Source: Rhizobiales bacterium Y(2018)
GTDB taxonomy: Bacteria > Pseudomonadota > Alphaproteobacteria > Rhizobiales > Aestuariivirgaceae
DNA: 64,000 nt
Reading direction: 5' to 3'
Assembly: GCA_005502925.1 (NCBI GenBank)
Contig: SCPD01000014.1
Coordinates: 1 to 64,000, forward strand
The notes below the pieces were generated by a model. The model was not told where the DNA came from, did not search any database, and was given only the letters and a program-made list of their open reading frames with translations. Made by a program: the position numbers and the translations under genes. Shown here piece after piece: positions 1 through 64,000 of this stretch (its first letter is position 1; every line of letters begins with the position of its first letter).

Positions 1-142
1 GCGCCAAGCCGGGGGAGACGGATGGGGGTCGGGTGGTCTTTCAGAAGCTTCTTCTTTGCGAATTTGACAGAGCACCCGACCCCCATCCGTCTCCCCCGGC
101 TTGGCGCCGGGTGAGCCACCTTCCCCGCAAGGGGGAAGGAGG
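1..142. repeat. Long perfect inverted repeat plus small GC hairpin (intergenic palindromic element)
   Basis: Bases 1-35 are the exact reverse complement of bases 73-107, separated by a 37-base loop, so the transcript could form a 35-bp stem. The left arm begins at the window edge and may be longer. A second hairpin follows (arms 120-126 CTTCCCC and 132-138 GGGGAAG, 5-base loop). It lies downstream of the leftward pxpC gene and may act as its terminator, but there is no T-tract. Bases 143-206 show nothing further. Confidence 0.7.
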
Positions 143-206
143 ATGTCAGAATGCTCGCGCCACCGTCCCATTGTCAGGACCCTTGAACTTCAATCGTCTC
201 GCATGA

Positions 207-1178
207 TCACGACAGCGCCGCCCTTATCTTCTCGATCACACCTTCGCGCTCGTGACGCGCTTTCAGCGCGGTGTCCAGATCGACGCCGACGAAGCGGGCC
301 TGCGTATGCGGCTGCAATTGGCCGATCAGGTCCATATCGGCCGAGATCACCGTGCCGACCATGAAATAGCCGCCGCCCGATACCGCGTCGCGATGCAAGA
401 CGATCGGCTCGGTGCCCCCCGGCACCTGGATCGAGCCGTAAGGGTAGCAGGCATCGACGATGTTGGAGGGATCGGAGCCGGCGCCGAAAGGCTGCTGGCG
501 CGGCACGAAATCGAGCGGCCTTCCACCCTTGAAGCGATAGCCGATGCGGTCGGCCTCGGGCGCCACTTTCCAGGTGTCGGCGAAGAAGTGCTTGCCGGCC
601 TCCTCGGTGATGCGGTGCCAGTAGAGCCCCGGCACCATGCGCAACTCCGCTGGATTGCCCGGCGCACGGCGCAAATTGGCCGGCACGCTGCGGCCGTCCT
701 TGGCGCCCTTGCCGTGGCCCACCGGCAACTCATCGCCGGCTTCGAGCTTGCGGCCCTTGAAGCCGCCGAGCGCGCCCAGGGCATAGGTCGAGCGTGAGCC
801 GAGCACGACCGGCACGTCGATGCCGCCCGACACGGCGATGTAAGCGCGCGCCCCTTTCTTGAGGAACTCGAAGGAGAGCACCTGGCCCTTCTTCACGGAG
901 AAAGAGGTCCAAGTCTCACGCGCTGCTCCATCGAGCTTGGGGGGCAGGTCGGCGCCGGTGACGGCGACCGTTGCATCGGCGGTGAATTCGAGCTCGGGGC
1001 CCATGAATACCGCCTCGAGCACGGCCGCACCTTCGTCATTGCCGACCAGCATGTTGGCGGCCCTTGTCGCGAGCCGATCCATGCCGCCCGACAGCGGGAT
1101 GCCGATATTGTAATAGCCGGGCCGGCCCAGATCCTGGACGGTGGTGGCGAGGCCGGGTTTCAGAACCTTAATGGCCAT
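207..1178 (-). CDS. pxpC: 5-oxoprolinase subunit C / biotin-dependent carboxyltransferase-type protein (PxpC/KipA family)
   Basis: This is the last gene of the leftward pxpA-accB-accC-pxpB-pxpC operon, 323 residues from the chosen start. The N-terminus carries the family hallmark KPGLATTVQDLGRPG and SGGMD, typical of KipA and of half of the carboxyltransferase domain of urea carboxylase. In Bacillus the orthologue is one of three subunits of ATP-dependent 5-oxoprolinase, which opens pyroglutamate to glutamate. I chose ATG 1178 rather than the longer reading frame to 1250 because homology begins at MAIKVLKPG and this start overlaps the end of pxpB by 11 nt, implying translational coupling. The adjacent biotin carboxylase genes make a biotin-dependent reaction equally possible. 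Confidence 0.85.
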   Translation of the reverse strand: MAIKVLKPGLATTVQDLGRPGYYNIGIPLSGGMDRLATRAANMLVGNDEGAAVLEAVFMGPELEFTADATVAVTGADLPPKLDGAARETWTSFSVKKGQVLSFEFLKKGARAYIAVSGGIDVPVVLGSRSTYALGALGGFKGRKLEAGDELPVGHGKGAKDGRSVPANLRRAPGNPAELRMVPGLYWHRITEEAGKHFFADTWKVAPEADRIGYRFKGGRPLDFVPRQQPFGAGSDPSNIVDACYPYGSIQVPGGTEPIVLHRDAVSGGGYFMVGTVISADMDLIGQLQPHTQARFVGVDLDTALKARHEREGVIEKIRAALS

Positions 1179-2043
1179 GGAGCACCTCATCGAGCTTGTG
1201 GTTGGAGGCGTCGATGTCCTTGTGGAAGTCGGCGAGCGAGAAAGTGACATTGCGCATCAAAGGCGCGAACTTACCGGCATCGACATCGGCGACCGTCGCA
1301 TCATATTGGGCGCGGTCGATCGGCTTCCATTTGACGATATCGCCCGGCTTGAACAGGCACATGAAGTCGCGCAGGTAACTGATCTTCTGATTGGGATCGT
1401 AGATCGGCATCGGCGTGATGCCGAACATCTGATAGCCGCCGGCACCTCTCACCGAATAGATGCAGCCGAAGCAGCCGCCATGGCCGACGGTGAGCTTGGG
1501 CGTATCGGTGCGCGGGCGCAGATATTTCGGCGCCTCAATCTGCCGCTGGCGGTCGACCATCTGATAGAGGAAGGGCAGGCCGGCGACGAAGCCCACCATG
1601 GAGACGAACCACGGGGCTCCCGAATGCGCCTTGATGAAGCCGTCCGGGCCATCGAGATTGTTGATGCGCGCGGCATATTCGATGTCGGTCGATTTCGGAT
1701 CCTGATGGCGCTCACGGAAGCGCATCAGCGTCTCATGCGTCCAGGGATCGTTGTAATAGACCGGAATCTCGATGATGCGCGTCTTGATGACGGGCTCGGC
1801 CTTCGCGGCGACACTTTCGAACTTCTTGAGCTCGCTCAGCATGTCGGCCGGCTTGATCACATCGGGATCGAACTTGATCTGCATCGAGGCATTGGCCGGG
1901 CAGATCTCGGTGACGCCCTTGATCTTCGCGTCCCTGACCGCGTTGGTGATGAACAGGGCCTTGAAGAATGCGTCGAGCGACATCTCCTCGTCCATCTCGA
2001 CGAAGATATGCTCGTCACCGCCATAGGAATATCGGGTCTTCAT
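1168..2043 (-). CDS. pxpB: 5-oxoprolinase subunit B family protein (PxpB/KipI, carboxyltransferase domain)
   Basis: The 291-residue protein belongs to the PxpB/KipI (allophanate hydrolase subunit 1) family, which pairs with PxpC to form a carboxyltransferase-like fold. The C-terminal half holds the conserved segment GCIYSVRGAGGYQMFGITP followed by PIYDP, matching the family core near residues 195-220. It is about 50-60 residues longer than the short Bacillus form, the extra being in the N-terminal half. It overlaps pxpC by 11 nt and is separated from accC by about 110 bp containing a palindromic repeat. Function in oxoproline opening is inferred from the family. The alternative is a lactam or urea-type carboxylase subunit, given the biotin genes beside it. 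Confidence 0.8.
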   Translation of the reverse strand: MKTRYSYGGDEHIFVEMDEEMSLDAFFKALFITNAVRDAKIKGVTEICPANASMQIKFDPDVIKPADMLSELKKFESVAAKAEPVIKTRIIEIPVYYNDPWTHETLMRFRERHQDPKSTDIEYAARINNLDGPDGFIKAHSGAPWFVSMVGFVAGLPFLYQMVDRQRQIEAPKYLRPRTDTPKLTVGHGGCFGCIYSVRGAGGYQMFGITPMPIYDPNQKISYLRDFMCLFKPGDIVKWKPIDRAQYDATVADVDAGKFAPLMRNVTFSLADFHKDIDASNHKLDEVLHGH

Positions 2044-2079
2044 CGAAGCGCCACCTCCCTTATTCTTGTTATGCGTCGT

Positions 2080-2122
2080 CCCGGCGCAAGCCGGTCTTGA
2101 ATGGGTCCCGGCTTGCGCCGGG
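2080..2122. repeat. Palindromic intergenic repeat between accC and pxpB
   Basis: Two 15-base arms (2080-2094 and 2108-2122) are exact reverse complements around a 13-base loop. The arm sequence CCCGGCGCAAGCCGG is of the type scattered in many alphaproteobacterial intergenic regions. It lies inside the operon, so it may act as an mRNA-stability or attenuation element rather than a full terminator. Confidence 0.65.
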
Positions 2123-2155
2123 ATGGTGGAGAAAAGCGTGTGCGTTCTTCACGCC

Positions 2156-3526
2156 TCACTCCGCCAATTTCGCTGCGTTGGCCTCGAGCCAGGGCTCGAG
2201 CCAGCGTGTGTGGAATTGTCCCTGCCGCACGGCGGCGTCATCGGCGAGCAGCAGATGCAGCGGCTTGGTCGTCTTGAGGCCGCCGATCTCGAGCTCGCCC
2301 AGCGCGCGCTTCATGCGGTCGATCGCCCGCTCGCGGGTCTCGTCCCACACGATGAGCTTGCCGAGCAGTGAATCATAGAAAGGCGGCACCTGGTAGCCGT
2401 CATAAAGCATCGTGTCGAAACGGGTGCCGGGGCCACCGGGCACGCGCAGGCCTTTGACCAAGCCGGGGAACGGCATGAAATTCCTGGCCGGATCCTCGGC
2501 ATTGATGCGCACTTCGATCGCATGGCCTGAGCGTTTGATGTCGTCCTGCCGGTGCTTCAGACGCGCGCCGCCGGCGATGAGGATCATCTCGCGCACGAGA
2601 TCGAGGCCGGTGATGAACTCGGTCACCGGATGCTCGACCTGGATGCGGGTATTCATCTCGATGAAGTAGAAGTCGTGGCTCTCGTCGTCATAGAGATATT
2701 CGATCGTGCCGGCGCCTTTGTAATGGACCGCCTCGGCAAGAGCGACGGCGGAAGCGCATAATTTCCGGCGCACCTTGTCGGGGAGCACGGGCGAGGGGGC
2801 TTCCTCCCACAGCTTCTGGCGGCGGCGCTGCAGTGAGCATTCGCGCTCGAAGCAGTGGATGGCGCGCTCACCGTCGCCCAGCACCTGCACCTCGATATGA
2901 CGGGCCTTGGTGATGACTTTCTCTATATAGAGTCCGCCATCACCAAAGGCCGCCTGGGCCTCGCCTTGCGCCTGCGGCAGGAATTGCGCGAATTCCTCGG
3001 CCGTATTGGCAATGCGGATGCCCCGTCCGCCGCCCCCGGCCGCGGCTTTGATCATGATCGGAAAACCGATGCGCTCGGCGATCTGCGTCGCTTCGGTCAA
3101 ATCTTCGATGCGCCCGCCGCTGCCCGGCACGACGGGCACGCCGGCTTTCTCGGCGGCGATGCGGGCGGAGACCTTGTCGCCCATGGTGCGGATCGCGTCA
3201 CCGCTCGGGCCGACGAAAATCATGCCCGCCGCCACGACCGCATCGGCGAAGCCGGCATTCTCGGCCAGGAAGCCATAACCCGGATGGATCGCGTCGGCGC
3301 CGGCTTTCTTGGCGGCCTCGATGATGACGGGGATGTTGAGATAGGATTTCGCCGCATGCGGCGGGCCGATATTGACGGCCTCATCCGCCATCTTCACGGC
3401 AAGCGAGTCGGCATCGGCAACGCTATGGGCCTGGATGGTGCGGATGCCCAATTCGCGCGCCGCACGGATGATGCGCACCGCGATCTCGCCACGATTGGCG
3501 ATGAAGAGCGATTTCAGCTCCTTCAT
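2156..3526 (-). CDS. accC: Acetyl-CoA carboxylase-type biotin carboxylase subunit
   Basis: A 456-residue free-standing biotin carboxylase, the usual length for AccC. It opens with LFIANRGEIAVRIIRAARELG, has the HPGYGFLAENAGF segment near residue 80, an ATP-grasp glycine loop (AAGGGGRGIR) around residue 165, and the catalytic core ERECSLQRRRQK and EMNTRIQVEHPVTEF. It carboxylates biotin on a carrier using ATP and bicarbonate. Its partner is the short carrier just upstream (3528-3764; one base between them). Because it sits between pxpA and pxpB, it is probably dedicated to the PxpB/PxpC carboxyltransferase-like pair and not to fatty-acid synthesis. I cannot prove this from the sequence. Confidence 0.92.
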   Translation of the reverse strand: MKELKSLFIANRGEIAVRIIRAARELGIRTIQAHSVADADSLAVKMADEAVNIGPPHAAKSYLNIPVIIEAAKKAGADAIHPGYGFLAENAGFADAVVAAGMIFVGPSGDAIRTMGDKVSARIAAEKAGVPVVPGSGGRIEDLTEATQIAERIGFPIMIKAAAGGGGRGIRIANTAEEFAQFLPQAQGEAQAAFGDGGLYIEKVITKARHIEVQVLGDGERAIHCFERECSLQRRRQKLWEEAPSPVLPDKVRRKLCASAVALAEAVHYKGAGTIEYLYDDESHDFYFIEMNTRIQVEHPVTEFITGLDLVREMILIAGGARLKHRQDDIKRSGHAIEVRINAEDPARNFMPFPGLVKGLRVPGGPGTRFDTMLYDGYQVPPFYDSLLGKLIVWDETRERAIDRMKRALGELEIGGLKTTKPLHLLLADDAAVRQGQFHTRWLEPWLEANAAKLAE

Positions 3527-3527
3527 C

Positions 3528-3764
3528 TCAAGCGATTTCCACCAGGGCCTGGCCGGCCATCACCGGCTCTTCATTGTCGGCGAGGAACTTCACGATCTTG
3601 CCGGCGACTTCCGCCTTCACCTCGTTGAAGGACTTCATCACCTCGATGAGGCCGATGACGTCGCCGACCGCGACCTCGTCGCCTTCATTCTTGTACAGAG
3701 GTTTGTCCGGCGCCGGCCGGCGATAGAAGGTTCCGGGAAGCGGCGAGAGAAGTTCATGGGGCAT
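3528..3764 (-). CDS. accB: Biotin carboxyl carrier protein subunit (short, biotin/lipoyl domain only)
   Basis: This 78-residue protein is a bare biotinyl domain without the N-terminal extension of the fatty-acid AccB. The biotin-accepting lysine is in EVMKSFNEV (residues about 41-49). The usual motif is AMKM, so M is replaced by S after the lysine, as seen in carriers linked to KipI/KipA operons. It starts PLPGTFYRRPAPDKP and ends in a typical hammerhead strand. It lies 17 bp after pxpA and 1 bp before accC, clearly in one transcription unit. It would shuttle carboxybiotin from AccC to a PxpB/PxpC-type transferase. Biotinylation is inferred from the motif. Confidence 0.88.
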   Translation of the reverse strand: MPHELLSPLPGTFYRRPAPDKPLYKNEGDEVAVGDVIGLIEVMKSFNEVKAEVAGKIVKFLADNEEPVMAGQALVEIA

Positions 3765-3781
3765 GGGCGCTCTCTTCTATG

Positions 3782-4510
3782 TCAGGCGGCGTCGAGATAG
3801 GGGGCGACCGCCTTGCGGACGGCTTCGGCAATGGCGACGGCATTGGGCGTGTCGGAATGGATGCAGATGGTGGCCGAGCCGACCGTCACTTCCTTGCCGT
3901 TGACGCTCGTCACCTTGCCTTCGGTCACGGCGCGCAGGCATTTGGCGGCGGCCTCGTCGGGATCCTTCGCGTCATGCTCGCGGGTGATGATGACGGTGCC
4001 GTCGTCACGGTAATCGAGATCGGCGTAGAATTCCGGGATGAAAGTGTGGCCGCGCGCCTTGTAGACCTCTTCATGCAGCGTGCCGACCATGCCGAAGAGC
4101 GGCACCCTGAAGATGTCGGCGACGTCCGCGACCGCCTGTGCCATTTCCTCCTGCCGGGCCGCCATGCCGTAGAGCGCGCCATGCGGCTTGATATGGTTGA
4201 GCTTCATGCCGGCGGCTTCGAGAAAACCTTTGAGCGCGCCGATCTGATAGATGAGGCAATTGGCGAGCTCGTCACGCGCGATCTTCATCTCGCGCCGGCC
4301 GAAGCCCTGGAGGTCGGGCAGCGACGGGTGTGCTCCCACCTTCACGCCATGTTTCTTGGCGAGCTCGACGGTGGTCCGCATATGGTTGAAGTCGGAGCCG
4401 TGAAAGCCACAGGCCACATTGGCGACATCGATGAGCGGCATCAGGCCGGCATCGTCGCCCATTTTATAGAGGCCGAAAGCCTCACCCATGTCACAGTTGA
4501 TGGCTGTCAC
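3782..4510 (-). CDS. pxpA: 5-oxoprolinase subunit PxpA (LamB/YcsF family)
   Basis: First gene of the leftward operon, 242 residues. It has the LamB/YcsF signature near the N-terminus (INCDMGEAFG, then ANVACGFHGSD and VGAHPSLPD), a histidine/aspartate-rich metal-site pattern, and IKPHGALY near residue 110. The family works with PxpB and PxpC in ATP-dependent 5-oxoproline hydrolysis. Two GTG starts are possible. The upstream one (4516) is only one base from the GGGAGGA ribosome site, whereas GTG 4510 lies seven bases from GGAGG, so I chose the latter. That choice also places a shared regulatory site exactly 66 nt away, the same as in the gene at 4623-7004. Confidence 0.88.
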   Translation of the reverse strand: MTAINCDMGEAFGLYKMGDDAGLMPLIDVANVACGFHGSDFNHMRTTVELAKKHGVKVGAHPSLPDLQGFGRREMKIARDELANCLIYQIGALKGFLEAAGMKLNHIKPHGALYGMAARQEEMAQAVADVADIFRVPLFGMVGTLHEEVYKARGHTFIPEFYADLDYRDDGTVIITREHDAKDPDEAAAKCLRAVTEGKVTSVNGKEVTVGSATICIHSDTPNAVAIAEAVRKAVAPYLDAA

Positions 4511-4575
4511 ACTCACTCCTCCCGATGCGCCACTGACGGGCGTTTACGAATGCAAATATTGGGTGGGTGAGCTGA

Positions 4576-4600
4576 TATTGTAAAATCAGAAAATCCGCTC
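4576..4600 (-). promoter_or_regulatory. Putative LysR operator/promoter element, copy A (upstream of pxpA)
   Basis: This 25-bp stretch matches 24 of 25 bases at 7070-7094. The core is TGTAAAATCAGAAAAT on the plus strand, and the minus strand reads GATTTTCTGATTTTACAAT, with a TACAAT that could be a -10 box. It is 66 nt upstream of the chosen pxpA start, the same distance as copy B from its gene. The 4511-4622 intergenic stretch holds nothing else recognised. Confidence 0.6.
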
Positions 4601-4622
4601 TCAGGTATTTGAAAAAGAGATA

Positions 4623-7004
4623 TCACAGTTTTTGGGCATCCCGGCAGGCGCGCCACACTTTTTCAGCCGTCACCGGCATGTCGATGCTGGTGACGCCCAA
4701 AGGCGACAAGGCGTCGAGCGCCGCGCTCACCAGTGCCGCGGGCCCCGCAATGGCGCCCGCCTCGCCGCAGCCTTTGACGCCCAGCGGATTGTTCCGGCAG
4801 GCAGTGACCAGGCTTTCGATGCGCATCGAAGGGAGGTCGTCGGCGCGCGGCATGGCGTAATCCATGAAGGAGCCGGACAGTAGCTGGCCGGTCTCGGGAT
4901 CGAAGGCGCAAAGCTCCATCAGGGCCTGCCCCGAGCCCTGCGCCAGGCCGCCATGGATCTGGCCCTCGACGATCATCGGATTGACCTGGTTGCCGAAATC
5001 ATCGACCGCGGCGAGCGCCACGATGTCGATCTTGCCGGTCTCGGCATCGACCTCGATCTCGCAGATATGACACCCATAGGGGAAAGTGAAATCGGGCGGG
5101 TCGAACCAGGTCGTCTCCTCGAGCCCCGGCTCGAGCTTGTCGAGCGGATAATCGGCGGGGTTATAGGCGGCGGCCGCGATCTCCTTGAAGCTCTTCGACC
5201 GGTCGGTGCCGGCGATGCGGTAGTGGCCGTGCTTGAATTCGATGTCGCGGTCATCCGCCTCGAGCAGATGGGCGGCGATCTTGCGGCCCTTCTCCACCAC
5301 CTTGTCGAGCGACAGTTTCATCGCCGAGCCGCCGACCGCGAGCGAGCGCGAGCCATAGGTGCCGATGCCGTAAGCGACGCGGTCGGTGTCGCCATGGACG
5401 ATCTCGATCGCCTCGAAATCGACGCCCAGCGTGTCGGCGACGATCTGCGCATAGACCGTCTCATGGCCCTGACCATGGGTGTGGCTGCCGGTCAAGACGG
5501 TGACGCTCCCGGTCGGGTTGACGCGCACCTGACCCACTTCGAACTGTCCGCCGAGGCAGCCTTCGCGGGCGAGCAGCTTGGACGGACCCATGCCGCAGGC
5601 TTCCATATAGAAGGCGAAGCCCAGTCCCCGATAGCGGCCGCGCGCCAGCGCTTCTTTCTTACGCGCGTCGATACCGGCGAAAGCGCCGACCTCTGAGGCG
5701 CGGTCGAGAAGCTTGTGGAATTCGCCGACATCATAGGTCCACAGCAACGGCGTCTTATAGGGAAAGGCTTCGGCCGGGATCAGATTGCGCCGCCTGATCT
5801 CGACCCGGTCGATCTTCATCTCGCGCGCCGCCGCATCCATGGCGCGCTCGAGCACATAAGTGCATTCGGGCCGCCCGGCGCCGCGATAGGCATCGACCGG
5901 CATGGTGGTAGTGAAAGCGGCGCGGGTGCGCACATGCACATTGCGCACCTTGTAAGGGCCGGGCATCGGGTAAGCATAGAAGAAGGACGGGATCGCCGGC
6001 GCGAAGGTCGAGAGATAGGCGCCCATATTGGCGATCGTGTCGACCTTCAGCCCCTGCACGACACCGTCGGCGTCGAGCGCCAGCGACACCGTCGTGACAT
6101 GGTCGCGCGCATGCGTGTCGCAGATGAAGGCTTCCGTCCGATCGGCGATCCATTTGACCGGGCGCTTCAGCCGGTGCGCGGCGAAGACGCTCAGCACCTC
6201 CTCGGCATAGTGATAGATCTTCATGCCGAAGCCGCCGCCGACATCGGGCGCCACCACGCGGATCTTCTCCTCCGAGATCTTCAGCGTCGCGATCGACAGC
6301 AGCACGCGGATCACATGCGGATTCTGGTTCGAGGTATAAAGCGTGTAGCGGTCGCTCGAGGGATCGTAATGACCGATCGTGCCGCGCGTCTCCATCGGCG
6401 AGGCATGCACGCGGTTGTTGATCAGCTTGACGGTGGTGACATGGGCGGCCGTGGCGAAGGCACGCTCGGTCGCCGCCTGATCGCCGACCTCCCAGTCGTA
6501 ACAGAGATTGCCGGGCGCTTCGGTCCAGATCTGATGGGTTTCGGGATCAAGCGCGGTCGCGAGATCGGCTACCGGCGGCAGGCGCTCATAGTTGACCTCG
6601 ATCATCCGCATTGCGGAAACGGCTTCGGCGCGCGTTTCGGCGACGACGAAGGCGACGGGATCGCCGACATGGCGGACCCGCTCCGAGGCCAGTACCGGAT
6701 GTGGCGGCTGCACCATCGGGCCACCCTTGGTATGGGGCACGATCCAGCCGACCGGCAGGTTGCCGATCGCGGCCGCGGCGAGATCGGCGCCTGTGAAGAT
6801 CGCGAGCACACCCGGCATCGCCGAAGCCTGCTCGATGTCGATTGATGTGATTTTCGCATGAGCGTGCGGTGAGCGCAGGACCGCCGCATGGGCCATGCCG
6901 GGCAAGGCGATGTCGTCGACATAACGGCCCTCGCCGGTGATGAAGCGGCGGTCTTCCTTGCGGTGAATTCGTTGGCCGATCAGCGGCTTGGCCGGTGCGT
7001 GCAT
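4623..7004 (-). CDS. Xanthine dehydrogenase family molybdopterin-binding (large) subunit, orphan
   Basis: The 793-residue protein is a molybdenum hydroxylase large subunit. It begins GQRIHRKEDRRFITGEGRYVDDI, has the cofactor segment VGGGFGMK, the active-loop motif AYRGAGRPE (the form seen in CoxL form II and related enzymes, not the AYxCSFR of true CO dehydrogenase), and the C-terminal GCGEAGAIAGP containing the conserved catalytic glutamate. Such subunits normally work with an FAD subunit and a 2Fe-2S subunit, but neither gene is adjacent. The start ATG 7004 is preferred to the 7049 extension because homology starts there and GGAGA precedes it. The substrate is unknown. The shared upstream site with pxpA suggests an N-heterocycle or lactam oxidised to feed the oxoprolinase operon. 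Confidence 0.85.
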   Translation of the reverse strand: MHAPAKPLIGQRIHRKEDRRFITGEGRYVDDIALPGMAHAAVLRSPHAHAKITSIDIEQASAMPGVLAIFTGADLAAAAIGNLPVGWIVPHTKGGPMVQPPHPVLASERVRHVGDPVAFVVAETRAEAVSAMRMIEVNYERLPPVADLATALDPETHQIWTEAPGNLCYDWEVGDQAATERAFATAAHVTTVKLINNRVHASPMETRGTIGHYDPSSDRYTLYTSNQNPHVIRVLLSIATLKISEEKIRVVAPDVGGGFGMKIYHYAEEVLSVFAAHRLKRPVKWIADRTEAFICDTHARDHVTTVSLALDADGVVQGLKVDTIANMGAYLSTFAPAIPSFFYAYPMPGPYKVRNVHVRTRAAFTTTMPVDAYRGAGRPECTYVLERAMDAAAREMKIDRVEIRRRNLIPAEAFPYKTPLLWTYDVGEFHKLLDRASEVGAFAGIDARKKEALARGRYRGLGFAFYMEACGMGPSKLLAREGCLGGQFEVGQVRVNPTGSVTVLTGSHTHGQGHETVYAQIVADTLGVDFEAIEIVHGDTDRVAYGIGTYGSRSLAVGGSAMKLSLDKVVEKGRKIAAHLLEADDRDIEFKHGHYRIAGTDRSKSFKEIAAAAYNPADYPLDKLEPGLEETTWFDPPDFTFPYGCHICEIEVDAETGKIDIVALAAVDDFGNQVNPMIVEGQIHGGLAQGSGQALMELCAFDPETGQLLSGSFMDYAMPRADDLPSMRIESLVTACRNNPLGVKGCGEAGAIAGPAALVSAALDALSPLGVTSIDMPVTAEKVWRACRDAQKL

Positions 7005-7069
7005 GGTCGTTTCTCTCCCGGTGCCGTCTGCTGCGGCGTCTCGGCACAACTATTGAGGTTCGGCCCAGC

Positions 7070-7094
7070 TATTGTAAAATCAGAAAATCTGCTC
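7070..7094. promoter_or_regulatory. Putative LysR operator/promoter element, copy B (lysR / molybdoenzyme intergenic)
   Basis: This copy is 24/25 identical to 4576-4600, in the same orientation. It sits between the divergent molybdoenzyme gene (start 7004) and lysR (start 7116), the classic place for a LysR-type autoregulatory site. It is AT-rich in an otherwise GC-rich region. Confidence 0.62.
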
Positions 7095-7115
7095 AGAGTT
7101 ATCGGGAATTCAGAT

Positions 7116-8027
7116 ATGCCGCTCTCGATCAAGCAAGTGCGCTATTTCCTGGCCGCCGCCAATGCAGGGCAAGTGAGCCAGGCGGCAATCGAGCTCAATG
7201 TCTCGCAGTCCGCCGTCACGGCGGCGATCAAGCAGCTCGAAGCGGATCTCGCTGTCCGCCTCTTCGACCGCCTGCCGACCGGCGTGTCGCTCACCGCCGA
7301 AGGCACCCGCTTCCTGCAGCATGCGCGCATCATCATGGCGGCGGTGAACGAGGCGATGAGCGCGCCCTTGACCGAGGACACGGCGCATTCCGGCCATATC
7401 AGGGTCGGCGTCTCCTATACGGTGGCGGGCTATTTCATGCCGCGCCATTACGCCCGGTTCCTGCGCAACTATCCGCGCATCAGCGTCGAACTGCGCGAAC
7501 TGCCGCGAGAGGCGATCGAGCGCGGCATCGTCGACCGCACCCTCGATATCGCGGTGATGCTGGTCTCCAATCTCGCCGATACGGCGCGGATCGCGTCGGA
7601 AACCCTGCTCAGGTCCAGGCGGCGGCTGTGGCTGCCGGTCGAGCATCCGCTTCTCAACAGGGAAAACATCACCCTCGCCGAAGTGGCGGCTGAGCCCTAT
7701 GTCATGCTCACCGTCGATGAGGCCATGCACACGGCCGGCAAATACTGGGTCAAGGCCGGGCTCGAGCCACGCATGGTGGTCAAGACCTCCTCCGTCGAGG
7801 CGGTACGCAGCATGGTCGCCGCCGGCATGGGCGTCACCGTCCTCTCCGACATGGTCTACCGGCCCTGGTCGTTGGAAGGCCAGCGCATCGAGACCCGCAA
7901 TGTGATCGGCGACATTCCCAGCATGGATGTCGGCCTCGCCTGGAACCGAGCGGTGCAACAGGGGCCCGCCACCCGCGTCTTCCATGACTTCATGAGCATG
8001 ACTTTTTCGGGCGCCGCGGCGATGTAG
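7116..8027 (+). CDS. LysR-family transcriptional regulator
   Basis: A 303-residue LysR protein. The N-terminal winged helix-turn-helix is clear: IKQVRYFLAAANAGQVSQAA, then LNVSQSAVTAAIKQLE and LFDRLPTGVSLTAEG. The substrate-binding domain follows from about residue 95. ATG 7116 starts the conserved MPLSIKQVRYF. The longer upstream reading frame is rejected as it runs through the divergent promoter. It is divergent from the molybdoenzyme gene, and the two share the 7070-7094 element, which is also repeated before pxpA. It is the likely local activator of both transcription units. The inducer is unknown. Confidence 0.93.
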   Translation: MPLSIKQVRYFLAAANAGQVSQAAIELNVSQSAVTAAIKQLEADLAVRLFDRLPTGVSLTAEGTRFLQHARIIMAAVNEAMSAPLTEDTAHSGHIRVGVSYTVAGYFMPRHYARFLRNYPRISVELRELPREAIERGIVDRTLDIAVMLVSNLADTARIASETLLRSRRRLWLPVEHPLLNRENITLAEVAAEPYVMLTVDEAMHTAGKYWVKAGLEPRMVVKTSSVEAVRSMVAAGMGVTVLSDMVYRPWSLEGQRIETRNVIGDIPSMDVGLAWNRAVQQGPATRVFHDFMSMTFSGAAAM

Positions 8028-8147
8028 GTTTGTAACTGGGGGTTGCGGGGCAGTCCATCGGCATCCGGAATGTCTTGAAGGGGCCTCCCGATCTGCCCCC
8101 TTTTGAGGCAATTCCGGGCGGGGGTGTAGCCCATTCGCAACGGTCGT

Positions 8148-8190
8148 CCGGCAAATGATATTGTCGGACGTTTGCCGGTTGTGTTTTTTC
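8148..8190 (+). terminator. Candidate terminator after lysR
   Basis: CCGGCAAA (8148-8155) and TTTGCCGG (8171-8178) are perfect inverted arms with a 15-base loop, followed by a T-rich run at about 8179-8189 (six consecutive T). It lies about 120 bp after lysR and before the fecR-like gene. The long loop lowers confidence, and an operator role is possible. Confidence 0.45.
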
Positions 8191-8240
8191 GCAAATCCGG
8201 CCAAAAAGATAACTCCGGGGAAAATTGGCGGGGAAATCCT

Positions 8241-9104
8241 ATGGCGCGGTTCGCCCGAGTCCTGATTGCGGCTGCTCTGAGCGCTGTCGCTTTGGCGGGT
8301 CCGGCGGATGCCGCTGACCCGATCGGGAAGGTCGTCGCCGCGGCGGGGTCGCCCACAGGCTCCGGCCGGGCGCTCAGCCCCGGTGGTCCAATTTTCGAGA
8401 ACGACAAGGTCGTCACCGGCGGCGGCAATGTCCAGATCGTGTTTATCGACGACACCAAGCTGGTGGTCGGGCCCAATTCCACCCTGGTGATCGACCGTTT
8501 CCTGATGCGCGGCGGCAATCGGGCGCAGAAATTCTCGGTCGACGCCTTGCGCGGCACCTTCCGCTTCATCAGCGGCAAATCGGCCAAAAACGCCTATGAC
8601 ATCAGGACGGCGAATGCGACGATCGGCATCCGCGGCACCGCTTTCGATTTCTCGTCCGGCGGTGAGACTTTGATCGCGGTGTTCGAAGGGGGCGTCAGGC
8701 TTTGCGCTTCGGGAACTTGCGAGAGCATCCCCGAAGGCTGCGGCGTCGGGCGGGCACGGCGCAACGATGTCGATCAATTGGGCGGCCGGTCCAAGGGCCA
8801 GGCTCTGCGGAGCCTGCCTTACATCGTCAATCAGGGTTCGCTCAGCCGGTCCTTCCGGGTCAATACGCGCTCCTGCCGCTCAAGCCTCGGTCTGATCCTC
8901 GATTTCCAGAACAACAACCAGGGCAGCGGCCAGCAAGGGGCCGGCCCGAGCGGAGATACCGGCGGCGGCGGATCGCCCGGCGGTGGTCCAGGCGGTGGCG
9001 GCAGCAATCCCGGCGGCGGCAATCCGGGCAGCGGCACGGGCGGTGGTGGTAGCGGTAGCGGCGGTGGCGGCACCGGCGGCGGCCCTAGCGGCGGGGGACC
9101 CTGA
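8241..9104 (+). CDS. Secreted FecR-domain protein with glycine-rich C-terminal tail
   Basis: The 287-residue protein has a Sec signal peptide (ARVLIAAALSAVALAGPADA, residues 3-22) and a FecR domain from about 60 to 155 (VVTGGGNVQIVFIDDTKL, ALRGTFRFISGKSAKNAYDI, NATIGIRGTAFDF). The last 60 residues are almost only Gly, Ser, Pro and Thr in GGG and GSG runs. The FecR domain here is a periplasmic or surface module of the kind found beside large secreted proteins, not the TonB-linked sigma regulator, because there is no sigma or TonB receptor gene nearby. ATG 8241 follows GGGGA. It ends 31 bp before the first autotransporter, so the two are probably co-transcribed. Confidence 0.85.
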   Translation: MARFARVLIAAALSAVALAGPADAADPIGKVVAAAGSPTGSGRALSPGGPIFENDKVVTGGGNVQIVFIDDTKLVVGPNSTLVIDRFLMRGGNRAQKFSVDALRGTFRFISGKSAKNAYDIRTANATIGIRGTAFDFSSGGETLIAVFEGGVRLCASGTCESIPEGCGVGRARRNDVDQLGGRSKGQALRSLPYIVNQGSLSRSFRVNTRSCRSSLGLILDFQNNNQGSGQQGAGPSGDTGGGGSPGGGPGGGGSNPGGGNPGSGTGGGGSGSGGGGTGGGPSGGGP

Positions 9105-9135
9105 TGTCGAGCAGGTCCGGGCGAGGAGTGAGATA

Positions 9136-12100
9136 ATGGGACAGCCGTTGGATTGGATGCTGACCAGCGGTCAGGGCAAGCAAAACATACGGCGCGTCTT
9201 GCGCAACCGCCTGGCGGTGACCACGATCCTGGCCGTGGCGCCGTTTCTGGGATATGGGCGCCAGGCCTATGCGGCTTGCGAACCTGCGGCCGCTCCGCTC
9301 ACGCATCTTTGCACTGACGCGAGTCCGGGGCAGTTCTTCTTCGTCAACAATGCCAATTTCGCGACGGGGACTCCCCCCTATGTGACGACGGGTGGCCTTG
9401 GAATCGAAGGCCTCGGCGATCAGCGCTTCACCGACAATCAAGCCTCCACCAGCATCACCAACAGCAGCTATTATGGCCGCGGCCTCTCCGTCGTCTCCAC
9501 GGGAGATCTCGGAGGAACCCCAGGCGCGGTGACCATTTTCACGGATGGCACGATCGGCGGCACGGCCCACGGCATCTACGCCCGCAATGAAGGCAGCGGC
9601 GATATTACCATCACGGCGAATGGCAGCGTCACCGGCACGGATTTCGGCGGTGACACCTATGTCAAGAATGATGGCATCTACGCCAAGAATTTCGGCGCCA
9701 ATCTCACCGTCACCACGGGCATCGGCAGCACGATCACCGGCGAGCACAATGGCATCGATGCGCGCAATTATGGCTCTGGCAATCTGACGATCACCACCAA
9801 TGGCGATGTCACCGGAGACAAGTTTGACGCCATCTACGCGGTCAATTCCGGTGACGCGCTGAGCGTTACCGTCAATGCCCAAAGTGTCGTCAAGGGCTTC
9901 GGCTACGGCATCGGCGCATTCAATAATGGCAGCGGCGATCTCGCGATCAAGGTCGACGGTTCGGTCACCAGCGAGGGCTATGACGGCATTCACGCCCGGA
10001 ACGAGGGCGCCAATCTCATCATCACCACAGGCGTGGGAAGCAGCGTCCGCGGCGAGGGCCCCCACCCGGAAAGCGAGGATGAAGACTCCAACGGCATCGA
10101 CGCGGTCAACGAGGGCAGCGGCTATCTCAAGATCACTGCCGACGGCGAGGTGTTCGGCAATTTCAATGACGGCATCTATGCGAAGAACGAAGGCACCGAC
10201 CTCATCATCGAGACGGGCGCGCAAAGCGTCGTCAAAGGCGGCGGCAACGGCATCGGCGCCTATAATTACGGCAGCGGCAATCTCAGCATCGATGCGCAGG
10301 GCGTGGTCGGCGGCTACAGCCTGGCGGGCGACGGTATCAAGGCCTATAATTCCGCTGATGGCGGCTATCTGAAGATCGTCACCGGCACGCAAGCCGTCAC
10401 CGGCGGCGATGACGGCATCCAGGCCGAAAATCTCGGCGACGGCGATCTCACCATCACCACCAATGGCGCCGTCACCGGCAAAAACGGCAACGGCATCACC
10501 GCGATCAACAACGGGGATGAATTCTACAACACCGAGACCGAGGAGTGGGAGCCGGCCTTTGGCCGCAATCTGACCATCACCACCAATGCGGCGGTGACCG
10601 GCAAGTTTTACGGCATCGAAGCCCTCAACCACGGCACCGGCGATCTCACCATCACCGCGAACGGCAATGTCACCGGCCAGGAAGAGGATGGCATCTACGC
10701 CTACAATTCCGGTCTCGGAAAGGGCGCGTCGGTGACGACGGGGGCGGCGGCCAGCATCACCGGCAAATATGACGGCATCGACACCCGCAATTACGGTGAG
10801 GGCGATCTCACCATTACCGCCAATGGCAATGTCACCGGCCAGGAAGGCGACGGCATCTTCGCGCGCAATGTCGAAGAAGAGCTCGATCTCGGAGGCGATC
10901 AGTTTGTCTGGGGGGATGCGCTCGGCCTGACGATTACCACTGGCCCCGCGAGCGTGGTGACCGGCAAGCTCAACGGCATCTACGCCCAGGACACCGGCAT
11001 CGGCAACTTCGAGATCACCGTCAACGGCCGGGTCACCGGCGAGACCCGCGACGGCATCTATGCCTTCGACGGCAGCGAAGGCTACGCTACCAACCTCATC
11101 GATAGTGAAGATGGCTATCACTTCTCGATCATCACCGGCGCGGCGAGCATCGTCACCGGCGGGGAAAACGGCATCAATGCGATCAACTTCGGCAATGGCG
11201 ACCTGAATATCGAGGTCAACGGGCAGGTCACCGGCACCTCCAGGGATGGCATCCGTGCGATAAATGAGCCGTTCGGCGTCCACGACCTGACGATCAGCAC
11301 CGGGCCGGGAAGCGTCGTCACCGGGGCCAAAGACGGCATCGATGCCACGCAAAGTAGCGGGGGCTCTTTCGAGATCACGGTGGACGGCACGGTCACCGGC
11401 CTGGGCGAGAGCTGTAAGGACAGCAAGGACAGCAAAGACGACTGCAAGGACAGCAAGGACGATTTTGGCTTCGGCATCAAGACCGTCAACTATGACGGCG
11501 ACAGCGCCACCGAGATCGAGATCGGCGCGGCGGGTTTGGTGCAGGGCAAGGTCGCCGGCATATTTGCAAGGTCGTTGGATGACCAGGCCATCAACATCGA
11601 CAATGCGGGCATCGTGCGGAATCTGTCGCAGTCGTCCGGCGACCTCGCGATCTTGGCGATCGGCGGCGCGACCCATATCGGCAATACCGGTGCGATCATC
11701 GGCACGGTGTCGCTCAGCTCATTCGATGACACATTCACAAATGATGGCTTGTGGTCGATGACCGGGGTGAGCGACTTCGGCCTCGGTGAAGAAGACGAAG
11801 TGAATAATGGCGGCGTCCTCATCGCCGCGGTGACGCAGGGCACCAGCGAAAACCCGACCCTCACCGGCCTCGAGCGGTTCAACAATTCCGGCGCGATCTC
11901 CCTCGTCGACGGCGGCGCGGAAGACACGCTCGAGATCACCGGCGTGCTCGCCGGCGAAACCGAATATATGAGCGAAGGCGGCCTCTTGGGCGTCGATGCC
12001 ATCCTTGGCCCCGATGGGAAGGCGGACGAGCTCCATATCAGTGGCAATGTCACCGGACAGACCAAGGTCCATGTCAATGTCGTAGGCGCGACGGGCTTCA

Positions 12101-13239
12101 ATGATGAAGGCATCGCGGTCGTGCGCGTCTTCAGCGGTGACACGACGGACGGCGATTTCGTCCTCGACGGGCCGCTCTCCGCCGGCTTCTACACCTGGGA
12201 CTTGCGCTATGACGACACGTTGAACCAGCATGAGCTGTTCTCGTCGGGCGTCGGCATCGGCGCGGAAGAGTTCGCTGGCGGCATGACCGCCACCCAGGAT
12301 CTGTGGTTCCAGACCTTGGGTACCTTGCTTGGCCGACAGATGGATCTGCGCTCCCTCATCGGCGGCACCGGTGTCACGCCGGTCGCCGATTTCGCCGAGC
12401 CGGTATTGCCGACACCCGTCGCCAAGGTTACGCCGGGCTTCTGGGTCTCCGGCCTCGGCGCCTATCTGAAACGCGACGACGAGCAAGACGGCTTCACCCT
12501 CGACCGCACGCAGACGATCTGGGGCGGGCTTGCCGGCTTCGACTTCGGCACCCAGGATGTCGGCGACGCGCTGCTGTTCGGCGTCTTCGGCGGCTACATG
12601 TCCTCGAAGCTCAAATTCGACGAGACCAACACCGAATGGAATTATGAAGGCCCGACGGTCGGCGCCTATGCCACCTATCTCGACCGCGCCTTCTTCGTCG
12701 ATGTCACGGTCAAGGCCGACTTCCTCGATATCGAGATCGATCCGGAAGACCTGGCGCCCGACGCCGATGACGGCGATACCGACGCGCTCAATATCGGCGG
12801 GCGCATCGATACCGGCTACAAATTCGGCGAGAGCATGTTTGTCGAGCCGCAAGCGTCTCTCGCCGTGGTGCACAGCGAGATCGACGATGTCGACGTGTTC
12901 GGCGGCACGGTCGAGTTCGACGACGAGACGAGTGTCCGCGGCCGGCTCGGCTTGCGCGTCGGCTTCGATCATCAGGCGGCCGATGCGACGGTCTTCACCG
13001 GCGACGTGATTGCCAGCGTGTGGGAGGATTTCTCCGGCGACAACAACGCCACCATCGCCGATCCGGCCTTGCCGTCCTTCGGTGTGTCGGATGATCCAGG
13101 CTCGACCATGGGCGATGTCTCGATCGGCTTCGGCGTCGCGGCGCCGGAGGGCTGGTCGGGCTTCCTGCGCGGGAACTACCAGTTCGCCACTGATTACGAC
13201 GCCTATAGCGGCAATGCCGGGATCAGATATTCCTGGTAG
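9136..13239 (+). CDS. Autotransporter 1: beta-helix repeat adhesin-like protein with C-terminal barrel
   Basis: A type V secreted protein of 1367 residues. A long signal peptide (RNRLAVTTILAVAPFLGYGR, residues 23-42, cleavage near 46-48) is followed by C48-x10-C59. The passenger to about residue 860 contains roughly 23 rungs of the form DLTITANG-VTG-DGIYA-N, predicted parallel beta-helix. A pivot helix (ATQDLWFQTLGTLLGRQ) precedes a barrel of about 270 residues starting GFWVSGLGAY and ending in NAGIRYSW with terminal Trp, as expected for outer-membrane insertion. ATG 9136 has AGGAG eight bases upstream. Unusual: a Lys/Asp-rich insert with two cysteines at residues 759-776. No protease or lipase motif is visible, so adhesion or self-association is the inferred role. 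Confidence 0.92.
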   Translation: MGQPLDWMLTSGQGKQNIRRVLRNRLAVTTILAVAPFLGYGRQAYAACEPAAAPLTHLCTDASPGQFFFVNNANFATGTPPYVTTGGLGIEGLGDQRFTDNQASTSITNSSYYGRGLSVVSTGDLGGTPGAVTIFTDGTIGGTAHGIYARNEGSGDITITANGSVTGTDFGGDTYVKNDGIYAKNFGANLTVTTGIGSTITGEHNGIDARNYGSGNLTITTNGDVTGDKFDAIYAVNSGDALSVTVNAQSVVKGFGYGIGAFNNGSGDLAIKVDGSVTSEGYDGIHARNEGANLIITTGVGSSVRGEGPHPESEDEDSNGIDAVNEGSGYLKITADGEVFGNFNDGIYAKNEGTDLIIETGAQSVVKGGGNGIGAYNYGSGNLSIDAQGVVGGYSLAGDGIKAYNSADGGYLKIVTGTQAVTGGDDGIQAENLGDGDLTITTNGAVTGKNGNGITAINNGDEFYNTETEEWEPAFGRNLTITTNAAVTGKFYGIEALNHGTGDLTITANGNVTGQEEDGIYAYNSGLGKGASVTTGAAASITGKYDGIDTRNYGEGDLTITANGNVTGQEGDGIFARNVEEELDLGGDQFVWGDALGLTITTGPASVVTGKLNGIYAQDTGIGNFEITVNGRVTGETRDGIYAFDGSEGYATNLIDSEDGYHFSIITGAASIVTGGENGINAINFGNGDLNIEVNGQVTGTSRDGIRAINEPFGVHDLTISTGPGSVVTGAKDGIDATQSSGGSFEITVDGTVTGLGESCKDSKDSKDDCKDSKDDFGFGIKTVNYDGDSATEIEIGAAGLVQGKVAGIFARSLDDQAINIDNAGIVRNLSQSSGDLAILAIGGATHIGNTGAIIGTVSLSSFDDTFTNDGLWSMTGVSDFGLGEEDEVNNGGVLIAAVTQGTSENPTLTGLERFNNSGAISLVDGGAEDTLEITGVLAGETEYMSEGGLLGVDAILGPDGKADELHISGNVTGQTKVHVNVVGATGFNDEGIAVVRVFSGDTTDGDFVLDGPLSAGFYTWDLRYDDTLNQHELFSSGVGIGAEEFAGGMTATQDLWFQTLGTLLGRQMDLRSLIGGTGVTPVADFAEPVLPTPVAKVTPGFWVSGLGAYLKRDDEQDGFTLDRTQTIWGGLAGFDFGTQDVGDALLFGVFGGYMSSKLKFDETNTEWNYEGPTVGAYATYLDRAFFVDVTVKADFLDIEIDPEDLAPDADDGDTDALNIGGRIDTGYKFGESMFVEPQASLAVVHSEIDDVDVFGGTVEFDDETSVRGRLGLRVGFDHQAADATVFTGDVIASVWEDFSGDNNATIADPALPSFGVSDDPGSTMGDVSIGFGVAAPEGWSGFLRGNYQFATDYDAYSGNAGIRYSW
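11410..11463 (+). repeat. In-frame GACAGCAAG micro-repeat encoding a Lys/Asp/Ser insert in autotransporter 1
   Basis: The DNA repeats a 9-base unit (GACAGCAAG and close variants) and encodes SCKDSKDSKDDCKDSKDD in residues 759-776. It interrupts a beta-helix rung and is absent from the three paralogues. Slippage of a 9-base unit would keep the frame while changing length. Confidence 0.8.
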
Positions 13240-13314
13240 ATCGACATTGATCGGATGTCATAAAGCGCGCTAGGTCTTCCCGCGATTCATCATTCTTCGA
13301 CGGGAAACCCAGTC

Positions 13315-14427
13315 TTGCCTCCATCCAATCCGGCGCCCTCCAGTGAAACCCCGGCGCAGGCCGACGACAAGACGGCGGCCGACAAGGCGCCGGCCGTCAA
13401 TTATTCGATGTCGGGCGGCTTTCCACGCCTGCTGGCCCGCCTCGACGTCTCGCTCGGCTTCACCTCCTACCAGTCCGGCAAGCTTTATCTCCTCGGCCGC
13501 AACCCCAAGGGCGGCGGGCTGATGGTGGATGAGCGTCTGTTTCCCAAGGCGATGGGGCTCACCGTCGAGGGCCACACGCTGGCGCTCGCCACCTTGTTCC
13601 AGATCCAGCGCTTCGAGAATGTGCTCGACCCCGGCCAGGCGATCAACCATACGCAGGACGCGTGTTATGTGCCGCGCGTCACTTATACGACCGGCATTCT
13701 CGATGCCCATGACATCGGCCTGATGGCGGACGGCCGCATCGTCTTCGTCAACACAGCCTATAATTGCCTGGCGGTGCCGTCGGAGCGCCACAGCTTCACG
13801 CCGATCTGGATGCCGCCCTTCATCTCGGCTCTCGTCAATGAGGACCGCTGCCATCTGAACGGCCTCGCCATGGAAAGCGGCAAGCCCCGTTATGTCACCG
13901 CCGTGTCGCGCTCGGATACGATCGACGGCTGGCGCGACCGGCGCGCCGAAGGCGGCATCGTCATCGATGTCGAGTCGGGCGAGATTGTCTGCACAGGGCT
14001 CTCGATGCCGCATTCGCCGCGCCTCATCGACGGCCGGCTGTGGCTGCTGAACTCCGGAACCGGCGAGCTCGGCGAGGTCGATCTCGCGACCAGGTCTTTC
14101 CGGCCGCATATGTTCTGTCCCGGTTTCGGCCGCGGCCTCGCCATCAAAGGCCGGCATGCTTTCGTCGGCCTGTCGAAGCCCCGCTACAAGCGTTTCGAGG
14201 GGCTGGCGCTCGATGAGCGGCTGAAAGCGGCCGATTCCGAGCCCTGGTGCGGCATCCAGGTGATCGATCTCGACAAGAAGACCTGCGTCGAATGGTTCCG
14301 CATCGATGGTGCGGTGGCCGAGATCTATGACGTGGCCGTGCTGCCCGGCATCGCCTGTCCGATGTCGCTCGGCTTCGCCTCCAGCGAGATCCGCAATCTC
14401 ATCACCCATGATCCATTGGCGCGTTAG
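13315..14427 (+). CDS. TIGR03032 / DUF4915 family protein of unknown function
   Basis: The 370-residue protein matches the TIGR03032 family: ARLDVSLGFTSYQSGKLYLL near residue 45, INHTQDACYVPR near 105, HDIGLMADGRIVFVNTAYNCLA, PPFISALVNEDRCHLNGLAM, and MPHSPRLIDGRLWLLNSGTGE. The repeated short strand patterns suggest a propeller-like fold, and no enzymatic motif is evident. The start is TTG 13315 after GGGAAA. An ATG at 13408 just before the homologous region is the alternative, since the first 30 residues are low complexity. It has no signal peptide and lies between autotransporters 1 and 2, so it may modify or assist these proteins, but that is only context. Confidence 0.8.
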   Translation: MPPSNPAPSSETPAQADDKTAADKAPAVNYSMSGGFPRLLARLDVSLGFTSYQSGKLYLLGRNPKGGGLMVDERLFPKAMGLTVEGHTLALATLFQIQRFENVLDPGQAINHTQDACYVPRVTYTTGILDAHDIGLMADGRIVFVNTAYNCLAVPSERHSFTPIWMPPFISALVNEDRCHLNGLAMESGKPRYVTAVSRSDTIDGWRDRRAEGGIVIDVESGEIVCTGLSMPHSPRLIDGRLWLLNSGTGELGEVDLATRSFRPHMFCPGFGRGLAIKGRHAFVGLSKPRYKRFEGLALDERLKAADSEPWCGIQVIDLDKKTCVEWFRIDGAVAEIYDVAVLPGIACPMSLGFASSEIRNLITHDPLAR

Positions 14428-14518
14428 TCGTGCATCTATAAGTTGTGGCGTCGGAACCTTGAAACAAGCCTGACGATTCGACTTCCGATCTAGGATTTTA
14501 CTCTTGTAATTGACTGTT

Positions 14519-14549
14519 GCGAGAACGCCACACTCTCGCGTCACTTTTT
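14519..14549 (+). terminator. Terminator-like hairpin after the TIGR03032 gene
   Basis: GCGAGA (14519-14524) and TCTCGC (14534-14539) form a short stem with a 9-base loop, followed within six bases by five T. It is placed 90 bp after the stop codon and 98 bp before autotransporter 2. The rest of 14428-14646 shows only AT-richer sequence likely to hold the promoter of autotransporter 2. Confidence 0.5.
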
Positions 14550-14646
14550 GATTACCGAAGGGAATCTGTGGCGACTGTCCCACCTGTCAGTTAAACTCCG
14601 CGTAATGTGCGGTGATTTGCAATGCCGCGACCAGGCTGGGGATCCC

Positions 14647-17600
14647 ATGGAACGGCACTTGAAATCGGCGAATCCTGTAACGCGCCTCCTGCGCAACCGG
14701 CTGGCCCTGACGACGATCCTGGCCGCAGCACCCTTCCTGGCCTATGGCCGCCAGGCCTTTGCCGCCTGCACCCCCAACCCCGTGGCGCCGACCTATTCCT
14801 GCAGCGGCGCCAGCGGTGCGCAGTCCTTCAACCTGGTCAACAACGCCTATATCACGACAGAGCCGGGCTTCAGCGTCACCGCCGGTGGCGGCGACAATGG
14901 CATCACCATCACCGGCGACGGCCATCTGCGGTATATCGACAACAACGACTCGCCTGTCACAAGTGCTAATTTCACCGGCATCTATGTCCGCTCGGGCGGC
15001 GCGGTGACGATCAGCACCGGCGGTGCCATCACCGGCGGCACGAACGGCATCTATGCCCGCAATGACGGGTTTGGCCAGGTTTCGATCACCGCCGATGGTG
15101 CCGTGACGGCACAGAACGGCGACGGCATCTATGCGGTCAATTACGGTGTCGACCTGACGATCGTCACCGGCGCCGGCAGCGCGATCGAGGGAGGCGACGA
15201 GGGCATAAATGCGCTCAACGGCGGTGCCGGCAAGCTCGACATCACCGCCAATGGCGAAGTAACCGGCGCCAATGACGCCATCCACGCCTTCAACTCCATC
15301 GATGGCACCGATGTCGTCATCACGACCGGCGTAGGCAGTGCGGTCGAGGGTGGCGGCAACGGCATCTATGCCGAAAATCAGGGGCGCGGCAGGCTCGAGA
15401 TCATCGCCAACGGCTTGGTCGATGGCGGCACCGGCGATGGTATCTTTGGCCGTAATCACGGCGGCGATCTGATAATTACGGCCAATGCGGGAAGCGTAAT
15501 CGAAGGCCGCGACGAGGGCATCGACGCAGTCAATATGGGCTCGGGCGAGCTCAGGGTGACCGCCGACGGCAAGGTTACAGGCACTCAGGATGACGGGCTC
15601 CGCGCCTTCAATTCCGGCAACGGCACCAATCTCAAGATCACGACGGGCGCGCTGAGCGAGATCACCGGTGGCAATTCCGGCATCTTCGCCGACAATTTCG
15701 GCACCGGCGATCTCGACATCAAAGCCTATGGCAAGGTCACGGGCGATGACGGCGACGGCATCTATGCGCGCAATTCCTATGACACCGACAATGGCGTCAA
15801 TCTGAAGATCACCACCGGGGCCCAAAGCGACATCACCGGCTCGCGCTACGGCATCAATGCGAAGAGCTACGGCAACGGTGACCTGATCATCACGGCGGAT
15901 GGGCGGGTCACGGGTGAGAGCGAAGACGGTATCTTCGCGCATGCCTATTACGGCCGGAATCTGACGATCACCACCGGTGCCGGAAGCGACGTCAGCGGCC
16001 TCGACGAGGGTATCGATGTCGAGAATACCGGCGTCGGCGATCTTACTGTCACGGTCGGCGGCAAGGTGACCGGCATCGAAGGCAACGGCGTAGATGCGTT
16101 GAATGAGGGCGAGAATCTCACCATCACCGCCGAGGCCGGGAGTGTGATCAAGGCCGAGCAGGAAGGGATCTGGGGCCGGAACCGGGGCACCGGCAATCTC
16201 ACCATCACCGCCAATGGCGCGATCAGGACCGAGAGCATCGGCGGCAACGGCATCGGCGCCGAGAACGAGGAGGACGGCGGCGACCTGACGGTCACCACCG
16301 GCGCCGGAAGCTATATCTCCGCCGGCGATGACGGCATCTATGCCGAGAACAACGGCCGCGGCAATCTCACCATCCTTGCCGATGGAATGATCGAGGGGCG
16401 CGGCGATGATGGCATCTATGCCGAAAACGAGGGCGCCAATCTGAAGATCACCACGGTCGCGGGAAGCGTGATCAAGGGCGCGGATGACGGCATAGATGCG
16501 CGCCATGAGAATAGCGACGGCACTTTCGAAATCATCGTGAGCGGTTCCGTCACGGGCACCGGGGCCTTCGGCATCAAGGCCGTCAATGACGCATACGCGG
16601 TCACCGACATCAGGGTGCTTGGCGGCGGCCTTGTTCAGGGCAATTCAGCCGGTATCTACGCCCGTTCACGCGATGCGCAAAACATCGCCATCACCAATGA
16701 CGGTGTCGTGCGCAATCTCTCCGGCGAAGCGAACGCGCTCGCCATCGAGACCACCGGCGGCGCCACGGCGATCGACAACAACAATCAGCTCATCGGCACG
16801 GTGAAAACCGCAACCGGGTTCGACGCCAGGCTGACCAATAATGGTGTGTGGCGCACGCGCGGGTGGAGCTACTTCAACGGCAGCGACGACATCGCTTTCA
16901 ACAACGGCACCTTGATTGCCGCCGCCGACGCGGCAGTTGCCGAGGTCGTAACCCTCCACGATATCGAGACATTCAACAATGCCGGGCTGATTTCACTGGT
17001 GGATGGTCAGACCGGTGATCAGTTCACCATGCAGGACGTCAATACTTTTCCGGGCACCCGCTATGTGGGCGACAATGGCCGGCTCGCCGTCGATGCGGTC
17101 CTGGCCGAGCCGGGAACCGGTGCATCGGATCGGATGGTCATGGCCGGCGTGACCGACGGCACGACCAAGGTCGTGGTCAATATCCTCGATGCGGGCGGCC
17201 CCAACTATCAAGGCATCCAGGTGGTCGCGGCGGTGGCGACCGGCGAGGAAGATTTCGACCTCGAAGGTGGCCCCCTCAATGCCGGCTTCTTCACCTGGGA
17301 TCTGGTCGCTCGTGACGTGCCGTTCCTCGGCCCGTCGCAGATCCTGGTCACGACCGGCATCGGCGCGGGCGCGCATGAGATGGCGGCCGGCATCACCGGC
17401 GGCCAGGATTTCTGGCACCAGACGACCGGCACGCTGCTGCAGCGCCAGGCCGATCTCCGGGCCCTGCTCGCGGGGCCCCAGGTCACGCCGGTCGCCGATT
17501 ATACGGAACCGGTCGCCCCCACGCCCGTGGCCAACGTCACCCCCGGCTTCTGGTTCAAAGGTGTCGGCGCCTGGCTCGAGCGCGATCAGGGCAATGGGCC

Positions 17601-18354
17601 GACAAGCACGGACCGCAAGCAATCGATCTATGGCGCGCTCGCCGGCTTCGACTTCGGCACCGAAAGTGCTGGCGAGACCTGGATGATCGGCTTGTTTGGA
17701 GGTTATGTGGCCTCCGACCTCGATTTCGACGTCACCAACACAGAATGGAAATACAAAGGCCCGTCGGCCGGCGCCTATGTCACCTATCTCAATGAGGCCT
17801 TCTATGCCGATCTGACGGTGAAGGCGGACTTTCTCGATGTCGACATAGACGCTGAGGAGATTGGCGGCCTTTCGGGTGAGGCCGACACCGATCTCTTCAA
17901 TATCGGCGGCCAGATCGACGCCGGTTACAAGATCGGCTTCGGCGAGGGCGCCTTCATCGAGCCGCAAGCCTCGCTCGTCGTGCTTCACACTGAGGTCGAC
18001 GATATCGACGATATCTTCGGCGGTGCCGTCGAGTTCGAGGACGAGACCAGCGTGCGCGGCCGGCTGGGCATCCGCCTCGGCGCCGATTACGACCAGGGTG
18101 GCGTGATCCTGACGCCCGATGTGACCGCGAGCGTGTGGCAATCCTTCACCAGTGACAATACCGCGACGATCTTCGCGCCGCTCACGCCGGCCTTCGATGT
18201 GTCGGACGATCCGGGCGAGACGGTGGGCGATGTGTCATTGGGCCTCGCGGTGATGGCGCCTGACGGCTGGTCCGGATTCCTGCGCGGCAACTACCAGTTC
18301 GCCGAGGATTTCGAGGCGATCACCGGCAATGCCGGGGTGAGATACAGCTGGTAG
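14647..18354 (+). CDS. Autotransporter 2: beta-helix repeat protein with C-terminal barrel
   Basis: A paralogue of the gene at 9136, 1235 residues. The signal peptide RNRLALTTILAAAPFLAYGR (16-35) ends near residue 40, followed by C41-x10-C52. About 22 GIYA-N type rungs occupy residues 110-680. The pivot helix (GGQDFWHQTTGTLLQRQADL) and a barrel ending NAGVRYSW follow. The barrel is closest to that of autotransporter 3: IEPQASLVVLHTEVDDIDDI is nearly the same there. ATG 14647 starts MERHLKSANP with GGGGA upstream. The longer frame to 14548 runs over the terminator-like hairpin and is rejected. No catalytic motif is seen. The expected location is the outer membrane, with the passenger at the cell surface. 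Confidence 0.92.
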   Translation: MERHLKSANPVTRLLRNRLALTTILAAAPFLAYGRQAFAACTPNPVAPTYSCSGASGAQSFNLVNNAYITTEPGFSVTAGGGDNGITITGDGHLRYIDNNDSPVTSANFTGIYVRSGGAVTISTGGAITGGTNGIYARNDGFGQVSITADGAVTAQNGDGIYAVNYGVDLTIVTGAGSAIEGGDEGINALNGGAGKLDITANGEVTGANDAIHAFNSIDGTDVVITTGVGSAVEGGGNGIYAENQGRGRLEIIANGLVDGGTGDGIFGRNHGGDLIITANAGSVIEGRDEGIDAVNMGSGELRVTADGKVTGTQDDGLRAFNSGNGTNLKITTGALSEITGGNSGIFADNFGTGDLDIKAYGKVTGDDGDGIYARNSYDTDNGVNLKITTGAQSDITGSRYGINAKSYGNGDLIITADGRVTGESEDGIFAHAYYGRNLTITTGAGSDVSGLDEGIDVENTGVGDLTVTVGGKVTGIEGNGVDALNEGENLTITAEAGSVIKAEQEGIWGRNRGTGNLTITANGAIRTESIGGNGIGAENEEDGGDLTVTTGAGSYISAGDDGIYAENNGRGNLTILADGMIEGRGDDGIYAENEGANLKITTVAGSVIKGADDGIDARHENSDGTFEIIVSGSVTGTGAFGIKAVNDAYAVTDIRVLGGGLVQGNSAGIYARSRDAQNIAITNDGVVRNLSGEANALAIETTGGATAIDNNNQLIGTVKTATGFDARLTNNGVWRTRGWSYFNGSDDIAFNNGTLIAAADAAVAEVVTLHDIETFNNAGLISLVDGQTGDQFTMQDVNTFPGTRYVGDNGRLAVDAVLAEPGTGASDRMVMAGVTDGTTKVVVNILDAGGPNYQGIQVVAAVATGEEDFDLEGGPLNAGFFTWDLVARDVPFLGPSQILVTTGIGAGAHEMAAGITGGQDFWHQTTGTLLQRQADLRALLAGPQVTPVADYTEPVAPTPVANVTPGFWFKGVGAWLERDQGNGPTSTDRKQSIYGALAGFDFGTESAGETWMIGLFGGYVASDLDFDVTNTEWKYKGPSAGAYVTYLNEAFYADLTVKADFLDVDIDAEEIGGLSGEADTDLFNIGGQIDAGYKIGFGEGAFIEPQASLVVLHTEVDDIDDIFGGAVEFEDETSVRGRLGIRLGADYDQGGVILTPDVTASVWQSFTSDNTATIFAPLTPAFDVSDDPGETVGDVSLGLAVMAPDGWSGFLRGNYQFAEDFEAITGNAGVRYSW

Positions 18355-18387
18355 AGAATCGTGTGACAGCGTGAACTCTACCCACGT

Positions 18388-18579
18388 TTCCCCTTCTCCC
18401 GCTTGCGGGAGAAGGTGGCCGAAGGCCGGATGAGGGTTTTCTCTCAGCTGTTGCATAATCTCAAATGTGGGAAAGCGTTGAAGCTTCGCTACTTGCTCTT
18501 TTGAAATGCTGTCGTGAGTTGGACCAACACCCTCATCCGCCCTATCGGGCACCTTCTCCCGCAAGCGGGAGAAGGGGAA
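18388..18579. mobile_element. Composite RIME-like element, 192 bp, copy 1 (MITE-like, terminal inverted repeats)
   Basis: The two ends (about 50 bp each) are inverted copies of one sequence. Each contains the hairpin CTCCCGCTTGCGGGAG or its variant and a CCTCATCCG motif pointing inward. The 90-bp centre is homologous, in reverse orientation, to the centre of 34647-34839 (shared blocks TTGAAGCTTCG, GCTGTCGTGAGTTG, CTCTCAGCT). It has no coding capacity, and no target-site duplication was found. It lies between autotransporters 2 and 3. Confidence 0.75.
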
Positions 18580-18650
18580 TGAGGGGGAGGGTATGAGCTC
18601 CGTCGCAGTCCCAAAACCCCGCCCCAAAACTTTATGATGAAAGCGCCGCA
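18571..18650 (+). repeat. 80-bp repeat module upstream of autotransporter 3
   Basis: This stretch, containing AGCTCCGTCGCAGTCC and GATGAAAGCGCCGCA, recurs with roughly 85 percent identity by eye at 22904-22985. Here it leads into the promoter region of the intact autotransporter 3. There it ends at the edge of the broken autotransporter. No internal palindrome is evident. Confidence 0.7.
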
Positions 18651-18729
18651 CCTCCCATATGGGAGGCCCGGAAATCTCCCGGCCCTGTAATTGTTTAAGA
18701 CGGAATAGTTGGGGACGGACGGGGGTAGA

Positions 18730-21700
18730 ATGAGTTCGCTGGGAACGCCGCAAAAGGGGCAAGGCGGCAGGTCGGGGACGCGGCAGTTGCGCAACCGCCT
18801 GGCTCTGACGACCATCCTCACCGTGGCGCCGTTCTTCGGCTATGGCCGCACCGCCTATGCCGCCTGCGATCCGGCGCCCGTGTCGCCGACCTTCATCTGC
18901 ACTGGCAACGCCAATGTCGTGACGCAGGCCATTACGGCGAATAATGCGAATGTATCGGCAGCGCCAGGCTTCAGCGTGATTGCACCTGCCGGCGATGGCA
19001 TCACCATCACTGGCGACGGCCATCTGCGCTTCACCGACGAGAATGCATCGATCATCACCGGCGATGAAGACGGGCTGAGCGTGAACGCGACCGGTGATGC
19101 CGGCATCACCCCTGGCGCAGTTACCGTCACCGTGAACAGCACGATCACCGGCGGCAGCAACGGCATACGCGCCGGCAATGACGGCACGGGCGACCTCGTG
19201 GTCACGGCCAACGGCAAGGTCACCGGCGAACGGGGCACCGGCATCGTTGCCGGAGTGGGATCGAGCGGCCGCGACCTGACCGTCAATACCGGAGCTCAGA
19301 GCGACATCACCGGATACCGATTCGGCATCGATGCCCGCAGCTCCGGCACCGGCGATATCATCATTAATGCGAATGGCACGGTCACGGCGATCGACGGGGA
19401 AGGCATCCACGCCTTTAATTCAGAAGGCCGGGATCTTATGATCACCACCGGGGCGGACAGCGACATCACCGGCAATATGTTCGGTATCCGCGGCCGTAAC
19501 GACGGCACGGGCGACCTTGCGATCACGGTGAACGGGGACGTCACCGGGACGGTCCGCGAAGGTGTCTACGCGTTCGCTAATTCCGCCGCCAACAATCTAA
19601 CCGTCACCATCGCCGCCGGAAGTGTCGTCAAGGGCGGTTATGACGGTGTCGAGGCGCGCAGTACCGGTCGCGGCGCTCTCAACGTGAAGGTATATGGCGA
19701 AGTCACCGGCACGGTCGAGAAGGGGATCTGGGTCGTCAATTATGCCGGCACCAGCGCCACGGTGACTACGGGTGCGCAGAGTGCCGTCACCGGCTATGAC
19801 GGCATTGGCAGCCGGAACGACAGGGGTGATTTCACCATCACCGCCGATGGCAAGGTCACGGGGACGGATCGCAACGGCATCCATGCCATAAACACTGTCG
19901 GCGCCAATGATCTGAAGATCACAACGGGCGCGCAAAGCGAGATCACCGGAAAACAGTTCGGCATCTATGCGCGCAATTTCGGGCGCAACATCGACATCAC
20001 CGTCAATGGCGAGGTTACAGGCGAACAGGGCGACGGCATCAGGGCGGAAAACGCCTATGTGAGCTCTCCGACGCCGACCGGCTTTGGCCACGACCTGAAG
20101 ATCACGACGGGTGCCGCGAGCAGCGTGACCGGATATGGCAATGGCATCTTCGCCCGCAACAATGGCACCGGCGACCTCACGATCACCGCCGATGGCGAGG
20201 TCACCGGCGAGACGGGTTACGGCATCAGGGCCCGCAATTGGTACGATGGCGACAGCCTCGAGATCATCACCGGTGCGGGGAGCGAGATCAATGGCGGGCT
20301 GATGGGGATAAGCGCGCGAAACGGCGGCGCCGGCGCTCTCACCATCACCGCGAATGGCATGGTCACCGGGCGACAGGGGCCAGGCATAAATGCTCAGAAT
20401 GGGTCCGCCAGCAACAGTTTGAAAATTGTCACGGGTGCTGCCAGCATCATTGCGGGCTATGACGACGGCATTCGCGCCAACGACAATGGCAGCGGCGATC
20501 TCGAAATCACCGCCAACGGCACGGTGAAGGGCGAGACGCGGTCGGGCATCTTCGCCAGCAATACCGCCAATGGTAACGATCTGAAGATCACCAGCGGCGT
20601 CGGTAGCACTGTCGAGGGCGTGACCTACGGCATCTCTGGCCGCAACAGCGGGAATAATTTCGTCATCTCGGTTGCCGGTGATGTCACGGCGAGCGCCGGC
20701 GACGCGATCACGGCCAGGAATCTCGACACCGCCAACGATCTGCAGGTCACTGTCGAGGCGACCGGCATGATTATCGGCGAGAGGGGCGGGCTCGTGGCCA
20801 CGAGCGGCGGCTCCGGAACGTCGGAGATCGCCATACACGGTGTTGTCGAAGGGAAGCAGGACTTCGGCCTACATGCCGCCATCGCGGAAAATACCAACGG
20901 GCTCCAGATCGCCACGAGCGCGGGCAGCCTGGTCAAGGGCAGGCTCAACGGGATTCAGGCATTCGGCGAAAATGAGAGCGCGCTCGACATCGCCATCGAT
21001 GGCACCGTCAGGGGAATGACCGAAAACGGTATTCTTGTGCGCAATGAAGACAGCGATGATGATGATCCTACCGGCGACGCCGTCATCCGGATCGGCGCGA
21101 CCGGTCTCGTGGAAGGCAAGCTCTCCGGCATCGATGCGGGTTCCGAAGACGGCAAGGTGATCGTCGTCAATGATGGTCTCGTGCGCAATCTCTCCGGCGC
21201 CTATGCGGACTTGGTCATCAAAGCGACCGGTCCTGGCAGGATCGATAACAACGGCACCCTCGTCGGCACGGTCGCGCTCGGCGCCTTGGACGACACGCTG
21301 ACCAATACCGGCCTGTGGGCGGTCGGCGGCAATGGCGCGGCGGCGAGCAATTTCGGCGGCGGCATCGACGTCGTGAACAATGCCGGTATCCTGCGAGCGG
21401 CCCATGGCATCGCGGAATTCGAGAGCGTCTATTTGGCGAACCTCGAATACCTCAACAATTCGGGAACGATCTCGCTGGTCGACGGTCTGGCGAGCGACAT
21501 TTTCGCCTTGGGACCGGCCGCCAATTATGTGGGCCTTGGCGGCCGGCTCGCCGTCGATGCCTTCCTGGCGCCAGGCTCCGCCGGCAGATCGGATTCCCTC
21601 AGCATGGTCGGCAGTACAAGCGGCACGACATATCTGGTTGTGAATCTCACCAATCCGATCGGCAGCGCCCCCAACACCGATGGTATTTGGGTGGCGGTCG

Positions 21701-22833
21701 TCGATGGGCCATCGCAGGCGGACGACTTCCGTATCGCGGGCGGCGTGCTCAATGCCGGTTTCTTCGCCTGGGATCTGCGCCGCGTCCAGGATGGCATCAC
21801 GGTCATTCACGAACTCTACACGACCGGCTTCGGCGCCGGCGCCTATGAATTCGCCGCCGGCATCACCGGCGCCCAGGATATGTGGCAGCAGACGACCGGT
21901 ACGCTCTTGCAGCGCCAAGCCGATCTGCGGCCGCTGCTGGGGGCTGCGCAGGTGACGCCGGTCGCCGATTTCGCCGATCCGGTCGAACCGACGCCGGTCG
22001 GGCGCGTCACGCCGGGCCTGTGGTTCAAGGCGGTGGGCGGCTGGCTCGACCGCGACGGCGAGGAAGACAACAATGTCGTGCTCGACCGCAAGCAGACCGT
22101 CTTCGGCGGTATTGCCGGTTTCGATTTCGGCACCGAGAATGTGAGCGAGCAGGGCGACACGCTGCTGTTCGGCCTGTTCGGTGGCTATCTCACCTCCAAG
22201 CTCACTTTCGACTCCACCAATACGGAGTGGACCTATGACGGCCCGACGGTTGGTGCCTATGCGACTTATCTGAACGACGCGTTCTATGCCGACGTCGTCG
22301 TCAAGGCCGACTTCCTCGACATCGATATCGACACAGATGACCTGGCGCCCGACGCCGAGGCCGATACCAAGGCGACGAACATCGGCGGCCAGATCGATCT
22401 TGGCTACAAGATCGGCTTCGGCCAGGGCGCCTTCATCGAGCCGCAGGCATCGCTGTCGGTGCTTCATACCGAGATCGACGATATCGACGACATTTTCGGC
22501 GGCGCGGTTGAGTTCGCGGACGAGACGAGCGTGCGTGGCCGCCTGGGCCTTCGTCTCGGCGCCGATTATGAGCATGACGGCCTGCTGCTGACGCCCGATG
22601 TGACGGCGAGTGTGTGGCAGTCCTTCACTGGCGACAACACGGTAACGGTCTTCGCGCCGCTCACCCCGGCGAGCGATGTATCCGACGATCCGGGCGAGAC
22701 GGTGGGTGATGTGTCGCTCGGCTTAGGCGTGACGGCACCCGACGGCTGGACCGGCTTCCTGCGTGGCAATTACCAGTTCGCCGCGGATTTCGAGGCGGTC
22801 ACCGGCAATGCCGGGGTGAGGTATAGCTGGTAG
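18730..22833 (+). CDS. Autotransporter 3: beta-helix repeat protein with C-terminal barrel
   Basis: The third paralogue, 1367 residues, with the longest passenger (about 26 rungs). The signal peptide RNRLALTTILTVAPFFGYGR lies at 21-40, with C46-x10-C57 after it. The passenger is predicted beta-helix, with pivot helix GAQDMWQQTTGTLLQRQADL and a barrel from GLWFKAVGGW to NAGVRYSW. ATG 18730 follows GGGGG and begins MSSLGTPQKG. A TTG at 18709 in the same frame is less likely. Barrel segments are near-identical to autotransporter 2 (DETSVRGRLG, TPDVTASVWQSFT), whereas passengers diverge, which fits duplication followed by passenger drift or conversion of the ends. Surface adhesion is inferred. 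Confidence 0.92.
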   Translation: MSSLGTPQKGQGGRSGTRQLRNRLALTTILTVAPFFGYGRTAYAACDPAPVSPTFICTGNANVVTQAITANNANVSAAPGFSVIAPAGDGITITGDGHLRFTDENASIITGDEDGLSVNATGDAGITPGAVTVTVNSTITGGSNGIRAGNDGTGDLVVTANGKVTGERGTGIVAGVGSSGRDLTVNTGAQSDITGYRFGIDARSSGTGDIIINANGTVTAIDGEGIHAFNSEGRDLMITTGADSDITGNMFGIRGRNDGTGDLAITVNGDVTGTVREGVYAFANSAANNLTVTIAAGSVVKGGYDGVEARSTGRGALNVKVYGEVTGTVEKGIWVVNYAGTSATVTTGAQSAVTGYDGIGSRNDRGDFTITADGKVTGTDRNGIHAINTVGANDLKITTGAQSEITGKQFGIYARNFGRNIDITVNGEVTGEQGDGIRAENAYVSSPTPTGFGHDLKITTGAASSVTGYGNGIFARNNGTGDLTITADGEVTGETGYGIRARNWYDGDSLEIITGAGSEINGGLMGISARNGGAGALTITANGMVTGRQGPGINAQNGSASNSLKIVTGAASIIAGYDDGIRANDNGSGDLEITANGTVKGETRSGIFASNTANGNDLKITSGVGSTVEGVTYGISGRNSGNNFVISVAGDVTASAGDAITARNLDTANDLQVTVEATGMIIGERGGLVATSGGSGTSEIAIHGVVEGKQDFGLHAAIAENTNGLQIATSAGSLVKGRLNGIQAFGENESALDIAIDGTVRGMTENGILVRNEDSDDDDPTGDAVIRIGATGLVEGKLSGIDAGSEDGKVIVVNDGLVRNLSGAYADLVIKATGPGRIDNNGTLVGTVALGALDDTLTNTGLWAVGGNGAAASNFGGGIDVVNNAGILRAAHGIAEFESVYLANLEYLNNSGTISLVDGLASDIFALGPAANYVGLGGRLAVDAFLAPGSAGRSDSLSMVGSTSGTTYLVVNLTNPIGSAPNTDGIWVAVVDGPSQADDFRIAGGVLNAGFFAWDLRRVQDGITVIHELYTTGFGAGAYEFAAGITGAQDMWQQTTGTLLQRQADLRPLLGAAQVTPVADFADPVEPTPVGRVTPGLWFKAVGGWLDRDGEEDNNVVLDRKQTVFGGIAGFDFGTENVSEQGDTLLFGLFGGYLTSKLTFDSTNTEWTYDGPTVGAYATYLNDAFYADVVVKADFLDIDIDTDDLAPDAEADTKATNIGGQIDLGYKIGFGQGAFIEPQASLSVLHTEIDDIDDIFGGAVEFADETSVRGRLGLRLGADYEHDGLLLTPDVTASVWQSFTGDNTVTVFAPLTPASDVSDDPGETVGDVSLGLGVTAPDGWTGFLRGNYQFAADFEAVTGNAGVRYSW

Positions 22834-22881
22834 ACGTCATGAGCGGAGAAGTTCGTCCAAGTACATAAGGCCTTGCCAGGC

Positions 22882-22985
22882 TTCCCCTTCTCCCGCAAGC
22901 GGGAGAAGGGGGAATGAGGGGAGTGCATGAAGCTCCGTCGCAGTCCAAATACACGGCCCCAAAACGTCGTGATGAAAGCGCCGCA
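22882..22985. repeat. RIME-like palindrome plus second copy of the 80-bp module
   Basis: A palindrome at 22882-22914 (arms around GCAA, CTCCCGC/GCGGGAG core) is followed by the 22904-22985 module shared with 18571-18650. The module ends abruptly at GAAAGCGCCGCA, and the next base starts autotransporter barrel coding sequence without an upstream passenger. The 50 bp before it (22834-22881) show nothing recognised. Confidence 0.7.
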
Positions 22986-23364
22986 ACGGCCTCTTTGTCG
23001 AACCGCAGGCCTCGCTGTCGGTCCGGCATACCGAGATCGACGATATCGACGACATCTTCGGCGGTTCGGTCGTTTTCGACGACACAACCAGCGTCAAGAG
23101 GCGTCTTGGCTTGAGGCTCGGCCACAATTTCACCTCAGGTAATTCTGTTGTCTATTCATCGGATGTGACGGCGAGCGTCTGGCAGGATTTCTCCGGCGAC
23201 AACAACGCCACCATCACGGCGATCGACTTCCCCGCGGCGGAAGATCCCGGCCAGACGATCGGTGATCTGTCGCTGAATAAGTTCACCGCTGCAACGTCCT
23301 GCATCCGAAGAGAATCTTCCGCCACCGTCGACAACCTCAGATACGCCCATTCGAATCAACTGTA
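22986..23364 (+). pseudogene. Remnant of a fifth autotransporter (barrel fragment)
   Basis: Reading in one frame to the TAG at 23362-23364, the segment encodes FVEPQASLSVRHTEIDDIDD, then FDDTTSVKRRLGLRLG, and SSDVTASVWQDFSGDNNATI, all matching barrel strands of the four intact paralogues. It lacks signal peptide, passenger and the first half of the barrel. After GDLSL the sequence departs from the family and lacks the terminal RYSW strand, so it is broken at both ends. The 5' break coincides with a repeat module boundary. The first half resembles autotransporter 3, the second resembles 1 and 4, so it is a distinct paralogue or a recombinant. It is probably not expressed as a functional protein. 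Confidence 0.85.
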
Positions 23365-23371
23365 GTAATTC

Positions 23372-23400
23372 GCCAACGGAAATGCGATCGCTTCCGTGGC
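23372..23400. terminator. Hairpin downstream of the autotransporter remnant
   Basis: GCC-A-ACGGAA pairs with TTCCGT-GGC around a 10-base loop (GCGATCGC inside). There is no T-run after it. It could be the old terminator of the broken gene or a regulatory palindrome before autotransporter 4. Confidence 0.35.
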
Positions 23401-23510
23401 AAAATGGCGCGCGGGTGCAAAATTTCTGTTGCAGTAATCCAATGTCAGTTTAATCCTGTCCGCCAATGGGCGCCGATTTGCGCCGCAGTGCATATTTTGG
23501 GGGACGGTAC

Positions 23511-26489
23511 GTGATACGGAAGACCTGGACAGCATCTTCGGATGCTTCTCGCGCGCAACGTGCAAGCCGCGCATTTCGCAATCGATTGGCGCTGACGACG
23601 GTGCTGACCGTGGCGCCATTCATGAGCTATGGCCGCCAGGCCGAGGCCGCCTGCGCGCCCGATCCGGTGGCGCCGAGCTATTCCTGCAGCGACGCCAATA
23701 CGACGCTGAGCTTTCTCAATATCGACAGTGCCGCCATCACGACGGTGGCCGGCTTCAGCGTAACCGCCACGGGGGTCGAGCACGGCATCATCGTCACCGG
23801 CGACGGCCAGCTGAGCTATATCGACACCAACGCCTCGCCGATCACGAGTGAAAACGGCACCGGCCTCGTCGTCCATGCGACGGGCAATGTGGAAGGCGAG
23901 ATCAACGAGGATGGCGGGATCGTCATCGACACGAACGGCGCCATCACCGGCGCCGCTGGCATCGATGCCCGCAATGACGGCGCCGGCGATGTCTCGGTGA
24001 CGGTCAGCGGCGCGGTGACGGGGAGAACCAGTGACGGCATCTACGCGCGCAATTACGGACACGATTTGACGATCACCACCGGCGCGGGCAGCGTCACTGG
24101 CGGTAACGACGGCATCGAAGCCCGCAATGACGGCTCCGGGGATCTCGAGATCACCGCCGAAGGTGAAGTCACCGGCCGCAGCGGCGCTGGCATCGAGGCC
24201 GAAAACTCCTCCGACGGCGTCAATCTGACGATCATCACCGGCGCGCAGAGCGTAATAACCGGCTCCGACAGCGGAATCTACGCGCGCAATCGCGGCGCCG
24301 GCGATCTCGAGATCACGGTCGATGGCCGTGCTGTCGGGCTGGAAAATGACGGGATATTTGCCGAGAACGGCAGTTATGACGGGGACGAGTACAGTATCAG
24401 AGGCGTCAATCTTACCGTCAAGACGGGCGCTGAGAGCGTGGTCGTCGGAGCCAGCGATGGTATCGACGCGGAGAACTATGGTCGCGGCAAGCTCGAGATC
24501 ACCGTCAACGGCGCGGTGACCGGGATCGAGGACAACGGCATTGAAGCGGACAATTCACATTACGGTACTGATCTCACGATCACCACAAATGTCGGTAGCG
24601 TGGTTCGAGGCGGCGATGACGGCATCAATGTCGAAAACAACGGCGACGGAGATCTCGCCATCAACGTCAATGGCAGGGTAACTGGCGGGGAGGATGGCAT
24701 TGACGCCGAGAATGACGGATCCGGCGACACGAGGATCACGGTAGGAACGAGCGGTATCGTCGAGGGCAGCGATTCCGCGATCGATGTCGATTCCGACGAC
24801 GACCAGGATATCTTTATCACCAACTACGGCACGGTCAGGACTCTGTCGGGTGATTCGACCGCCGTCGCCATCACGACCTATGGCGGCGACACGGTGATCG
24901 AGAATCACGGCACCATCACCGGTGTGCTGCGTTTTGCCGAAAACGACGATGATCTCGACAATTACGGCGTCTGGAACACCGCCGGCGGCCGCAATGAATT
25001 CGGCCTCGACACTGACCGCGTTTACAATGAAGGCGTGCTGGTGGCGGCGAATGACGCACAAGCCAATGAGACGACCGAGCTTCTCGATCTCGAGGAATTC
25101 CGCAATGACGGCGGCCTGCTGTGGCTGGCCGACGGCGCGGTCGGGGATATTCTCCGGATGCGCGGTGAGACCGAAAGCGGGTTTGAGGACGCCCTGCGCT
25201 ACTCTGGCGAGGATGGCTATCTGGCAGTCGATGCAGTGCTCGGCGCCGGCGCGGCCGGCGAGGCGGACATTCTCGAGATCATCGGTGATGTCGATGAAGA
25301 AAGCGCCACCACCATCGCCGTCAATGTCGTCGGTGTTTCAGGCGCCAATGTGCTCGGCATTCCGGTCGTCAAGGTCATCGACGGCAAAACGGGGCCTGAC
25401 AATTTCAGCCTTGAAGGCCCGGTCCATGCCGGCCTCTTCGCCTGGGATCTGAGATTCGATGGCGAAGAGAACTGGTACGAGCTCTTCACCTCAGGCGTCG
25501 GTATAGGGGGTTATGAGATGGCGGCCGGTCTCACCGGCGCCCAGGACATCTGGCACCAGACCACCGGCACGCTGGGGCAGCGCCAGGCCGATCTGCGCCC
25601 GCTTCTCAACGGCACGCAGGTGACGCCGGTCGCCGACTTCACCGAGCCGGTCGCGCCGACAGCCGCGGGCCGTGTCGGTCCAGGCTTCTGGTTCAATGCG
25701 GTGGGCGGCTGGCTCGACCGTGACGCCGAGAGCGACGGTTATACGCTCGACCGCAAGCAGTCGATCTATGGCGGCCTCGCCGGCTTCGACTTTGCCACCG
25801 ACTCGACAGGTGGAGATACCTGGCTGTTCGGCCTGTTTGGCGGCTATCTGAGCTCGACGCTGAAGTTCAGCGAGACCAACAGCAAGTGGACCTATGACGG
25901 CCCGACGATCGGCGCCTATGCCACCTATCTGAACGACGCCTTCTATGCCGATGTGACGGTCAAGGCCGACTTCCTGTCGATCGACATCGAGCAGGACGAC
26001 CTGGGCGCCGATGACAGCGATACCGACGGCATCAATCTCGGTGGCCGTATCGACGCCGGCTACAAGATCGGCGGCGGGACAGGCGCTTTCGTCGAGCCGC
26101 AGGCCACTCTGGCCGTGGTCAATACCGATATCGACGATGCCGAGGTCGGCGGCGGCGATGTCGATTTCGACAGCGAGACCAGCGTCAAGGGCCGGCTCGG
26201 CCTGAAGCTCGGCTATGACCACACCGCTGCCAACGCCATGATCTTTTCGTCGGACCTGACGGCGAGCGTCTGGCAGGAGTTCAACGGCAGCAACGACGCC
26301 ACGATCTCTGCGGCGGGCCTCAGTGACTTCGGCGTGTCGGACGACACGATCGAGACGCTCGGCGACATTTCGCTGGGCTTCAGTGTCACCGCGACCGAAG
26401 GCTGGTCGGGATTCCTCCGCGCCAACTACCAGTTCGCCGAGGACTTCGAGGCGATCACCGGCAATGCCGGGCTGAGATACTCCTGGTAA
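23511..26489 (+). CDS. Autotransporter 4: short-passenger beta-helix protein with C-terminal barrel
   Basis: The smallest paralogue, 992 residues. The signal peptide FRNRLALTTVLTVAPFMSYG (22-41) is followed by C48-x10-C59. Only about 12 rungs of the GIDAEN type are present (residues 130-440), half of the other three. The pivot helix (GAQDIWHQTTGTLGQRQADL) and a complete barrel ending NAGLRYSW are intact. I prefer GTG 23511 because GGGGGA lies just upstream and the resulting N-terminus matches the length of the paralogues. ATG 23466 in the same frame is possible. The passenger is markedly acidic. It probably forms a shorter surface stalk. Role in adhesion is inferred. Confidence 0.9.
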   Translation: MIRKTWTASSDASRAQRASRAFRNRLALTTVLTVAPFMSYGRQAEAACAPDPVAPSYSCSDANTTLSFLNIDSAAITTVAGFSVTATGVEHGIIVTGDGQLSYIDTNASPITSENGTGLVVHATGNVEGEINEDGGIVIDTNGAITGAAGIDARNDGAGDVSVTVSGAVTGRTSDGIYARNYGHDLTITTGAGSVTGGNDGIEARNDGSGDLEITAEGEVTGRSGAGIEAENSSDGVNLTIITGAQSVITGSDSGIYARNRGAGDLEITVDGRAVGLENDGIFAENGSYDGDEYSIRGVNLTVKTGAESVVVGASDGIDAENYGRGKLEITVNGAVTGIEDNGIEADNSHYGTDLTITTNVGSVVRGGDDGINVENNGDGDLAINVNGRVTGGEDGIDAENDGSGDTRITVGTSGIVEGSDSAIDVDSDDDQDIFITNYGTVRTLSGDSTAVAITTYGGDTVIENHGTITGVLRFAENDDDLDNYGVWNTAGGRNEFGLDTDRVYNEGVLVAANDAQANETTELLDLEEFRNDGGLLWLADGAVGDILRMRGETESGFEDALRYSGEDGYLAVDAVLGAGAAGEADILEIIGDVDEESATTIAVNVVGVSGANVLGIPVVKVIDGKTGPDNFSLEGPVHAGLFAWDLRFDGEENWYELFTSGVGIGGYEMAAGLTGAQDIWHQTTGTLGQRQADLRPLLNGTQVTPVADFTEPVAPTAAGRVGPGFWFNAVGGWLDRDAESDGYTLDRKQSIYGGLAGFDFATDSTGGDTWLFGLFGGYLSSTLKFSETNSKWTYDGPTIGAYATYLNDAFYADVTVKADFLSIDIEQDDLGADDSDTDGINLGGRIDAGYKIGGGTGAFVEPQATLAVVNTDIDDAEVGGGDVDFDSETSVKGRLGLKLGYDHTAANAMIFSSDLTASVWQEFNGSNDATISAAGLSDFGVSDDTIETLGDISLGFSVTATEGWSGFLRANYQFAEDFEAITGNAGLRYSW

Positions 26490-26513
26490 TTTAGAATTCT
26501 TTCCGAACTTCCC

Positions 26514-26541
26514 TCCTCTCCCATCCTTCGGACGGGAGAGG
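26514..26541 (+). terminator. Hairpin between autotransporter 4 and the convergent DUF5681 gene
   Basis: CCTCTCCC and GGGAGAGG arms flank a short TTCGG-containing loop, 25 bp after the autotransporter 4 stop. It can serve both convergent genes. There is no clear T-tract on the plus strand. Confidence 0.5.
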
Positions 26542-26591
26542 GGGAAACGCGGAAGGACTTCGCTTTCGCATATTTTCATATTGCGCGCGTA

Positions 26592-27014
26592 TCACTTCGG
26601 CGGCGCGGGATCGACGATCCTGAAGATTACCTCTCTCGGCTCCTCTGCGCCGGGATCGAGCGCGCCGAAGTCGTCCGTGCCGGATGCAGTATCTGTCTCG
26701 CTGTCGCTCACCATCTTGAGAAAGGCGGCCTGGGCGCGCAGATCGCCTTTCGCTGCTGCGGCGATCAAAGATCTGATCACCGCGCGGGCGATCGGCATTG
26801 CGACGTCCTCGCCATCCTCATTGATATCGATGAGGCGATAGGCTTCCTCGCTGACCAGCATGTCGAACGGCTTCTGTGGTTTTTCCTGTCGGGGCTTGTT
26901 CCGGCTGCCTTTGCGCCGGCCCGACGGATTACCGGACTGGCCTTTCTGGAAACGCTTTCCAACTGGCGGCCGGCGATAGCCGATGCCCGGAGAGGAAGTT
27001 TTGTCGTCGCTCAT
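26592..27014 (-). CDS. DUF5681 domain-containing protein
   Basis: A 140-residue basic protein with the DUF5681 hallmark VGKRFQKGQSGNPSGRRKGS near residues 17-36, which resembles DNA-binding or phage-related small proteins. A helical segment (IARAVIRSLIAAAAKGDLRA) follows, and the C-terminus is acidic then proline-rich. ATG 27014 is chosen over 27038 because GGAGG lies six bases before it. In many alphaproteobacteria such genes sit near prophage terminase or mobile regions, but no phage gene is seen here. It is an isolated copy next to the autotransporter array. Function unknown. Confidence 0.75.
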   Translation of the reverse strand: MSDDKTSSPGIGYRRPPVGKRFQKGQSGNPSGRRKGSRNKPRQEKPQKPFDMLVSEEAYRLIDINEDGEDVAMPIARAVIRSLIAAAAKGDLRAQAAFLKMVSDSETDTASGTDDFGALDPGAEEPREVIFRIVDPAPPK

Positions 27015-27129
27015 CGCATGCCTCCGAATTCTCTTCACTTCGTGGGCTTGTCTTGCCTATGAGTTCACGAAGTCAAGGCGGTGGCACGAAAGAGAAGGGC
27101 TCCGCTGCTTTCAGGAGCGAAGCCCAATT

Positions 27130-27183
27130 CCCTGTAGATCCCTGCAGATCCGCTGCAAATCCCCTGCTGATTCCGCTGCAAAA
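27130..27183. repeat. Degenerate 10-11 bp tandem repeat
   Basis: Five consecutive units resembling CC(G)CTGCAGAT run through this stretch: CCCTGTAGAT, CCCTGCAGAT, CCGCTGCAAAT, CCCCTGCTGAT, TCCGCTGCAAA. It is intergenic between the ureohydrolase stop (27208) and the DUF5681 start. Two more GCGGAA-type words follow at 27188-27205. The rest of 27015-27207 shows no gene. Confidence 0.55.
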
Positions 27184-27207
27184 GAACAGCGGAACAACAG
27201 CGGAAGG

Positions 27208-28161
27208 TCAGGCCCGGCGCTTCACGCCCGGCAGCACGCAGAGCATCTCGAAGAGGAGATTGGCGCCGGTCAGCGCCGTGTTGCCGCTCGGATCGTAAGG
27301 CGGCGACACTTCGACGAGATCGCCGCCGACGAGGTTGAGGCCGTAAGCGCCGCGGATGATCTCGAGGCCCTGGATGGTGGTGAGGCCGCCGATCTCCGGC
27401 GTGCCGGTGCCGGGCGCGAAGGCCGGGTCGAGGCTGTCGATGTCGTAGCTCAGATAGACCGGGCCATCGCCCATCTGCTTGCGCACTTCTTCCATGAGAG
27501 GGGTGAGCGACTTGTGCCAGCATTCCTCGGCCTGGACGACGCGGAAGCCCTGCTGGCGCGGCCAGTCGAAATCATCGGCGGCGTAGCCCGTCGCGCGCAG
27601 GCCGATCTGGATGCAGCGTTTGGTGTCGAGCAGGCTGTCTTCGACGGCGCGGCGGAACGGCGTGCCATGGGCGATCTTCTCGCCGAACATGTTCTCGTTG
27701 ATGTCGGCATGGGCGTCGACATGGATGAGGCCGACGGGGCCGTATTTCTCGGCCATGGCGCGCAGGATCGGATAGGTCAGCGTATGATCGCCGCCGAGCG
27801 TCAGAGGCTTACAGCCATTCGCGATGATGCCGCGATAGGCATCGGTGATGATGTCCATGTTTTTCGGCAGGTTGAACGTGTCGATGGCGACATCGCCGAT
27901 ATCGGCCACCATCAGGCTGTCGAAGGGCGCGGCGCGCGTCGCCATGTTATAGGGACGGATGAGGCAGGATTCGGCACGGATCTGGCGCGGCCCGTAACGC
28001 GTGCCGGCGCGGTTCGAGGCGCCGATATCCATGGGGATACCGACGAAGCAGGCATCAAGCCCCTCGGTGCCGACTTGCGTCGGCAGGCGCATCATGGTGG
28101 CCGGGCCACCGAAGCGCGGCATCTGGTTGCCGCCCAAGGGCTGGTTCAATGTACGTGTCAC
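27208..28161 (-). CDS. speB: Agmatinase-family ureohydrolase, probably guanidinobutyrase
   Basis: The 317-residue manganese ureohydrolase has all metal motifs: GGDHT (about 125), DAHADIN (about 150) and SYDIDSLDPAFAPGTGTPE (about 230). Family members release urea from agmatine or related guanidino acids. The start (LNQPLGGNQMPRFGGPATMM) and the MFGEKIAHGTPFRRAVE segment resemble Pseudomonas guanidinobutyrase GbuA from memory more than E. coli SpeB, so 4-guanidinobutyrate is the likelier substrate. The symbol speB is the generic one. Translation starts at GTG 28161 with AGAGGTG upstream. It stands alone, leftward, with the DUF559 element immediately upstream. No dedicated regulator is adjacent. 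Confidence 0.88.
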   Translation of the reverse strand: MTRTLNQPLGGNQMPRFGGPATMMRLPTQVGTEGLDACFVGIPMDIGASNRAGTRYGPRQIRAESCLIRPYNMATRAAPFDSLMVADIGDVAIDTFNLPKNMDIITDAYRGIIANGCKPLTLGGDHTLTYPILRAMAEKYGPVGLIHVDAHADINENMFGEKIAHGTPFRRAVEDSLLDTKRCIQIGLRATGYAADDFDWPRQQGFRVVQAEECWHKSLTPLMEEVRKQMGDGPVYLSYDIDSLDPAFAPGTGTPEIGGLTTIQGLEIIRGAYGLNLVGGDLVEVSPPYDPSGNTALTGANLLFEMLCVLPGVKRRA

Positions 28162-28255
28162 TTTGGCACCTCTTCTAGGCTGGATTTCGGCCCACAGGTG
28201 ACACGATGGAGAGGCTTAGGCAAGAGCCCCACCCGTCTCGCCGCTGTCTCCTGGT

Positions 28256-28746
28256 TTCCCCTTCTCCCGCTTGCGGGAGAAGGTGCCCGAAGGGCGGATG
28301 AGGGTGTATGGTGCCGCTATGACAACGCGGCAAATTGAGCCCAAGCGCCTCGATCAGGCTCGCCGCCTACGCCGGAGTCAAACGCCGGCGGAGGAGAGGT
28401 TGTGGTCGGGCCTGCGCGCTCGGCGGTTGCAAGGACATAAATTCTTCGCCAGCATTCTATTGGCCCCTTTACGGCCGATTTCCTTTGTCGCGAAGCCGCT
28501 CTCATCATCGAGGTCGATGGTGCGACTCACTCCAAAGATCGCGATATGGATTACGACGCGTGTCGCACGGCCTATCTCGGGTCACAAGGATATCGCGTCC
28601 TCCGTATCCTCAATGACGACGTATTTCATCGTTTCAACGACGTAATGGACATGGTCCTCCTGGTGCTCGCGGACAACCTGCCGCCGGACTGACCAACACC
28701 CTCATCCGCCCTTCGGGCACCTTCTCCCGCAGGCGGGAGAAGGGAA
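28256..28746. mobile_element. 491-bp unit: inverted RIME-like ends enclosing a DUF559 gene
   Basis: The left end 28256-28308 and right end 28693-28746 are inverted copies: CCCTTCTCCCGC(T/A)(T/G)GCGGGAGAAGG outside and a CTCATCCGCCC(TT)CGGGC segment inside. The DUF559 reading frame starts 11 bp inside the left repeat and its TGA abuts the right repeat. The ends are the same family as those of 18388-18579 and 34647-34839. No target duplication was recognised. Confidence 0.65.
28319..28692 (+). pseudogene. Frameshifted DUF559 (PD-(D/E)XK nuclease-like) gene
   Basis: The first frame from ATG 28319 reads LDQARRLRRSQTPAEERLWS then GLRARRLQGHKF, the standard DUF559 N-terminus. At about 28442-28448 the frame breaks. 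One frame over it continues RQHSIGPFTADFLCREAALI, then IEVDGATHSKD, YLGSQGYRVLRILNDDVFH, and ends at TGA 28690-28692. A single-base loss after AAATTC explains the shift, as the normal text would be KFRRQHSIGPF. The family has the fold of Vsr-like and PD-(D/E)XK nucleases, with EVDG as the metal-site part. It is inactive unless the frame is restored. A sequencing error remains possible. Confidence 0.85.
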
Positions 28747-28771
28747 GTCTCCGGCAGGACCGCGCGGGCCG

Positions 28772-30400
28772 TTACTTCAACTCCGCCGCCTTTGTGGTCT
28801 GCGCCAGCTCGGCGAAATTGTCGCGGATATAAGCGGCCGAACGCAGCGCCAGGGCCGAGATGGTCGGCGTCGGATTGACCACGCCGCCGGTCGTGAGCAC
28901 GCTGCCGTCCATGATGAAGAGATTGGGCACGTCCCAGCTCTGATGCCATTTGTTGACGACCGACGTCTCGGGATCGGAGCCCATCCGGCAGGTGCCGATC
29001 ATGTGCCAGGCGGGCGTGCGGTAGACGCCTTCCGCATCGCGATAATCCTGCAGGTGATATTCGAACGCGCCCGCCGCCTTGAAGATGTCCTCGATGCGGT
29101 CGAGCATGTAGTTCATCATGCGCTTGTCGTTTTCGCCGGGCGTATAATGCGTCTCGGCCGCCGGCACGCCGTCCTCGTCGGTCAGCGTCTTGTGCAGTGT
29201 CACGCGGTTGTCGGGGTTGGGCAGGTCGTCGCCAATGGCGAAGACGCCGATGCCATGGCCGAAGTGACGCTCGAACCACTTGTGATGGTCCTTGCCCCAG
29301 GGCGCCTTGGAGCTCGAGAACCACCCCGCCGCCGTCTCGCCCGCCGAGCCGGTCGAGGTGATGCAGTTGAAGTTGAAGCCGTTGACGAAGCCGCGCGAGA
29401 TGTCGGTCTCGGCGAATTCGCGCGATATCATCGAGGCGACATAGCCGGTATGGCCGTCGACCGCCTCGTCGACGAACATCTCGCCCGCCACCAGCGTGTG
29501 GTGGAGCAGGTTGCGGCCGACCTGGTCGGAGCTGTTGGCGAGATTGTCGGAGGCAAGCAGCATCCGCGGCGTGCCGACGCCATTGGCGGCGACGAGCACG
29601 ACACGCGCCTTCTGCATATGGGTGTGGCCGGTGTTGCGGTCGATATAGACCGCGCCGGTGGCGCGGCCATCGGCGCCCTTTTCGATCTTCAGCACGCGGG
29701 CATTGATGCGCAACTCGGTGCCGGCTTCGAGCGCCTTGGGAACGATCGACATCGAATATTTGCTCATCGAGCCGCGCGGGCAGCCGCTGCACGAGCCGCA
29801 GCCATTGCAGGCGGGCCGGCCGTCATAGTCTTCCGAGATGACGCCGGCCTCGCATGGCCACCAATGCCAGCCGAGCCGGTCAAAGGCATCGCCGAGCCGC
29901 TTCGACACTTTGGACGGCGGCAACGGTCCGGTGGGCGAGCGCTCGCGCGGCGGCATGGCGAGATCGCCATTGAGGCCCGACACGCCGACCAGGCGGTCGG
30001 CTTCCTCATAGAAGGGCGCAAGGTCCTCGTAGCTCATCGGCCAGTCGGGCTGCAGCCCGTGCTCGGTGCCTTTGCGGAAATCGGACGGGCGGTAGCGCGG
30101 CCAGATGGCGCCATAGACATTGGTCGAGCCGCCGACGCCGTTCCACATCAGGATCTGCGACGAGTCCGACTTGACCGGATAGTCGTCGGGATGGCGCCTT
30201 TTGGCGACATCGGGATTCCAGATGGTGCGGCGCTGCCAGGCCCAGTCGGCATGGAGCTGCGGATGGTCCTTGGCTTCGACCCAGGAACCTTGCTCGAGGC
30301 AGACCACGTCGAGGCCGGCGCGGGAGAGGACGAGAGCGGCGAGCGAGCCGGTGGCGCCGGCGCCGATGATGAGGACGTCACAGACGCGTTGCGTGGTCAT
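28772..30400 (-). CDS. GMC family FAD-dependent oxidoreductase (gluconate-dehydrogenase-like large subunit)
   Basis: A 542-residue flavoprotein, last gene of the leftward operon. The N-terminal FAD fold is DVLIIGAGATGSLAALVLSR (residues 8-27). A cysteine cluster CNGCGSCSGCPRGS near residue 180 resembles the iron-sulphur site of gluconate and fructose dehydrogenase large subunits. The C-terminal catalytic region has AWHMIGTCRMG and VNPTPTISALALR, giving the His/Asn pair of GMC enzymes. It oxidises an alcohol or sugar acid. Its start overlaps the upstream subunit-3-like gene by four bases (ATGA), strongly suggesting a complex. No cytochrome c subunit is present nearby. No Tat or Sec signal is seen, so export would need the partner. 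Confidence 0.88.
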   Translation of the reverse strand: MTTQRVCDVLIIGAGATGSLAALVLSRAGLDVVCLEQGSWVEAKDHPQLHADWAWQRRTIWNPDVAKRRHPDDYPVKSDSSQILMWNGVGGSTNVYGAIWPRYRPSDFRKGTEHGLQPDWPMSYEDLAPFYEEADRLVGVSGLNGDLAMPPRERSPTGPLPPSKVSKRLGDAFDRLGWHWWPCEAGVISEDYDGRPACNGCGSCSGCPRGSMSKYSMSIVPKALEAGTELRINARVLKIEKGADGRATGAVYIDRNTGHTHMQKARVVLVAANGVGTPRMLLASDNLANSSDQVGRNLLHHTLVAGEMFVDEAVDGHTGYVASMISREFAETDISRGFVNGFNFNCITSTGSAGETAAGWFSSSKAPWGKDHHKWFERHFGHGIGVFAIGDDLPNPDNRVTLHKTLTDEDGVPAAETHYTPGENDKRMMNYMLDRIEDIFKAAGAFEYHLQDYRDAEGVYRTPAWHMIGTCRMGSDPETSVVNKWHQSWDVPNLFIMDGSVLTTGGVVNPTPTISALALRSAAYIRDNFAELAQTTKAAELK

Positions 30401-30930
30401 CTCTTGAGCCCCCAATTCTCGGTGCGGCTGGTGGCGAGATCGAGCGAGGAGATATCGATGCGTTTCACCCGATCGGTCGGCACATAGGCGCCGCGCGCAT
30501 GTTTCGGTCTGTCGCGCTCGATGTCGAAACGCTGGCGGGGATAGCCGCTTTTGTGCGGGCTCATCTGATAGGGCCGGCCCGACTGGCGGATTGCCTCGGC
30601 GACGATCGGGCTTTCATAATAGGCGAAAACCGCCGCGGCTCGGATGCGGTCGAAGAGATCAGGCTCCTGCTTGGCCAGCGTCTCGACGATGGTGTGGCGC
30701 TCGCTTTCGCTTTTGCCGGTGAAGGGGGCGCCGGCGGCGAGGAGGGCTGCGGCGAGACGCAACACGTCCTTCTCGCCGTTCTCTTCCGTGAAGCGCAGCA
30801 GCATGATGCCCTGCACGCCGATGCTCGCGGCGGAAGGCCAGGTGGCATCGCCCGGTATCAATTCATCGGCCAGTTGGGCAAAAAGGGCCGCGAGCTCCCT
30901 GGGACTGGTCTGGGTCGCTTGGGCGGACAT
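30397..30930 (-). CDS. Gluconate 2-dehydrogenase subunit 3 family protein
   Basis: The 177-residue protein precedes and overlaps the GMC gene by four bases. It has the subunit-3 pattern LFAQLADELIPGDATWPSAA near the N-terminus and a C-terminal RQRFDIERDRPKHARGAYVP stretch. In the gluconate dehydrogenase family subunit 3 binds the flavoprotein and usually bears a Tat signal for co-export. Here no twin-arginine signal is visible, so the complex may be cytoplasmic. ATG 30930 shares its A with the TAA of the upstream aldehyde dehydrogenase (TAATG), so I reject the longer frame to 31068. It is translationally coupled on both sides. Confidence 0.8.
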   Translation of the reverse strand: MSAQATQTSPRELAALFAQLADELIPGDATWPSAASIGVQGIMLLRFTEENGEKDVLRLAAALLAAGAPFTGKSESERHTIVETLAKQEPDLFDRIRAAAVFAYYESPIVAEAIRQSGRPYQMSPHKSGYPRQRFDIERDRPKHARGAYVPTDRVKRIDISSLDLATSRTENWGLKR

Positions 30931-32396
30931 TATTTCGAGGCTCCGGATTTGTGGGTGATGGTGATCATCTTGAGCTCGGTCATGGCTTCGAGCGTATGCA
31001 TGCCGCCGAGCCGGCCGATGCCGCTTTTGGTGCCGCTGCCGCCGCCGAAGGGCAGGTGGATTTCCCAATAAGTGCTGCCGGCATTGATGTTGACGATGCC
31101 GGCGGGAATGGCTTTGGCAATCTCGATGCCTCGCGCGATGTCACGGGTGAAGATGCCGACGCTCAGTCCGTAATCGGTGTCGAGCGCGATCGACAGCGCC
31201 TCGTTCGCATCCTTGAAGGGGATCACCGGCACCACAGGGCCGAAGGTCTCCTCATGCGCGACGCGCATCTGCGGCGTGACGCCGGTCAGGATGGTCGGCT
31301 CGAAATAGAACTGACCACCAAGATCGGGTCGCGCTTTGCCGCCCGCCGCGGCGCGCGCCCCTTGGGCCACCGCGTCGTCGACATGTTCCTTCACCTTGGC
31401 CGCCACCTTGGCGTTGTTGAGTGGCCCCATGGTCGTGCCCTGGTGGAAGGGATCGCCCAGCACGTGCTTCTTCGCACGTTCGACCAGCATGTCGCCGAGC
31501 TTGTCGGCGATCGAGGCTTCGGCGAGAACGCGCCCCGTCGCGGCGCAGACCTGGCCGGCATTGAAGAAGGCGCCGCCCGCCGCGGCATCGGCCGCCAATT
31601 CGAGATCGGCATCGGCGAAGATGATCACCGGGCCATTGCCGCCAAGCTCGAGCAGCAAGGGCTTGCCGGCGCCGCGCTCGGCGATGCGCCTGCCGGTGGC
31701 GGCGCTGCCGGTGAAGCCGATCGCCACGACATCGGGATGCGTCACGACAGCGTCACCGGCGGTGGCGCCTTCGCCGATCACCAGATTGACGACGCCCTTG
31801 GGCAGGCCCGCTTCGGCGATCACCGCCATCAATTCGGCGGCGACGAGGGATGTGGTGGGCGCCGGCACCCAGACGATGGTGTTGCCGGTGGCGATGCCGG
31901 GGGCGAGATATTCGACCGGAATATTGACCGGGAAATTCCACGGCGTGATGACGCCATAGACGCCGCGCGCCTGGCGGATGGTCATTGCGAGCTTGGTCGG
32001 GTCTTCAGTCGGCAGTGTCGAGCCGCCCATCTGCTTGACGAGCTCGGAAGCGAGGCGGAAGCCGTCGGCGGCTTTCGTCACTTCGCCTGTCGCCTCTTTG
32101 AGAATTTTGCCTTGCTCGTGCGACAGCGTGCGGGCGAGCCGGTCGCGATTGGCATCGATGGCCGACGCGATGGCGACGCACAAAGCGGCGCGCTGGAAAA
32201 CCGGCACCTGCGCCCATGAACGGGCCGCTTTGGCGGCGGCGACCGCCTGGTTCACCTCTTCCGCGCTGGATTTGGGCAGGCTGGCAATGGCTTCCCCGGT
32301 TGCGGGATTGATCGCCTTCATGGTCTCGCGTGCGGTGACCCACTCACCGCCGATGAAGTTGCGCACCTGGCGCTGGTCCTGGCTTCTGTTGTCCAT
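30930..32396 (-). CDS. NAD(P)-dependent aldehyde dehydrogenase
   Basis: A typical 488-residue aldehyde dehydrogenase. It begins RNFIGGEWVTARETMKAINP. The catalytic glutamate is in LLLELGGNGP and the nucleophile in FFNAGQVCAATGR. FTGSAATGRRIAE forms the cofactor region, and the C-terminus holds LPFGGGSGTKSGIGRLGG. It is closest in style to the succinate-semialdehyde/vanillin type, but the substrate cannot be told. ATG 32396 has GGAGG seven bases upstream. In the operon it would oxidise the aldehyde formed by the GMC enzyme or released by the amidohydrolase route. It is 11 bp from the amidohydrolase and shares one base with the following gene. Confidence 0.92.
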   Translation of the reverse strand: MDNRSQDQRQVRNFIGGEWVTARETMKAINPATGEAIASLPKSSAEEVNQAVAAAKAARSWAQVPVFQRAALCVAIASAIDANRDRLARTLSHEQGKILKEATGEVTKAADGFRLASELVKQMGGSTLPTEDPTKLAMTIRQARGVYGVITPWNFPVNIPVEYLAPGIATGNTIVWVPAPTTSLVAAELMAVIAEAGLPKGVVNLVIGEGATAGDAVVTHPDVVAIGFTGSAATGRRIAERGAGKPLLLELGGNGPVIIFADADLELAADAAAGGAFFNAGQVCAATGRVLAEASIADKLGDMLVERAKKHVLGDPFHQGTTMGPLNNAKVAAKVKEHVDDAVAQGARAAAGGKARPDLGGQFYFEPTILTGVTPQMRVAHEETFGPVVPVIPFKDANEALSIALDTDYGLSVGIFTRDIARGIEIAKAIPAGIVNINAGSTYWEIHLPFGGGSGTKSGIGRLGGMHTLEAMTELKMITITHKSGASK

Positions 32397-32407
32397 TTGA
32401 TGTCCTC

Positions 32408-33547
32408 CTAGTTCGATGAAGGGCTTGCAACCGTCCGGCCATTGACGATCAGGCCCGCCGCAAAAAGCCGTTTGTCGGCGACGACCGTCTCGCCGCGTGA
32501 ATCGGTGAGCGGGAACGAGCCGTCGCGCAGCTCGAGAATGCTGGCATCGCCGGCCGAGCCGATCTTGAACGTGCCGAGATCGGGCCGCTTCAACGCCTGC
32601 GCCGCATTTATGGTCGAGGCGGCGATGACCTCTTTCAGCGAGAAGCCGAGCTTGAGGAATTTCGACAAGGTCGTCACCTGGTCGAAGACCGGCCCGTCGA
32701 GATTGAGCGCATGAATGTCGGAGGAGATCGTGTCGGGGCGGAAGCCCTGCTTCAGCATCGCATAAGCGGTCTTCCAGCCGAAAGAGCCCATGCCATGGCC
32801 GATATCGAAGATGACGCCGCGCTGGCGGGCCGCGAGCACCTGCGGTTTCACCTTGCCATCGGCCGTCACCGGCGCATTGGGGAAGGGGCGGTAGCAATGG
32901 GTCAGGATATCGCCGGGGCGCAGATGCTCGACGAGCTCTTCATAGGACGGCGGCGGCTCGTCGATATGCGCCATCAAGGGCAGGCCGGTCTCGTCCGCCA
33001 CCTGCAGCGCCACATGGAGCGGTGCGATACCGGCGGCACCGCTGGCTTTGGCGCCGATGCGCACCTTGATGCCGATAATCACATCCTTGTTGGCATTGGC
33101 GACCGCGACCGCGTCGCGGGCGCTCAACAGGCGCAGATCATGGCCTTCACCCACCATGATGTTGTGCGAGAAGGCATAGATGCCGGCGAAGGACACATGC
33201 AGATAGGCCAGGATGCGCACTTCGGAGCGTTCGATCACATGCTTGCGGAAGCCGGGGAAATTGCCGGGGCCGGCGCTGCCGGTGTCGACGCAGGTCGCCA
33301 CCGCGCTGGCGCGGCCGAAAGCATCGGGATCGACACCGAGCGACGTGCCGCCCCAATAGACATGAGTGTGGAGATCGATGAGGCCGGGCGTCACGATGCG
33401 GCCCGACACGTCATGGGTCTCTTTGCCTTCGAGATCCTTGCCGATGGCGGCGACCTTGGCATCGGCGAAGGCGATGTCGGCGACGCGGTCGAGATTCTGC
33501 GAAGGATCGAGCAGGCGGCCGTTCTTGAGGACGATATCGTATTGCAT
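32408..33547 (-). CDS. Amidohydrolase/deacetylase family metallohydrolase
   Basis: The 379-residue enzyme belongs to the dihydroorotase-like amidohydrolases. It has the first metal pair in PGLIDLHTHVYWGG (about residues 54-67), a candidate carboxylated lysine in IGIKVRIGAK near 160, further histidines (LMAHIDEPPP, ILTHCYRPF), and the last aspartate in ISSDIHALN. It hydrolyses a cyclic or linear amide or ester. Its position between the ABC ATPase and aldehyde dehydrogenase genes suggests it acts on the imported compound. Close relatives are annotated as deacetylases with unproven substrates. The spacing to the ATPase gene is 10 bp, so it is part of the same transcript. Confidence 0.85.
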   Translation of the reverse strand: MQYDIVLKNGRLLDPSQNLDRVADIAFADAKVAAIGKDLEGKETHDVSGRIVTPGLIDLHTHVYWGGTSLGVDPDAFGRASAVATCVDTGSAGPGNFPGFRKHVIERSEVRILAYLHVSFAGIYAFSHNIMVGEGHDLRLLSARDAVAVANANKDVIIGIKVRIGAKASGAAGIAPLHVALQVADETGLPLMAHIDEPPPSYEELVEHLRPGDILTHCYRPFPNAPVTADGKVKPQVLAARQRGVIFDIGHGMGSFGWKTAYAMLKQGFRPDTISSDIHALNLDGPVFDQVTTLSKFLKLGFSLKEVIAASTINAAQALKRPDLGTFKIGSAGDASILELRDGSFPLTDSRGETVVADKRLFAAGLIVNGRTVASPSSN

Positions 33548-33557
33548 GGTCTCGTTT

Positions 33558-34580
33558 CTATTGCGGTTTGATGCGGTTGCCGCTTTGGGCGTCGAAGAAG
33601 CAGGCGGAACGGGGATCGGCGGTGAGTGTCAATTGCGCACCGGGGGTGAGGCCTGAGGGATCGGCGCAGGCGCCCTTCACCATATGGTCGCCCACCATCA
33701 CTTCGAGAAAGTGGATGGGGCCGGCCGATTCGACGAAAGCCAGCTCGCCGGTGAGGCTGATCCCGTCGGTACGTCCGGCGGCGGGAGAAAGATCATGCGG
33801 GCGGATGCCGATGATCGTGCCGCCATTGTCATTGCGCCCGGCGAGGGCGGCCGGAAGGAAATTCATCTGCGGGCTGCCGATGAAGCTCGCCACGAACTGG
33901 TTGGCGGGCTCCTTATAGACCGTCATGGGGGACGCGACCTGCTGGATGACGCCGTCCTTCATTACCGCGATGCGGTCGGAAAGCACCAGCGCCTCCTCCT
34001 GGTCATGGGTGACGAAGATCACCGTCATCTTCAATTCGCGCTGCAGGCGGCGGATCTCGGAGCGCATGCGCACGCGGAGACTCGCGTCGAGATTGGACAG
34101 CGGCTCATCCATCAAAAGCGCCGCCGGATTGCGCACGATGGCGCGGCCGACCGCGACGCGCTGGCGCTGGCCGCCCGACAGCTCATTGGGCAGCCGGTCG
34201 AGCAGGGCCTCGAGGCCGAGCGTCTCGGCGGCCCAGTCGACCTGGCGGCGGATGAGATCGGAGGCCACCTTCTGCTGGCGCAGCGGGAAAGCGATATTGT
34301 CGCGCACCGCCATGTGCGGATAGAGCGCGTAGTCCTGGAAGACCAGCGCGATATTGCGCTCGCGCGGCGACAATTCCGTCATGTCCTGGCCGTCGAAAGA
34401 GATGGTCCCGGTATTGATGTCCTCGAGGCCGGAGATGCAATAGAGCAAGGTCGACTTGCCGCAGCCCGAGGGACCGAGGAAGGAGATGAACTCGCCGTCG
34501 GCAATCGAGAGGTCGAGCTGCTTCAGGATGTCGACCTTGCCGTAGCTCTTGCCGATGCCGGAGAGGGTGATGGAGGCCAT
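33558..34580 (-). CDS. ABC transporter ATP-binding protein (UgpC/MalK type)
   Basis: A 340-residue ATPase with Walker A GPSGCGKST (about 36-44), Q-loop FQDYALYPHM, signature LSGGQRQRVAVGR, Walker B LLMDEPLSNLDA and H-loop VIFVTHDQ. The C-terminal third is the MalK/UgpC regulatory OB-type domain (IGIRPHDLS). It energises the fused permease 300 bp upstream. ATG 34580 starts MASITLSGIGKSYG, and the longer frame is rejected. The gap to the permease is filled by a 193-bp composite repeat, so the element has inserted inside the operon, and a downstream promoter or read-through must supply this gene. The carbohydrate or polyol class is inferred from the family. Confidence 0.92.
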   Translation of the reverse strand: MASITLSGIGKSYGKVDILKQLDLSIADGEFISFLGPSGCGKSTLLYCISGLEDINTGTISFDGQDMTELSPRERNIALVFQDYALYPHMAVRDNIAFPLRQQKVASDLIRRQVDWAAETLGLEALLDRLPNELSGGQRQRVAVGRAIVRNPAALLMDEPLSNLDASLRVRMRSEIRRLQRELKMTVIFVTHDQEEALVLSDRIAVMKDGVIQQVASPMTVYKEPANQFVASFIGSPQMNFLPAALAGRNDNGGTIIGIRPHDLSPAAGRTDGISLTGELAFVESAGPIHFLEVMVGDHMVKGACADPSGLTPGAQLTLTADPRSACFFDAQSGNRIKPQ

Positions 34581-34646
34581 TATGCGTACTCCTGCATCCT
34601 TGCTCTGACGTCGAGACGGTGTCGCAACGTGTCGAACCATCCTTGA

Positions 34647-34839
34647 TTCCCCCTTCTCCCGCTTGCGGGAGAAGGTGCCCGACAGGGCGGATGAGGGTGT
34701 TGGTTCAACTCACGACAGCCTTTCAAGGGAACAAGATAACGAAGCTTCAATGTTTCCCAGACTTGCGGTTTCATGGAAGCTGAGAGAACACCCTCATCCG
34801 GCCTTCGGCCACCTTCTCCCGCAAGCGGGAGAAGGGGAA
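34647..34839. mobile_element. Composite RIME-like element, 193 bp, copy 2 (MITE-like)
   Basis: Same architecture as 18388-18579 but in the opposite orientation: two inverted ends of about 50 bp with CTCCCGC/GCGGGAG hairpins and a related centre. When reverse-complemented, blocks CTCTCAGCTTCC, TTGAAGCTTCG and GCTGTCGTGAGTTG align with copy 1. It fills most of the 299-bp gap between the permease and ATPase genes. The remaining 40 bp on each side show nothing more. Confidence 0.75.
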
Positions 34840-34879
34840 AGTTGGCGCGAGAGGAGATGGTAGTCATTGTGCTTTGTTC

Positions 34880-36790
34880 CTAGCCTTTGACCGCGCCGGA
34901 CAGCGCGCCTTGCACCAGGTAGCGCTGGAAGAAGAAGGCTACCACGACCGGCGGGATGATCGAGAGCACGCTTGCGGCGAAGAGCGGGCCATATTCATAG
35001 AATTGGGCCTGGTTCAGGAAGCCCGAAATGACGACGGGAATGGTCTGCGCCTTGGGTGTCGAGGTGAGGATCAAGGCGAAAAGAAACTCGTTCCAGGACA
35101 CGAGGAAGCAGAAGATGGCGGCGGCGATGACACCCGGCCTGACCACCGGCAACAAGACCTTGATCAGCATGGCGAAGCGCGAGCAGCCGTCGACGAGCGC
35201 GGCACGGTCGAGGCTTATCGGCACACTTTCGAAGGTCGCCTTCATCATCCAGGCGCTCAGTGGAAGAAGGAAGGACGAGTAGGAGATGACGAGCGCCATG
35301 CGGGTGTCGAGCAGGCCCAGCGTCTTGAAGGTGATGAAGAAGGGCAGCACCAGGGTCAGGCCGGGGATCATGCGGGTCAGCATCAGCGCCCACAGCGAAC
35401 CGGCGAAGAAACGCTCCTTGGCATGACGCGCGAAGGCGTAGCCGGCGAGCGTGCCGAGCGCCACATTGATCACCGAAACGATGGCGCCGACGATGAAGCT
35501 GTTCATCAAGGACAGCGGCACACGTTTGGCCTGGGCGCTCGTGGTGTGGCCCTCGGCGGCGAGCACCGATATGAAATTGTCGAAAGTAAGCGTCGTCGGG
35601 ATGACGGTCGCCGGCGTGCGGATGAGATCGGCGGCGGGCGACAGGCTCATCAGGATAAGCGCCAGTACCGGCAGCACCGACCAGAGGAAGATCACTATGG
35701 CGGTGAATGCGAAGAACGTGGGCGCCAGCACGCGGGTGAGGCGGGCGGGCAGGAGGCTGTGCGGGCGATAAGCCGGCAGCGTCACCATCGCATTGCGCTG
35801 CGCCCGCTTGGCATGCCAGGCCATTTCCGAGGGCGTGGTGCCATCGATCATGTGCTCGGCGCTGCGGCGCTGGCGGAAGATGAAGAAGTAGATGATCGCC
35901 AGAGCGAGGCTCGCCAGCGTGAGGACATAGAGGATCGCCGCGCCCTCACCGAAGCGCAGGAACGAGAAGGACTGCAGATAGCCGAGCCAGGAGAGCACCG
36001 TCGTGGCGGTTCCCGGTCCGCCGCGCGTCATGATGAGCAGGATGTCGAAAGTCATCAAAGCGTTGATGGTCGCGATGATGGCGATGAAGAGATAGCTCGA
36101 TTTAAGCCAGGGGAGCGTAATCGAGAAGAAGCGGCGGATGGGGCCGGCGCCGTCGAGTATCGCCGCCTTGTGGAGATTGCCGGGCATCGACTGGAGGCCG
36201 GACAGGATCATCAGCGCGGTGAGCGGCGCCTGGTTCCAGACATGGGTCAGCGCCACGAGGTTGAGGGCGCGGAAGCCGTCGCCGAGCCAGGCGGCGGTGA
36301 GAAAGCTCAGGCCCAGATCATTGAGAAGGCCGTTCAACAGGCCGAAGCTACCGGCAAAGACGAAGGACCACAACACGCCGATCGCCACCGGCGCCATGGC
36401 CCACGGCACCAGAACGGCGCTGCGCAACAAACCGCGGCCGGGAAAACGTTCATTGAGGACGAGGGCGATGATGGTGCCGAGAATGGTCGTGCCGGCGACG
36501 GAGATGACCGCGAAATAGGCGGTGCGGCCAAGCGCCCCCCAGAACTCGGCGTTGTCGAGGAGCTTGGCGTAGTTGCCCAGCCCCACAAACACCCAGCGCT
36601 TGGTGATGGGATTGGTGGTGTTGAAAGAGAGATAGAGGCTGTAGAGCAGCGGCAGGCCCGCCACCAGGAAGACGATGAGCAAAGCGGGAGCGACCGCGCC
36701 ATAGGAGAAGGCCGGCACGCGCCGCGTCTTGCGCCTGATGGTGACGGAGGTGTCGAGAGCCGTCGTCAATCTATGCCCCACACTGACCAT
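34880..36790 (-). CDS. Fused ABC permease: MalF-type and MalG-type halves in one chain
   Basis: One uninterrupted 636-residue frame contains two complete binding-protein-dependent permease domains that are normally separate proteins. The first half (about 1-310) has an EAA-type loop AAILDGAGPIRRFFSITLP. The second half (about 345-636) has another, RAALVDGCSRFAMLIKVLLP. Each has about six hydrophobic segments (for example PALLIVFLVAGLPLLYSLYL and FFAFTAIVIFLWSVLPVLAL). The linker around residues 310-340 is hydrophilic (FIFRQRRSAEHMIDG). It would form the whole channel alone and couple to the MalK-like ATPase. A strong hairpin lies just before the start codon. Substrate likely a sugar, polyol or related compound. 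Confidence 0.9.
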   Translation of the reverse strand: MVSVGHRLTTALDTSVTIRRKTRRVPAFSYGAVAPALLIVFLVAGLPLLYSLYLSFNTTNPITKRWVFVGLGNYAKLLDNAEFWGALGRTAYFAVISVAGTTILGTIIALVLNERFPGRGLLRSAVLVPWAMAPVAIGVLWSFVFAGSFGLLNGLLNDLGLSFLTAAWLGDGFRALNLVALTHVWNQAPLTALMILSGLQSMPGNLHKAAILDGAGPIRRFFSITLPWLKSSYLFIAIIATINALMTFDILLIMTRGGPGTATTVLSWLGYLQSFSFLRFGEGAAILYVLTLASLALAIIYFFIFRQRRSAEHMIDGTTPSEMAWHAKRAQRNAMVTLPAYRPHSLLPARLTRVLAPTFFAFTAIVIFLWSVLPVLALILMSLSPAADLIRTPATVIPTTLTFDNFISVLAAEGHTTSAQAKRVPLSLMNSFIVGAIVSVINVALGTLAGYAFARHAKERFFAGSLWALMLTRMIPGLTLVLPFFITFKTLGLLDTRMALVISYSSFLLPLSAWMMKATFESVPISLDRAALVDGCSRFAMLIKVLLPVVRPGVIAAAIFCFLVSWNEFLFALILTSTPKAQTIPVVISGFLNQAQFYEYGPLFAASVLSIIPPVVVAFFFQRYLVQGALSGAVKG

Positions 36791-36794
36791 GAGA

Positions 36795-36819
36795 GGCCGG
36801 AGCCGTTGCGGCTCCGGCC
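36795..36819 (-). promoter_or_regulatory. Strong hairpin between binding-protein and permease genes
   Basis: GGCCGGAGCC (36795-36804) and GGCTCCGGCC (36810-36819) are perfect 10-bp arms with a 5-base loop. It begins four bases upstream of the permease ATG and 15 bp after the binding-protein stop. It may attenuate or stabilise upstream mRNA so that more binding protein than permease is made. No separate ribosome site is visible outside it. Confidence 0.65.
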
Positions 36820-36834
36820 GCGCTCATTCTTGGA

Positions 36835-38136
36835 TCACTGATACTGCTTCTTGAGTTCGGTCGCCTTGGTGGCGAGATCGGCGACCAGCTTGTCGACGGG
36901 CGAGCCGGAGCGGAAGAACTCCTGTGCCTGCTGCATCATGTAGAGGTCCCATTCGGGGAACCAGATCGCCTTGCCGATCTTGCGGGCAGTGCCGTTCTCC
37001 ACCTGCTTGCTCGAGATGGCGAGGTCGCGCCACTTGGAGAAGCTCTCGACCACTTCAGGATCGGTCATGACTTCCTTGTAGGCGGAGCCCAGGCCGAATT
37101 CGAGCGCCCAGCGCTTGATGACATGATATTTGCCGTCCTTGGCCTTGCCGCCGAAGAACTGCAGCATGTTCCAGACGCGATCGACATCGCTCGGCTGCGA
37201 GCCCATCAGATAGGCGGCGGTCCAGGCCATGGTCGAGCGGGTGGCGCCTGGCATCAGAGCGTTCTTCACCTTGCCGGCGGCTTTCGACACGGCCGGATCG
37301 TTGGTGACCTTCTGGTCGTAATCATGCAGCACCATGAAAGTGTGCCGGCCGGTGCAGTAGCTGGGCACGCCTTCGCCCGGCAGCGTCATGATGTCCTCGG
37401 CGACCAGCTTCTCCTGATAGAGCTTCTGATGCACCTCGAGGACTTTGCGTAGTGCCGGCTCATCGACGAAATTGCCGTCGGCATCGAAGACTTTCGCGCC
37501 TTCCGAATACCAGCAGGAGAACAGGCTCCAGGAAAGCTCGGCCCATTTCTGGCCCCAGGCTGAATTATAGGGTGCATCCGAAATGCCGTCCTTCTTCAGC
37601 TTGCGGCAGGCTTCGAGCAGCCCATCCCAGCTCTCGGGCACGCCGATGCCGGCTTTGGAAAGATGTTCCTCATTATAGATGAAGGAGTTGTGGCCGGCGT
37701 AATAAGGCATGCCGGCGAGCTTGCCGTCATTGAGCGACAGGGATTCGATGCAGACCGGGAACATGCTGGCCTTGATCTCGTCGAGGCCGGCGAGACCCTC
37801 GAGGTCGCGGATCCATTCCGCCGCGTGCCAGCGCGCGATGCGATCTTCCTCGGCATAGAGCATGTCGATTTTCTGGCCGCCGGTGAGTTTTGTCTCGGCG
37901 AGCGGATGATAGTCGCCCGTCACCAGCTCATAGGTGACGTTTTCATCATAGAGCTTGGAAAAGATCTTGACGTTCTCTTCGACGATCTGCGGCTGATACT
38001 GCCAGCCGACGAAGGTGATCGGCGTCGAAGGCGCGGCGAAAGCGCGTCCGCCCAGCATCGTGCCGGCGGACAATGCCGCGGCACCTTGCAGGACTCTGCG
38101 GCGGGACAAAAGATAGCGGTCGAGCGGTGATGTCAT
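36835..38136 (-). CDS. Extracellular solute-binding protein (family 1) with Tat-type signal
   Basis: First gene of the leftward transport operon, 433 residues. The signal (LSRRRVLQGAAALSAGTMLG, residues 10-29, then GRAFAAP) contains a twin arginine, so Tat export is likely. The mature part starts ITFVGWQYQPQIVEENVKIF and has the family-1 patterns KIDMLYAEEDRIARWHAAEW, GKLAGMPYYAGHNSFIYNEE and GVPESWDGLLEACRKLKKDG. It binds the imported substrate in the periplasm. Its start is preceded by GAGGGA. The nearby RpiR-SIS regulator and candidate operator at 38358-38376 suggest sugar-phosphate control. The ligand is unknown. Confidence 0.9.
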   Translation of the reverse strand: MTSPLDRYLLSRRRVLQGAAALSAGTMLGGRAFAAPSTPITFVGWQYQPQIVEENVKIFSKLYDENVTYELVTGDYHPLAETKLTGGQKIDMLYAEEDRIARWHAAEWIRDLEGLAGLDEIKASMFPVCIESLSLNDGKLAGMPYYAGHNSFIYNEEHLSKAGIGVPESWDGLLEACRKLKKDGISDAPYNSAWGQKWAELSWSLFSCWYSEGAKVFDADGNFVDEPALRKVLEVHQKLYQEKLVAEDIMTLPGEGVPSYCTGRHTFMVLHDYDQKVTNDPAVSKAAGKVKNALMPGATRSTMAWTAAYLMGSQPSDVDRVWNMLQFFGGKAKDGKYHVIKRWALEFGLGSAYKEVMTDPEVVESFSKWRDLAISSKQVENGTARKIGKAIWFPEWDLYMMQQAQEFFRSGSPVDKLVADLATKATELKKQYQ

Positions 38137-38357
38137 GGCAAGTTCCCTCCTCTGTTATTCGAGCGAGGTGTCTGGCTTCGGGCGCGACGGAACTCAGTCT
38201 TGACGGACACGTGTTTGCGGCCGGCGCAAACCAAATCCAACGAACCCTCGACAGACGTGACGAATTCACCTCGCAGGATTTGTGTGTCTTGTTGTTATGC
38301 GCGTGAGTATGCGCGCAATCCGAGTGAAGGCAATGAAATTTTCATTTTCTTATCAAA

Positions 38358-38376
38358 TCTGAAGATAAGCTTCAGA
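38358..38376. promoter_or_regulatory. Candidate RpiR operator upstream of the transport operon
   Basis: TCTGAAG (38358-38364) and CTTCAGA (38370-38376) are exact inverted arms with 5 bp between, set in an AT-rich patch of the 300-bp gap between rpiR and the binding-protein gene. The rest of 38137-38436 holds no gene. The SBP promoter most likely lies in this AT-rich part, but I could not define its boxes. Confidence 0.5.
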
Positions 38377-38436
38377 AAATTTGCATTTTGCCCTTGTGGA
38401 TGATCCAGAAATAAAACTTTGGAGAAAATATCAGTT

Positions 38437-39369
38437 TCAGTCGCTCAAAGGCTGCGGCGTGTCCGTGTCGGCAAAAGTGAGGACCTGCTGCTTGATGCGG
38501 CGCAATTTCTCGCGCGCTGCGCCGTTGCGATGGATGGCGGCACCGTAAGCGAGAATGTCGATGGCGATCATGAAGGCGTAACGCATCGAGGTCGGGCCCA
38601 GAATGTCGCCGTCGTCGCGCGCCTTGACACTGAGCGGCAGATCGACGGCCGCGGCGACCGGCGACTCGGCACTGGTGAGCGCCAGCGTCGTCGCGCCATA
38701 TTCGCGCGCCACGCCGATGGCGCGCAGCAGCTCCTGGTTGCGGCCGCTGAGCGATATGCCGAGCACCACATCGCCGCGCTCGACCGTGGCGGCGAGCATC
38801 ATCTGCATCTGGTTGTCGGCGGAAGGCACGGTGCGCACGCCGAGGCGGAAGAAGCGGTTCTGCACTTCGTCCACCAGCCAGGACGAGACGCCGCCGCTGC
38901 CGAAGGCATAGAGTGTGCGGCAGTTGCTGATCAGCTCGATGGCCTTTTCCGCTGCGGCAAGGTCGAAATGCTCATGCGCATTGGCAATCGAATTCTGGGC
39001 CCGCTTCAAGACGCGTTCGGCCGCCTCGTTGAGCGCAGTGGCGGGTGTCGTCAATTCGAGATAACGCGGCCCGACCCGCATCGAACCCATGATCTTGAGC
39101 TTCAGATCACGCAAGCCGTCGCAATCAAGCGAGCGGGCGAAGCGGGTGATGGTGGGCGCCGAGACGCCCAGCCAGCCGACCAGCTCTTCCACCGGCTTCT
39201 CGACGAAGCTGCGGGGCTCGCTGACGATCGCCTGAGCGATCTTGCGATTGGTGCGCGACAAGGTCGGCTCGCGGTCGAGCACCACGGCGATGATGTCGGG
39301 CGAGGCCTGGCCGTTGCGCTGCGCTTGCGGCTTGCCCCGGTTCTGCGCGGTCGAAGAGAAGGACGCCAT
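38437..39369 (-). CDS. MurR/RpiR family transcriptional regulator with SIS domain
   Basis: A 310-residue regulator. Its N-terminal RpiR helix-turn-helix (residues about 25-105) includes LSRTNRKIAQAIVSEPRSFV and LGVSAPTITRFARSLDCDGL. The SIS domain from about 145 has TLYAFGSGGVSSWLVDEVQ and VLGISLSGRNQELLRAIGVA, which bind sugar phosphates in relatives. It lies upstream of, and in the same direction as, the solute-binding-protein operon with a 300-bp gap, and is divergent from the acyl-CoA ligase gene. It is most likely the regulator of the transport/oxidation operon through the 38358-38376 palindrome. Inducer unknown. Start ATG 39369 gives a usual-length family member. Confidence 0.9.
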   Translation of the reverse strand: MASFSSTAQNRGKPQAQRNGQASPDIIAVVLDREPTLSRTNRKIAQAIVSEPRSFVEKPVEELVGWLGVSAPTITRFARSLDCDGLRDLKLKIMGSMRVGPRYLELTTPATALNEAAERVLKRAQNSIANAHEHFDLAAAEKAIELISNCRTLYAFGSGGVSSWLVDEVQNRFFRLGVRTVPSADNQMQMMLAATVERGDVVLGISLSGRNQELLRAIGVAREYGATTLALTSAESPVAAAVDLPLSVKARDDGDILGPTSMRYAFMIAIDILAYGAAIHRNGAAREKLRRIKQQVLTFADTDTPQPLSD

Positions 39370-39464
39370 GATTTCAAGCTTGCGCCAGGTGGCAGGTCGG
39401 AGACAAGCTTAGACTTTCGGTCGCGCTGGTTGAAACTCGGCTCATATTCCTATTTGGTAACTTT

Positions 39465-41135
39465 ATGAGAGGATCGATGGCCAGGCTGACACAAAGCTAT
39501 GTGCACGGGGTCAGTGATATCCCGCTGATCGGCCAGACCGTCGGCGCGTTCTTCGACGCGGCGGCCCGGCGCTGGGCGAAAAGCGATGCCCTCATCGTGC
39601 GCCATCAGAACCTGCGCTGGACCTATGCCGAGCTCAAGCGGAAGGTCGATGATTTTGCCGCCGGCCTCCTGGCGCTCGGGCTGCTTCCCGGCGATCGGGT
39701 CGGCATCTGGTCGCCCAACAATGCCGAATGGGTGATCACCCAGCTCGCCACCGCCAAGGCCGGCCTGATCCTGGTCAATATCAATCCGGCCTATCGGCTC
39801 GCCGAAGCCGATTACGCGCTCAACAAGGTCGCCTGCAAGGCGCTCGTCACCGCCAGCCAGTTCAAGACCAGCGACTATGTCGGCATGCTCAACCAGCTTC
39901 TGGCCGAAGGCCGGCTACCGCATCTCAAGACGATCATCCGGATCGGCGGCGCTGCATCCGGCATGCTGGGCTTCGATGATGTGCCGGGGCTCGGGGGGCC
40001 CGAGCACCACGAGCGGCTCGCGCAACTTGGTGATGAGCTCCAGTTCGACCAGCCGATCAACATCCAGTTCACCAGCGGCACCACCGGCTATCCGAAAGGC
40101 GCCACGCTCACCCATCACAATATCCTCAATAACGGCTTCTTCATCGGCGAGACGATGAAGCTCACCGAGAAAGACCGCGTCTGCATCCCGGTGCCGCTTT
40201 ATCACTGCTTCGGCATGGTGCTGGGCAATCTCGCCTGCATCACCCATGGCTCGGCCATGATCTATCCGGGTGAGGGCTTCGATCCCCTGGCGGTGCTGGA
40301 AACCGTCGCCGCGGAGAAATGCACCGGGCTTTATGGCGTGCCGACGATGTTCATCGCCGAGCTCGGCCATGCCGACTTCAAGAAGTTCAACCTCTCGTCC
40401 TTGCGCACCGGGATCATGGCGGGCTCGCCCTGTCCGATCGAGGTGATGAAGCGGGTGGTAAGCGAGATGCATATGGAGGACGTCACCATCTGCTACGGCA
40501 TGACGGAGACGAGCCCGGTGAGTTTCCAGACCTCGCCCGCCGACCCGCCCGAAAAACGTGTCGGCTCGGTCGGGCGCATTCATCCCCATGTCGAGGTCAA
40601 GATCGTCGATGCGGAGGGCCGCATCGTGCCGCCGCGCGAGACGGGCGAATTGTGCACGCGCGGCTATTCGGTGATGCGCGGTTATTGGGATGACGCCGAG
40701 AAGACCAGTGAGGCAATTGATGCCGCGCGGTGGATGCATACAGGCGACCTCGCCAGGCTTGACGAGGAAGGCTATTGCAACATCGTCGGGCGCATCAAGG
40801 ATATGGTGATCCGGGGCGGCGAAAATATCTATCCGCGCGAGATCGAGGAATTCCTCTACAAACATCCGAAGGTGCAGGACGTCCAGGTGATCGGCGTGCC
40901 CGATCCGAAATATGGCGAGGAGCTCTGCGCCTGGATCAGGCTCAAGACTGACGTCGCCTGCACGGAAGAAGAGATACGCGGTTTCTGCCAGGGGCAGATC
41001 GCCCATTACAAGATCCCGCGTTATGTGAAATTCGTCGACGCCTTCCCGATGACGGTGACCGGCAAGATCCAGAAATATCTGATGCGTGAAGAGGCCCGCC
41101 GGGAACTGGGTCTCGTGGAAGAGAAGACGGCATGA
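39465..41135 (+). CDS. AMP-binding acyl-CoA synthetase (fatty-acid/isovalerate-type CoA ligase)
   Basis: A 556-residue adenylate-forming ligase. It has the P-loop-like [20 protein letters not shown] (about residue 200), the motif [11 protein letters not shown], the ATP-binding [20 protein letters not shown], and the terminal catalytic lysine in [13 protein letters not shown]. It activates a carboxylic acid to the CoA ester with ATP. It is first in the rightward leucine/valine operon, 17 bp before isovaleryl-CoA dehydrogenase, so a short branched acid such as isovalerate is a reasonable substrate, although the family also covers medium chains. ATG 39465 and ATG 39477 are both possible starts. 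The second has AGAGGA close upstream. Confidence 0.88.
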
Positions 41136-41152
41136 TGGGAGTTGAGTGAGGC

Positions 41153-42322
41153 ATGGCACAGAGCAATTTCGGCCTCGATTTCAATCTCGGTGAAACCGCC
41201 GAGATGATCCGCGACACGGTGTCGGTCTTCGCCCAGGCGGAGATCGCGCCCAGGGCAGCCGAGATCGACAAGAGCAACGAGTTTCCGCGCGATCTGTGGC
41301 CGAGGATGGGCGAGCTCGGTCTTCACGGCATCACGGTCGAGGAGGAGTTCGGTGGGCTCGGCCTCGGCTATCTCGACCATGCGGTGGCGGTCGAGGAAGT
41401 GAGCCGGGCCTCGGCTTCGGTGGCGCTCTCCTATGGCGCCCATTCCAACCTGTGCATCAACCAGATCCGCCGCAACGGCACCGATGAGCAGAAGCGGCGG
41501 TATCTGCCGAAGCTCATCTCGGGCGAGCATGTGGGCGCGCTCGCCATGTCGGAGCCGGGTTCGGGCTCGGATGTCGTATCGATGCGCACCAAGGCCGAGA
41601 AGAAAGGCTCGAAATACATCCTCAACGGCAACAAGATGTGGATCACCAATGGTCCCATCGCCGATACGCTGTTCGTCTATGCCAAGACCGATCCCGCCGC
41701 GGGAGCCAAGGGCATCACCAGCTTCCTGATCGAAAAAGGTTTCAAGGGCTTCCGCACCGCGCAGAAGCTCGACAAGCTCGGCATGCGCGGCTCCGACACC
41801 GGCGAGCTCATCTTCGAGGATTGCGAAGTGCCGGAGGAGAATGTCGTCGGCGAGGTGAACAAGGGCGTGCGTGTCCTGATGTCGGGGCTCGATTATGAGC
41901 GTGCCGTGCTGGCCGCCGGCGCGGTCGGCATCATGCGCACCGCGCTCGACGTCGTGCTGCCCTATGTGCATGACCGCAAGCAGTTCGGCCAGCCGATCGG
42001 CACGTTCCAACTGGTGCAGGGCAAGCTCGCCGACATGTATGTGCTGATGAATGCGGCACGCTCTTACGTCTATACGGTGTGCAAGGCCTGCGATCAGGGC
42101 CGCGTCACCCGCGAGGATGCGGCGGGCGCCATCCTCTTCGCCGCCGAGAAAGCGACGCAAGTGGCGCTCGATTCGATCCAGCTTCTGGGCGGCAACGGCT
42201 ATATCAACGACTTCCCGACCGGGCGGCTGCTGCGTGACGCCAAGCTTTATGAGATCGGCGCCGGCACCAGCGAAATCCGCCGCATGCTGATCGGGCGGGA
42301 ATTGTTCGAGAAGTCGGTCTAG
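41153..42322 (+). CDS. ivd: Isovaleryl-CoA dehydrogenase
   Basis: The 389-residue flavoenzyme oxidises isovaleryl-CoA to 3-methylcrotonyl-CoA in leucine breakdown. The acyl-CoA dehydrogenase signature [14 protein letters not shown] is present. The usual catalytic Glu of the C-terminal helix is replaced ([19 protein letters not shown]). Instead the base sits in [13 protein letters not shown], the isovaleryl-specific arrangement known from the human enzyme. This makes the substrate assignment firm. It lies four bases before the methylcrotonyl-CoA carboxylase beta gene and would pass electrons to electron-transfer flavoprotein. The operon order ligase-ivd-mccB-mccA is a variant of the liu cluster. 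Confidence 0.93.
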
Positions 42323-42326
42323 GCTG

Positions 42327-43934
42327 ATGAGCACTCTCAAAAGCGATATCGATCCCGGTTCCGACAAGTTCCGGCGCAATGCCGAGCATATGCAGAACCT
42401 TGTCGAGGACTTGCGCAAGGTGTCGGGCCATATCATGCAGGGCGGGCCCAAGGCGTCGCGCGACAAGCATGAGGCTCGTGGCAAGCTCCTGCCGCGTGAA
42501 CGTGTGCTCAGGCTTCTTGACCGCGGTTCTCCCTTCCTCGAGGTCGGTCATCTCGCGGCGCATAAGATGTATCATAGCGAGGTGCCCTCGGCCGGTCTCA
42601 TCACCGGCATCGGGCGGGTCTCGAGCCGTGAATGCATGATCGTGTGTAATGACGCGACGGTGAAGGGGGGCACTTACTACCCGCTCACCGTCAAGAAGCA
42701 CCTGCGCGCCCAGGAGATCGCCGAGCAGAACCGGCTGACTTGCGTCTATCTGGTCGATTCGGGCGGCGCCAATCTGCCCAATCAGGACGAGGTGTTTCCC
42801 GATCGCGACCATTTCGGCCGCATCTTCTTCAACCAGGCCAATATGTCGGCCAAGGGTATCCACCAGATCGCGGTGGTGATGGGCTCCTGCACCGCGGGCG
42901 GCGCCTATGTGCCGGCGATGGCGGATCAGAGCATCATCGTGCGCGAGCAGGGCACGATCTTCTTGGGTGGACCGCCTTTGGTGAAGGCGGCGACCGGCGA
43001 AGTGGTGAGCGCCGAAGATCTGGGTGGCGCCGATGTCCACACACGGCTTTCGGGCGTCGCCGACCATCTGGCGCAGAATGACGAACATGCGCTTGCGCTA
43101 GCCCGGCGCGCCGTCGCCAATCTGCAGATCCGCAAGCCCGGCGATCTCGTGCTGCGTGACGCCAAGCCGCCGCATTATGATCCGGCCGAGCTTTATGGCG
43201 TCATGCCGCCAACCTCGCGCGAGCCCTTCGATGTGCGCGAGGTGATCGCGCGTCTCGTCGATGACAGCGCCTTCGATGAGTTCAAGGCGCTTTATGGCAA
43301 GACTCTGGTCTGCGGTTTCGCCCATATCGACGGCATGCCGGTCGGCATTCTCGCCAATGACGGCATCCTGTTCTCGGAATCGGCGGTCAAGGGCGCGCAT
43401 TTCATCGAGATCTGCTGCCAGCAGCGCATCCCGCTCCTGTTCCTGCAGAACATCACCGGCTTCATGGTCGGGCGCAAATATGAAAATGAAGGCATCGCCA
43501 AACATGGCGCCAAGCTCGTCACCGCGGTGGCGACGGCGCAGGTGCCGAAGGTCACCGTCATCATCGGCGGCAGCTTCGGCGCCGGCAATTACGGCATGTG
43601 CGGCCGGGCCTATTCACCGCGCTTCTTATGGATGTGGCCCAATGCGCGCATCTCGGTGATGGGTGGCGATCAGGCGGCCAATGTGCTGGCCACCGTCAAG
43701 CGCGACGGCTTTGCGGCGAAAGGCGAAAGCTGGAGCGCTGAGGATGAGGAAGCCTTCAAGGCGCCGATCCGCGAGCAGTATGAGCATCAGGGCCATCCCT
43801 ATTTCGCCTCGGCGCGGCTGTGGGACGACGGCGTCATCGATCCGGCGGAGACGCGCCGCGTGATCGCGCTCAGCCTGTCGGCCGCCCTCAACGCGCCGAT
43901 CCCCGAAACCCGCTTCGGCATTTTCAGGATGTAG
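42327..43934 (+). CDS. mccB: Methylcrotonyl-CoA carboxylase beta (carboxyltransferase) subunit
   Basis: A 535-residue carboxyltransferase. The N-terminus [20 protein letters not shown] and the core [17 protein letters not shown] are typical of MccB. So are [39 protein letters not shown] and [19 protein letters not shown]. The last part holds [19 protein letters not shown]. It transfers CO2 from carboxybiotin of the alpha subunit to 3-methylcrotonyl-CoA, giving 3-methylglutaconyl-CoA. It is sandwiched between ivd and mccA with gaps of four and three bases. This tight packing, together with the isovaleryl-type dehydrogenase upstream, separates it from propionyl-CoA carboxylase beta, the main alternative. 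Confidence 0.93.
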
Positions 43935-43937
43935 ACC

Positions 43938-45920
43938 ATGCTGAAGTCAGTTCTCATAGCCAATCGCGGCGAGATCGCCTGCCGGGTCATCAAAACGGCG
44001 AAACGGTTGGGCTTGCGCACCATCGCCGTCTATTCGGATGCCGACGCCGACGCACTGCATGTCGCCATGGCCGACGACGCGGTGCGGATCGGTGGACCCC
44101 TGGCGCGCGACAGCTATCTCAAGGTTGATGCCGTCATCCAGGCGGCGAAACAGACCGGCGCGCAAGCCATTCATCCGGGCTATGGTTTCCTCTCCGAGAA
44201 TGCAAATTTCGCGCAAGCCTGCGTCGAAGCGAAGATCGTCTTTGTCGGGCCGCCGGCCTCGGCCATCCGCGCGATGGGCGGCAAGAGCGAAGCCAAGGCG
44301 CTGATGGCCCAAGCGGGCGTGCCCTTAGTGCCCGGCTATCACGGCGAGGATCAGGATCCAGCGACGCTCGAGGCGGCCGCCGACAAGATCGGCTACCCGG
44401 TGCTGATCAAGGCTTCCGCCGGCGGCGGCGGCAAAGGCATGAAGGTGGCCGGGAGCAAGGCCGAATTCCGAGATCAGCTCAGCTCCGCCAAACGCGAGGC
44501 ACTGAATTCCTTCAGCGACGATCGTGTTCTCATCGAGAAATATCTGGCGCGGCCTCGCCATGTGGAGATCCAGGTCTTCGCCGACAGCCACGGCAATTGC
44601 GTCTATCTGTTCGAGCGCGATTGCTCGATCCAGCGCCGGCACCAGAAGGTGATCGAGGAGGCGCCGGCCCCCGGCATGACGGCGGCGCTGCGCCAGCGCA
44701 TGGGCGAGGCGGCGGTCACGGCGGCGAAGTCGATCGGTTATGCCGGTGCGGGCACGGTCGAGTTCCTGCTCGACGAAGACGGTTCCTTCTACTTCATGGA
44801 GATGAATACGCGCCTTCAGGTCGAGCATCCGGTGACCGAATTCATCACCGGTCTCGATCTCGTCGAATGGCAGCTGCGTGTGGCCTCCGGCGAAAAGCTG
44901 CCGCTTGCCCAGGACCAGCTCGTCCTCACCGGCCATGCGCTCGAGGTGCGGCTTTATGCCGAGGATCCTGACCGTGAATTCCTGCCACAGACCGGGCGCA
45001 TAAGCCATCTGCGCTTCCCCGCCGAAAATGCGCATGTGCGTGTCGATACCGGCATCACCGAAGGAAAGGCGATCAGCACTTATTACGACCCGATGATCGC
45101 CAAGCTCATCGTCTGGGACCACGACCGTGACGCGGCGCTGGCGCAATTGCGCCGGGCATTGGCTGAGACCGAGATCGCCGGTGTCGTCACCAACACCGCT
45201 TTCCTCATGCGGCTTGCGGCGAACAAGTTCTTTGCCAAGGCCGAACTCGATACCGGCTTCATCGGCCGGCACGAGAAAGAGCTTCTCCCCAGCGTGCCTC
45301 AGGCGAGCGACGAAGTGCTGATGCTCGCAGCCACCGGCCTTTTGCTGAGCGGACGATCAGAGGCCTCTGACGACCCATGGGCGCAGAGTGACGGCTGGCG
45401 GCATTATGGCGGCAGCCAGGATCATTTGAGCCTGATCGATGTGAGCGGCGGCCAGGCGACCCACAAAATCGTCTTCGACTATGCCAAGGACGGCTTCGTC
45501 TTCCATTTCAAGAAGGCGATTGTCCCGGTGAAGGCAACGCTGTCGTCCGGAGGCCGTCTCATCGCCGATCTCGGTGGGCGCCGCGTTACGGCCGGTTTCG
45601 CCCGTAAAGACGACGACATCACGCTTTTCTTCGATGGCGCGAGCTATCGGCTGAAACAGGCGCCGATCGCCATGGAAGAAGAAGGCGGCGAGGCGACGGC
45701 CCTCAAGATCACCGCCCCCATGCCCGGCCGGATCATCGCCGTCCATGTGGCGGCGGGCACACAGGTCGAGAAAGGGGCGGCGCTCATCGTCCTGGAAGCG
45801 ATGAAAATGGAGCATGTGCTGAAGGCGGGCCATGCCGGCAAAATCGAAACTATCGGCTGCAAGCCGGGCGACCAAATTCGTGAAGGCCAAGAGCTTTTAC
45901 GCTTTGCCGCGCCGGCCTGA
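43938..45920 (+). CDS. mccA: Methylcrotonyl-CoA carboxylase alpha (biotin carboxylase plus carrier) subunit
   Basis: A 660-residue biotin-containing subunit. The biotin carboxylase half (LIANRGEIACRVIKTAKRLG, HPGYGFLSENANF, ASAGGGGKGMKVA, EMNTRLQVEHPVTEFITGLD) runs to about residue 450. A middle domain (BT) follows, and a carrier domain ends the protein with the biotin lysine in LEAMKMEHVLKA near residue 620. It carboxylates its own biotin using ATP. Together with mccB it forms the leucine-pathway carboxylase. Operon position and length match MccA. Neither hydroxymethylglutaryl-CoA lyase nor methylglutaconyl-CoA hydratase is found beside it, so the later steps are encoded elsewhere or outside the window. 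Confidence 0.93.
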   Translation: MLKSVLIANRGEIACRVIKTAKRLGLRTIAVYSDADADALHVAMADDAVRIGGPLARDSYLKVDAVIQAAKQTGAQAIHPGYGFLSENANFAQACVEAKIVFVGPPASAIRAMGGKSEAKALMAQAGVPLVPGYHGEDQDPATLEAAADKIGYPVLIKASAGGGGKGMKVAGSKAEFRDQLSSAKREALNSFSDDRVLIEKYLARPRHVEIQVFADSHGNCVYLFERDCSIQRRHQKVIEEAPAPGMTAALRQRMGEAAVTAAKSIGYAGAGTVEFLLDEDGSFYFMEMNTRLQVEHPVTEFITGLDLVEWQLRVASGEKLPLAQDQLVLTGHALEVRLYAEDPDREFLPQTGRISHLRFPAENAHVRVDTGITEGKAISTYYDPMIAKLIVWDHDRDAALAQLRRALAETEIAGVVTNTAFLMRLAANKFFAKAELDTGFIGRHEKELLPSVPQASDEVLMLAATGLLLSGRSEASDDPWAQSDGWRHYGGSQDHLSLIDVSGGQATHKIVFDYAKDGFVFHFKKAIVPVKATLSSGGRLIADLGGRRVTAGFARKDDDITLFFDGASYRLKQAPIAMEEEGGEATALKITAPMPGRIIAVHVAAGTQVEKGAALIVLEAMKMEHVLKAGHAGKIETIGCKPGDQIREGQELLRFAAPA

Positions 45921-45940
45921 GGCTGACATGAGCGCCAGGC

Positions 45941-45984
45941 GCATCGGACAGTCGAAAAGCGCTTCACACTTTTCGGTCCGATGC
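45941..45984. repeat. Palindromic repeat before the acyl-CoA dehydrogenase gene
   Basis: Outer arms GCATCGGAC (45941-45949) and GTCCGATGC (45976-45984), and inner arms CGAAAAG (45953-45959) and CTTTTCG (45969-45975), form a long interrupted stem. It is a common rhizobial repeat type. It divides the leucine part from the valine part of the operon and may act as a terminator or processing site. Confidence 0.65.
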
Positions 45985-45998
45985 TCTAAGGTCGACCT

Positions 45999-47144
45999 AT
46001 GGATTTCGCGCTGACAGACGATCAGGCCCAGATCAGGGACATGGTGCGGGGGTTCGCGGCCGAGAAGATCGCTCCTTACGCGGCGCAATGGGAAAACGAA
46101 AGGGCCATTCCACGCCAGATCCTCAAGGAGGCGGCGGAGCTGGGCCTCGCGGCGATCACGGTCCGTGAGGAAAGTGGCGGCTCCGGCCTGTCGCGGGTCG
46201 AGTCGGTCCTCATTTTCGAGGAGCTTTCCTATGCCGATCCGGTGGTGGCGAGCTTTCTCTCCATCCACAATATGTGCGCCTGGATGCTCGACAGCTACGG
46301 GTCGGCCGAGCAGTGCCAAGCCTGGCTGCCCAGGCTCTGCGCCATGGATAAGGTGGCGAGCTATTGCCTGACCGAGCCCGGCTCGGGCTCGGATGCGGCG
46401 GCGCTCAAGACGAAAGCGGTCAAGGACGGCAACAGCCATTACCGCCTCACCGGCTCAAAAGCCTTCATTTCGGGCGGCGGGTATTCCGATCTCTATCTGG
46501 TCATGTGCCGTACCGGCGAGGAGGGGCCCAAGGGCATCTCCTGCATCCTGGTCGAGACCGGCACCGAGGGCCTAAGCTTTGGCGCCAATGAGAGAAAAAT
46601 GGGCTGGCATGCCCAGGCGACAGCGATGGTCAATCTCGATCAGGCGCGTGTCCCCGCCACCCATCTGATCGGGGCCGAGGGCCAGGGCTTCTCGATCGCC
46701 ATGAACGGGCTCAATGGCGGCAGGCTCAATATCGCCGCCTGCAGCCTCGGCGCCGCGCAGTCCGCCCTCGACAAGGCGCTCTCCTATATGAAGGAGCGCA
46801 AGGCCTTCGGCCGCAATCTGGCGCAATTCCAGGCGCTGCAGTTCAAAATCGCCGATATGGAGACGGAATTACAGGCGGCGCGCGTCTTTCTCTATCATGC
46901 GGCCTGGAAACTCAGCACCAACGCTCCCGATGCGCGGAAATTCTGCGCCATGGCCAAACGTTTCGTTACCGACACGGGCTTCCGGGTCGCCAATGAGGCG
47001 CTGCAGATCCATGGCGGCTATGGCTATCTGGCCGATTTCGGCGTCGAAAAGATCGTGCGCGACCTGCGCGTCCACCAAATCCTCGAGGGCACCAATGAGA
47101 TCATGCGGCTTATCGTTGCGCGCGACATGCTGGACGGTGATTAG
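45999..47144 (+). CDS. Acyl-CoA dehydrogenase, probably isobutyryl-CoA dehydrogenase
   Basis: A 381-residue flavin dehydrogenase with the motifs YCLTEPGSGSDAAALKTKAV and the C-terminal YGYLADFGVEKIVRDLRVHQ, then ILEGTNEIMRL containing the usual catalytic glutamate, unlike the isovaleryl enzyme upstream. It is followed six bases later by 3-hydroxyisobutyryl-CoA hydrolase and then mmsB. That order is the valine pathway, so isobutyryl-CoA is the expected substrate, giving methacrylyl-CoA. General short-chain activity cannot be excluded. A palindromic repeat before it may separate its expression from mccA. Electrons would go to electron-transfer flavoprotein. Confidence 0.88.
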   Translation: MDFALTDDQAQIRDMVRGFAAEKIAPYAAQWENERAIPRQILKEAAELGLAAITVREESGGSGLSRVESVLIFEELSYADPVVASFLSIHNMCAWMLDSYGSAEQCQAWLPRLCAMDKVASYCLTEPGSGSDAAALKTKAVKDGNSHYRLTGSKAFISGGGYSDLYLVMCRTGEEGPKGISCILVETGTEGLSFGANERKMGWHAQATAMVNLDQARVPATHLIGAEGQGFSIAMNGLNGGRLNIAACSLGAAQSALDKALSYMKERKAFGRNLAQFQALQFKIADMETELQAARVFLYHAAWKLSTNAPDARKFCAMAKRFVTDTGFRVANEALQIHGGYGYLADFGVEKIVRDLRVHQILEGTNEIMRLIVARDMLDGD

Positions 47145-47150
47145 CCAGCG

Positions 47151-48188
47151 ATGACAGCCGATATCATTGCCCGCGTCGACGGCGCCGCCGGACGCATCAC
47201 CCTGAACCGGCCCCGAGCACTCAACGCTCTCAATCATCCGATGGTGCGCGCCATCATGGCGGCGCTCACCGAATGGCGCGACGACGACCGGGTCAAGCAT
47301 ATCGTCATCGACGGCGAGGGCGAGCGCGCCTTCTGCGCCGGCGGCGATATCCGCGCCGTCTATGAAATGATCCCGACCGCCCCCGACGCGGCGCGGCAGT
47401 TCTGGCGCGAGGAATACCAGCTCAATGCGATGATCGCGCGCTATCCCAAGCCCTATGTGGCGATCATGGACGGTTTCTGCCTCGGCGGCGGTGTGGGACT
47501 GTCCGGCCATGGCTCGCACCGCATCGTCACCGAGCGCTCGGTGGTCGGCATGCCGGAGACGGCGATCGGCTTCACGCCGGATGTCGGCGGCTCGCTTTTG
47601 CTGGCGCGGGCGCCGGGCCATGCCGGTGAATATATGGCGGCGACCGCCTATCGGATGACCGCGGCGGATGCGATCTATGCCGGTTTCGCCGATACTTTGA
47701 TCTCGGGCGCCGACCGGGCTGGCCTCACCGCGCAGCTTTGCGAGGGACGCGCCGCCGATGAGGCCGTCGCCGCGGCCGCCCTCTATTCGGGCTTGAGCGA
47801 TCTTGCCGCTCGCCAGGCGCGGATCGATCGCGCTTTTGGCGCGGCCACGGTCCAGGAAGCGGTCCGCCGCCTCGAGGAAATGGCGGAGCCCTGGGAGCAG
47901 GAGGCTCTGAAGAAGATTGCCGCGCATTCGCCGACGGCACTCGCGGCGGCGCATGTCTCGGTGCGGCAAGCCCGCAATTTCACGACCATCGAAGAAGCGC
48001 TCGATCACGAATATCGCTATGCCTATCGCGCCGTCGACCTGCATGATTTCCGCGAAGGGGTGCGGGCGCTGATCGTCGACAAGGACGGCAAGCCCGGCTG
48101 GCGCCCGGCGCGGCTCGCCGATATATCGCTGCATGATATCGAAGCCCTGTTCGCGCCGATCGGCGACTACGAGCTCGGGCTCGCCTAG
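47151..48188 (+). CDS. Enoyl-CoA hydratase/isomerase family, probably 3-hydroxyisobutyryl-CoA hydrolase
   Basis: The 345-residue crotonase-fold protein has the hydrolase-type motifs ERAFCAGGDIRAVYE (about 60), FCLGGGVGLSGHGSHRIVTE (about 108) and GMPETAIGFTPDVGGSLLLA (about 132), where the Glu and Asp form the active site. It is longer than simple hydratases (about 260), matching HIBCH. It would release 3-hydroxyisobutyrate for the MmsB enzyme two steps later. It lies between the isobutyryl-CoA dehydrogenase and mmsB, with a palindrome at its stop codon. A methylglutaconyl-CoA hydratase role is less likely. The dedicated methacrylyl-CoA hydratase is not seen here. Confidence 0.85.
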   Translation: MTADIIARVDGAAGRITLNRPRALNALNHPMVRAIMAALTEWRDDDRVKHIVIDGEGERAFCAGGDIRAVYEMIPTAPDAARQFWREEYQLNAMIARYPKPYVAIMDGFCLGGGVGLSGHGSHRIVTERSVVGMPETAIGFTPDVGGSLLLARAPGHAGEYMAATAYRMTAADAIYAGFADTLISGADRAGLTAQLCEGRAADEAVAAAALYSGLSDLAARQARIDRAFGAATVQEAVRRLEEMAEPWEQEALKKIAAHSPTALAAAHVSVRQARNFTTIEEALDHEYRYAYRAVDLHDFREGVRALIVDKDGKPGWRPARLADISLHDIEALFAPIGDYELGLA

Positions 48189-48236
48189 CGCGTGATGAGG
48201 AAAAGTGGATGCCGGTTTTCCGTCCGATCACGCGCT
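48187..48236. repeat. Palindromic repeat overlapping the hydrolase stop codon
   Basis: AGCGCGTGAT (48187-48196) and ATCACGCGCT (48227-48236) are perfect 10-bp arms, with an inner GGAAAA/TTTTCC pair. This type is widespread in rhizobial intergenic DNA. It begins in the hydrolase TAG codon and could terminate or stabilise the transcript. Confidence 0.7.
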
Positions 48237-48249
48237 AATATAAAGTTTC

Positions 48250-48297
48250 GATCACGTTTATCACTTCAGGCCCTAATGGCCTGAAGTGATTGTGATC
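48250..48297. promoter_or_regulatory. Second cruciform before mmsB
   Basis: A 13-bp perfect stem ATCACTTCAGGCC (48260-48272) pairs with its inverse (48278-48290) around CTAAT, and outer GATCAC/GTGATC words (48250-48255 and 48292-48297) extend it. It precedes the mmsB ribosome site (AGGAGG) by only a few bases, so it could affect mmsB translation or be a repeat. Confidence 0.5.
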
Positions 48298-48311
48298 TAA
48301 GGAGGTCTGCC

Positions 48312-49196
48312 ATGCGTATCGCGTTCATCGGTCTCGGCAATATGGGGGGACCCATGGCGGCGAATCTCGCTGCCAAGGGGTTCGCGGTGAAGGGCTTCGA
48401 CATCGTGGCGGCCAATCTCGACAAGGTGGCCGAGCAGGGCGTGGTGGCGGCGCGCAGCGCGGTTTCAGCGGTGAAGGATGCCGAGGTCGTGATCACCATG
48501 GTGCCGGCCGGGCAGCATGTGCTCGATCTCTATCGCGCCACCCTGCTGCCGGCGCCGCGCGGGGCGCTGTTCATCGACTGCTCGACCATCGATGTGGCGA
48601 GTGCGCGTGAGGCGCATGCGATGGCGAAGGGCGCCGGCATGCAGAGCCTCGATGCGCCGGTGTCGGGCGGCACCGCGGGCGCCGCCGCGGCGACACTCAC
48701 TTTCATGGCTGGTGGCGACGCCGAGGCCTTCGAGCGCGGCAATCCCGTGCTGGCGGCGATGGGCAAACGCATCGTCCATTGCGGTGGCCCGGGCGCCGGC
48801 CAGGCGGCGAAGATCTGCAACAACATGATCCTCGGCATATCGATGATCGCGGTGTCGGAGGCCTTCGTTCTGGCGGAGAAGCTCGGTCTCGAGGCCCAGG
48901 CGCTTTACGACGTGGCCTCGGCCGCTTCCGGCCAGTGCTGGTCGCTCACCACCTATTGCCCGGTGCCGGGCGTCGGGCCCGCATCGCCCGCCGATAATGG
49001 CTACAAGCCCGGCTTTGCCGCCGCCCTCATGCTGAAGGACCTGGCGCTCGCCCAGCAGGCGGCGCAGGCCTCGGGGGCGGCGACGCCGCTCGGCGCCCAT
49101 GCCGAGCAGCTCTATCGCGAATTCAATACGGCCGGGGGCGGGGAGAAGGACTTCTCCGCCATCATCCGCCATCTCGCCGCGGCGCCGCGGAGCTGA
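48312..49196 (+). CDS. mmsB: 3-hydroxyisobutyrate dehydrogenase
   Basis: A 294-residue beta-hydroxyacid dehydrogenase. The cofactor motif is IAFIGLGNMGGPMAANLAAK at the N-terminus. The substrate motif DAPVSGGTAGAAAATLTFM sits near 120, and the catalytic lysine is in GAGQAAKICNNMILG near 170, with the conserved GFAAALMLKDLALA at the end. It oxidises 3-hydroxyisobutyrate to methylmalonate semialdehyde with NAD in valine breakdown. The strong AGGAGG is 6-7 bases before ATG 48312. It ends the rightward operon and is separated from the convergent glutathione transferase gene by three bases. The next enzyme, methylmalonate semialdehyde dehydrogenase, is not in the window. Confidence 0.92.
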   Translation: MRIAFIGLGNMGGPMAANLAAKGFAVKGFDIVAANLDKVAEQGVVAARSAVSAVKDAEVVITMVPAGQHVLDLYRATLLPAPRGALFIDCSTIDVASAREAHAMAKGAGMQSLDAPVSGGTAGAAAATLTFMAGGDAEAFERGNPVLAAMGKRIVHCGGPGAGQAAKICNNMILGISMIAVSEAFVLAEKLGLEAQALYDVASAASGQCWSLTTYCPVPGVGPASPADNGYKPGFAAALMLKDLALAQQAAQASGAATPLGAHAEQLYREFNTAGGGEKDFSAIIRHLAAAPRS

Positions 49197-49199
49197 GCC

Positions 49200-49808
49200 T
49201 CAGGCGTTCCAGCTCGGCCGTTCATGCAGGCTCTTGCTCCAACGCTGCACATGCGACAGCGTCGCCGGGACCTCGAAGTCGAAGACCTCGGCTATCCACA
49301 GCGTGACCATGCCGCTGATATCGGCCATGGAGAATTCATCGCCGGCGAGATAAGGCCGGCCGTCGCTCATCTCGCGGTCGAGCCAGGCCCATTTCACCGG
49401 GATCGCCTGGCGCTGCGCCTCGGCGAAGGCCGGCACCTGGGTTTGGCGTTCCTTGAAGAATTCATCGGTGTGGAGGACGACATTGCCCATGGTGGCGAAC
49501 ACCTCCTGCTCCATGCGGCGGTTCCACATCTCGACCTTACCCTGGCTCTTGGCGTCGGCGCCGAACAGGGAGGGCGTGGGATGAAGGGCTTCCAGAAACC
49601 GGCAGATGGCGACGCTTTCGGTGATGACATCGCCGTCATCGAGCTCGAGCACCGGCACCTGGCCCAGCGAGTTGAGCTTGAGGAATTCCGGCGATTTATG
49701 CTCGCGCGTGCCAAAATCGATCGGGACGATCGGCAGCTCGATGTCTTTCTCGGCCATGAAGATGCGGACGCGATAGGAATTGGGGCCGGGGGCCGAATAG
49801 AGCTTCAT
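49200..49808 (-). CDS. Glutathione S-transferase family protein
   Basis: The 202-residue protein has a thioredoxin-like N-domain with LYSAPGPNSYRVRIFMAEKD and NSLGQVPVLELDDGDVITES, which provide the glutathione-binding strand, and a helical C-domain (YLAGDEFSMADISGMVTLW). The Ser of APGPNSYR may be the catalytic residue. It would conjugate or reduce electrophiles with glutathione in the cytoplasm. It is convergent to mmsB and upstream of nothing obvious. The SRPBCC gene lies 27 bp before it in the same direction, so both may be read from the HxlR-controlled promoter. Substrate unknown. Confidence 0.88.
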   Translation of the reverse strand: MKLYSAPGPNSYRVRIFMAEKDIELPIVPIDFGTREHKSPEFLKLNSLGQVPVLELDDGDVITESVAICRFLEALHPTPSLFGADAKSQGKVEMWNRRMEQEVFATMGNVVLHTDEFFKERQTQVPAFAEAQRQAIPVKWAWLDREMSDGRPYLAGDEFSMADISGMVTLWIAEVFDFEVPATLSHVQRWSKSLHERPSWNA

Positions 49809-49835
49809 GTTTTCCTCCTTTGAAACTTGAACAGA

Positions 49836-50294
49836 TCACTGCTGCGTGAGCACGCGGCCGAGCGTGTCGAGCAAATAGCTGCAGCCCTCCTCGCGGCTTT
49901 TGCATGTGTCGGCGCCATCAAGGAAGGACGCCTGCTCCGTATAGATGAGCTTTGTGCCCAGGCCGTCGGGCAGGAATTCGATCGTGGCGAGCGAGGCCGA
50001 TATCCGCTTGCCGTCGATGATCATGCAATAGGACAGGACGAGGCGCTTGTCCGGCACGACATCGAGATAGATCGTTTCGTTACGGACGGGCGCGCCACCT
50101 TCGAAGCGGAAGGTGCCTTCCTCGCGGCCGCCTTCGCGAACATCCAGCGTGTAGCTTTCGGTGATCCAGCCCTCGCCGTCGGCGAACCAGCGGCGTTTGA
50201 TATCGATATCGGTGAAGGCCTGGAAAACCTGGGCCGGGGGTTGGTAAAAACTACGCTCGAGGGTGAAAGTCGCGGGCTCGACGGTACGGTTCAT
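49836..50294 (-). CDS. SRPBCC/AHSA1-like domain protein
   Basis: A 152-residue protein of the START-like superfamily: FTLERSFYQPPAQVFQAFTD at the N-terminus, then DIKRRWFADGEGWITESYTL and DVREGGREEGTFRFEGGAPV, which is the AHSA1-type hydrophobic cavity pattern. Such proteins bind small hydrophobic ligands. It is divergent from the HxlR regulator, with three copies of a GCAAC-nn-GTT type site between them, so HxlR probably controls it. It is followed by the glutathione transferase gene in the same direction. No catalytic residues can be named. Confidence 0.85.
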   Translation of the reverse strand: MNRTVEPATFTLERSFYQPPAQVFQAFTDIDIKRRWFADGEGWITESYTLDVREGGREEGTFRFEGGAPVRNETIYLDVVPDKRLVLSYCMIIDGKRISASLATIEFLPDGLGTKLIYTEQASFLDGADTCKSREEGCSYLLDTLGRVLTQQ

Positions 50295-50310
50295 TTTGAA
50301 AATCCCCTGT

Positions 50311-50375
50311 TAACCAGTTGTGAAAAGCAACTGGTTGCAAGATATCCAAACCGATGAGATAATGCAACCGGTTTT
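50311..50375. promoter_or_regulatory. Triple HxlR-type operator between the SRPBCC gene and hxlR
   Basis: Three related words occur: TTAACCAGTTGT (50311-50322), GCAACTGGTTGC (50327-50338) and GCAACCGGTTTT (50364-50375). The first two also form an inverted pair AACCAGTTG/CAACTGGTT with 7 bp between (50312-50336). The position between divergent genes fits autoregulation. Confidence 0.6.
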
Positions 50376-50391
50376 TGGAGAATTTCATTTC

Positions 50392-50910
50392 ATGAGCGCT
50401 GATCACCGGTCGGGCTGTCCCATCAATCTCACTCTCGAAGTGCTGGGCGATAAATGGAGCCTGCTGATCATCCGCGACATCATCTTCGGCAATAAGCGGC
50501 ATTTCCGCGAATTGCTCACCCAGTCGATCGAAGGCATCGCGTCGAACATCCTGGCCGACCGGTTGAAGCGTCTGGTCGAGGAGGGGGTGCTCAGCAAGGC
50601 GGATGACCCGAGCCATAAACAGAAGGCGGTCTACAGCCTCACCGAAAAAGGCATCCAGCTTCTGCCGGTCCTGGCGCAAATGGCGGTCTGGGGCCGCAAG
50701 CATATGCCGGCGAGCGAGGAGCTCGCCATAAGGGCGCAGCTTCTCGACGAAGGTGGCCCACCGCTGTGGGCCGACTTCATGAAGGAATTGCGCGAGCGTC
50801 ATCTGGGCATCCCCTTGAAGGCGCCGCGCGGCTATGTCCCTGTCTTCCAGCGGCTGCAGGCGGCCTATGAAGAAGTGGTCGCCCGCCAGAAAGCCATGCG
50901 GCGAAACTAG
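50392..50910 (+). CDS. HxlR family transcriptional regulator
   Basis: A 172-residue winged-helix regulator of the HxlR type: GCPINLTLEVLGDKWSLLII near the N-terminus (the Cys is the likely redox sensor, as in other members), HFRELLTQSIEGIASNILAD, then LVEEGVLSKADDPSHKQKAV for the wing. The C-terminal extension is longer than the minimal 110 residues. I chose ATG 50392, close to GGAG at 50377-50380. ATG 50362 would start inside the third operator word. It shares its stop region with the convergent MFS exporter gene, and is divergent from the SRPBCC gene. Confidence 0.88.
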   Translation: MSADHRSGCPINLTLEVLGDKWSLLIIRDIIFGNKRHFRELLTQSIEGIASNILADRLKRLVEEGVLSKADDPSHKQKAVYSLTEKGIQLLPVLAQMAVWGRKHMPASEELAIRAQLLDEGGPPLWADFMKELRERHLGIPLKAPRGYVPVFQRLQAAYEEVVARQKAMRRN

Positions 50911-52442
50911 TTATGATGCGCGGCGGGCTCTACCCGGCGCAGCATGAAGGCGGCGAGCAAAGCGGCGGTGAGCGCGATAACGGCGCATATCACCGCGGTG
51001 ATCACCAAGGCTTCGGTGAAAGCCGTGCGCGCCGCGGCGAGGATGAGGGCGCCCGTTTCTCCCGGGAGCTCAGCCGCAACGGCGACGGCGCCGCCCAGAG
51101 TGCCTAGCGCTGCTTCCGCCGCCTCATGCGGCAGGTCGGCGGGTATCACCTTGCTCATGGCGCTGCGATAGATCGCCGTCATGACACTGCCCAGGACTGC
51201 GATGCCTAGCGCGCCGCCGAATTCGGCGCTGGTCTCGGAAATCGCCGCCGCCGCACCGGCGCGTTCCGGCGGCGCCGCATTCACCACGAAATCGGTGGTG
51301 AGCGTGAAAGCGGGAGCAAGCCCCAGCGACATCAGGATGAAGCCCGCGATGAGGATAGCGAGACCATAGGCACTGTCGATCTGGGTGAGCAGCAGGCAGG
51401 CGAGGCCGGCAATGGCGAGGCCGCCCGCCATGACATAAGCGGGATGGAAGCTGCGTACGATCTTCGGCGCCAGCATCGAGCCCAGGATGAAGGAGAGGCC
51501 GGAGGGCAGCATCCACAGGCTCGTTTCGAGCGGCCGCATGGCGAGGACCAGTTGCAGATATTGCGAGATGAACAGGAAGAAGCCGAAGGCGACGAGCACG
51601 CCCAGCATATAGACGGTGAGCGAAGCGCTGAAGGCGGGCTTGCGGAAGAGCGTGAAGTCGATCAGCGGATGACTCAATTGCTTCTGCCGCCTGACAAAGA
51701 GGAGGGCGACGACGACGCCGATGATGACCGACAGGACAGGCTGCCAGCCCATGCCATGCTCGGCGAACTGTTTCAGGCCGTAGATGACAGCAAGCACCGC
51801 GATGAGCGACATGGCGGCGCTCGCAATGTCGAGCGGCGTGGCGGTTTCGTCGCGGAACTCCGGCAGCAGGACCGGCGCCACGGCGAGCAGCAGGATCATG
51901 ATCGGCACATTCACCAGAAAGACCGAGCCCCACCAGAAATGCTCGAGCAGCACGCCGCCGAAGAGGGGGCCCACGGCGCCGCCGACCGAGAAGGCGGCGA
52001 CCCAGATGCCGATGGCGGTGGTGCGCTCGCGCGGGTCATGGAACATGTTGCGGATGAGCGAAAGCGTCGAGGGCGCCAATGTGGCGCCGGCGATGCCGAG
52101 GATCGCGCGGGCGATGATCAGCGTCACGGCATCGGAGGCGAAAGCGGCGAAGACCGAGGCCAGGCCGAAAGCGACGGCGCCGATCATCAGCAATTTGCGC
52201 CGGCCGATGCGGTCGCCGAGATTGCCCATGATGATGAGAGAGCCGGCGACGAAAAAGCCGTAGATGTCGATGATCCACAGAAGCTGCGACGCCGAGGGCT
52301 TGAGCTGCTCGCTCAGTTGCGGTACCGCCAGGTTGAGGACGGTGAGATCCATCGAATAGATGACGCATGGCAAGGCCAGCACGGCAAGGCCGATCCATTC
52401 GCGGTTGCCAGCCTTGGCCGGCGCTTCGGTTGTCGTGGTCAT
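50907..52442 (-). CDS. MFS multidrug exporter, DHA2 (14-TMS) type
   Basis: The 511-residue transporter has 14 predicted membrane segments, with the DHA2 marks GNLGDRIGRRKLLMIGAVAF (A-like loop) and LDLTVLN-like N-terminus IYSMDLTVLNLAVPQL. GIAGATLAPSTLSLIRNMF lies near 120. It probably expels cationic or aromatic drugs using proton motive force, as QacA/SmvA relatives do. ATG 52442 is chosen; a TTG 12 bases earlier is in frame. Its stop overlaps that of hxlR by two bases, so the two are convergent and share a terminator region. Upstream, 85 bp separate it from the SDR gene in the same direction. Confidence 0.9.
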   Translation of the reverse strand: MTTTTEAPAKAGNREWIGLAVLALPCVIYSMDLTVLNLAVPQLSEQLKPSASQLLWIIDIYGFFVAGSLIIMGNLGDRIGRRKLLMIGAVAFGLASVFAAFASDAVTLIIARAILGIAGATLAPSTLSLIRNMFHDPRERTTAIGIWVAAFSVGGAVGPLFGGVLLEHFWWGSVFLVNVPIMILLLAVAPVLLPEFRDETATPLDIASAAMSLIAVLAVIYGLKQFAEHGMGWQPVLSVIIGVVVALLFVRRQKQLSHPLIDFTLFRKPAFSASLTVYMLGVLVAFGFFLFISQYLQLVLAMRPLETSLWMLPSGLSFILGSMLAPKIVRSFHPAYVMAGGLAIAGLACLLLTQIDSAYGLAILIAGFILMSLGLAPAFTLTTDFVVNAAPPERAGAAAAISETSAEFGGALGIAVLGSVMTAIYRSAMSKVIPADLPHEAAEAALGTLGGAVAVAAELPGETGALILAAARTAFTEALVITAVICAVIALTAALLAAFMLRRVEPAAHHN

Positions 52443-52526
52443 CGATATTTCCAATAGGCTCGTTCGTGAGCGGGCAGTCTAGATAGCGGCTTGCCCGACA
52501 CTTGTCAGGAGGCTCGTGTTGCGATT

Positions 52527-53318
52527 TTAATCCACCAGCGCGCCACAGGTAAGATTGGCGACGGTGCCGGTCATCGCGCCGGCGCGGTCGGAAGCCATGA
52601 AGGCGGCGGTCTGCGCCACTTCGGCAAGGGTCGGATAACGCTTCAGCAACGTCTCCGCCGGGCCAGCCAGCATCTGATCGACCGTGATGCCGGCCTGATC
52701 CGCCGAGGGTTGGAATACCGCGCGGGCATGGGATTGGAGTGCCAGCGCTTCCGGCAAGGCATGCGGGCGCAAGCAGACGACGCGGATGCCGGACGGTGCC
52801 AATTCGCAAGCGAGCAGGCGCGAGAAGCCTTCGATGGCGGCGCAGGCGGTGCCGAAACCCAGATAGCCGGTGCCGGCGAGACGGCTGCCGGGCGTCGACA
52901 AAGTGAGGATCACGCCCGCTTTCCGCCGCGCCATATGCCAGGCGACCGCCTTGGCGGTGATGAAGTTCATCTGCGCATAGGCCGTGATCGGAAAGGCGAA
53001 GTCATCGAGGGTCAGATCCGCGAAGCTCTTGCCCTGGACGTGAAACAGGCCGACCGCATTGAGGGCGATATCGATCGCACCGGCCTTGGCGGCCACGTCA
53101 TCGGCATGTGCCTTGACCGCTTCCTCGTCCATGACGTCCAGCGCCGCGATCTCAGGCCTGGCGCCCTTGGCGGAAATATCGTCCGCCACCTTTTCGAGCT
53201 TGGCGAGATTGCGCCCGGCGAGAAAAACCTGCGCACCTTCCGTGGCGAAAGCACGCGCCACGGCGCCGCCCACAGCTCCTCCGCCGCCATAGATGATGGC
53301 GGTTTTGCCCTTCAACAT
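52527..53318 (-). CDS. SDR-family protein with altered catalytic residues
   Basis: The 263-residue Rossmann protein has an NAD(P) site IIYGGGGAVGGAVARAFATE and an LSTPGS serine near 145. The classical YxxxK signature is missing: where YSASKAAVEGF is expected, the sequence has FGTACAAIEGF, so Tyr becomes Phe and Lys becomes Cys. A nearby Tyr in TGYLGF may substitute, or the protein may not be a normal oxidoreductase. The rest aligns well (GFSRLLACELAPSGIRVV). It is 24 bp downstream of a DUF1428 gene and probably co-transcribed with it. Function unknown. Confidence 0.82.
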   Translation of the reverse strand: MLKGKTAIIYGGGGAVGGAVARAFATEGAQVFLAGRNLAKLEKVADDISAKGARPEIAALDVMDEEAVKAHADDVAAKAGAIDIALNAVGLFHVQGKSFADLTLDDFAFPITAYAQMNFITAKAVAWHMARRKAGVILTLSTPGSRLAGTGYLGFGTACAAIEGFSRLLACELAPSGIRVVCLRPHALPEALALQSHARAVFQPSADQAGITVDQMLAGPAETLLKRYPTLAEVAQTAAFMASDRAGAMTGTVANLTCGALVD

Positions 53319-53342
53319 GAATGCCCTCTTCGTTTGGTGTTG

Positions 53343-53696
53343 TCAGATGTCGAGAAAGACTTTGAACCCGCCATAGATCATGCGTTTGCCGTCGAAGGGC
53401 ATGTTCTTGTTGTCCATCTGCAGGCGGGGATCCGCCATCACCTTCTTCAAAATGCGATTGCGATCGGCGCGTGATTTGTAAGTCACCCAGGAGAAGATCA
53501 CCGTTTCATCCGGCTTCATCTTCACGCTGCGCGGGAAGGAGGTAACTTTGCCCATCGGTGCATCATCGGCGACGCTTTCGACATAGTTGATAGCGCCATG
53601 CTCGCGCCACACCTTGCCGGCGCGCTTTGCCATCTTGCGATATTGGGCCATGTTCTTCTTCGGAACGGCAACGATGAATCCATCGACATAGGTCAC
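53343..53696 (-). CDS. DUF1428 domain-containing protein
   Basis: A 117-residue small protein matching DUF1428: TYVDGFIVAVPKKNMAQYRK at the start, then GKVTSFPRSVKMKPDETVIF and SWVTYKSRADRNRILKKVMA, ending MPFDGKRMIYGGFKVFLDI. The fold is a dimeric alpha-beta barrel (ferredoxin-like) shared with the YCII and monooxygenase groups. It lies 32 bp after the sigma factor gene in the same direction and before the SDR gene, so it may belong to the same stress regulon. Biochemical role is unknown. Confidence 0.88.
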   Translation of the reverse strand: MTYVDGFIVAVPKKNMAQYRKMAKRAGKVWREHGAINYVESVADDAPMGKVTSFPRSVKMKPDETVIFSWVTYKSRADRNRILKKVMADPRLQMDNKNMPFDGKRMIYGGFKVFLDI

Positions 53697-53728
53697 GTCC
53701 AGTCTCCTTCAGATCGGTTTGTGATCAG

Positions 53729-54994
53729 TTATGAATGCCGGCAGGCGTCGGCGCGTTTGAGCAGTAAAGAGCGCTCGCGGGCATTCTGCGTCAGCGCCGC
53801 GGCCTGGCGGAACTCCGCCTCCGCCTCGGCGTAGCGGCCGAGCTTCATGAGGAAGTCGCCCCTGACGCTCGGCAAGAGATGATAGGTCTTGAGCGCTTCC
53901 TCGCCGACAAGCGTGTCCACCAGATCGAGCCCGGCTTGCGGTCCGCTCTTCATGGAATGCGCGACGGCGCGGTTGAGTTCCACCACGGGCGAGGCTTCGC
54001 GCGCCGCCATGATGTCGTAGAGGGCCGCAATGCGTCCCCAGTCTGTATCGGATGCCGTGGCGGCGCGGGCATGACAGGCGACGATCGCCGCCTGAAGGCC
54101 ATAGCGGCCAAGCTCGGGGTCCAGCGCGCCGGCGCGCGCCAATGCGGCAAGGCCGCGCCGGATGAGAAGCTGGTCCCACAAGGCCCGGTCCTGGTCGAGC
54201 AGCAGGATCGGCTCGCCGTCCGGTCCGCTGCGCGCATCGAGGCGCGAGGCCTGGATCTCCATAAGCGCCACCAGGCCATGCACTTCGGATTCCCGCGGCA
54301 TGAGCCCGGCCAGGATGCGGCCCAGCCGCAAGGCTTCCTCGCAGAGCTGCGGGCGCATCCAGTCGTCGCCCTGGGTCGCCGCGTAACCTTCGTTGAAGAT
54401 GAGATAGAGCACCATGAGAACCGAATCGCGGCGCGCCAGCAGCTCGGCGCCGCGCGGCAGTTCGTAAGGAACCTGCTTCTCGGCAAGGGTGCGCTTGGCG
54501 CGCACGATGCGCTGCGCGATGGTCGCGTCCGTCTGCAGGAAAGCGCGCGCGATTTCCTCGGTGGTGAGGCCGCCGATGAGACGCAAGGTCAAGGCGGTGC
54601 GGGCTTCGGTGCTCAGCACCGGATGACAGGAAATGAAAATGAGGCGCAGGAGATCGTCGCCGATCGTGTCGTCGAGGGCCGCGTCCAGTGCTTCGAGCGC
54701 TTCCTCCTGCTCGGCGTCGCGGGTGCGGCCAATTTCGGCATGTTTGCTGTCGGCCAGCTTCGCCTTGCGGATCTTGTCGATGGCGCGGTTCTTGGCGGCC
54801 GTCATCAGCCAGGCGCCGGGCCTGTCCGGAATGCCCGATTTCGGCCATTGCTCGAGCGCCGTCAGCAAGGCTTCCTGGGCCAGTTCCTCGGCCTGGCCGA
54901 TGTCGCGGGTGAAGCGCGTCAGGCTGGCGATGAGCTTCGCCTGCTCGATCCTCCAGACGGCGTCGATCTCGCGATGAGTGTCGGACATGGACAT
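53729..54994 (-). CDS. ECF42-type RNA polymerase sigma factor with C-terminal TPR-like extension
   Basis: The 421-residue sigma factor has region 2 (GQAEELAQEALLTALEQWPK, RPGAWLMTAAKNRAIDKIRK; residues about 30-75) and region 4 (TALTLRLIGGLTTEEIARAF; about 130-175). A long C-terminal part of helical repeats includes LYLIFNEGYAATQGDDWMRP and YEAEAEFRQAAA-like helices (residues 195-420). That extension and the neighbouring DGPF/YCII proteins mark the ECF42 group, which has no anti-sigma factor and is thought to be controlled through its extension. It follows two DGPF genes with a hairpin in between. A matching promoter pattern is seen at 56472-56498. Start ATG 54994; ATG 54988 is also possible. 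Confidence 0.9.
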   Translation of the reverse strand: MSMSDTHREIDAVWRIEQAKLIASLTRFTRDIGQAEELAQEALLTALEQWPKSGIPDRPGAWLMTAAKNRAIDKIRKAKLADSKHAEIGRTRDAEQEEALEALDAALDDTIGDDLLRLIFISCHPVLSTEARTALTLRLIGGLTTEEIARAFLQTDATIAQRIVRAKRTLAEKQVPYELPRGAELLARRDSVLMVLYLIFNEGYAATQGDDWMRPQLCEEALRLGRILAGLMPRESEVHGLVALMEIQASRLDARSGPDGEPILLLDQDRALWDQLLIRRGLAALARAGALDPELGRYGLQAAIVACHARAATASDTDWGRIAALYDIMAAREASPVVELNRAVAHSMKSGPQAGLDLVDTLVGEEALKTYHLLPSVRGDFLMKLGRYAEAEAEFRQAAALTQNARERSLLLKRADACRHS

Positions 54995-55063
54995 GATGCC
55001 CGATCAGACCATCTTCGCCCCGATATCGCAAGTTTCGCTTCATTACCAACGCCTTGGGGGTTG

Positions 55064-55089
55064 CCGCCCGCGACCTTGATCGCGGGCGG
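55064..55089 (-). terminator. Hairpin between DGPF gene and sigma factor
   Basis: CCGCCCGCGA (55064-55073) and TCGCGGGCGG (55080-55089) are perfect 10-bp GC arms with a 6-base loop, just after the stop codon of the DGPF gene. There is no T-run, so it may be a partial terminator or attenuator setting the sigma factor level. The remaining 54995-55063 bases hold no other signal. Confidence 0.55.
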
Positions 55090-55098
55090 ATAGCGCCA

Positions 55099-55521
55099 CT
55101 ACTTGGCGAGCTTGTGGGCTTCGGCCATGAGTCTTTCCTCCTGCGCCCGAAGCTCGGGCGTGAAGGCCTCGCCGAAATCCTCGGCCTCGAAGACCTGGCG
55201 GATTTCAAGCTCAAAGCCATCGCTCATCGGACACCGCTTGACCCATTCGACGGCTTCTTCCATCGACTTCACGCGCCACATCCAGAAGCCGGCGATGAGC
55301 TCCTTGGTTTCAGCGAAGGGACCATCCGTGACCTTGGGCTCAGCTTTGGTGAATTTCACCCGCTTGCCCTTGGAACTCGGATGCAAACCGTCACCGGCCA
55401 GCATGATGCCCGCCTTGACCAGTTCCTCGTTGTAATTGCCCATGGCGGCAAGTTCCTCGGTCGTCGGCATGACGCCGGCTTCCGTGTCCTTGTTGGCCTT
55501 GACGATCACCATGACTTTCAT
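55099..55521 (-). CDS. YCII-related (DGPF domain) protein, copy 2
   Basis: A 140-residue DGPF protein: KVMVIVKANKDTEAGVMPTT at the start, GDGLHPSSKGKRVKF in the middle, and the eponymous TDGPFAETKELIAGFWMW near residue 70. The fold is ferredoxin-like, and the biochemical role is unknown. Genes of this family are the usual neighbours and targets of ECF42 sigma factors. ATG 55521 is preferred to 55539 because GAAGGA lies just before it. It is 18 bp after the VOC gene and about 100 bp before the sigma gene, all leftward. Confidence 0.9.
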   Translation of the reverse strand: MKVMVIVKANKDTEAGVMPTTEELAAMGNYNEELVKAGIMLAGDGLHPSSKGKRVKFTKAEPKVTDGPFAETKELIAGFWMWRVKSMEEAVEWVKRCPMSDGFELEIRQVFEAEDFGEAFTPELRAQEERLMAEAHKLAK

Positions 55522-55539
55522 TCTGGTATTCCTTCTCAA

Positions 55540-55986
55540 TCAGGGGGTGGCCGCGGAGACGATCATCCAGCCCACGCCGAACTTGTCGGCGACCATGCCG
55601 AAGCTGGTGGCGAAGAAGGTCTTGATCAGCGGCTGCTGCACTTGGCCGCCGGCGCTCAGGGCGTCGAACAGCCGTTTCGCTTCTGCGTCATCCTTGGCCT
55701 GAAGGGCCAGCGAGATGCCGGTGAAGCTGGTCTTGCCGGAGCACATGCCGTCGGTCGCCATGATCAGCGTATCGCCGACCTTGAACTCCGAATGCATGAT
55801 CTTGTCGCCGGGCGGCATGGCGCCCATGTCGGCGCAGCCTTTGCCCATTTCCATAGGCTCCATGGGCGGGGCTTCCTGAAAGCGCATCTTCACACCGACC
55901 TTGGCGCCGATCGCCTTGGCATAGAAGTCGAGCGCTTCCTCGGCGCGGCCTTCGAAGGATAAATAGGGTTGGACCTGCATCATCAT
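55540..55986 (-). CDS. VOC family protein (PhnB/glyoxalase-like)
   Basis: A 148-residue vicinal oxygen chelate protein: QVQPYLSFEGRAEEALDFYA at the start, HSEFKVGDTLIMATDGMCSG in the middle, and GVGWMIVSAATP at the end, the PhnB/3-demethylubiquinone pattern. It may bind a small electrophile or metal. Three successive ATG codons (55986, 55983, 55980) begin it, and AGGAG sits one, four and seven bases upstream, so the third is the most likely start. It lies between the two DGPF genes and is probably in their ECF42-driven transcript. Confidence 0.88.
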   Translation of the reverse strand: MMMQVQPYLSFEGRAEEALDFYAKAIGAKVGVKMRFQEAPPMEPMEMGKGCADMGAMPPGDKIMHSEFKVGDTLIMATDGMCSGKTSFTGISLALQAKDDAEAKRLFDALSAGGQVQQPLIKTFFATSFGMVADKFGVGWMIVSAATP

Positions 55987-56007
55987 ACTCCTCTTGCTAC
56001 GTGACTG

Positions 56008-56421
56008 TTACTTTCGGGCGCCGCCCACTTCCATCTCGCGAAACCGTTCGATGGCCTCGCTTTGGGTGAAGTCCTCAAGCTCGAATAGTTGGCGGATTTC
56101 GATTTCACCGTCCTCATTGTGCGGATTGGGGAAACGGCGCGCCCATTCGAGTGCTTCTTCGCGCGACTTCACCTGGATGATGGTGTAGCCGGCGATGAGC
56201 TCCTTGGTCTCGGCGAAGGGACCGTCGACGACGCGGCGCTTGCCGCCTTCATATTTGATGCGGAAGCCTTGCGATGTCGGATGCAGACCGTTGGCGTCCA
56301 AGAGGATACCTGCTTTGGCGAGCTCGGCGTGATAATCCGCCATGGCGCTGAGGAGGGCCTCCTCGGGCATGACGCCCGCTTCCGAATCCTTGCTGGCCTT
56401 GACGATGATCATGAAACGCAT
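56008..56421 (-). CDS. YCII-related (DGPF domain) protein, copy 1
   Basis: A 137-residue DGPF protein, first in the leftward stress operon. It shares with the copy at 55099 the segments IVKASKDSEAGVMPEEALLS, LLDANGLHPTSQGFRIKYEG and VDGPFAETKELIAGYTIIQV. It is preceded by a recognisable ECF promoter (56472-56498), which would place it, the VOC gene and copy 2 under the sigma factor at 53729. GGAGA is found ten bases before the start. The enzymatic role is not known. Confidence 0.9.
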   Translation of the reverse strand: MRFMIIVKASKDSEAGVMPEEALLSAMADYHAELAKAGILLDANGLHPTSQGFRIKYEGGKRRVVDGPFAETKELIAGYTIIQVKSREEALEWARRFPNPHNEDGEIEIRQLFELEDFTQSEAIERFREMEVGGARK

Positions 56422-56471
56422 GGGTCTAAATCTCCTGTTCCGGTGGGGAGCCTTGCCGGCTCTACCTCCAC

Positions 56472-56498
56472 GACGGGTGAGGCATGGCGAAATCGACA
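56472..56498 (-). promoter_or_regulatory. Candidate ECF42-type promoter of the DGPF operon
   Basis: On the minus strand TGTCGA (56498-56493) is followed after exactly 17 bases by CGTC (56475-56472). TGTCGA at -35 and a CGA/TC-type -10 are the pattern reported for ECF42 promoters in Streptomyces. The predicted start is about 45 nt upstream of the DGPF copy 1 ATG. Confidence 0.55.
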
Positions 56499-56552
56499 GG
56501 CGGGCGAAAAAAATCCGAAGATTTTTCTGACCCGGTGGAAGCCTTTGATTTT

Positions 56553-57236
56553 TCAGGCGCCTTGGCGTCCGAGCGGTGTCAGATCAAGATAATGCAGCAC
56601 CGGGACGACAGGTTCCACGCCGCGCGCGTAAGTCGAATAGGTGTGGAAGATCTCATCACCCTCGCGCAGGAAGACGCTGATGCCGTGATGCTCGCCATCG
56701 GCGAACCATGGCTCGTTGTTGGCGATGTGCTCGGCGCGCGGGCGGTAGTTGTATTCGGAGGGCGTTACCTTCTCGTCGGTCGTCGCCTGGAAGTCGTAGT
56801 TGAAGTCAGTGCCGAAGGACGAATAGAGCGGGATGTACCAGCCTTTCGCTTTCGCATAGGCCTTGAGCTTCGCCTGCGGTGCGCGCGCGATGACGGCGAG
56901 CGAGGTGTCGCGCTCATGCAGTCCCTTCAGCTCGGGGAGATCGTCGACGAAACCGGTGCAGCCGGAACAGGCCTTCTCCCAGTCGGGATCGTACATGAAG
57001 TGATAGATGATGAGCTGGCGGCGGCCGTCGAACAGATCGAGGAGGGAGACCTTGCCGTCCGGACCGTCGAAGACATAGTCCTTGTCGACCTTGACCATCG
57101 GCAGACGACGGCGTGCCTCGTTGAGTGCGTCGCGCTCGCGCGTCAGCTGCTTTTCCTGGTCGAGCAGCGTCTTGCGGGCGGCAAGCCATTCGGAACGCGA
57201 TACGGTCTTCGGCAGTGTTTTCGGAGTCTCAAGCAT
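56553..57236 (-). CDS. DUF899 (thioredoxin-like) protein, copy 1
   Basis: A 227-residue DUF899 protein: PKTVSRSEWLAARKTLLDQE at the start, DGKVSLLDLFDGRRQLIIYH near residue 62, then the redox-like motif KACSGCTGFVDDLPEL with a CxxC, and IFHTYSTYARGVEPV near the end. The fold is thioredoxin-like, and an oxidoreductase role is plausible but unproven. It is divergent from the MarR gene (57373), with the operator-promoter region between. The related protein at 57835 faces it across marR, making a regulator flanked by two paralogues. Confidence 0.87.
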   Translation of the reverse strand: MLETPKTLPKTVSRSEWLAARKTLLDQEKQLTRERDALNEARRRLPMVKVDKDYVFDGPDGKVSLLDLFDGRRQLIIYHFMYDPDWEKACSGCTGFVDDLPELKGLHERDTSLAVIARAPQAKLKAYAKAKGWYIPLYSSFGTDFNYDFQATTDEKVTPSEYNYRPRAEHIANNEPWFADGEHHGISVFLREGDEIFHTYSTYARGVEPVVPVLHYLDLTPLGRQGA

Positions 57237-57338
57237 ACAAACCTCCCTGGCTCCCGGTTAGTGGGCGGATGCCCGCCGGGCCATTACGTCCGACATAATC
57301 GATGCGACGATGCTCCCCGATCGCGCGGTTCAATTATC

Positions 57339-57366
57339 TTGACAAATAGGTTGATATCAACATAAT
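57339..57366 (+). promoter_or_regulatory. marR promoter with embedded MarR operator
   Basis: TTGACA (57339-57344), a 16-bp spacer and CATAAT (57361-57366) form a near-consensus sigma-70-type promoter. The perfect 12-bp palindrome GTTGATATCAAC (57350-57361) lies in the spacer and touches the -10. The start codon at 57373 is seven bases after the -10, so the mRNA is probably leaderless. Confidence 0.75.
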
Positions 57367-57372
57367 TAGCGC

Positions 57373-57819
57373 ATGTCAACTCGGCTGGGTCCCTCTCTCG
57401 AAGAAACTCTTCACGTCCGCGACCATTGCCTGTGTCTCCATGTGCAAAGGGCGGCGCGGGCGCTGGCGCGGCGCTTCGACGAAGCCTTGCGTCCGCTCGG
57501 CATCAATCAAGGGCAGTTTTCGCTGCTGATGTCGCTCAACCGTCCGGACGCGCCGACGATCAGCCGGGTGGCGGCCTTTCTGGCGATGGATCGCACCACG
57601 CTCACCGCCGTCCTCAAGCCGCTGGAGCGGCGCGGCCTCCTGAATATGACGGTCGACAAGGCGGACCGGCGCAACCGGCGACTGACATTGACCGACGCCG
57701 GACGCAAGCTGCTGCGCGACGCGCTGCCGATCTGGACGAAGACGCATGCCGCGGTCGACACGATGCTCGCCGAGCAGAAATCCGATAATCTGCGCGGCGT
57801 GCTTGCGCTCCTGGTCTGA
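57373..57819 (+). CDS. MarR family transcriptional regulator
   Basis: A 148-residue winged-helix repressor. Helix-turn-helix residues are in DAPTISRVAAFLAMDRTTLT (about 57-76), then PLERRGLLNMTVDKADRRNR (wing) and LTLTDAGRKLLRDALPIW. A conserved-looking HCLCLH motif near residue 18, with two cysteines, could be a redox switch. It is divergent from DUF899 copy 1 and convergent to DUF899 copy 2. The palindrome in its own promoter suggests negative autoregulation. The effector is unknown. The predicted mRNA is leaderless. Confidence 0.92.
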   Translation: MSTRLGPSLEETLHVRDHCLCLHVQRAARALARRFDEALRPLGINQGQFSLLMSLNRPDAPTISRVAAFLAMDRTTLTAVLKPLERRGLLNMTVDKADRRNRRLTLTDAGRKLLRDALPIWTKTHAAVDTMLAEQKSDNLRGVLALLV

Positions 57820-57834
57820 AACGCGCGCCATCGC

Positions 57835-58611
57835 TCAGGCGCCCGTCGAGCCGCAGCAGCCTCCCGCCTTGGCGGCTGTACTCTTCTCACCAGTCAGACC
57901 TTCCGGCTCATAACGGTCATGCCGCCTCACCCAATCGGTTAGGTCGTAATTGGGGCCGGTTTCATTGCGGCCTTTGGGAGTCATATCCAGAAACATATAG
58001 GCGCCGAGGATCTCCTCGCCGCCGCGCCCGAAGGTCGAGTAGGTGTGGAAAATCTCGCCTTTCGGAGCCTTGTAGAAAACGCTCAGGCCGGAAAGATCCT
58101 CGATGCCGACATCGGTCGTCTCGTAATTGTAATAGGCCTTGCCCGAGGCGACCTCATCCTTGGTGAAGGATACGTTGAAGTCGTAATTGAAGTCATTGGC
58201 ATGCGAGGACACGAAAGGGAAATTCCAGCCCATGCGCCGCCGATAGGCTTCGATTTCGGCAATCGGCGCGCGGGCAACCGAGGCGAAGGCGACATCATGG
58301 TGGCGGAAATGCAGGAGCGCGCCCGCGACATGGTCGACCTCGAAAGAGCAGCCGACGCAGCCTTCCTTCTGTCCGGGGGCCAGCATGAAATGCTTGATGA
58401 TGAGCTGGCTCTTGCCCTCGAAGAGATCGGCCAGCGTGCATCTTCCCTGCGGCGTGTCGAAGACATAGGTCTTGTCGATCCTCACCCAAGGCAGCTCGCG
58501 CCGCGCGGCGCTGAGCTTGTCGCGCAAATGGGTAAATTCCTTCTCCTGCTGGAGAAGGGCTTTGCGGGCGGCGGTCCACTGATCGCGGCCGACGACTTCA
58601 TGTTCGATCAT
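57835..58611 (-). CDS. DUF899 (thioredoxin-like) protein, copy 2
   Basis: The 258-residue paralogue of the gene at 56553: DQWTAARKALLQQEKEFTHL at the start, GRCTLADLFEGKSQLIIKHF, then KEGCVGCSFEVDHVAG (CxxC again) and EIFHTYSTFGRGGEEI near the end. Compared with copy 1 it has about 30 extra C-terminal residues ending in KAGGCCGSTGA with an extra cysteine pair. It lies just downstream of the convergent marR gene and 31 bp after the SRPBCC gene in the same direction, so it may be read with arsR-SRPBCC. Redox function is inferred from the fold. Confidence 0.87.
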   Translation of the reverse strand: MIEHEVVGRDQWTAARKALLQQEKEFTHLRDKLSAARRELPWVRIDKTYVFDTPQGRCTLADLFEGKSQLIIKHFMLAPGQKEGCVGCSFEVDHVAGALLHFRHHDVAFASVARAPIAEIEAYRRRMGWNFPFVSSHANDFNYDFNVSFTKDEVASGKAYYNYETTDVGIEDLSGLSVFYKAPKGEIFHTYSTFGRGGEEILGAYMFLDMTPKGRNETGPNYDLTDWVRRHDRYEPEGLTGEKSTAAKAGGCCGSTGA

Positions 58612-58642
58612 GGGTCTCTCCTTTACGCTTTACAGAAAAGGT

Positions 58643-59119
58643 TCAGGCCGCCTCGGCGGTGACTACATAGGCAGCGAGCTTGTCGAGGGCTTCGCTCCAG
58701 CCGCCCTCGTGACCATCGCGTTCCTCGACAGACTGGAAGGGCGCCTGCTTGAAGGTCATGCGGGTCTTGCCGTTCTCTTCGGTGAAGGTGATGGTGATCA
58801 GGTTTTCCAAGCCGCGCTCGCCGTCCTCTTCCCAGGCGAAAGTGAAGACGAGGCGTTTGTTCTCGACGACCTCGCGATAGACGCCGTGGAACCAGTAGTC
58901 CTTGCCTTCGGGAGAGCGGATCAAGGCGCGGTAACGGCCGCCTTCACGCACATCGAGCTTGGCCGACGGCGCGGTGAACCCCTTGGGGCCCATCCAGCGC
59001 ACCATGTGCTCGGGCTCGGTCCATACTTTGTAGACAAGCATCGGCGGCGCATCGAGCACGCGGGTGATCACCAGTTCGAGCCGGTCTTCCCGCACGTCCT
59101 TGTTGTTCACGAGATTCAT
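58643..59119 (-). CDS. SRPBCC/AHSA1-like protein linked to ArsR
   Basis: A 158-residue START-like protein: DRLELVITRVLDAPPMLVYK at the N-terminus, WTEPEHMVRWMGPKGFTAPS, DVREGGRYRALIRSPEGKDY and MTFKQAPFQSVEERDGHEGG, a complete AHSA1 pattern. The start ATG 59119 overlaps the arsR stop by four bases (ATGA), so the two are translationally coupled. This regulator-plus-AHSA1 pairing is common in soil bacteria, where the binding protein may deliver or detoxify a hydrophobic ligand. The longer frame to 59257 is rejected as it lies inside arsR. Confidence 0.88.
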   Translation of the reverse strand: MNLVNNKDVREDRLELVITRVLDAPPMLVYKVWTEPEHMVRWMGPKGFTAPSAKLDVREGGRYRALIRSPEGKDYWFHGVYREVVENKRLVFTFAWEEDGERGLENLITITFTEENGKTRMTFKQAPFQSVEERDGHEGGWSEALDKLAAYVVTAEAA

Positions 59120-59451
59120 GACGTGCCTCCCTTGGATTGCAGATCCTGCAGATAGGTTTCGAGACGATCGAAGCTCGCCTCCCAGAAGCGGCGATAATGC
59201 TCGAGCCAATCCGCGGCTTCCTTCAGCGGGCCGGGCTCGAGGCGGCGCGGCCGCCATTGCTTCTCGCGGCTCTGGGCGATCATGCCGGCCTTCTCCAGCA
59301 CTTTGAGGTGCTTGGAGATCGCCGGCAGGCTCATCTCGAACGGCTCGGCGAGCTCGGTGACCGAGGCCTCGCCCAAAGCCAGCCTGGCGAGGATGGCGCG
59401 CCTTGTCGGATCGGCAAGGGCGGCGAAGGCGGTGCTGAGACGGTCGGCCAT
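59116..59451 (-). CDS. ArsR family winged-helix regulator
   Basis: A 111-residue regulator with the ArsR fold: STAFAALADPTRRAILARLA, then EASVTELAEPFEMSLPAISK and HLKVLEKAGMIAQSREKQWR. No clear cysteine metal-binding box is seen, so it is of the AHSA1-linked, not the arsenic-sensing, type. ATG 59451 is used; the TTG 12 bases earlier is in the operator region and less likely. It is coupled to the downstream SRPBCC gene. A symmetric site (59458-59485) before it is likely its operator. Confidence 0.9.
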   Translation of the reverse strand: MADRLSTAFAALADPTRRAILARLALGEASVTELAEPFEMSLPAISKHLKVLEKAGMIAQSREKQWRPRRLEPGPLKEAADWLEHYRRFWEASFDRLETYLQDLQSKGGTS

Positions 59452-59457
59452 GTATTG

Positions 59458-59485
59458 AACCAATAAGTTAATTAATCATTTGGTT
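59458..59485. promoter_or_regulatory. Candidate ArsR operator
   Basis: AACCAA (59458-59463) and TTGGTT (59480-59485) are inverted arms with a 16-bp AT-rich centre containing TTAATTAA. It directly abuts the arsR start region. Confidence 0.5.
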
Positions 59486-59541
59486 AAATAATGGAGGCAA
59501 CCGCTCTTGTCAAGGTTTGCGCGCAGGCTGAGGATGGCTGG

Positions 59542-59850
59542 TTAGTGCGCGCCTTCGCGCGGAAGGCCGAATCCGCCGACGGGTTCGGTCCGGGTGGCGC
59601 TGTCGAAACCGGCAATCATCGGCATGGCTTCGGTGATCGCCGCCCGCACCTGCGGCAAGCTCAAGGAGCCTTTGTGGCTCGCCTCGCTGTCCCATACCTC
59701 GGTGATCCAGATCGCGTCGGCATCGGCCGGGTCCTTGGCGATGACATAACTGAGGCATCCGGGCATCGAATCGGTGCCGCGCAACAGAATGGCGAGCAAA
59801 TCATCGCGTTTACCGGGCTTTGCCCGCATTTTTCCGATCAGACCAAACAT
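59542..59850 (-). CDS. Antibiotic biosynthesis monooxygenase-domain protein
   Basis: A 102-residue ABM-type protein: MFGLIGKMRAKPGKRDDLLA, GCLSYVIAKDPADADAIWIT and EVWDSEASHKGSLSLPQVRA, the pattern of small dimeric quinone or polyketide monooxygenases such as YgiN. It is probably a cytoplasmic detoxification enzyme that needs no cofactor. It lies leftward, 90 bp from the ArsR operator and 145 bp from the divergent TetR gene. No operon partner is evident. Substrate unknown. Confidence 0.88.
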   Translation of the reverse strand: MFGLIGKMRAKPGKRDDLLAILLRGTDSMPGCLSYVIAKDPADADAIWITEVWDSEASHKGSLSLPQVRAAITEAMPMIAGFDSATRTEPVGGFGLPREGAH

Positions 59851-59913
59851 CGAGATCTCCTTATGCCCGAATCATGTCGGGTGCGAAGGGGGCTGTCGAG
59901 CGCTCAAGTTTAG

Positions 59914-59933
59914 AAACAAACGCTTGTTTGTTT
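59914..59933. promoter_or_regulatory. TetR operator palindrome
   Basis: AAACAAAC (59914-59921) and GTTTGTTT (59926-59933) are perfect 8-bp arms with a 4-base centre. It lies 62 bp before the tetR start and between tetR and the divergent monooxygenase gene, so it may control both. Confidence 0.72.
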
Positions 59934-59995
59934 AATGCGATGTGCTAAGGTCCATCAAAGACGGGGAAAACCCGCAAGACACAATGGGAGGACTG

Positions 59996-60634
59996 ATGGC
60001 TCGGACCCGTGGATCGGTCGGCGCCGAAACCGAAAAGGCAATCCGCAAGGCCGCCGTCGAGCTCATCGCCAAACATGGCTTCGAGGCCATGACGCTGCGC
60101 GATCTCGCCGAGCATGTAGGCCTGCAGCCGGGCTCCATCTACCGCTACATCGCCACCAAGGATCAACTGCTGGTCGACATCATGGCCGAGCATATGGAGA
60201 CGCTGATCGCCGCCTGGCGCGCCGCCGACCGTCCCGATGCCGATCCACGCCTCAGGCTCGAGGGCTTCGTCGATTTTCACATCCGCTACCATTTCCAGCG
60301 CCAGAAGGAAGTGGTCATCGCCAATCTCGAATTGCGCAGCCTGACGCCCGATGCGCGGCGCGCCTGCGTGGCGTTGCGCAAGACCTATGAAAGTGAGCTG
60401 CGCGGCATCCTCGAAGCCGGCATCGTCCAAGGTTTCTTCACGCCGACCGACAGCGGCATTGCCACCAATGCGATCATCTCCATGCTGACCGGTGTGTGCT
60501 TCTGGTACAGCCCGAAAGGCAAGCTTTCGGCCGACGATATCATCGCCATTCACAAGCGTCTCGTGCTCGGCGGACTCTCCGGCACGCCGCGCGGCGAAGC
60601 AAAGATCATTCCCCTGGCGGCAGGACGCAACTGA
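59996..60634 (+). CDS. TetR/AcrR family transcriptional regulator
   Basis: A 212-residue TetR protein. The DNA-binding domain AIRKAAVELIAKHGFEAMTL then RDLAEHVGLQPGSIYRYIAT and KDQLLVDIMAEH (residues 13-62) is canonical. The C-terminal ligand domain includes FHIRYHFQRQKEVVIANLEL and is of the TetR_C_33 or related type. ATG 59996 has GGAGG five bases upstream. A strong palindrome at 59914-59933 is probably its operator. The small LuxR-type gene follows after 22 bp. The inducer and other targets are unknown, but the divergent monooxygenase gene is a candidate. Confidence 0.92.
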   Translation: MARTRGSVGAETEKAIRKAAVELIAKHGFEAMTLRDLAEHVGLQPGSIYRYIATKDQLLVDIMAEHMETLIAAWRAADRPDADPRLRLEGFVDFHIRYHFQRQKEVVIANLELRSLTPDARRACVALRKTYESELRGILEAGIVQGFFTPTDSGIATNAIISMLTGVCFWYSPKGKLSADDIIAIHKRLVLGGLSGTPRGEAKIIPLAAGRN

Positions 60635-60656
60635 CATGAAGGACGAGGAGGCGATC

Positions 60657-60977
60657 ATGGATCATTTGGTAACGGAAGCGCAGCATACTGCTCTTTCACT
60701 TGATGATTTTCATGCGGTGCCCAAGCTGCGCCGCAGGCTCAGCGAGATCCGCACCTATGGCTATCGTCCGACACCGGCGCGGCTGACCGGCCAGCAATTG
60801 CTGATCGCCCAGCTCACCGCGTTGGGCCTTGCCAACAAGGAAATCGCCTATCTCGCCGATATTTCGGAAACGACGGTGAAGGCGCATATCAGTGCAGCTT
60901 TGCGCAGCCTCAATCTGAAACGGCGCACTCAGCTCTGCCGTTATATCTTCGAAACCGGGCTGCTCGCAGGAGAGTAG
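60657..60977 (+). CDS. Small LuxR-type helix-turn-helix protein
   Basis: A 106-residue protein consisting mainly of a LuxR/GerE-type HTH: LTGQQLLIAQLTALGLANKE (45-64), IAYLADISETTVKAHISAAL and RSLNLKRRTQLCRYIFETG. There is no receiver or autoinducer domain, so it is a bare DNA-binding output. ATG 60657 has GAGGAGG six bases before it. An ATG at 60636, two bases after the tetR stop, is less favoured. It follows tetR by 22 bp and probably shares its transcript. Its targets are not known. Confidence 0.85.
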   Translation: MDHLVTEAQHTALSLDDFHAVPKLRRRLSEIRTYGYRPTPARLTGQQLLIAQLTALGLANKEIAYLADISETTVKAHISAALRSLNLKRRTQLCRYIFETGLLAGE

Positions 60978-60981
60978 TGCA

Positions 60982-61479
60982 TCAAGGCGATGCGCTGATC
61001 CGTTCCTTCTTGCGCGCATAATAACGCCGCGCCTTAGTGCGGCTGCCGCAGACGCCGGTGATGCACCAGCGCTTATTGGCGTTGCGGGTGCGGTCGATGA
61101 ACAGCCAACCACAATTGCCGCAAACCCGCACACGCTTCGCATCGGGGGAGAAGGCGAGCGTCATCGCCTGATGCAGGATGGTGGTAAGGAACGCATCGCG
61201 GTTTTCGGACAGAGTCTCGGCGTAAAGAGTGGCGAGGGCCGGCCAGCCGGCGCCCGAGCGGAAATAGCCGTCGATCGCCTCGCGCGCCGCGACGCAACGG
61301 TCGACCGAGGACAGTGGCGGGCTCAGCCCGGCAAAGACGGCCCAGCCGGCCAGGTTTTCGGCTGATCGCCCACGATCCTCCTCGCGCCCGGGCTGGCCGC
61401 GCCAGACCACCATATTCGCGAAATCGAGCGCCGGCTGACGGTTGATGAAATGATGGTCGTGCCAGTGGAAGCCGGTCAT
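60982..61479 (-). CDS. CGNR zinc-finger domain protein (ABATE-type)
   Basis: A 165-residue protein with a C-terminal CGNR zinc finger: VRVCGNCGWLFIDRTRNANK then RWCITGVCGSRTKARRYYAR, giving C-x2-C and C-x4-C ligands plus the characteristic RR(Y) segment. The N-terminal part INRQPALDFANMVVWRGQPG is the ABATE (stress-response) region. It is a probable DNA-binding regulator. It is convergent with the LuxR-type gene (4 bp between stops) and divergent from the LivH-type permease gene. Its target is unknown. Confidence 0.88.
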   Translation of the reverse strand: MTGFHWHDHHFINRQPALDFANMVVWRGQPGREEDRGRSAENLAGWAVFAGLSPPLSSVDRCVAAREAIDGYFRSGAGWPALATLYAETLSENRDAFLTTILHQAMTLAFSPDAKRVRVCGNCGWLFIDRTRNANKRWCITGVCGSRTKARRYYARKKERISASP

Positions 61480-61528
61480 GGTTGCAATTGACAGGGAGAA
61501 GTCCCAGCGTCATTCTTACTAGCAAACC

Positions 61529-62545
61529 ATGGTTAGCTCGTCAAAATGGATTGTCGTTCTCCTCTCCGGGGCAGGGGCATCCCTCCTTTTGGCGGAGCCC
61601 GCCTCCGCCGAGAGCACGCTGCGCTCCGCCGGCTATGTGATCCAGCAGGTGGTCAATGCCAGCCTGGTCGGGTCGCTCTACAGCCTGCTCGCCGTCGCTT
61701 ATGCGCTCCTCCACGGCATCACCAACCGCATCGTGCTCTCTTTCGGTGACATCGCGACCTTCGGCGCCTTCAGCACGATCTATATGATGCTGCTCATGCT
61801 GGCTTCGAGCTGGCAGGTCGGGCTCGCCATCGGTATGGTTTTCGTGATCGCGGTGGTGTCGACCGCGGCTTTCAGCGCCGTGCTGCAGAAGCATGTGTTC
61901 TCGCCTTTGGTGCGCTCGCCGACCCAGGCGATCATGATCGCCTCCATCGGCGTGTCCATCGCCCTGCAAGAAGGCTTGCGGGTGAAGTCGGCGGGGCGCG
62001 AACAATGGCTGTCGCCGATCTTCGCGAATTCTGTGGTCAATGTCGATTTTGACGGCTTCACCGTTCATGTCACCGGCATGCAGCTGCTCATTCTCGCCAT
62101 CGCGGCGGCATTGCTGACCGGCCTCACTTTGGTGCTGACGCGCAGCCAGGCGGGCAGGCTATGGCGGGCCTGCTCGCAGAATATCGCGCTGGCCCAGCTC
62201 TGCGGCATCGACACCAGCCGCGTACTCACCTGGACGGGCGCCACGGCAGGCGCCTTCGCCGCCGTCGCCGGCTGGATCATCGCCATCGGTTATGGTGGGG
62301 TGAGCTTCTATATGGGGCTGGTGCTGGGTCTCAAGGCGCTGTTCGCCACCATCATCGGCGGCTTCGGTACCATTGGCGGCGCCATCGTGGGGGGCTTCCT
62401 GCTCGCCGCCATCGAAACCCTGTGGAGCGCCTATTTCCCGATCGTCTATCGCGATGTCGCCGTGTTTTCGATCGTCATCTTGATCTTCATCATCAAACCC
62501 GACGGGCTGTTGAGCGTCGATCTCCGGCGCGACAGTGAAGTGTGA
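61529..62545 (+). CDS. Branched-chain amino acid ABC permease, LivH-like, orphan
   Basis: A 338-residue inner-membrane permease of the LivH family: LVGSLYSLLAVAYALLHGIT, then VLSFGDIATFGAFSTIYMML and SVALQEGLR-type regions, the conserved AGRLWRACSQNIALAQLCGI loop and GLKALFATIIGGFGTIGGAI near the end. It has about eight or nine hydrophobic segments. Unusually, residues 6-28 look like a cleavable signal peptide (VVLLSGAGASLLLAEPASAE). The LivM, LivG, LivF and binding-protein genes are absent on both sides. It could serve a Liv system elsewhere. Downstream is a small lipoprotein gene, 9 bp away. Confidence 0.88.
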   Translation: MVSSSKWIVVLLSGAGASLLLAEPASAESTLRSAGYVIQQVVNASLVGSLYSLLAVAYALLHGITNRIVLSFGDIATFGAFSTIYMMLLMLASSWQVGLAIGMVFVIAVVSTAAFSAVLQKHVFSPLVRSPTQAIMIASIGVSIALQEGLRVKSAGREQWLSPIFANSVVNVDFDGFTVHVTGMQLLILAIAAALLTGLTLVLTRSQAGRLWRACSQNIALAQLCGIDTSRVLTWTGATAGAFAAVAGWIIAIGYGGVSFYMGLVLGLKALFATIIGGFGTIGGAIVGGFLLAAIETLWSAYFPIVYRDVAVFSIVILIFIIKPDGLLSVDLRRDSEV

Positions 62546-62554
62546 GGTAATGTC

Positions 62555-63025
62555 ATGATACCGCGTAAGATTCTTGGCCTGGCCGTCGCTCTCCTCCTTA
62601 CCGCCTGTGGCGAGGACCCGAACGCGCCCTATCTCAGCTTCGCCGGCGGCGGGTTCGTCTTCAATTATCGCAATGCCGAGGCTTTTTATGGCTTCGTCGG
62701 CAAGCCGGTGCGGACCCTGCCGGAAGGCGGATCGATCGAGGCGCAATTCGAGGTGCCGGGCAGTGTCGAGCCGGCGAAGGTGACGGAAAAGGTCGTCACT
62801 GGCCAGGTCCAGTATTCATTCAAGTCACCCAATCTCACCGGCATCGAGCCCAAGCGCGATTATAAAGCGGTGATGCGCCTGCTCGATTCTGAGGGGAAGG
62901 AAATTGCGCGCTATGAACAGAATTTTCATACCGATGTCGACCAATCGACCATGCCCAATCAGCCGCTGGTCGTCGGGCCCGGTTACGAGAAGAATCCGGA
63001 TCTGAAGCCTGGGACTCTCAACTGA
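62555..63025 (+). CDS. Small putative lipoprotein of unknown function
   Basis: A 156-residue protein with a lipobox signal: LGLAVALLLTACGEDPNAPY (residues 7-26), so Cys18 should be lipidated. The mature part has alternating beta patterns (SFAGGGFVFNYRNAEAFYGF, VQYSFKSPNLTGIEPKRDYK), ending LVVGPGYEKNPDLKPG. I do not recognise a family. It follows the LivH-like gene by 9 bp with GAGG upstream, so co-transcription is likely. It may be anchored in the outer membrane or periplasmic face. There is no known ligand. Confidence 0.8.
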   Translation: MIPRKILGLAVALLLTACGEDPNAPYLSFAGGGFVFNYRNAEAFYGFVGKPVRTLPEGGSIEAQFEVPGSVEPAKVTEKVVTGQVQYSFKSPNLTGIEPKRDYKAVMRLLDSEGKEIARYEQNFHTDVDQSTMPNQPLVVGPGYEKNPDLKPGTLN

Positions 63026-63179
63026 CGAGGTTCGCGGCAACTAAAATGTTTGTCGGACCTGCATCAGGCGTTTTGATCAAAAGAATGGGGCGCTTTCGAC
63101 GCGCCTTATTCCTGTAGCTCTTCTGTCGCAATGCTCCTAAAGGATGGCGTCGATTACCGCCTTCTGATGGAGTTTCGCG

Positions 63180-64000
63180 ATGTCGCCGCATGATCCCCTG
63201 GTCGCCCTGATACGCACGACGGAGGGGAAGGTTAAGGGCGAACGGGAGAAGCTGCTGGCGCGCCTGCTGCTCGAAAAGGCGCCGCCCGAGGACCTGCAGA
63301 ATCATCCGGCTGAGGACCTCGGCCAACTGGTGTCCGGCCGCATGGCGTTTCTGGCCGATCGCAAGCCCGGGCGCACCAAGATCGCCGTCACCAATCCGGA
63401 AGGGCCCTTCGGTGCCGTCACATTGGTCGACATTCTCAATGACGACATGCCGTTCCTGGTCGATTCGACCATCAGCCTCCTCACCGAGCGCGGCTATGAC
63501 GTACGTCTCGCTCTGCATCCCGTCCTGTCGGTGAAGCGCGACGGCGACGGCAAGCTCGCGGCGCTCGAGGCGAAGCCCGGCTCCGACGCGCACACGATGC
63601 GCGAGAGCTTCATGCATTTCCATCTGGCGCGCATCAACGCCGACGAGGCGTGGGCGCTGGAGGAAGACCTCAAGGCCATTTTCGCCGATGTGCGCGTCGC
63701 GGTGCTGGACTGGCGCGCCATGCAGCAGCGCCTGCGCGAAGCGATTGCCAGCTATCAGAAGAATCCGCCGCCCTTGCCGATCGAGGAACTGACCGAATCG
63801 ATCGCTTTCCTGCAATGGCTGCTCGACAATCACTTCACCTTCCTGGGCATGCGCGAATACAGATTCGAAGGCGGCGCCAAGAAAGGCGTGCTCGAACCTA
63901 TCGCCGATACGGGGCTCGGCATATTGCGCCAGCCTGAGATGGAAGTGCTCCGGCGCGGCAATCAGAAGGTCGCGATCTCGCCGCAGATCCGCGAGTTCCT
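63180..64000 (+). CDS. NAD-dependent glutamate dehydrogenase (N-terminal part, cut by window end)
   Basis: The first 273 codons of a very large protein (family members are about 1,600 residues) continuing past the window edge. It starts MSPHDPLVALIRTTEGKVKG. The family segments NDDMPFLVDSTISLLTERGY and LALHPVLSVKRD lie near residues 85-120, and LQWLLDNHFTFLGMREYRF follows near 225. The catalytic domain lies beyond the window. It converts glutamate to 2-oxoglutarate with NAD. ATG 63180 has GGAG nine bases upstream. The 154 bp before it (63026-63179) show no gene. Confidence 0.92.
   Translation, partial: MSPHDPLVALIRTTEGKVKGEREKLLARLLLEKAPPEDLQNHPAEDLGQLVSGRMAFLADRKPGRTKIAVTNPEGPFGAVTLVDILNDDMPFLVDSTISLLTERGYDVRLALHPVLSVKRDGDGKLAALEAKPGSDAHTMRESFMHFHLARINADEAWALEEDLKAIFADVRVAVLDWRAMQQRLREAIASYQKNPPPLPIEELTESIAFLQWLLDNHFTFLGMREYRFEGGAKKGVLEPIADTGLGILRQPEMEVLRRGNQKVAISPQIREF

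Follow-up and report, generated by a model that had tools for sequence, protein, structure and literature searches.

Several described systems come close to the locus reported here. The CGTC-tagged REPs are a large palindromic family that, according to the authors of its description, has no known enzyme (PMC3733652). Targets of up to nearly 60 bp are given for the EDxHD enzymes, a group of homing endonucleases by description (PMC3943268), and a DUF559 gene has been assigned to the EDxHD family (PMC9403480). The DUF559 protein YcjD has been linked to Vsr through profile comparison (PMC1189080). In Caulobacter, a DUF559 protein named VsrA is reported to be responsible for the SOS response in a methylase mutant, and the authors of that study read it as a mismatch-repair enzyme (PMC12907096). 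Our search of the open-access literature, with subscription journals mostly outside its range, found no report linking DUF559 to repeats of the kind described below. We analysed a stretch of 64,000 nucleotides from a Rhizobiales genome (the window), in which a DUF559 gene lies between two inverted hairpin repeats, here called arms. We consider it probable that this gene and its arms constitute a compact mobile unit with an EDxHD/Vsr-type nuclease, cognate arms and non-autonomous short relatives.

The features of the window are collected in Table 1. An earlier note, made from the letters of this DNA, had described a 491-bp unit with a DUF559 gene inside inverted repeats, a longer frame beginning within the arm, and a frameshift in the local copy. 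All three descriptions held. The inverted arms (28259-28307 against 28696-28744) are identical at 48 of 49 positions, and each arm carries two hairpins, a strong outer one and a small second one (z of -3.8 and -3.6 against shuffles). The half-site CCCTTCTCCCGC, with at most one mismatch, occurs 15 times in the window against 0.89 expected. The longer frame is present and starts from a TTG at 28271. The DUF559-like part opens with the ATG at 28319, 12 bp past the left arm, and its TGA stop (28690-28692) lies 3 bp short of the right arm as aligned. The two gene pieces, 28346-28444 and 28444-28668, are read in different frames, and the window copy is thus frameshifted. With NCBIfam, one DUF559 model was matched, far under its cut-off. 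The PADLOC matches, to DpdF and a model labelled homing endonuclease, were partial.

Table 1. Repeat units, arms and gene located in the window.
Feature	Position	Strand	Remarks
Complete DUF559 unit (left arm, gene, right arm)	28256..28746	+	491 bp
Left arm	28256..28307	+	Outer palindrome CCTTCTCCCGC-tt-GCGGGAGAAGG, small second hairpin, tail GGATGAGGGTG
DUF559 gene, frameshift near 28444	28319..28692	+	Pfam PF04480 matches in both pieces; frames read separately
Right arm, inverted copy of the left arm	28693..28746	-	From alignment and fold
192-bp short unit, arms as around the DUF559 gene, non-coding centre	18388..18579	+	
193-bp short unit, family of the 18388 element, opposite orientation	34647..34839	-	Site empty in sister G003
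Solo palindrome TTCCCC..GGGGGAA	22882..22913	.	Looks like an excision scar
Partial short unit, clipped by the window start	1..140	.	Arms resemble those at the DUF559 gene of L020

The two short units at 18388 and 34647, which had been noted as sharing the ends of the DUF559 unit, proved to be bounded by those ends and to be copies of one element in opposite orientations, with 175 of 189 aligned bases identical. The solo palindrome between them may be a scar left by recombination of two arm palindromes. An Rfam search of window positions 18000-35200 returned eight matches (E up to 5), none of which reached the family cut-off, and the match at the 18388 element was to a microRNA model. Positions 9100-26500 hold a row of several large autotransporter-like genes with many internal repeats that are 60-80% alike.

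Across the host genome, the arm palindrome (up to two mismatches) was present in 170 copies, and a reversed control pattern in none. Pfam PF04480 (DUF559) gave seven matches, all above the curated cut-off and including the two pieces in the window. Six DUF559 genes were found in this genome and all six are flanked by arms, four by type A (that of the window), one by type B (L018) and one by type C (L020); at L016, L017 and L019 the layout is as in the window unit. The earlier note had suggested counting how many repeat pairs enclose DUF559 frames and how many enclose short centres. In addition to the six pairs around DUF559 genes, we inspected 28 other repeat sites, three from the window and the rest mostly the first listed rather than a random draw. 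Among these, 21 are convergent pairs that span 150-255 bp, enclose short centres and represent dispersed inverted hairpin doublets matching the flanks of the genes, while 7 hold one palindrome by pattern. By eye, many of the 21 pairs seemed to have a centre in common. Symmetrical CCC..GGG palindromes, the form expected of a scar, were found at 15 exact sites in the genome; four that we inspected stand alone, and one (L188) lies inside a pair. A box, CTGTCCGGGGAAA, was seen in identical or nearly identical form about 25-45 bp outside L016, L017, L018, L191, L192 and L201, as if the units sit in a larger mosaic.

The protein is best explained as a small nuclease of the EDxHD/Vsr type, judging from profile comparison and a predicted structure. 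Across 20 relatives, no variation was seen at E15, D44, E55, D57, H61 and D70, and a profile of 20 homologues compared with the PDB matched 3hrl and I-Bth0305I (E 7e-5). Matches to cholera toxin B in the same search (E 0.5-0.8) were taken as chance. The structure model (mean pLDDT 88) represents a homologue, from L071, rather than the window protein. With Foldseek, this model retrieved 3hrl first, then the catalytic domain of I-Bth0305I (E 6e-5, TM 0.67 by query length), and then Vsr. Foldseek also matched the L071 model weakly, at E 0.004 and up, with several mitoribosome proteins of Toxoplasma. The DUF559 genes are under purifying selection: dN/dS was 0.03-0.12 in 33 of 55 gene pairs, the remaining pairs being saturated or lacking synonymous change.

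The flanks of 16 of 30 prepared sites were searched in four sister genomes. Twelve of the 16 were aligned with G003, the other four being L185, L191, L197 and L016. The earlier note had pointed to empty sites in sister strains as a check, and four short-unit sites are indeed empty in G003, namely 34647 in the window, L186, L198 and L015. The L015 site is empty in G001 and G004 too, and the L198 site in G002 too. At the DUF559 sites L018 and L019, G003 lacks the unit but has other sequence in its place. L187 and L207, an orthologous site with closely matching flanks, hold a lone palindrome and a full unit, respectively. At five sites (L193, L005 and L001 and, less clearly, L020 and L192), the hairpin unit present belongs to a different type. 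The site of the DUF559 gene in the window is occupied in the sisters by short units of 171 bp (G003) and 146 bp (G002), measured from palindrome to palindrome, and by a type-B-kind unit in G001; the 30 bp directly outside the arms differ between the window's genome and G003. As orthologous places hold differing units, these places have been in use more than once, in line with units landing in repeats or scars already present, or with hot spots. The inserts at the four clean empty sites exceed the unit, measured from palindrome to palindrome, by about 56-94 bp, and the unit boundaries are therefore provisional. By eye, no consistent target-site duplication was seen at the aligned empty sites, nor was a common target found, the outer flanks being just partly alike. 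Neither an insertion event nor cleavage was observed. CGTC-type palindromes (CCCGGCGAAAGCCGGGAT or alike) were seen at L214 in G003 and L221 in G001, and both sites hold DUF559-type units in the window's genome.

The short units had been proposed to be MITE-like derivatives of a DUF559 master. In G002, a 294-bp unit adjoins a 447-bp DUF559 unit; 285 of its 294 bases are identical to the latter, and one internal stretch of 151 bp is missing. This unit is clearly an internal-deletion derivative of the neighbouring DUF559 master. The proposal thus stands for this pair; the 192-bp type of the window has the ends alone in common with DUF559 units.

Our best reading is that a nuclease drives these repeats, in a REP-like mobile system that would depend on a homing-type enzyme instead of an HUH transposase. 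The paired hairpin arms would be the cognate ends of the nuclease, and the short units with the same arms would be non-autonomous relatives mobilised in trans, of which some would have arisen from a DUF559 master by internal deletion. We infer that the nuclease recognises arm DNA and cuts or nicks the arm or the target site, after which host repair would copy the unit in, as in homing. Recombination between arm palindromes would remove the inside and leave a one-palindrome scar, which may in turn be a new landing site. PD-(D/E)XK nucleases are not known to carry out strand transfer themselves; on this ground, and in view of the reused sites, we favour the homing-type route, which taken alone falls slightly short of an even chance.

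The arms also fold strongly as single-stranded DNA and their inverted doublets resemble REPINs as described in PMC3116915, and these properties would suit a nuclease that moves the unit by a single-strand route, nicking the folded arms, rather than by homing-type repair. We regard such a route as possible though doubtful. The sole aligned scar keeps the whole palindrome, as arm recombination would leave it. In addition, PD-(D/E)XK enzymes are not known to form a covalent intermediate when they hydrolyse DNA.

That gene and repeats are associated follows from several independent tests. The 200 bp on either side of each DUF559 domain were compared for inverted similarity, and we took 20 or more as the strict score and control windows of the same spacing as the null. 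The strict score was reached by 95 of 130 DUF559 loci and by 7 of 2,024 control windows. In relatives, the numbers were 38 of 53 loci and 0 of 655 windows; 8 of 61 match rows were left unscored, as they were fragments, represented the window gene's second piece or had not been retrieved. In named genomes, they were 57 of 77 loci and 7 of 1,369 windows; these loci are the best 80 of at least 569 candidates, less 3 whose flanks were too short, so that the sample favours close homologues. DUF559 genes elsewhere thus also carry such flanks, a check for which the earlier note had called. The other 35 of the 130 loci scored below 20, and 24 of them below 15. Within 400 bp of these 24 loci, a strict CGTC-type pattern was found at none, and CGTC-type repeats were rejected as the flanks of arm-less DUF559 loci. 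Flanks mismatched from two different loci reached 20 in 139 of 1,000 draws, since the arms have a general plan in common: CCCTCTCCC-loop-GGGAGAGGG, followed by either a linker or a second hairpin and, adjoining the gene, GGGTGAGGG. Among the best 80 of at least 569 candidates, clear arms were seen in Alpha-, Beta- and Gammaproteobacteria, desulfobacterial lineages, Chloroflexi and Gastranaerophilales. At L053 and L045 (G001), the inverted similarity extends far past the arms, and at L053 the outer hairpin and linker are mirrored too, as in nested units.

Eight plasmid DUF559 loci, outside the 130, were scored with 300-bp flanks. L153 reached 106, a clear pair, L156 (21) and L155 (18) were weaker, and the remaining five of the eight, both E. 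coli records included, stayed below 18. In a plasmid-only collection, arm-like matches occurred on many Sinorhizobium plasmids and the S. meliloti DUF559 protein on a single plasmid record. These plasmids offered no clean empty site for a DUF559 unit. The E. coli DUF559 gene is ycjD, located between sapF and fabI, an arrangement matched with full query coverage in 3,361 of 5,375 matching E. coli genomes. In the ycjD record L152, an arm-like repeat lies just downstream of the gene, and the core of this repeat has matches in 4,984 of 5,426 E. coli genomes, at a median of 17 places per genome. This repeat may be the Box C element. Three ycjD-less strains were viewed in search of an empty site; in each, efflux genes follow sapF, and hence there is no clean empty-site comparison.

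Arm type also follows the protein. Between genomes, arm similarity correlated with protein identity (r 0.49; 41 loci in 17 genomes, leaving out the window copy and loci scoring below 18), and this value was reached in 0 of 5,000 permutations that shuffled arms among genes within genomes. Arm type tracking the protein indicates that arms and gene travel and diverge together, a co-variation that could stem from linkage alone.

We then compared repeat copy number, counted with a generic arm pattern, in 288 genomes of the class besides the window's own, defining a strong DUF559 match by E up to 1e-20. At least 20 copies were present in 25 of the 71 genomes with a strong match and in 1 of the 217 others, and at least 5 copies in 45 of 71 and 8 of 217, respectively. 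Fewer than 5 pattern copies were found in 26 of the 71, and one of the 8 others has 44 copies with no DUF559 among the matches listed. Of 15 genera that hold both kinds of genome, 10 have a higher mean copy number where the gene is present, 2 a lower one and 3 the same. Within the window's genus, the five genomes contain 163, 78, 32, 13 and 8 type-A palindromes; each of the 35 further genomes searched has 0 or 1. G002 (78 palindromes) and G001 (8) have no intact type-A gene among the scored loci, and these counts speak against a simple gene-repeat rule. G002 also has a DUF559 fragment with a stop, outside the typed loci.

The same genomes bear on a rival idea, in which a RAYT-like or IS transposase moves the repeats and the DUF559 gene is cargo caught between two copies. 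The published REP enzyme is the RAYT/TnpA_REP transposase, as given in PMC3116915 and PMC8266576, and the host genome does have one Y1_Tnp gene. However, this gene lies elsewhere, without such arms in its 3.3-kb locus, and between the repeats there is DUF559 and no Y1 HUH transposase gene. In the 288 genomes, Y1_Tnp (the RAYT and IS200 domain), the transposase kind tested, did not predict repeat number: at least 5 copies were reached in 12 of 59 genomes with the domain and 41 of 229 without, and at least 20 copies in 8 of 59 and 18 of 229. Where Y1 was present without a strong DUF559 match, 0 of 41 genomes reached 5 copies. We therefore rejected a Y1 transposase as the driver of the repeats on the basis of copy number. 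Chance cargo, moreover, should not be one family in many lineages with matching arm types, and we consider this explanation unlikely. The likeness to REP/RAYT systems drawn in the earlier note consequently holds for function and not for the enzyme, which appears to be of the EDxHD/Vsr type.

That the DUF559 protein is a Vsr-like host repair enzyme whose gene rides on repeats serving mainly as hairpins, the arms not being acted on, would agree with the predicted fold match to Vsr, with the mismatch repair argued for VsrA in PMC12907096 and with the settled look of ycjD between sapF and fabI, but is quite unlikely, as it leaves unexplained the arm types that follow the protein, the near-identical copies within one genome, the deletion derivative and the copy-number link.

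Taken together, these genes and repeats look like a widespread, so far unnamed kind of mobile DNA. We lean slightly towards the broader view that DUF559 nucleases and their arms form a separate class of REP system in many bacterial phyla, in which a homing-type nuclease and co-diversified arms would build populations of palindromic repeats; intergenic CCCTCTCCC..GGGAGAGGG..GGGTGAGGG repeats would be its products, and perhaps the E. coli core too. Unit structure, arm type, copy number and empty sites connect a further repeat class with a single, poorly characterised nuclease family. If the proposal is true, many DUF559 proteins would gain a function, bacterial MITEs a transposase-free route, and small nucleases, each with a pair of sites about 50 bp long, would become available.

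Vsr mismatch endonuclease resembles the protein in fold, and a Caulobacter family member bears the name VsrA in PMC12907096; in contrast to Vsr, the DUF559 units here are repeat-flanked and multi-copy, in a context like that of mobile elements. The CGTC-tagged REPs described in PMC3733652 likewise form doublets, are mostly alphaproteobacterial and have no known dedicated transposase in that account, whereas their stems are shorter and their tag differs from the arms here. EDxHD homing endonucleases such as I-Bth0305I share the sequence and fold of the catalytic domain, and they too are small nucleases, of the kind that would spread their own DNA via host repair. Unlike them, the present units have palindromic arms and many non-coding relatives, and no intron or intein context was seen. 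With REPtrons (RAYT/TnpA_REP, GTAG-tagged REPs and REPINs), finally, the units have in common a gene beside its cognate hairpin repeats, dispersed inverted doublets and several types per genome. In place of the HUH tyrosine transposase of REPtrons, however, they carry an apparent EDxHD/Vsr-type nuclease, and their arms have a conserved tail, GGRTGAGGG or GGGTGRGG.
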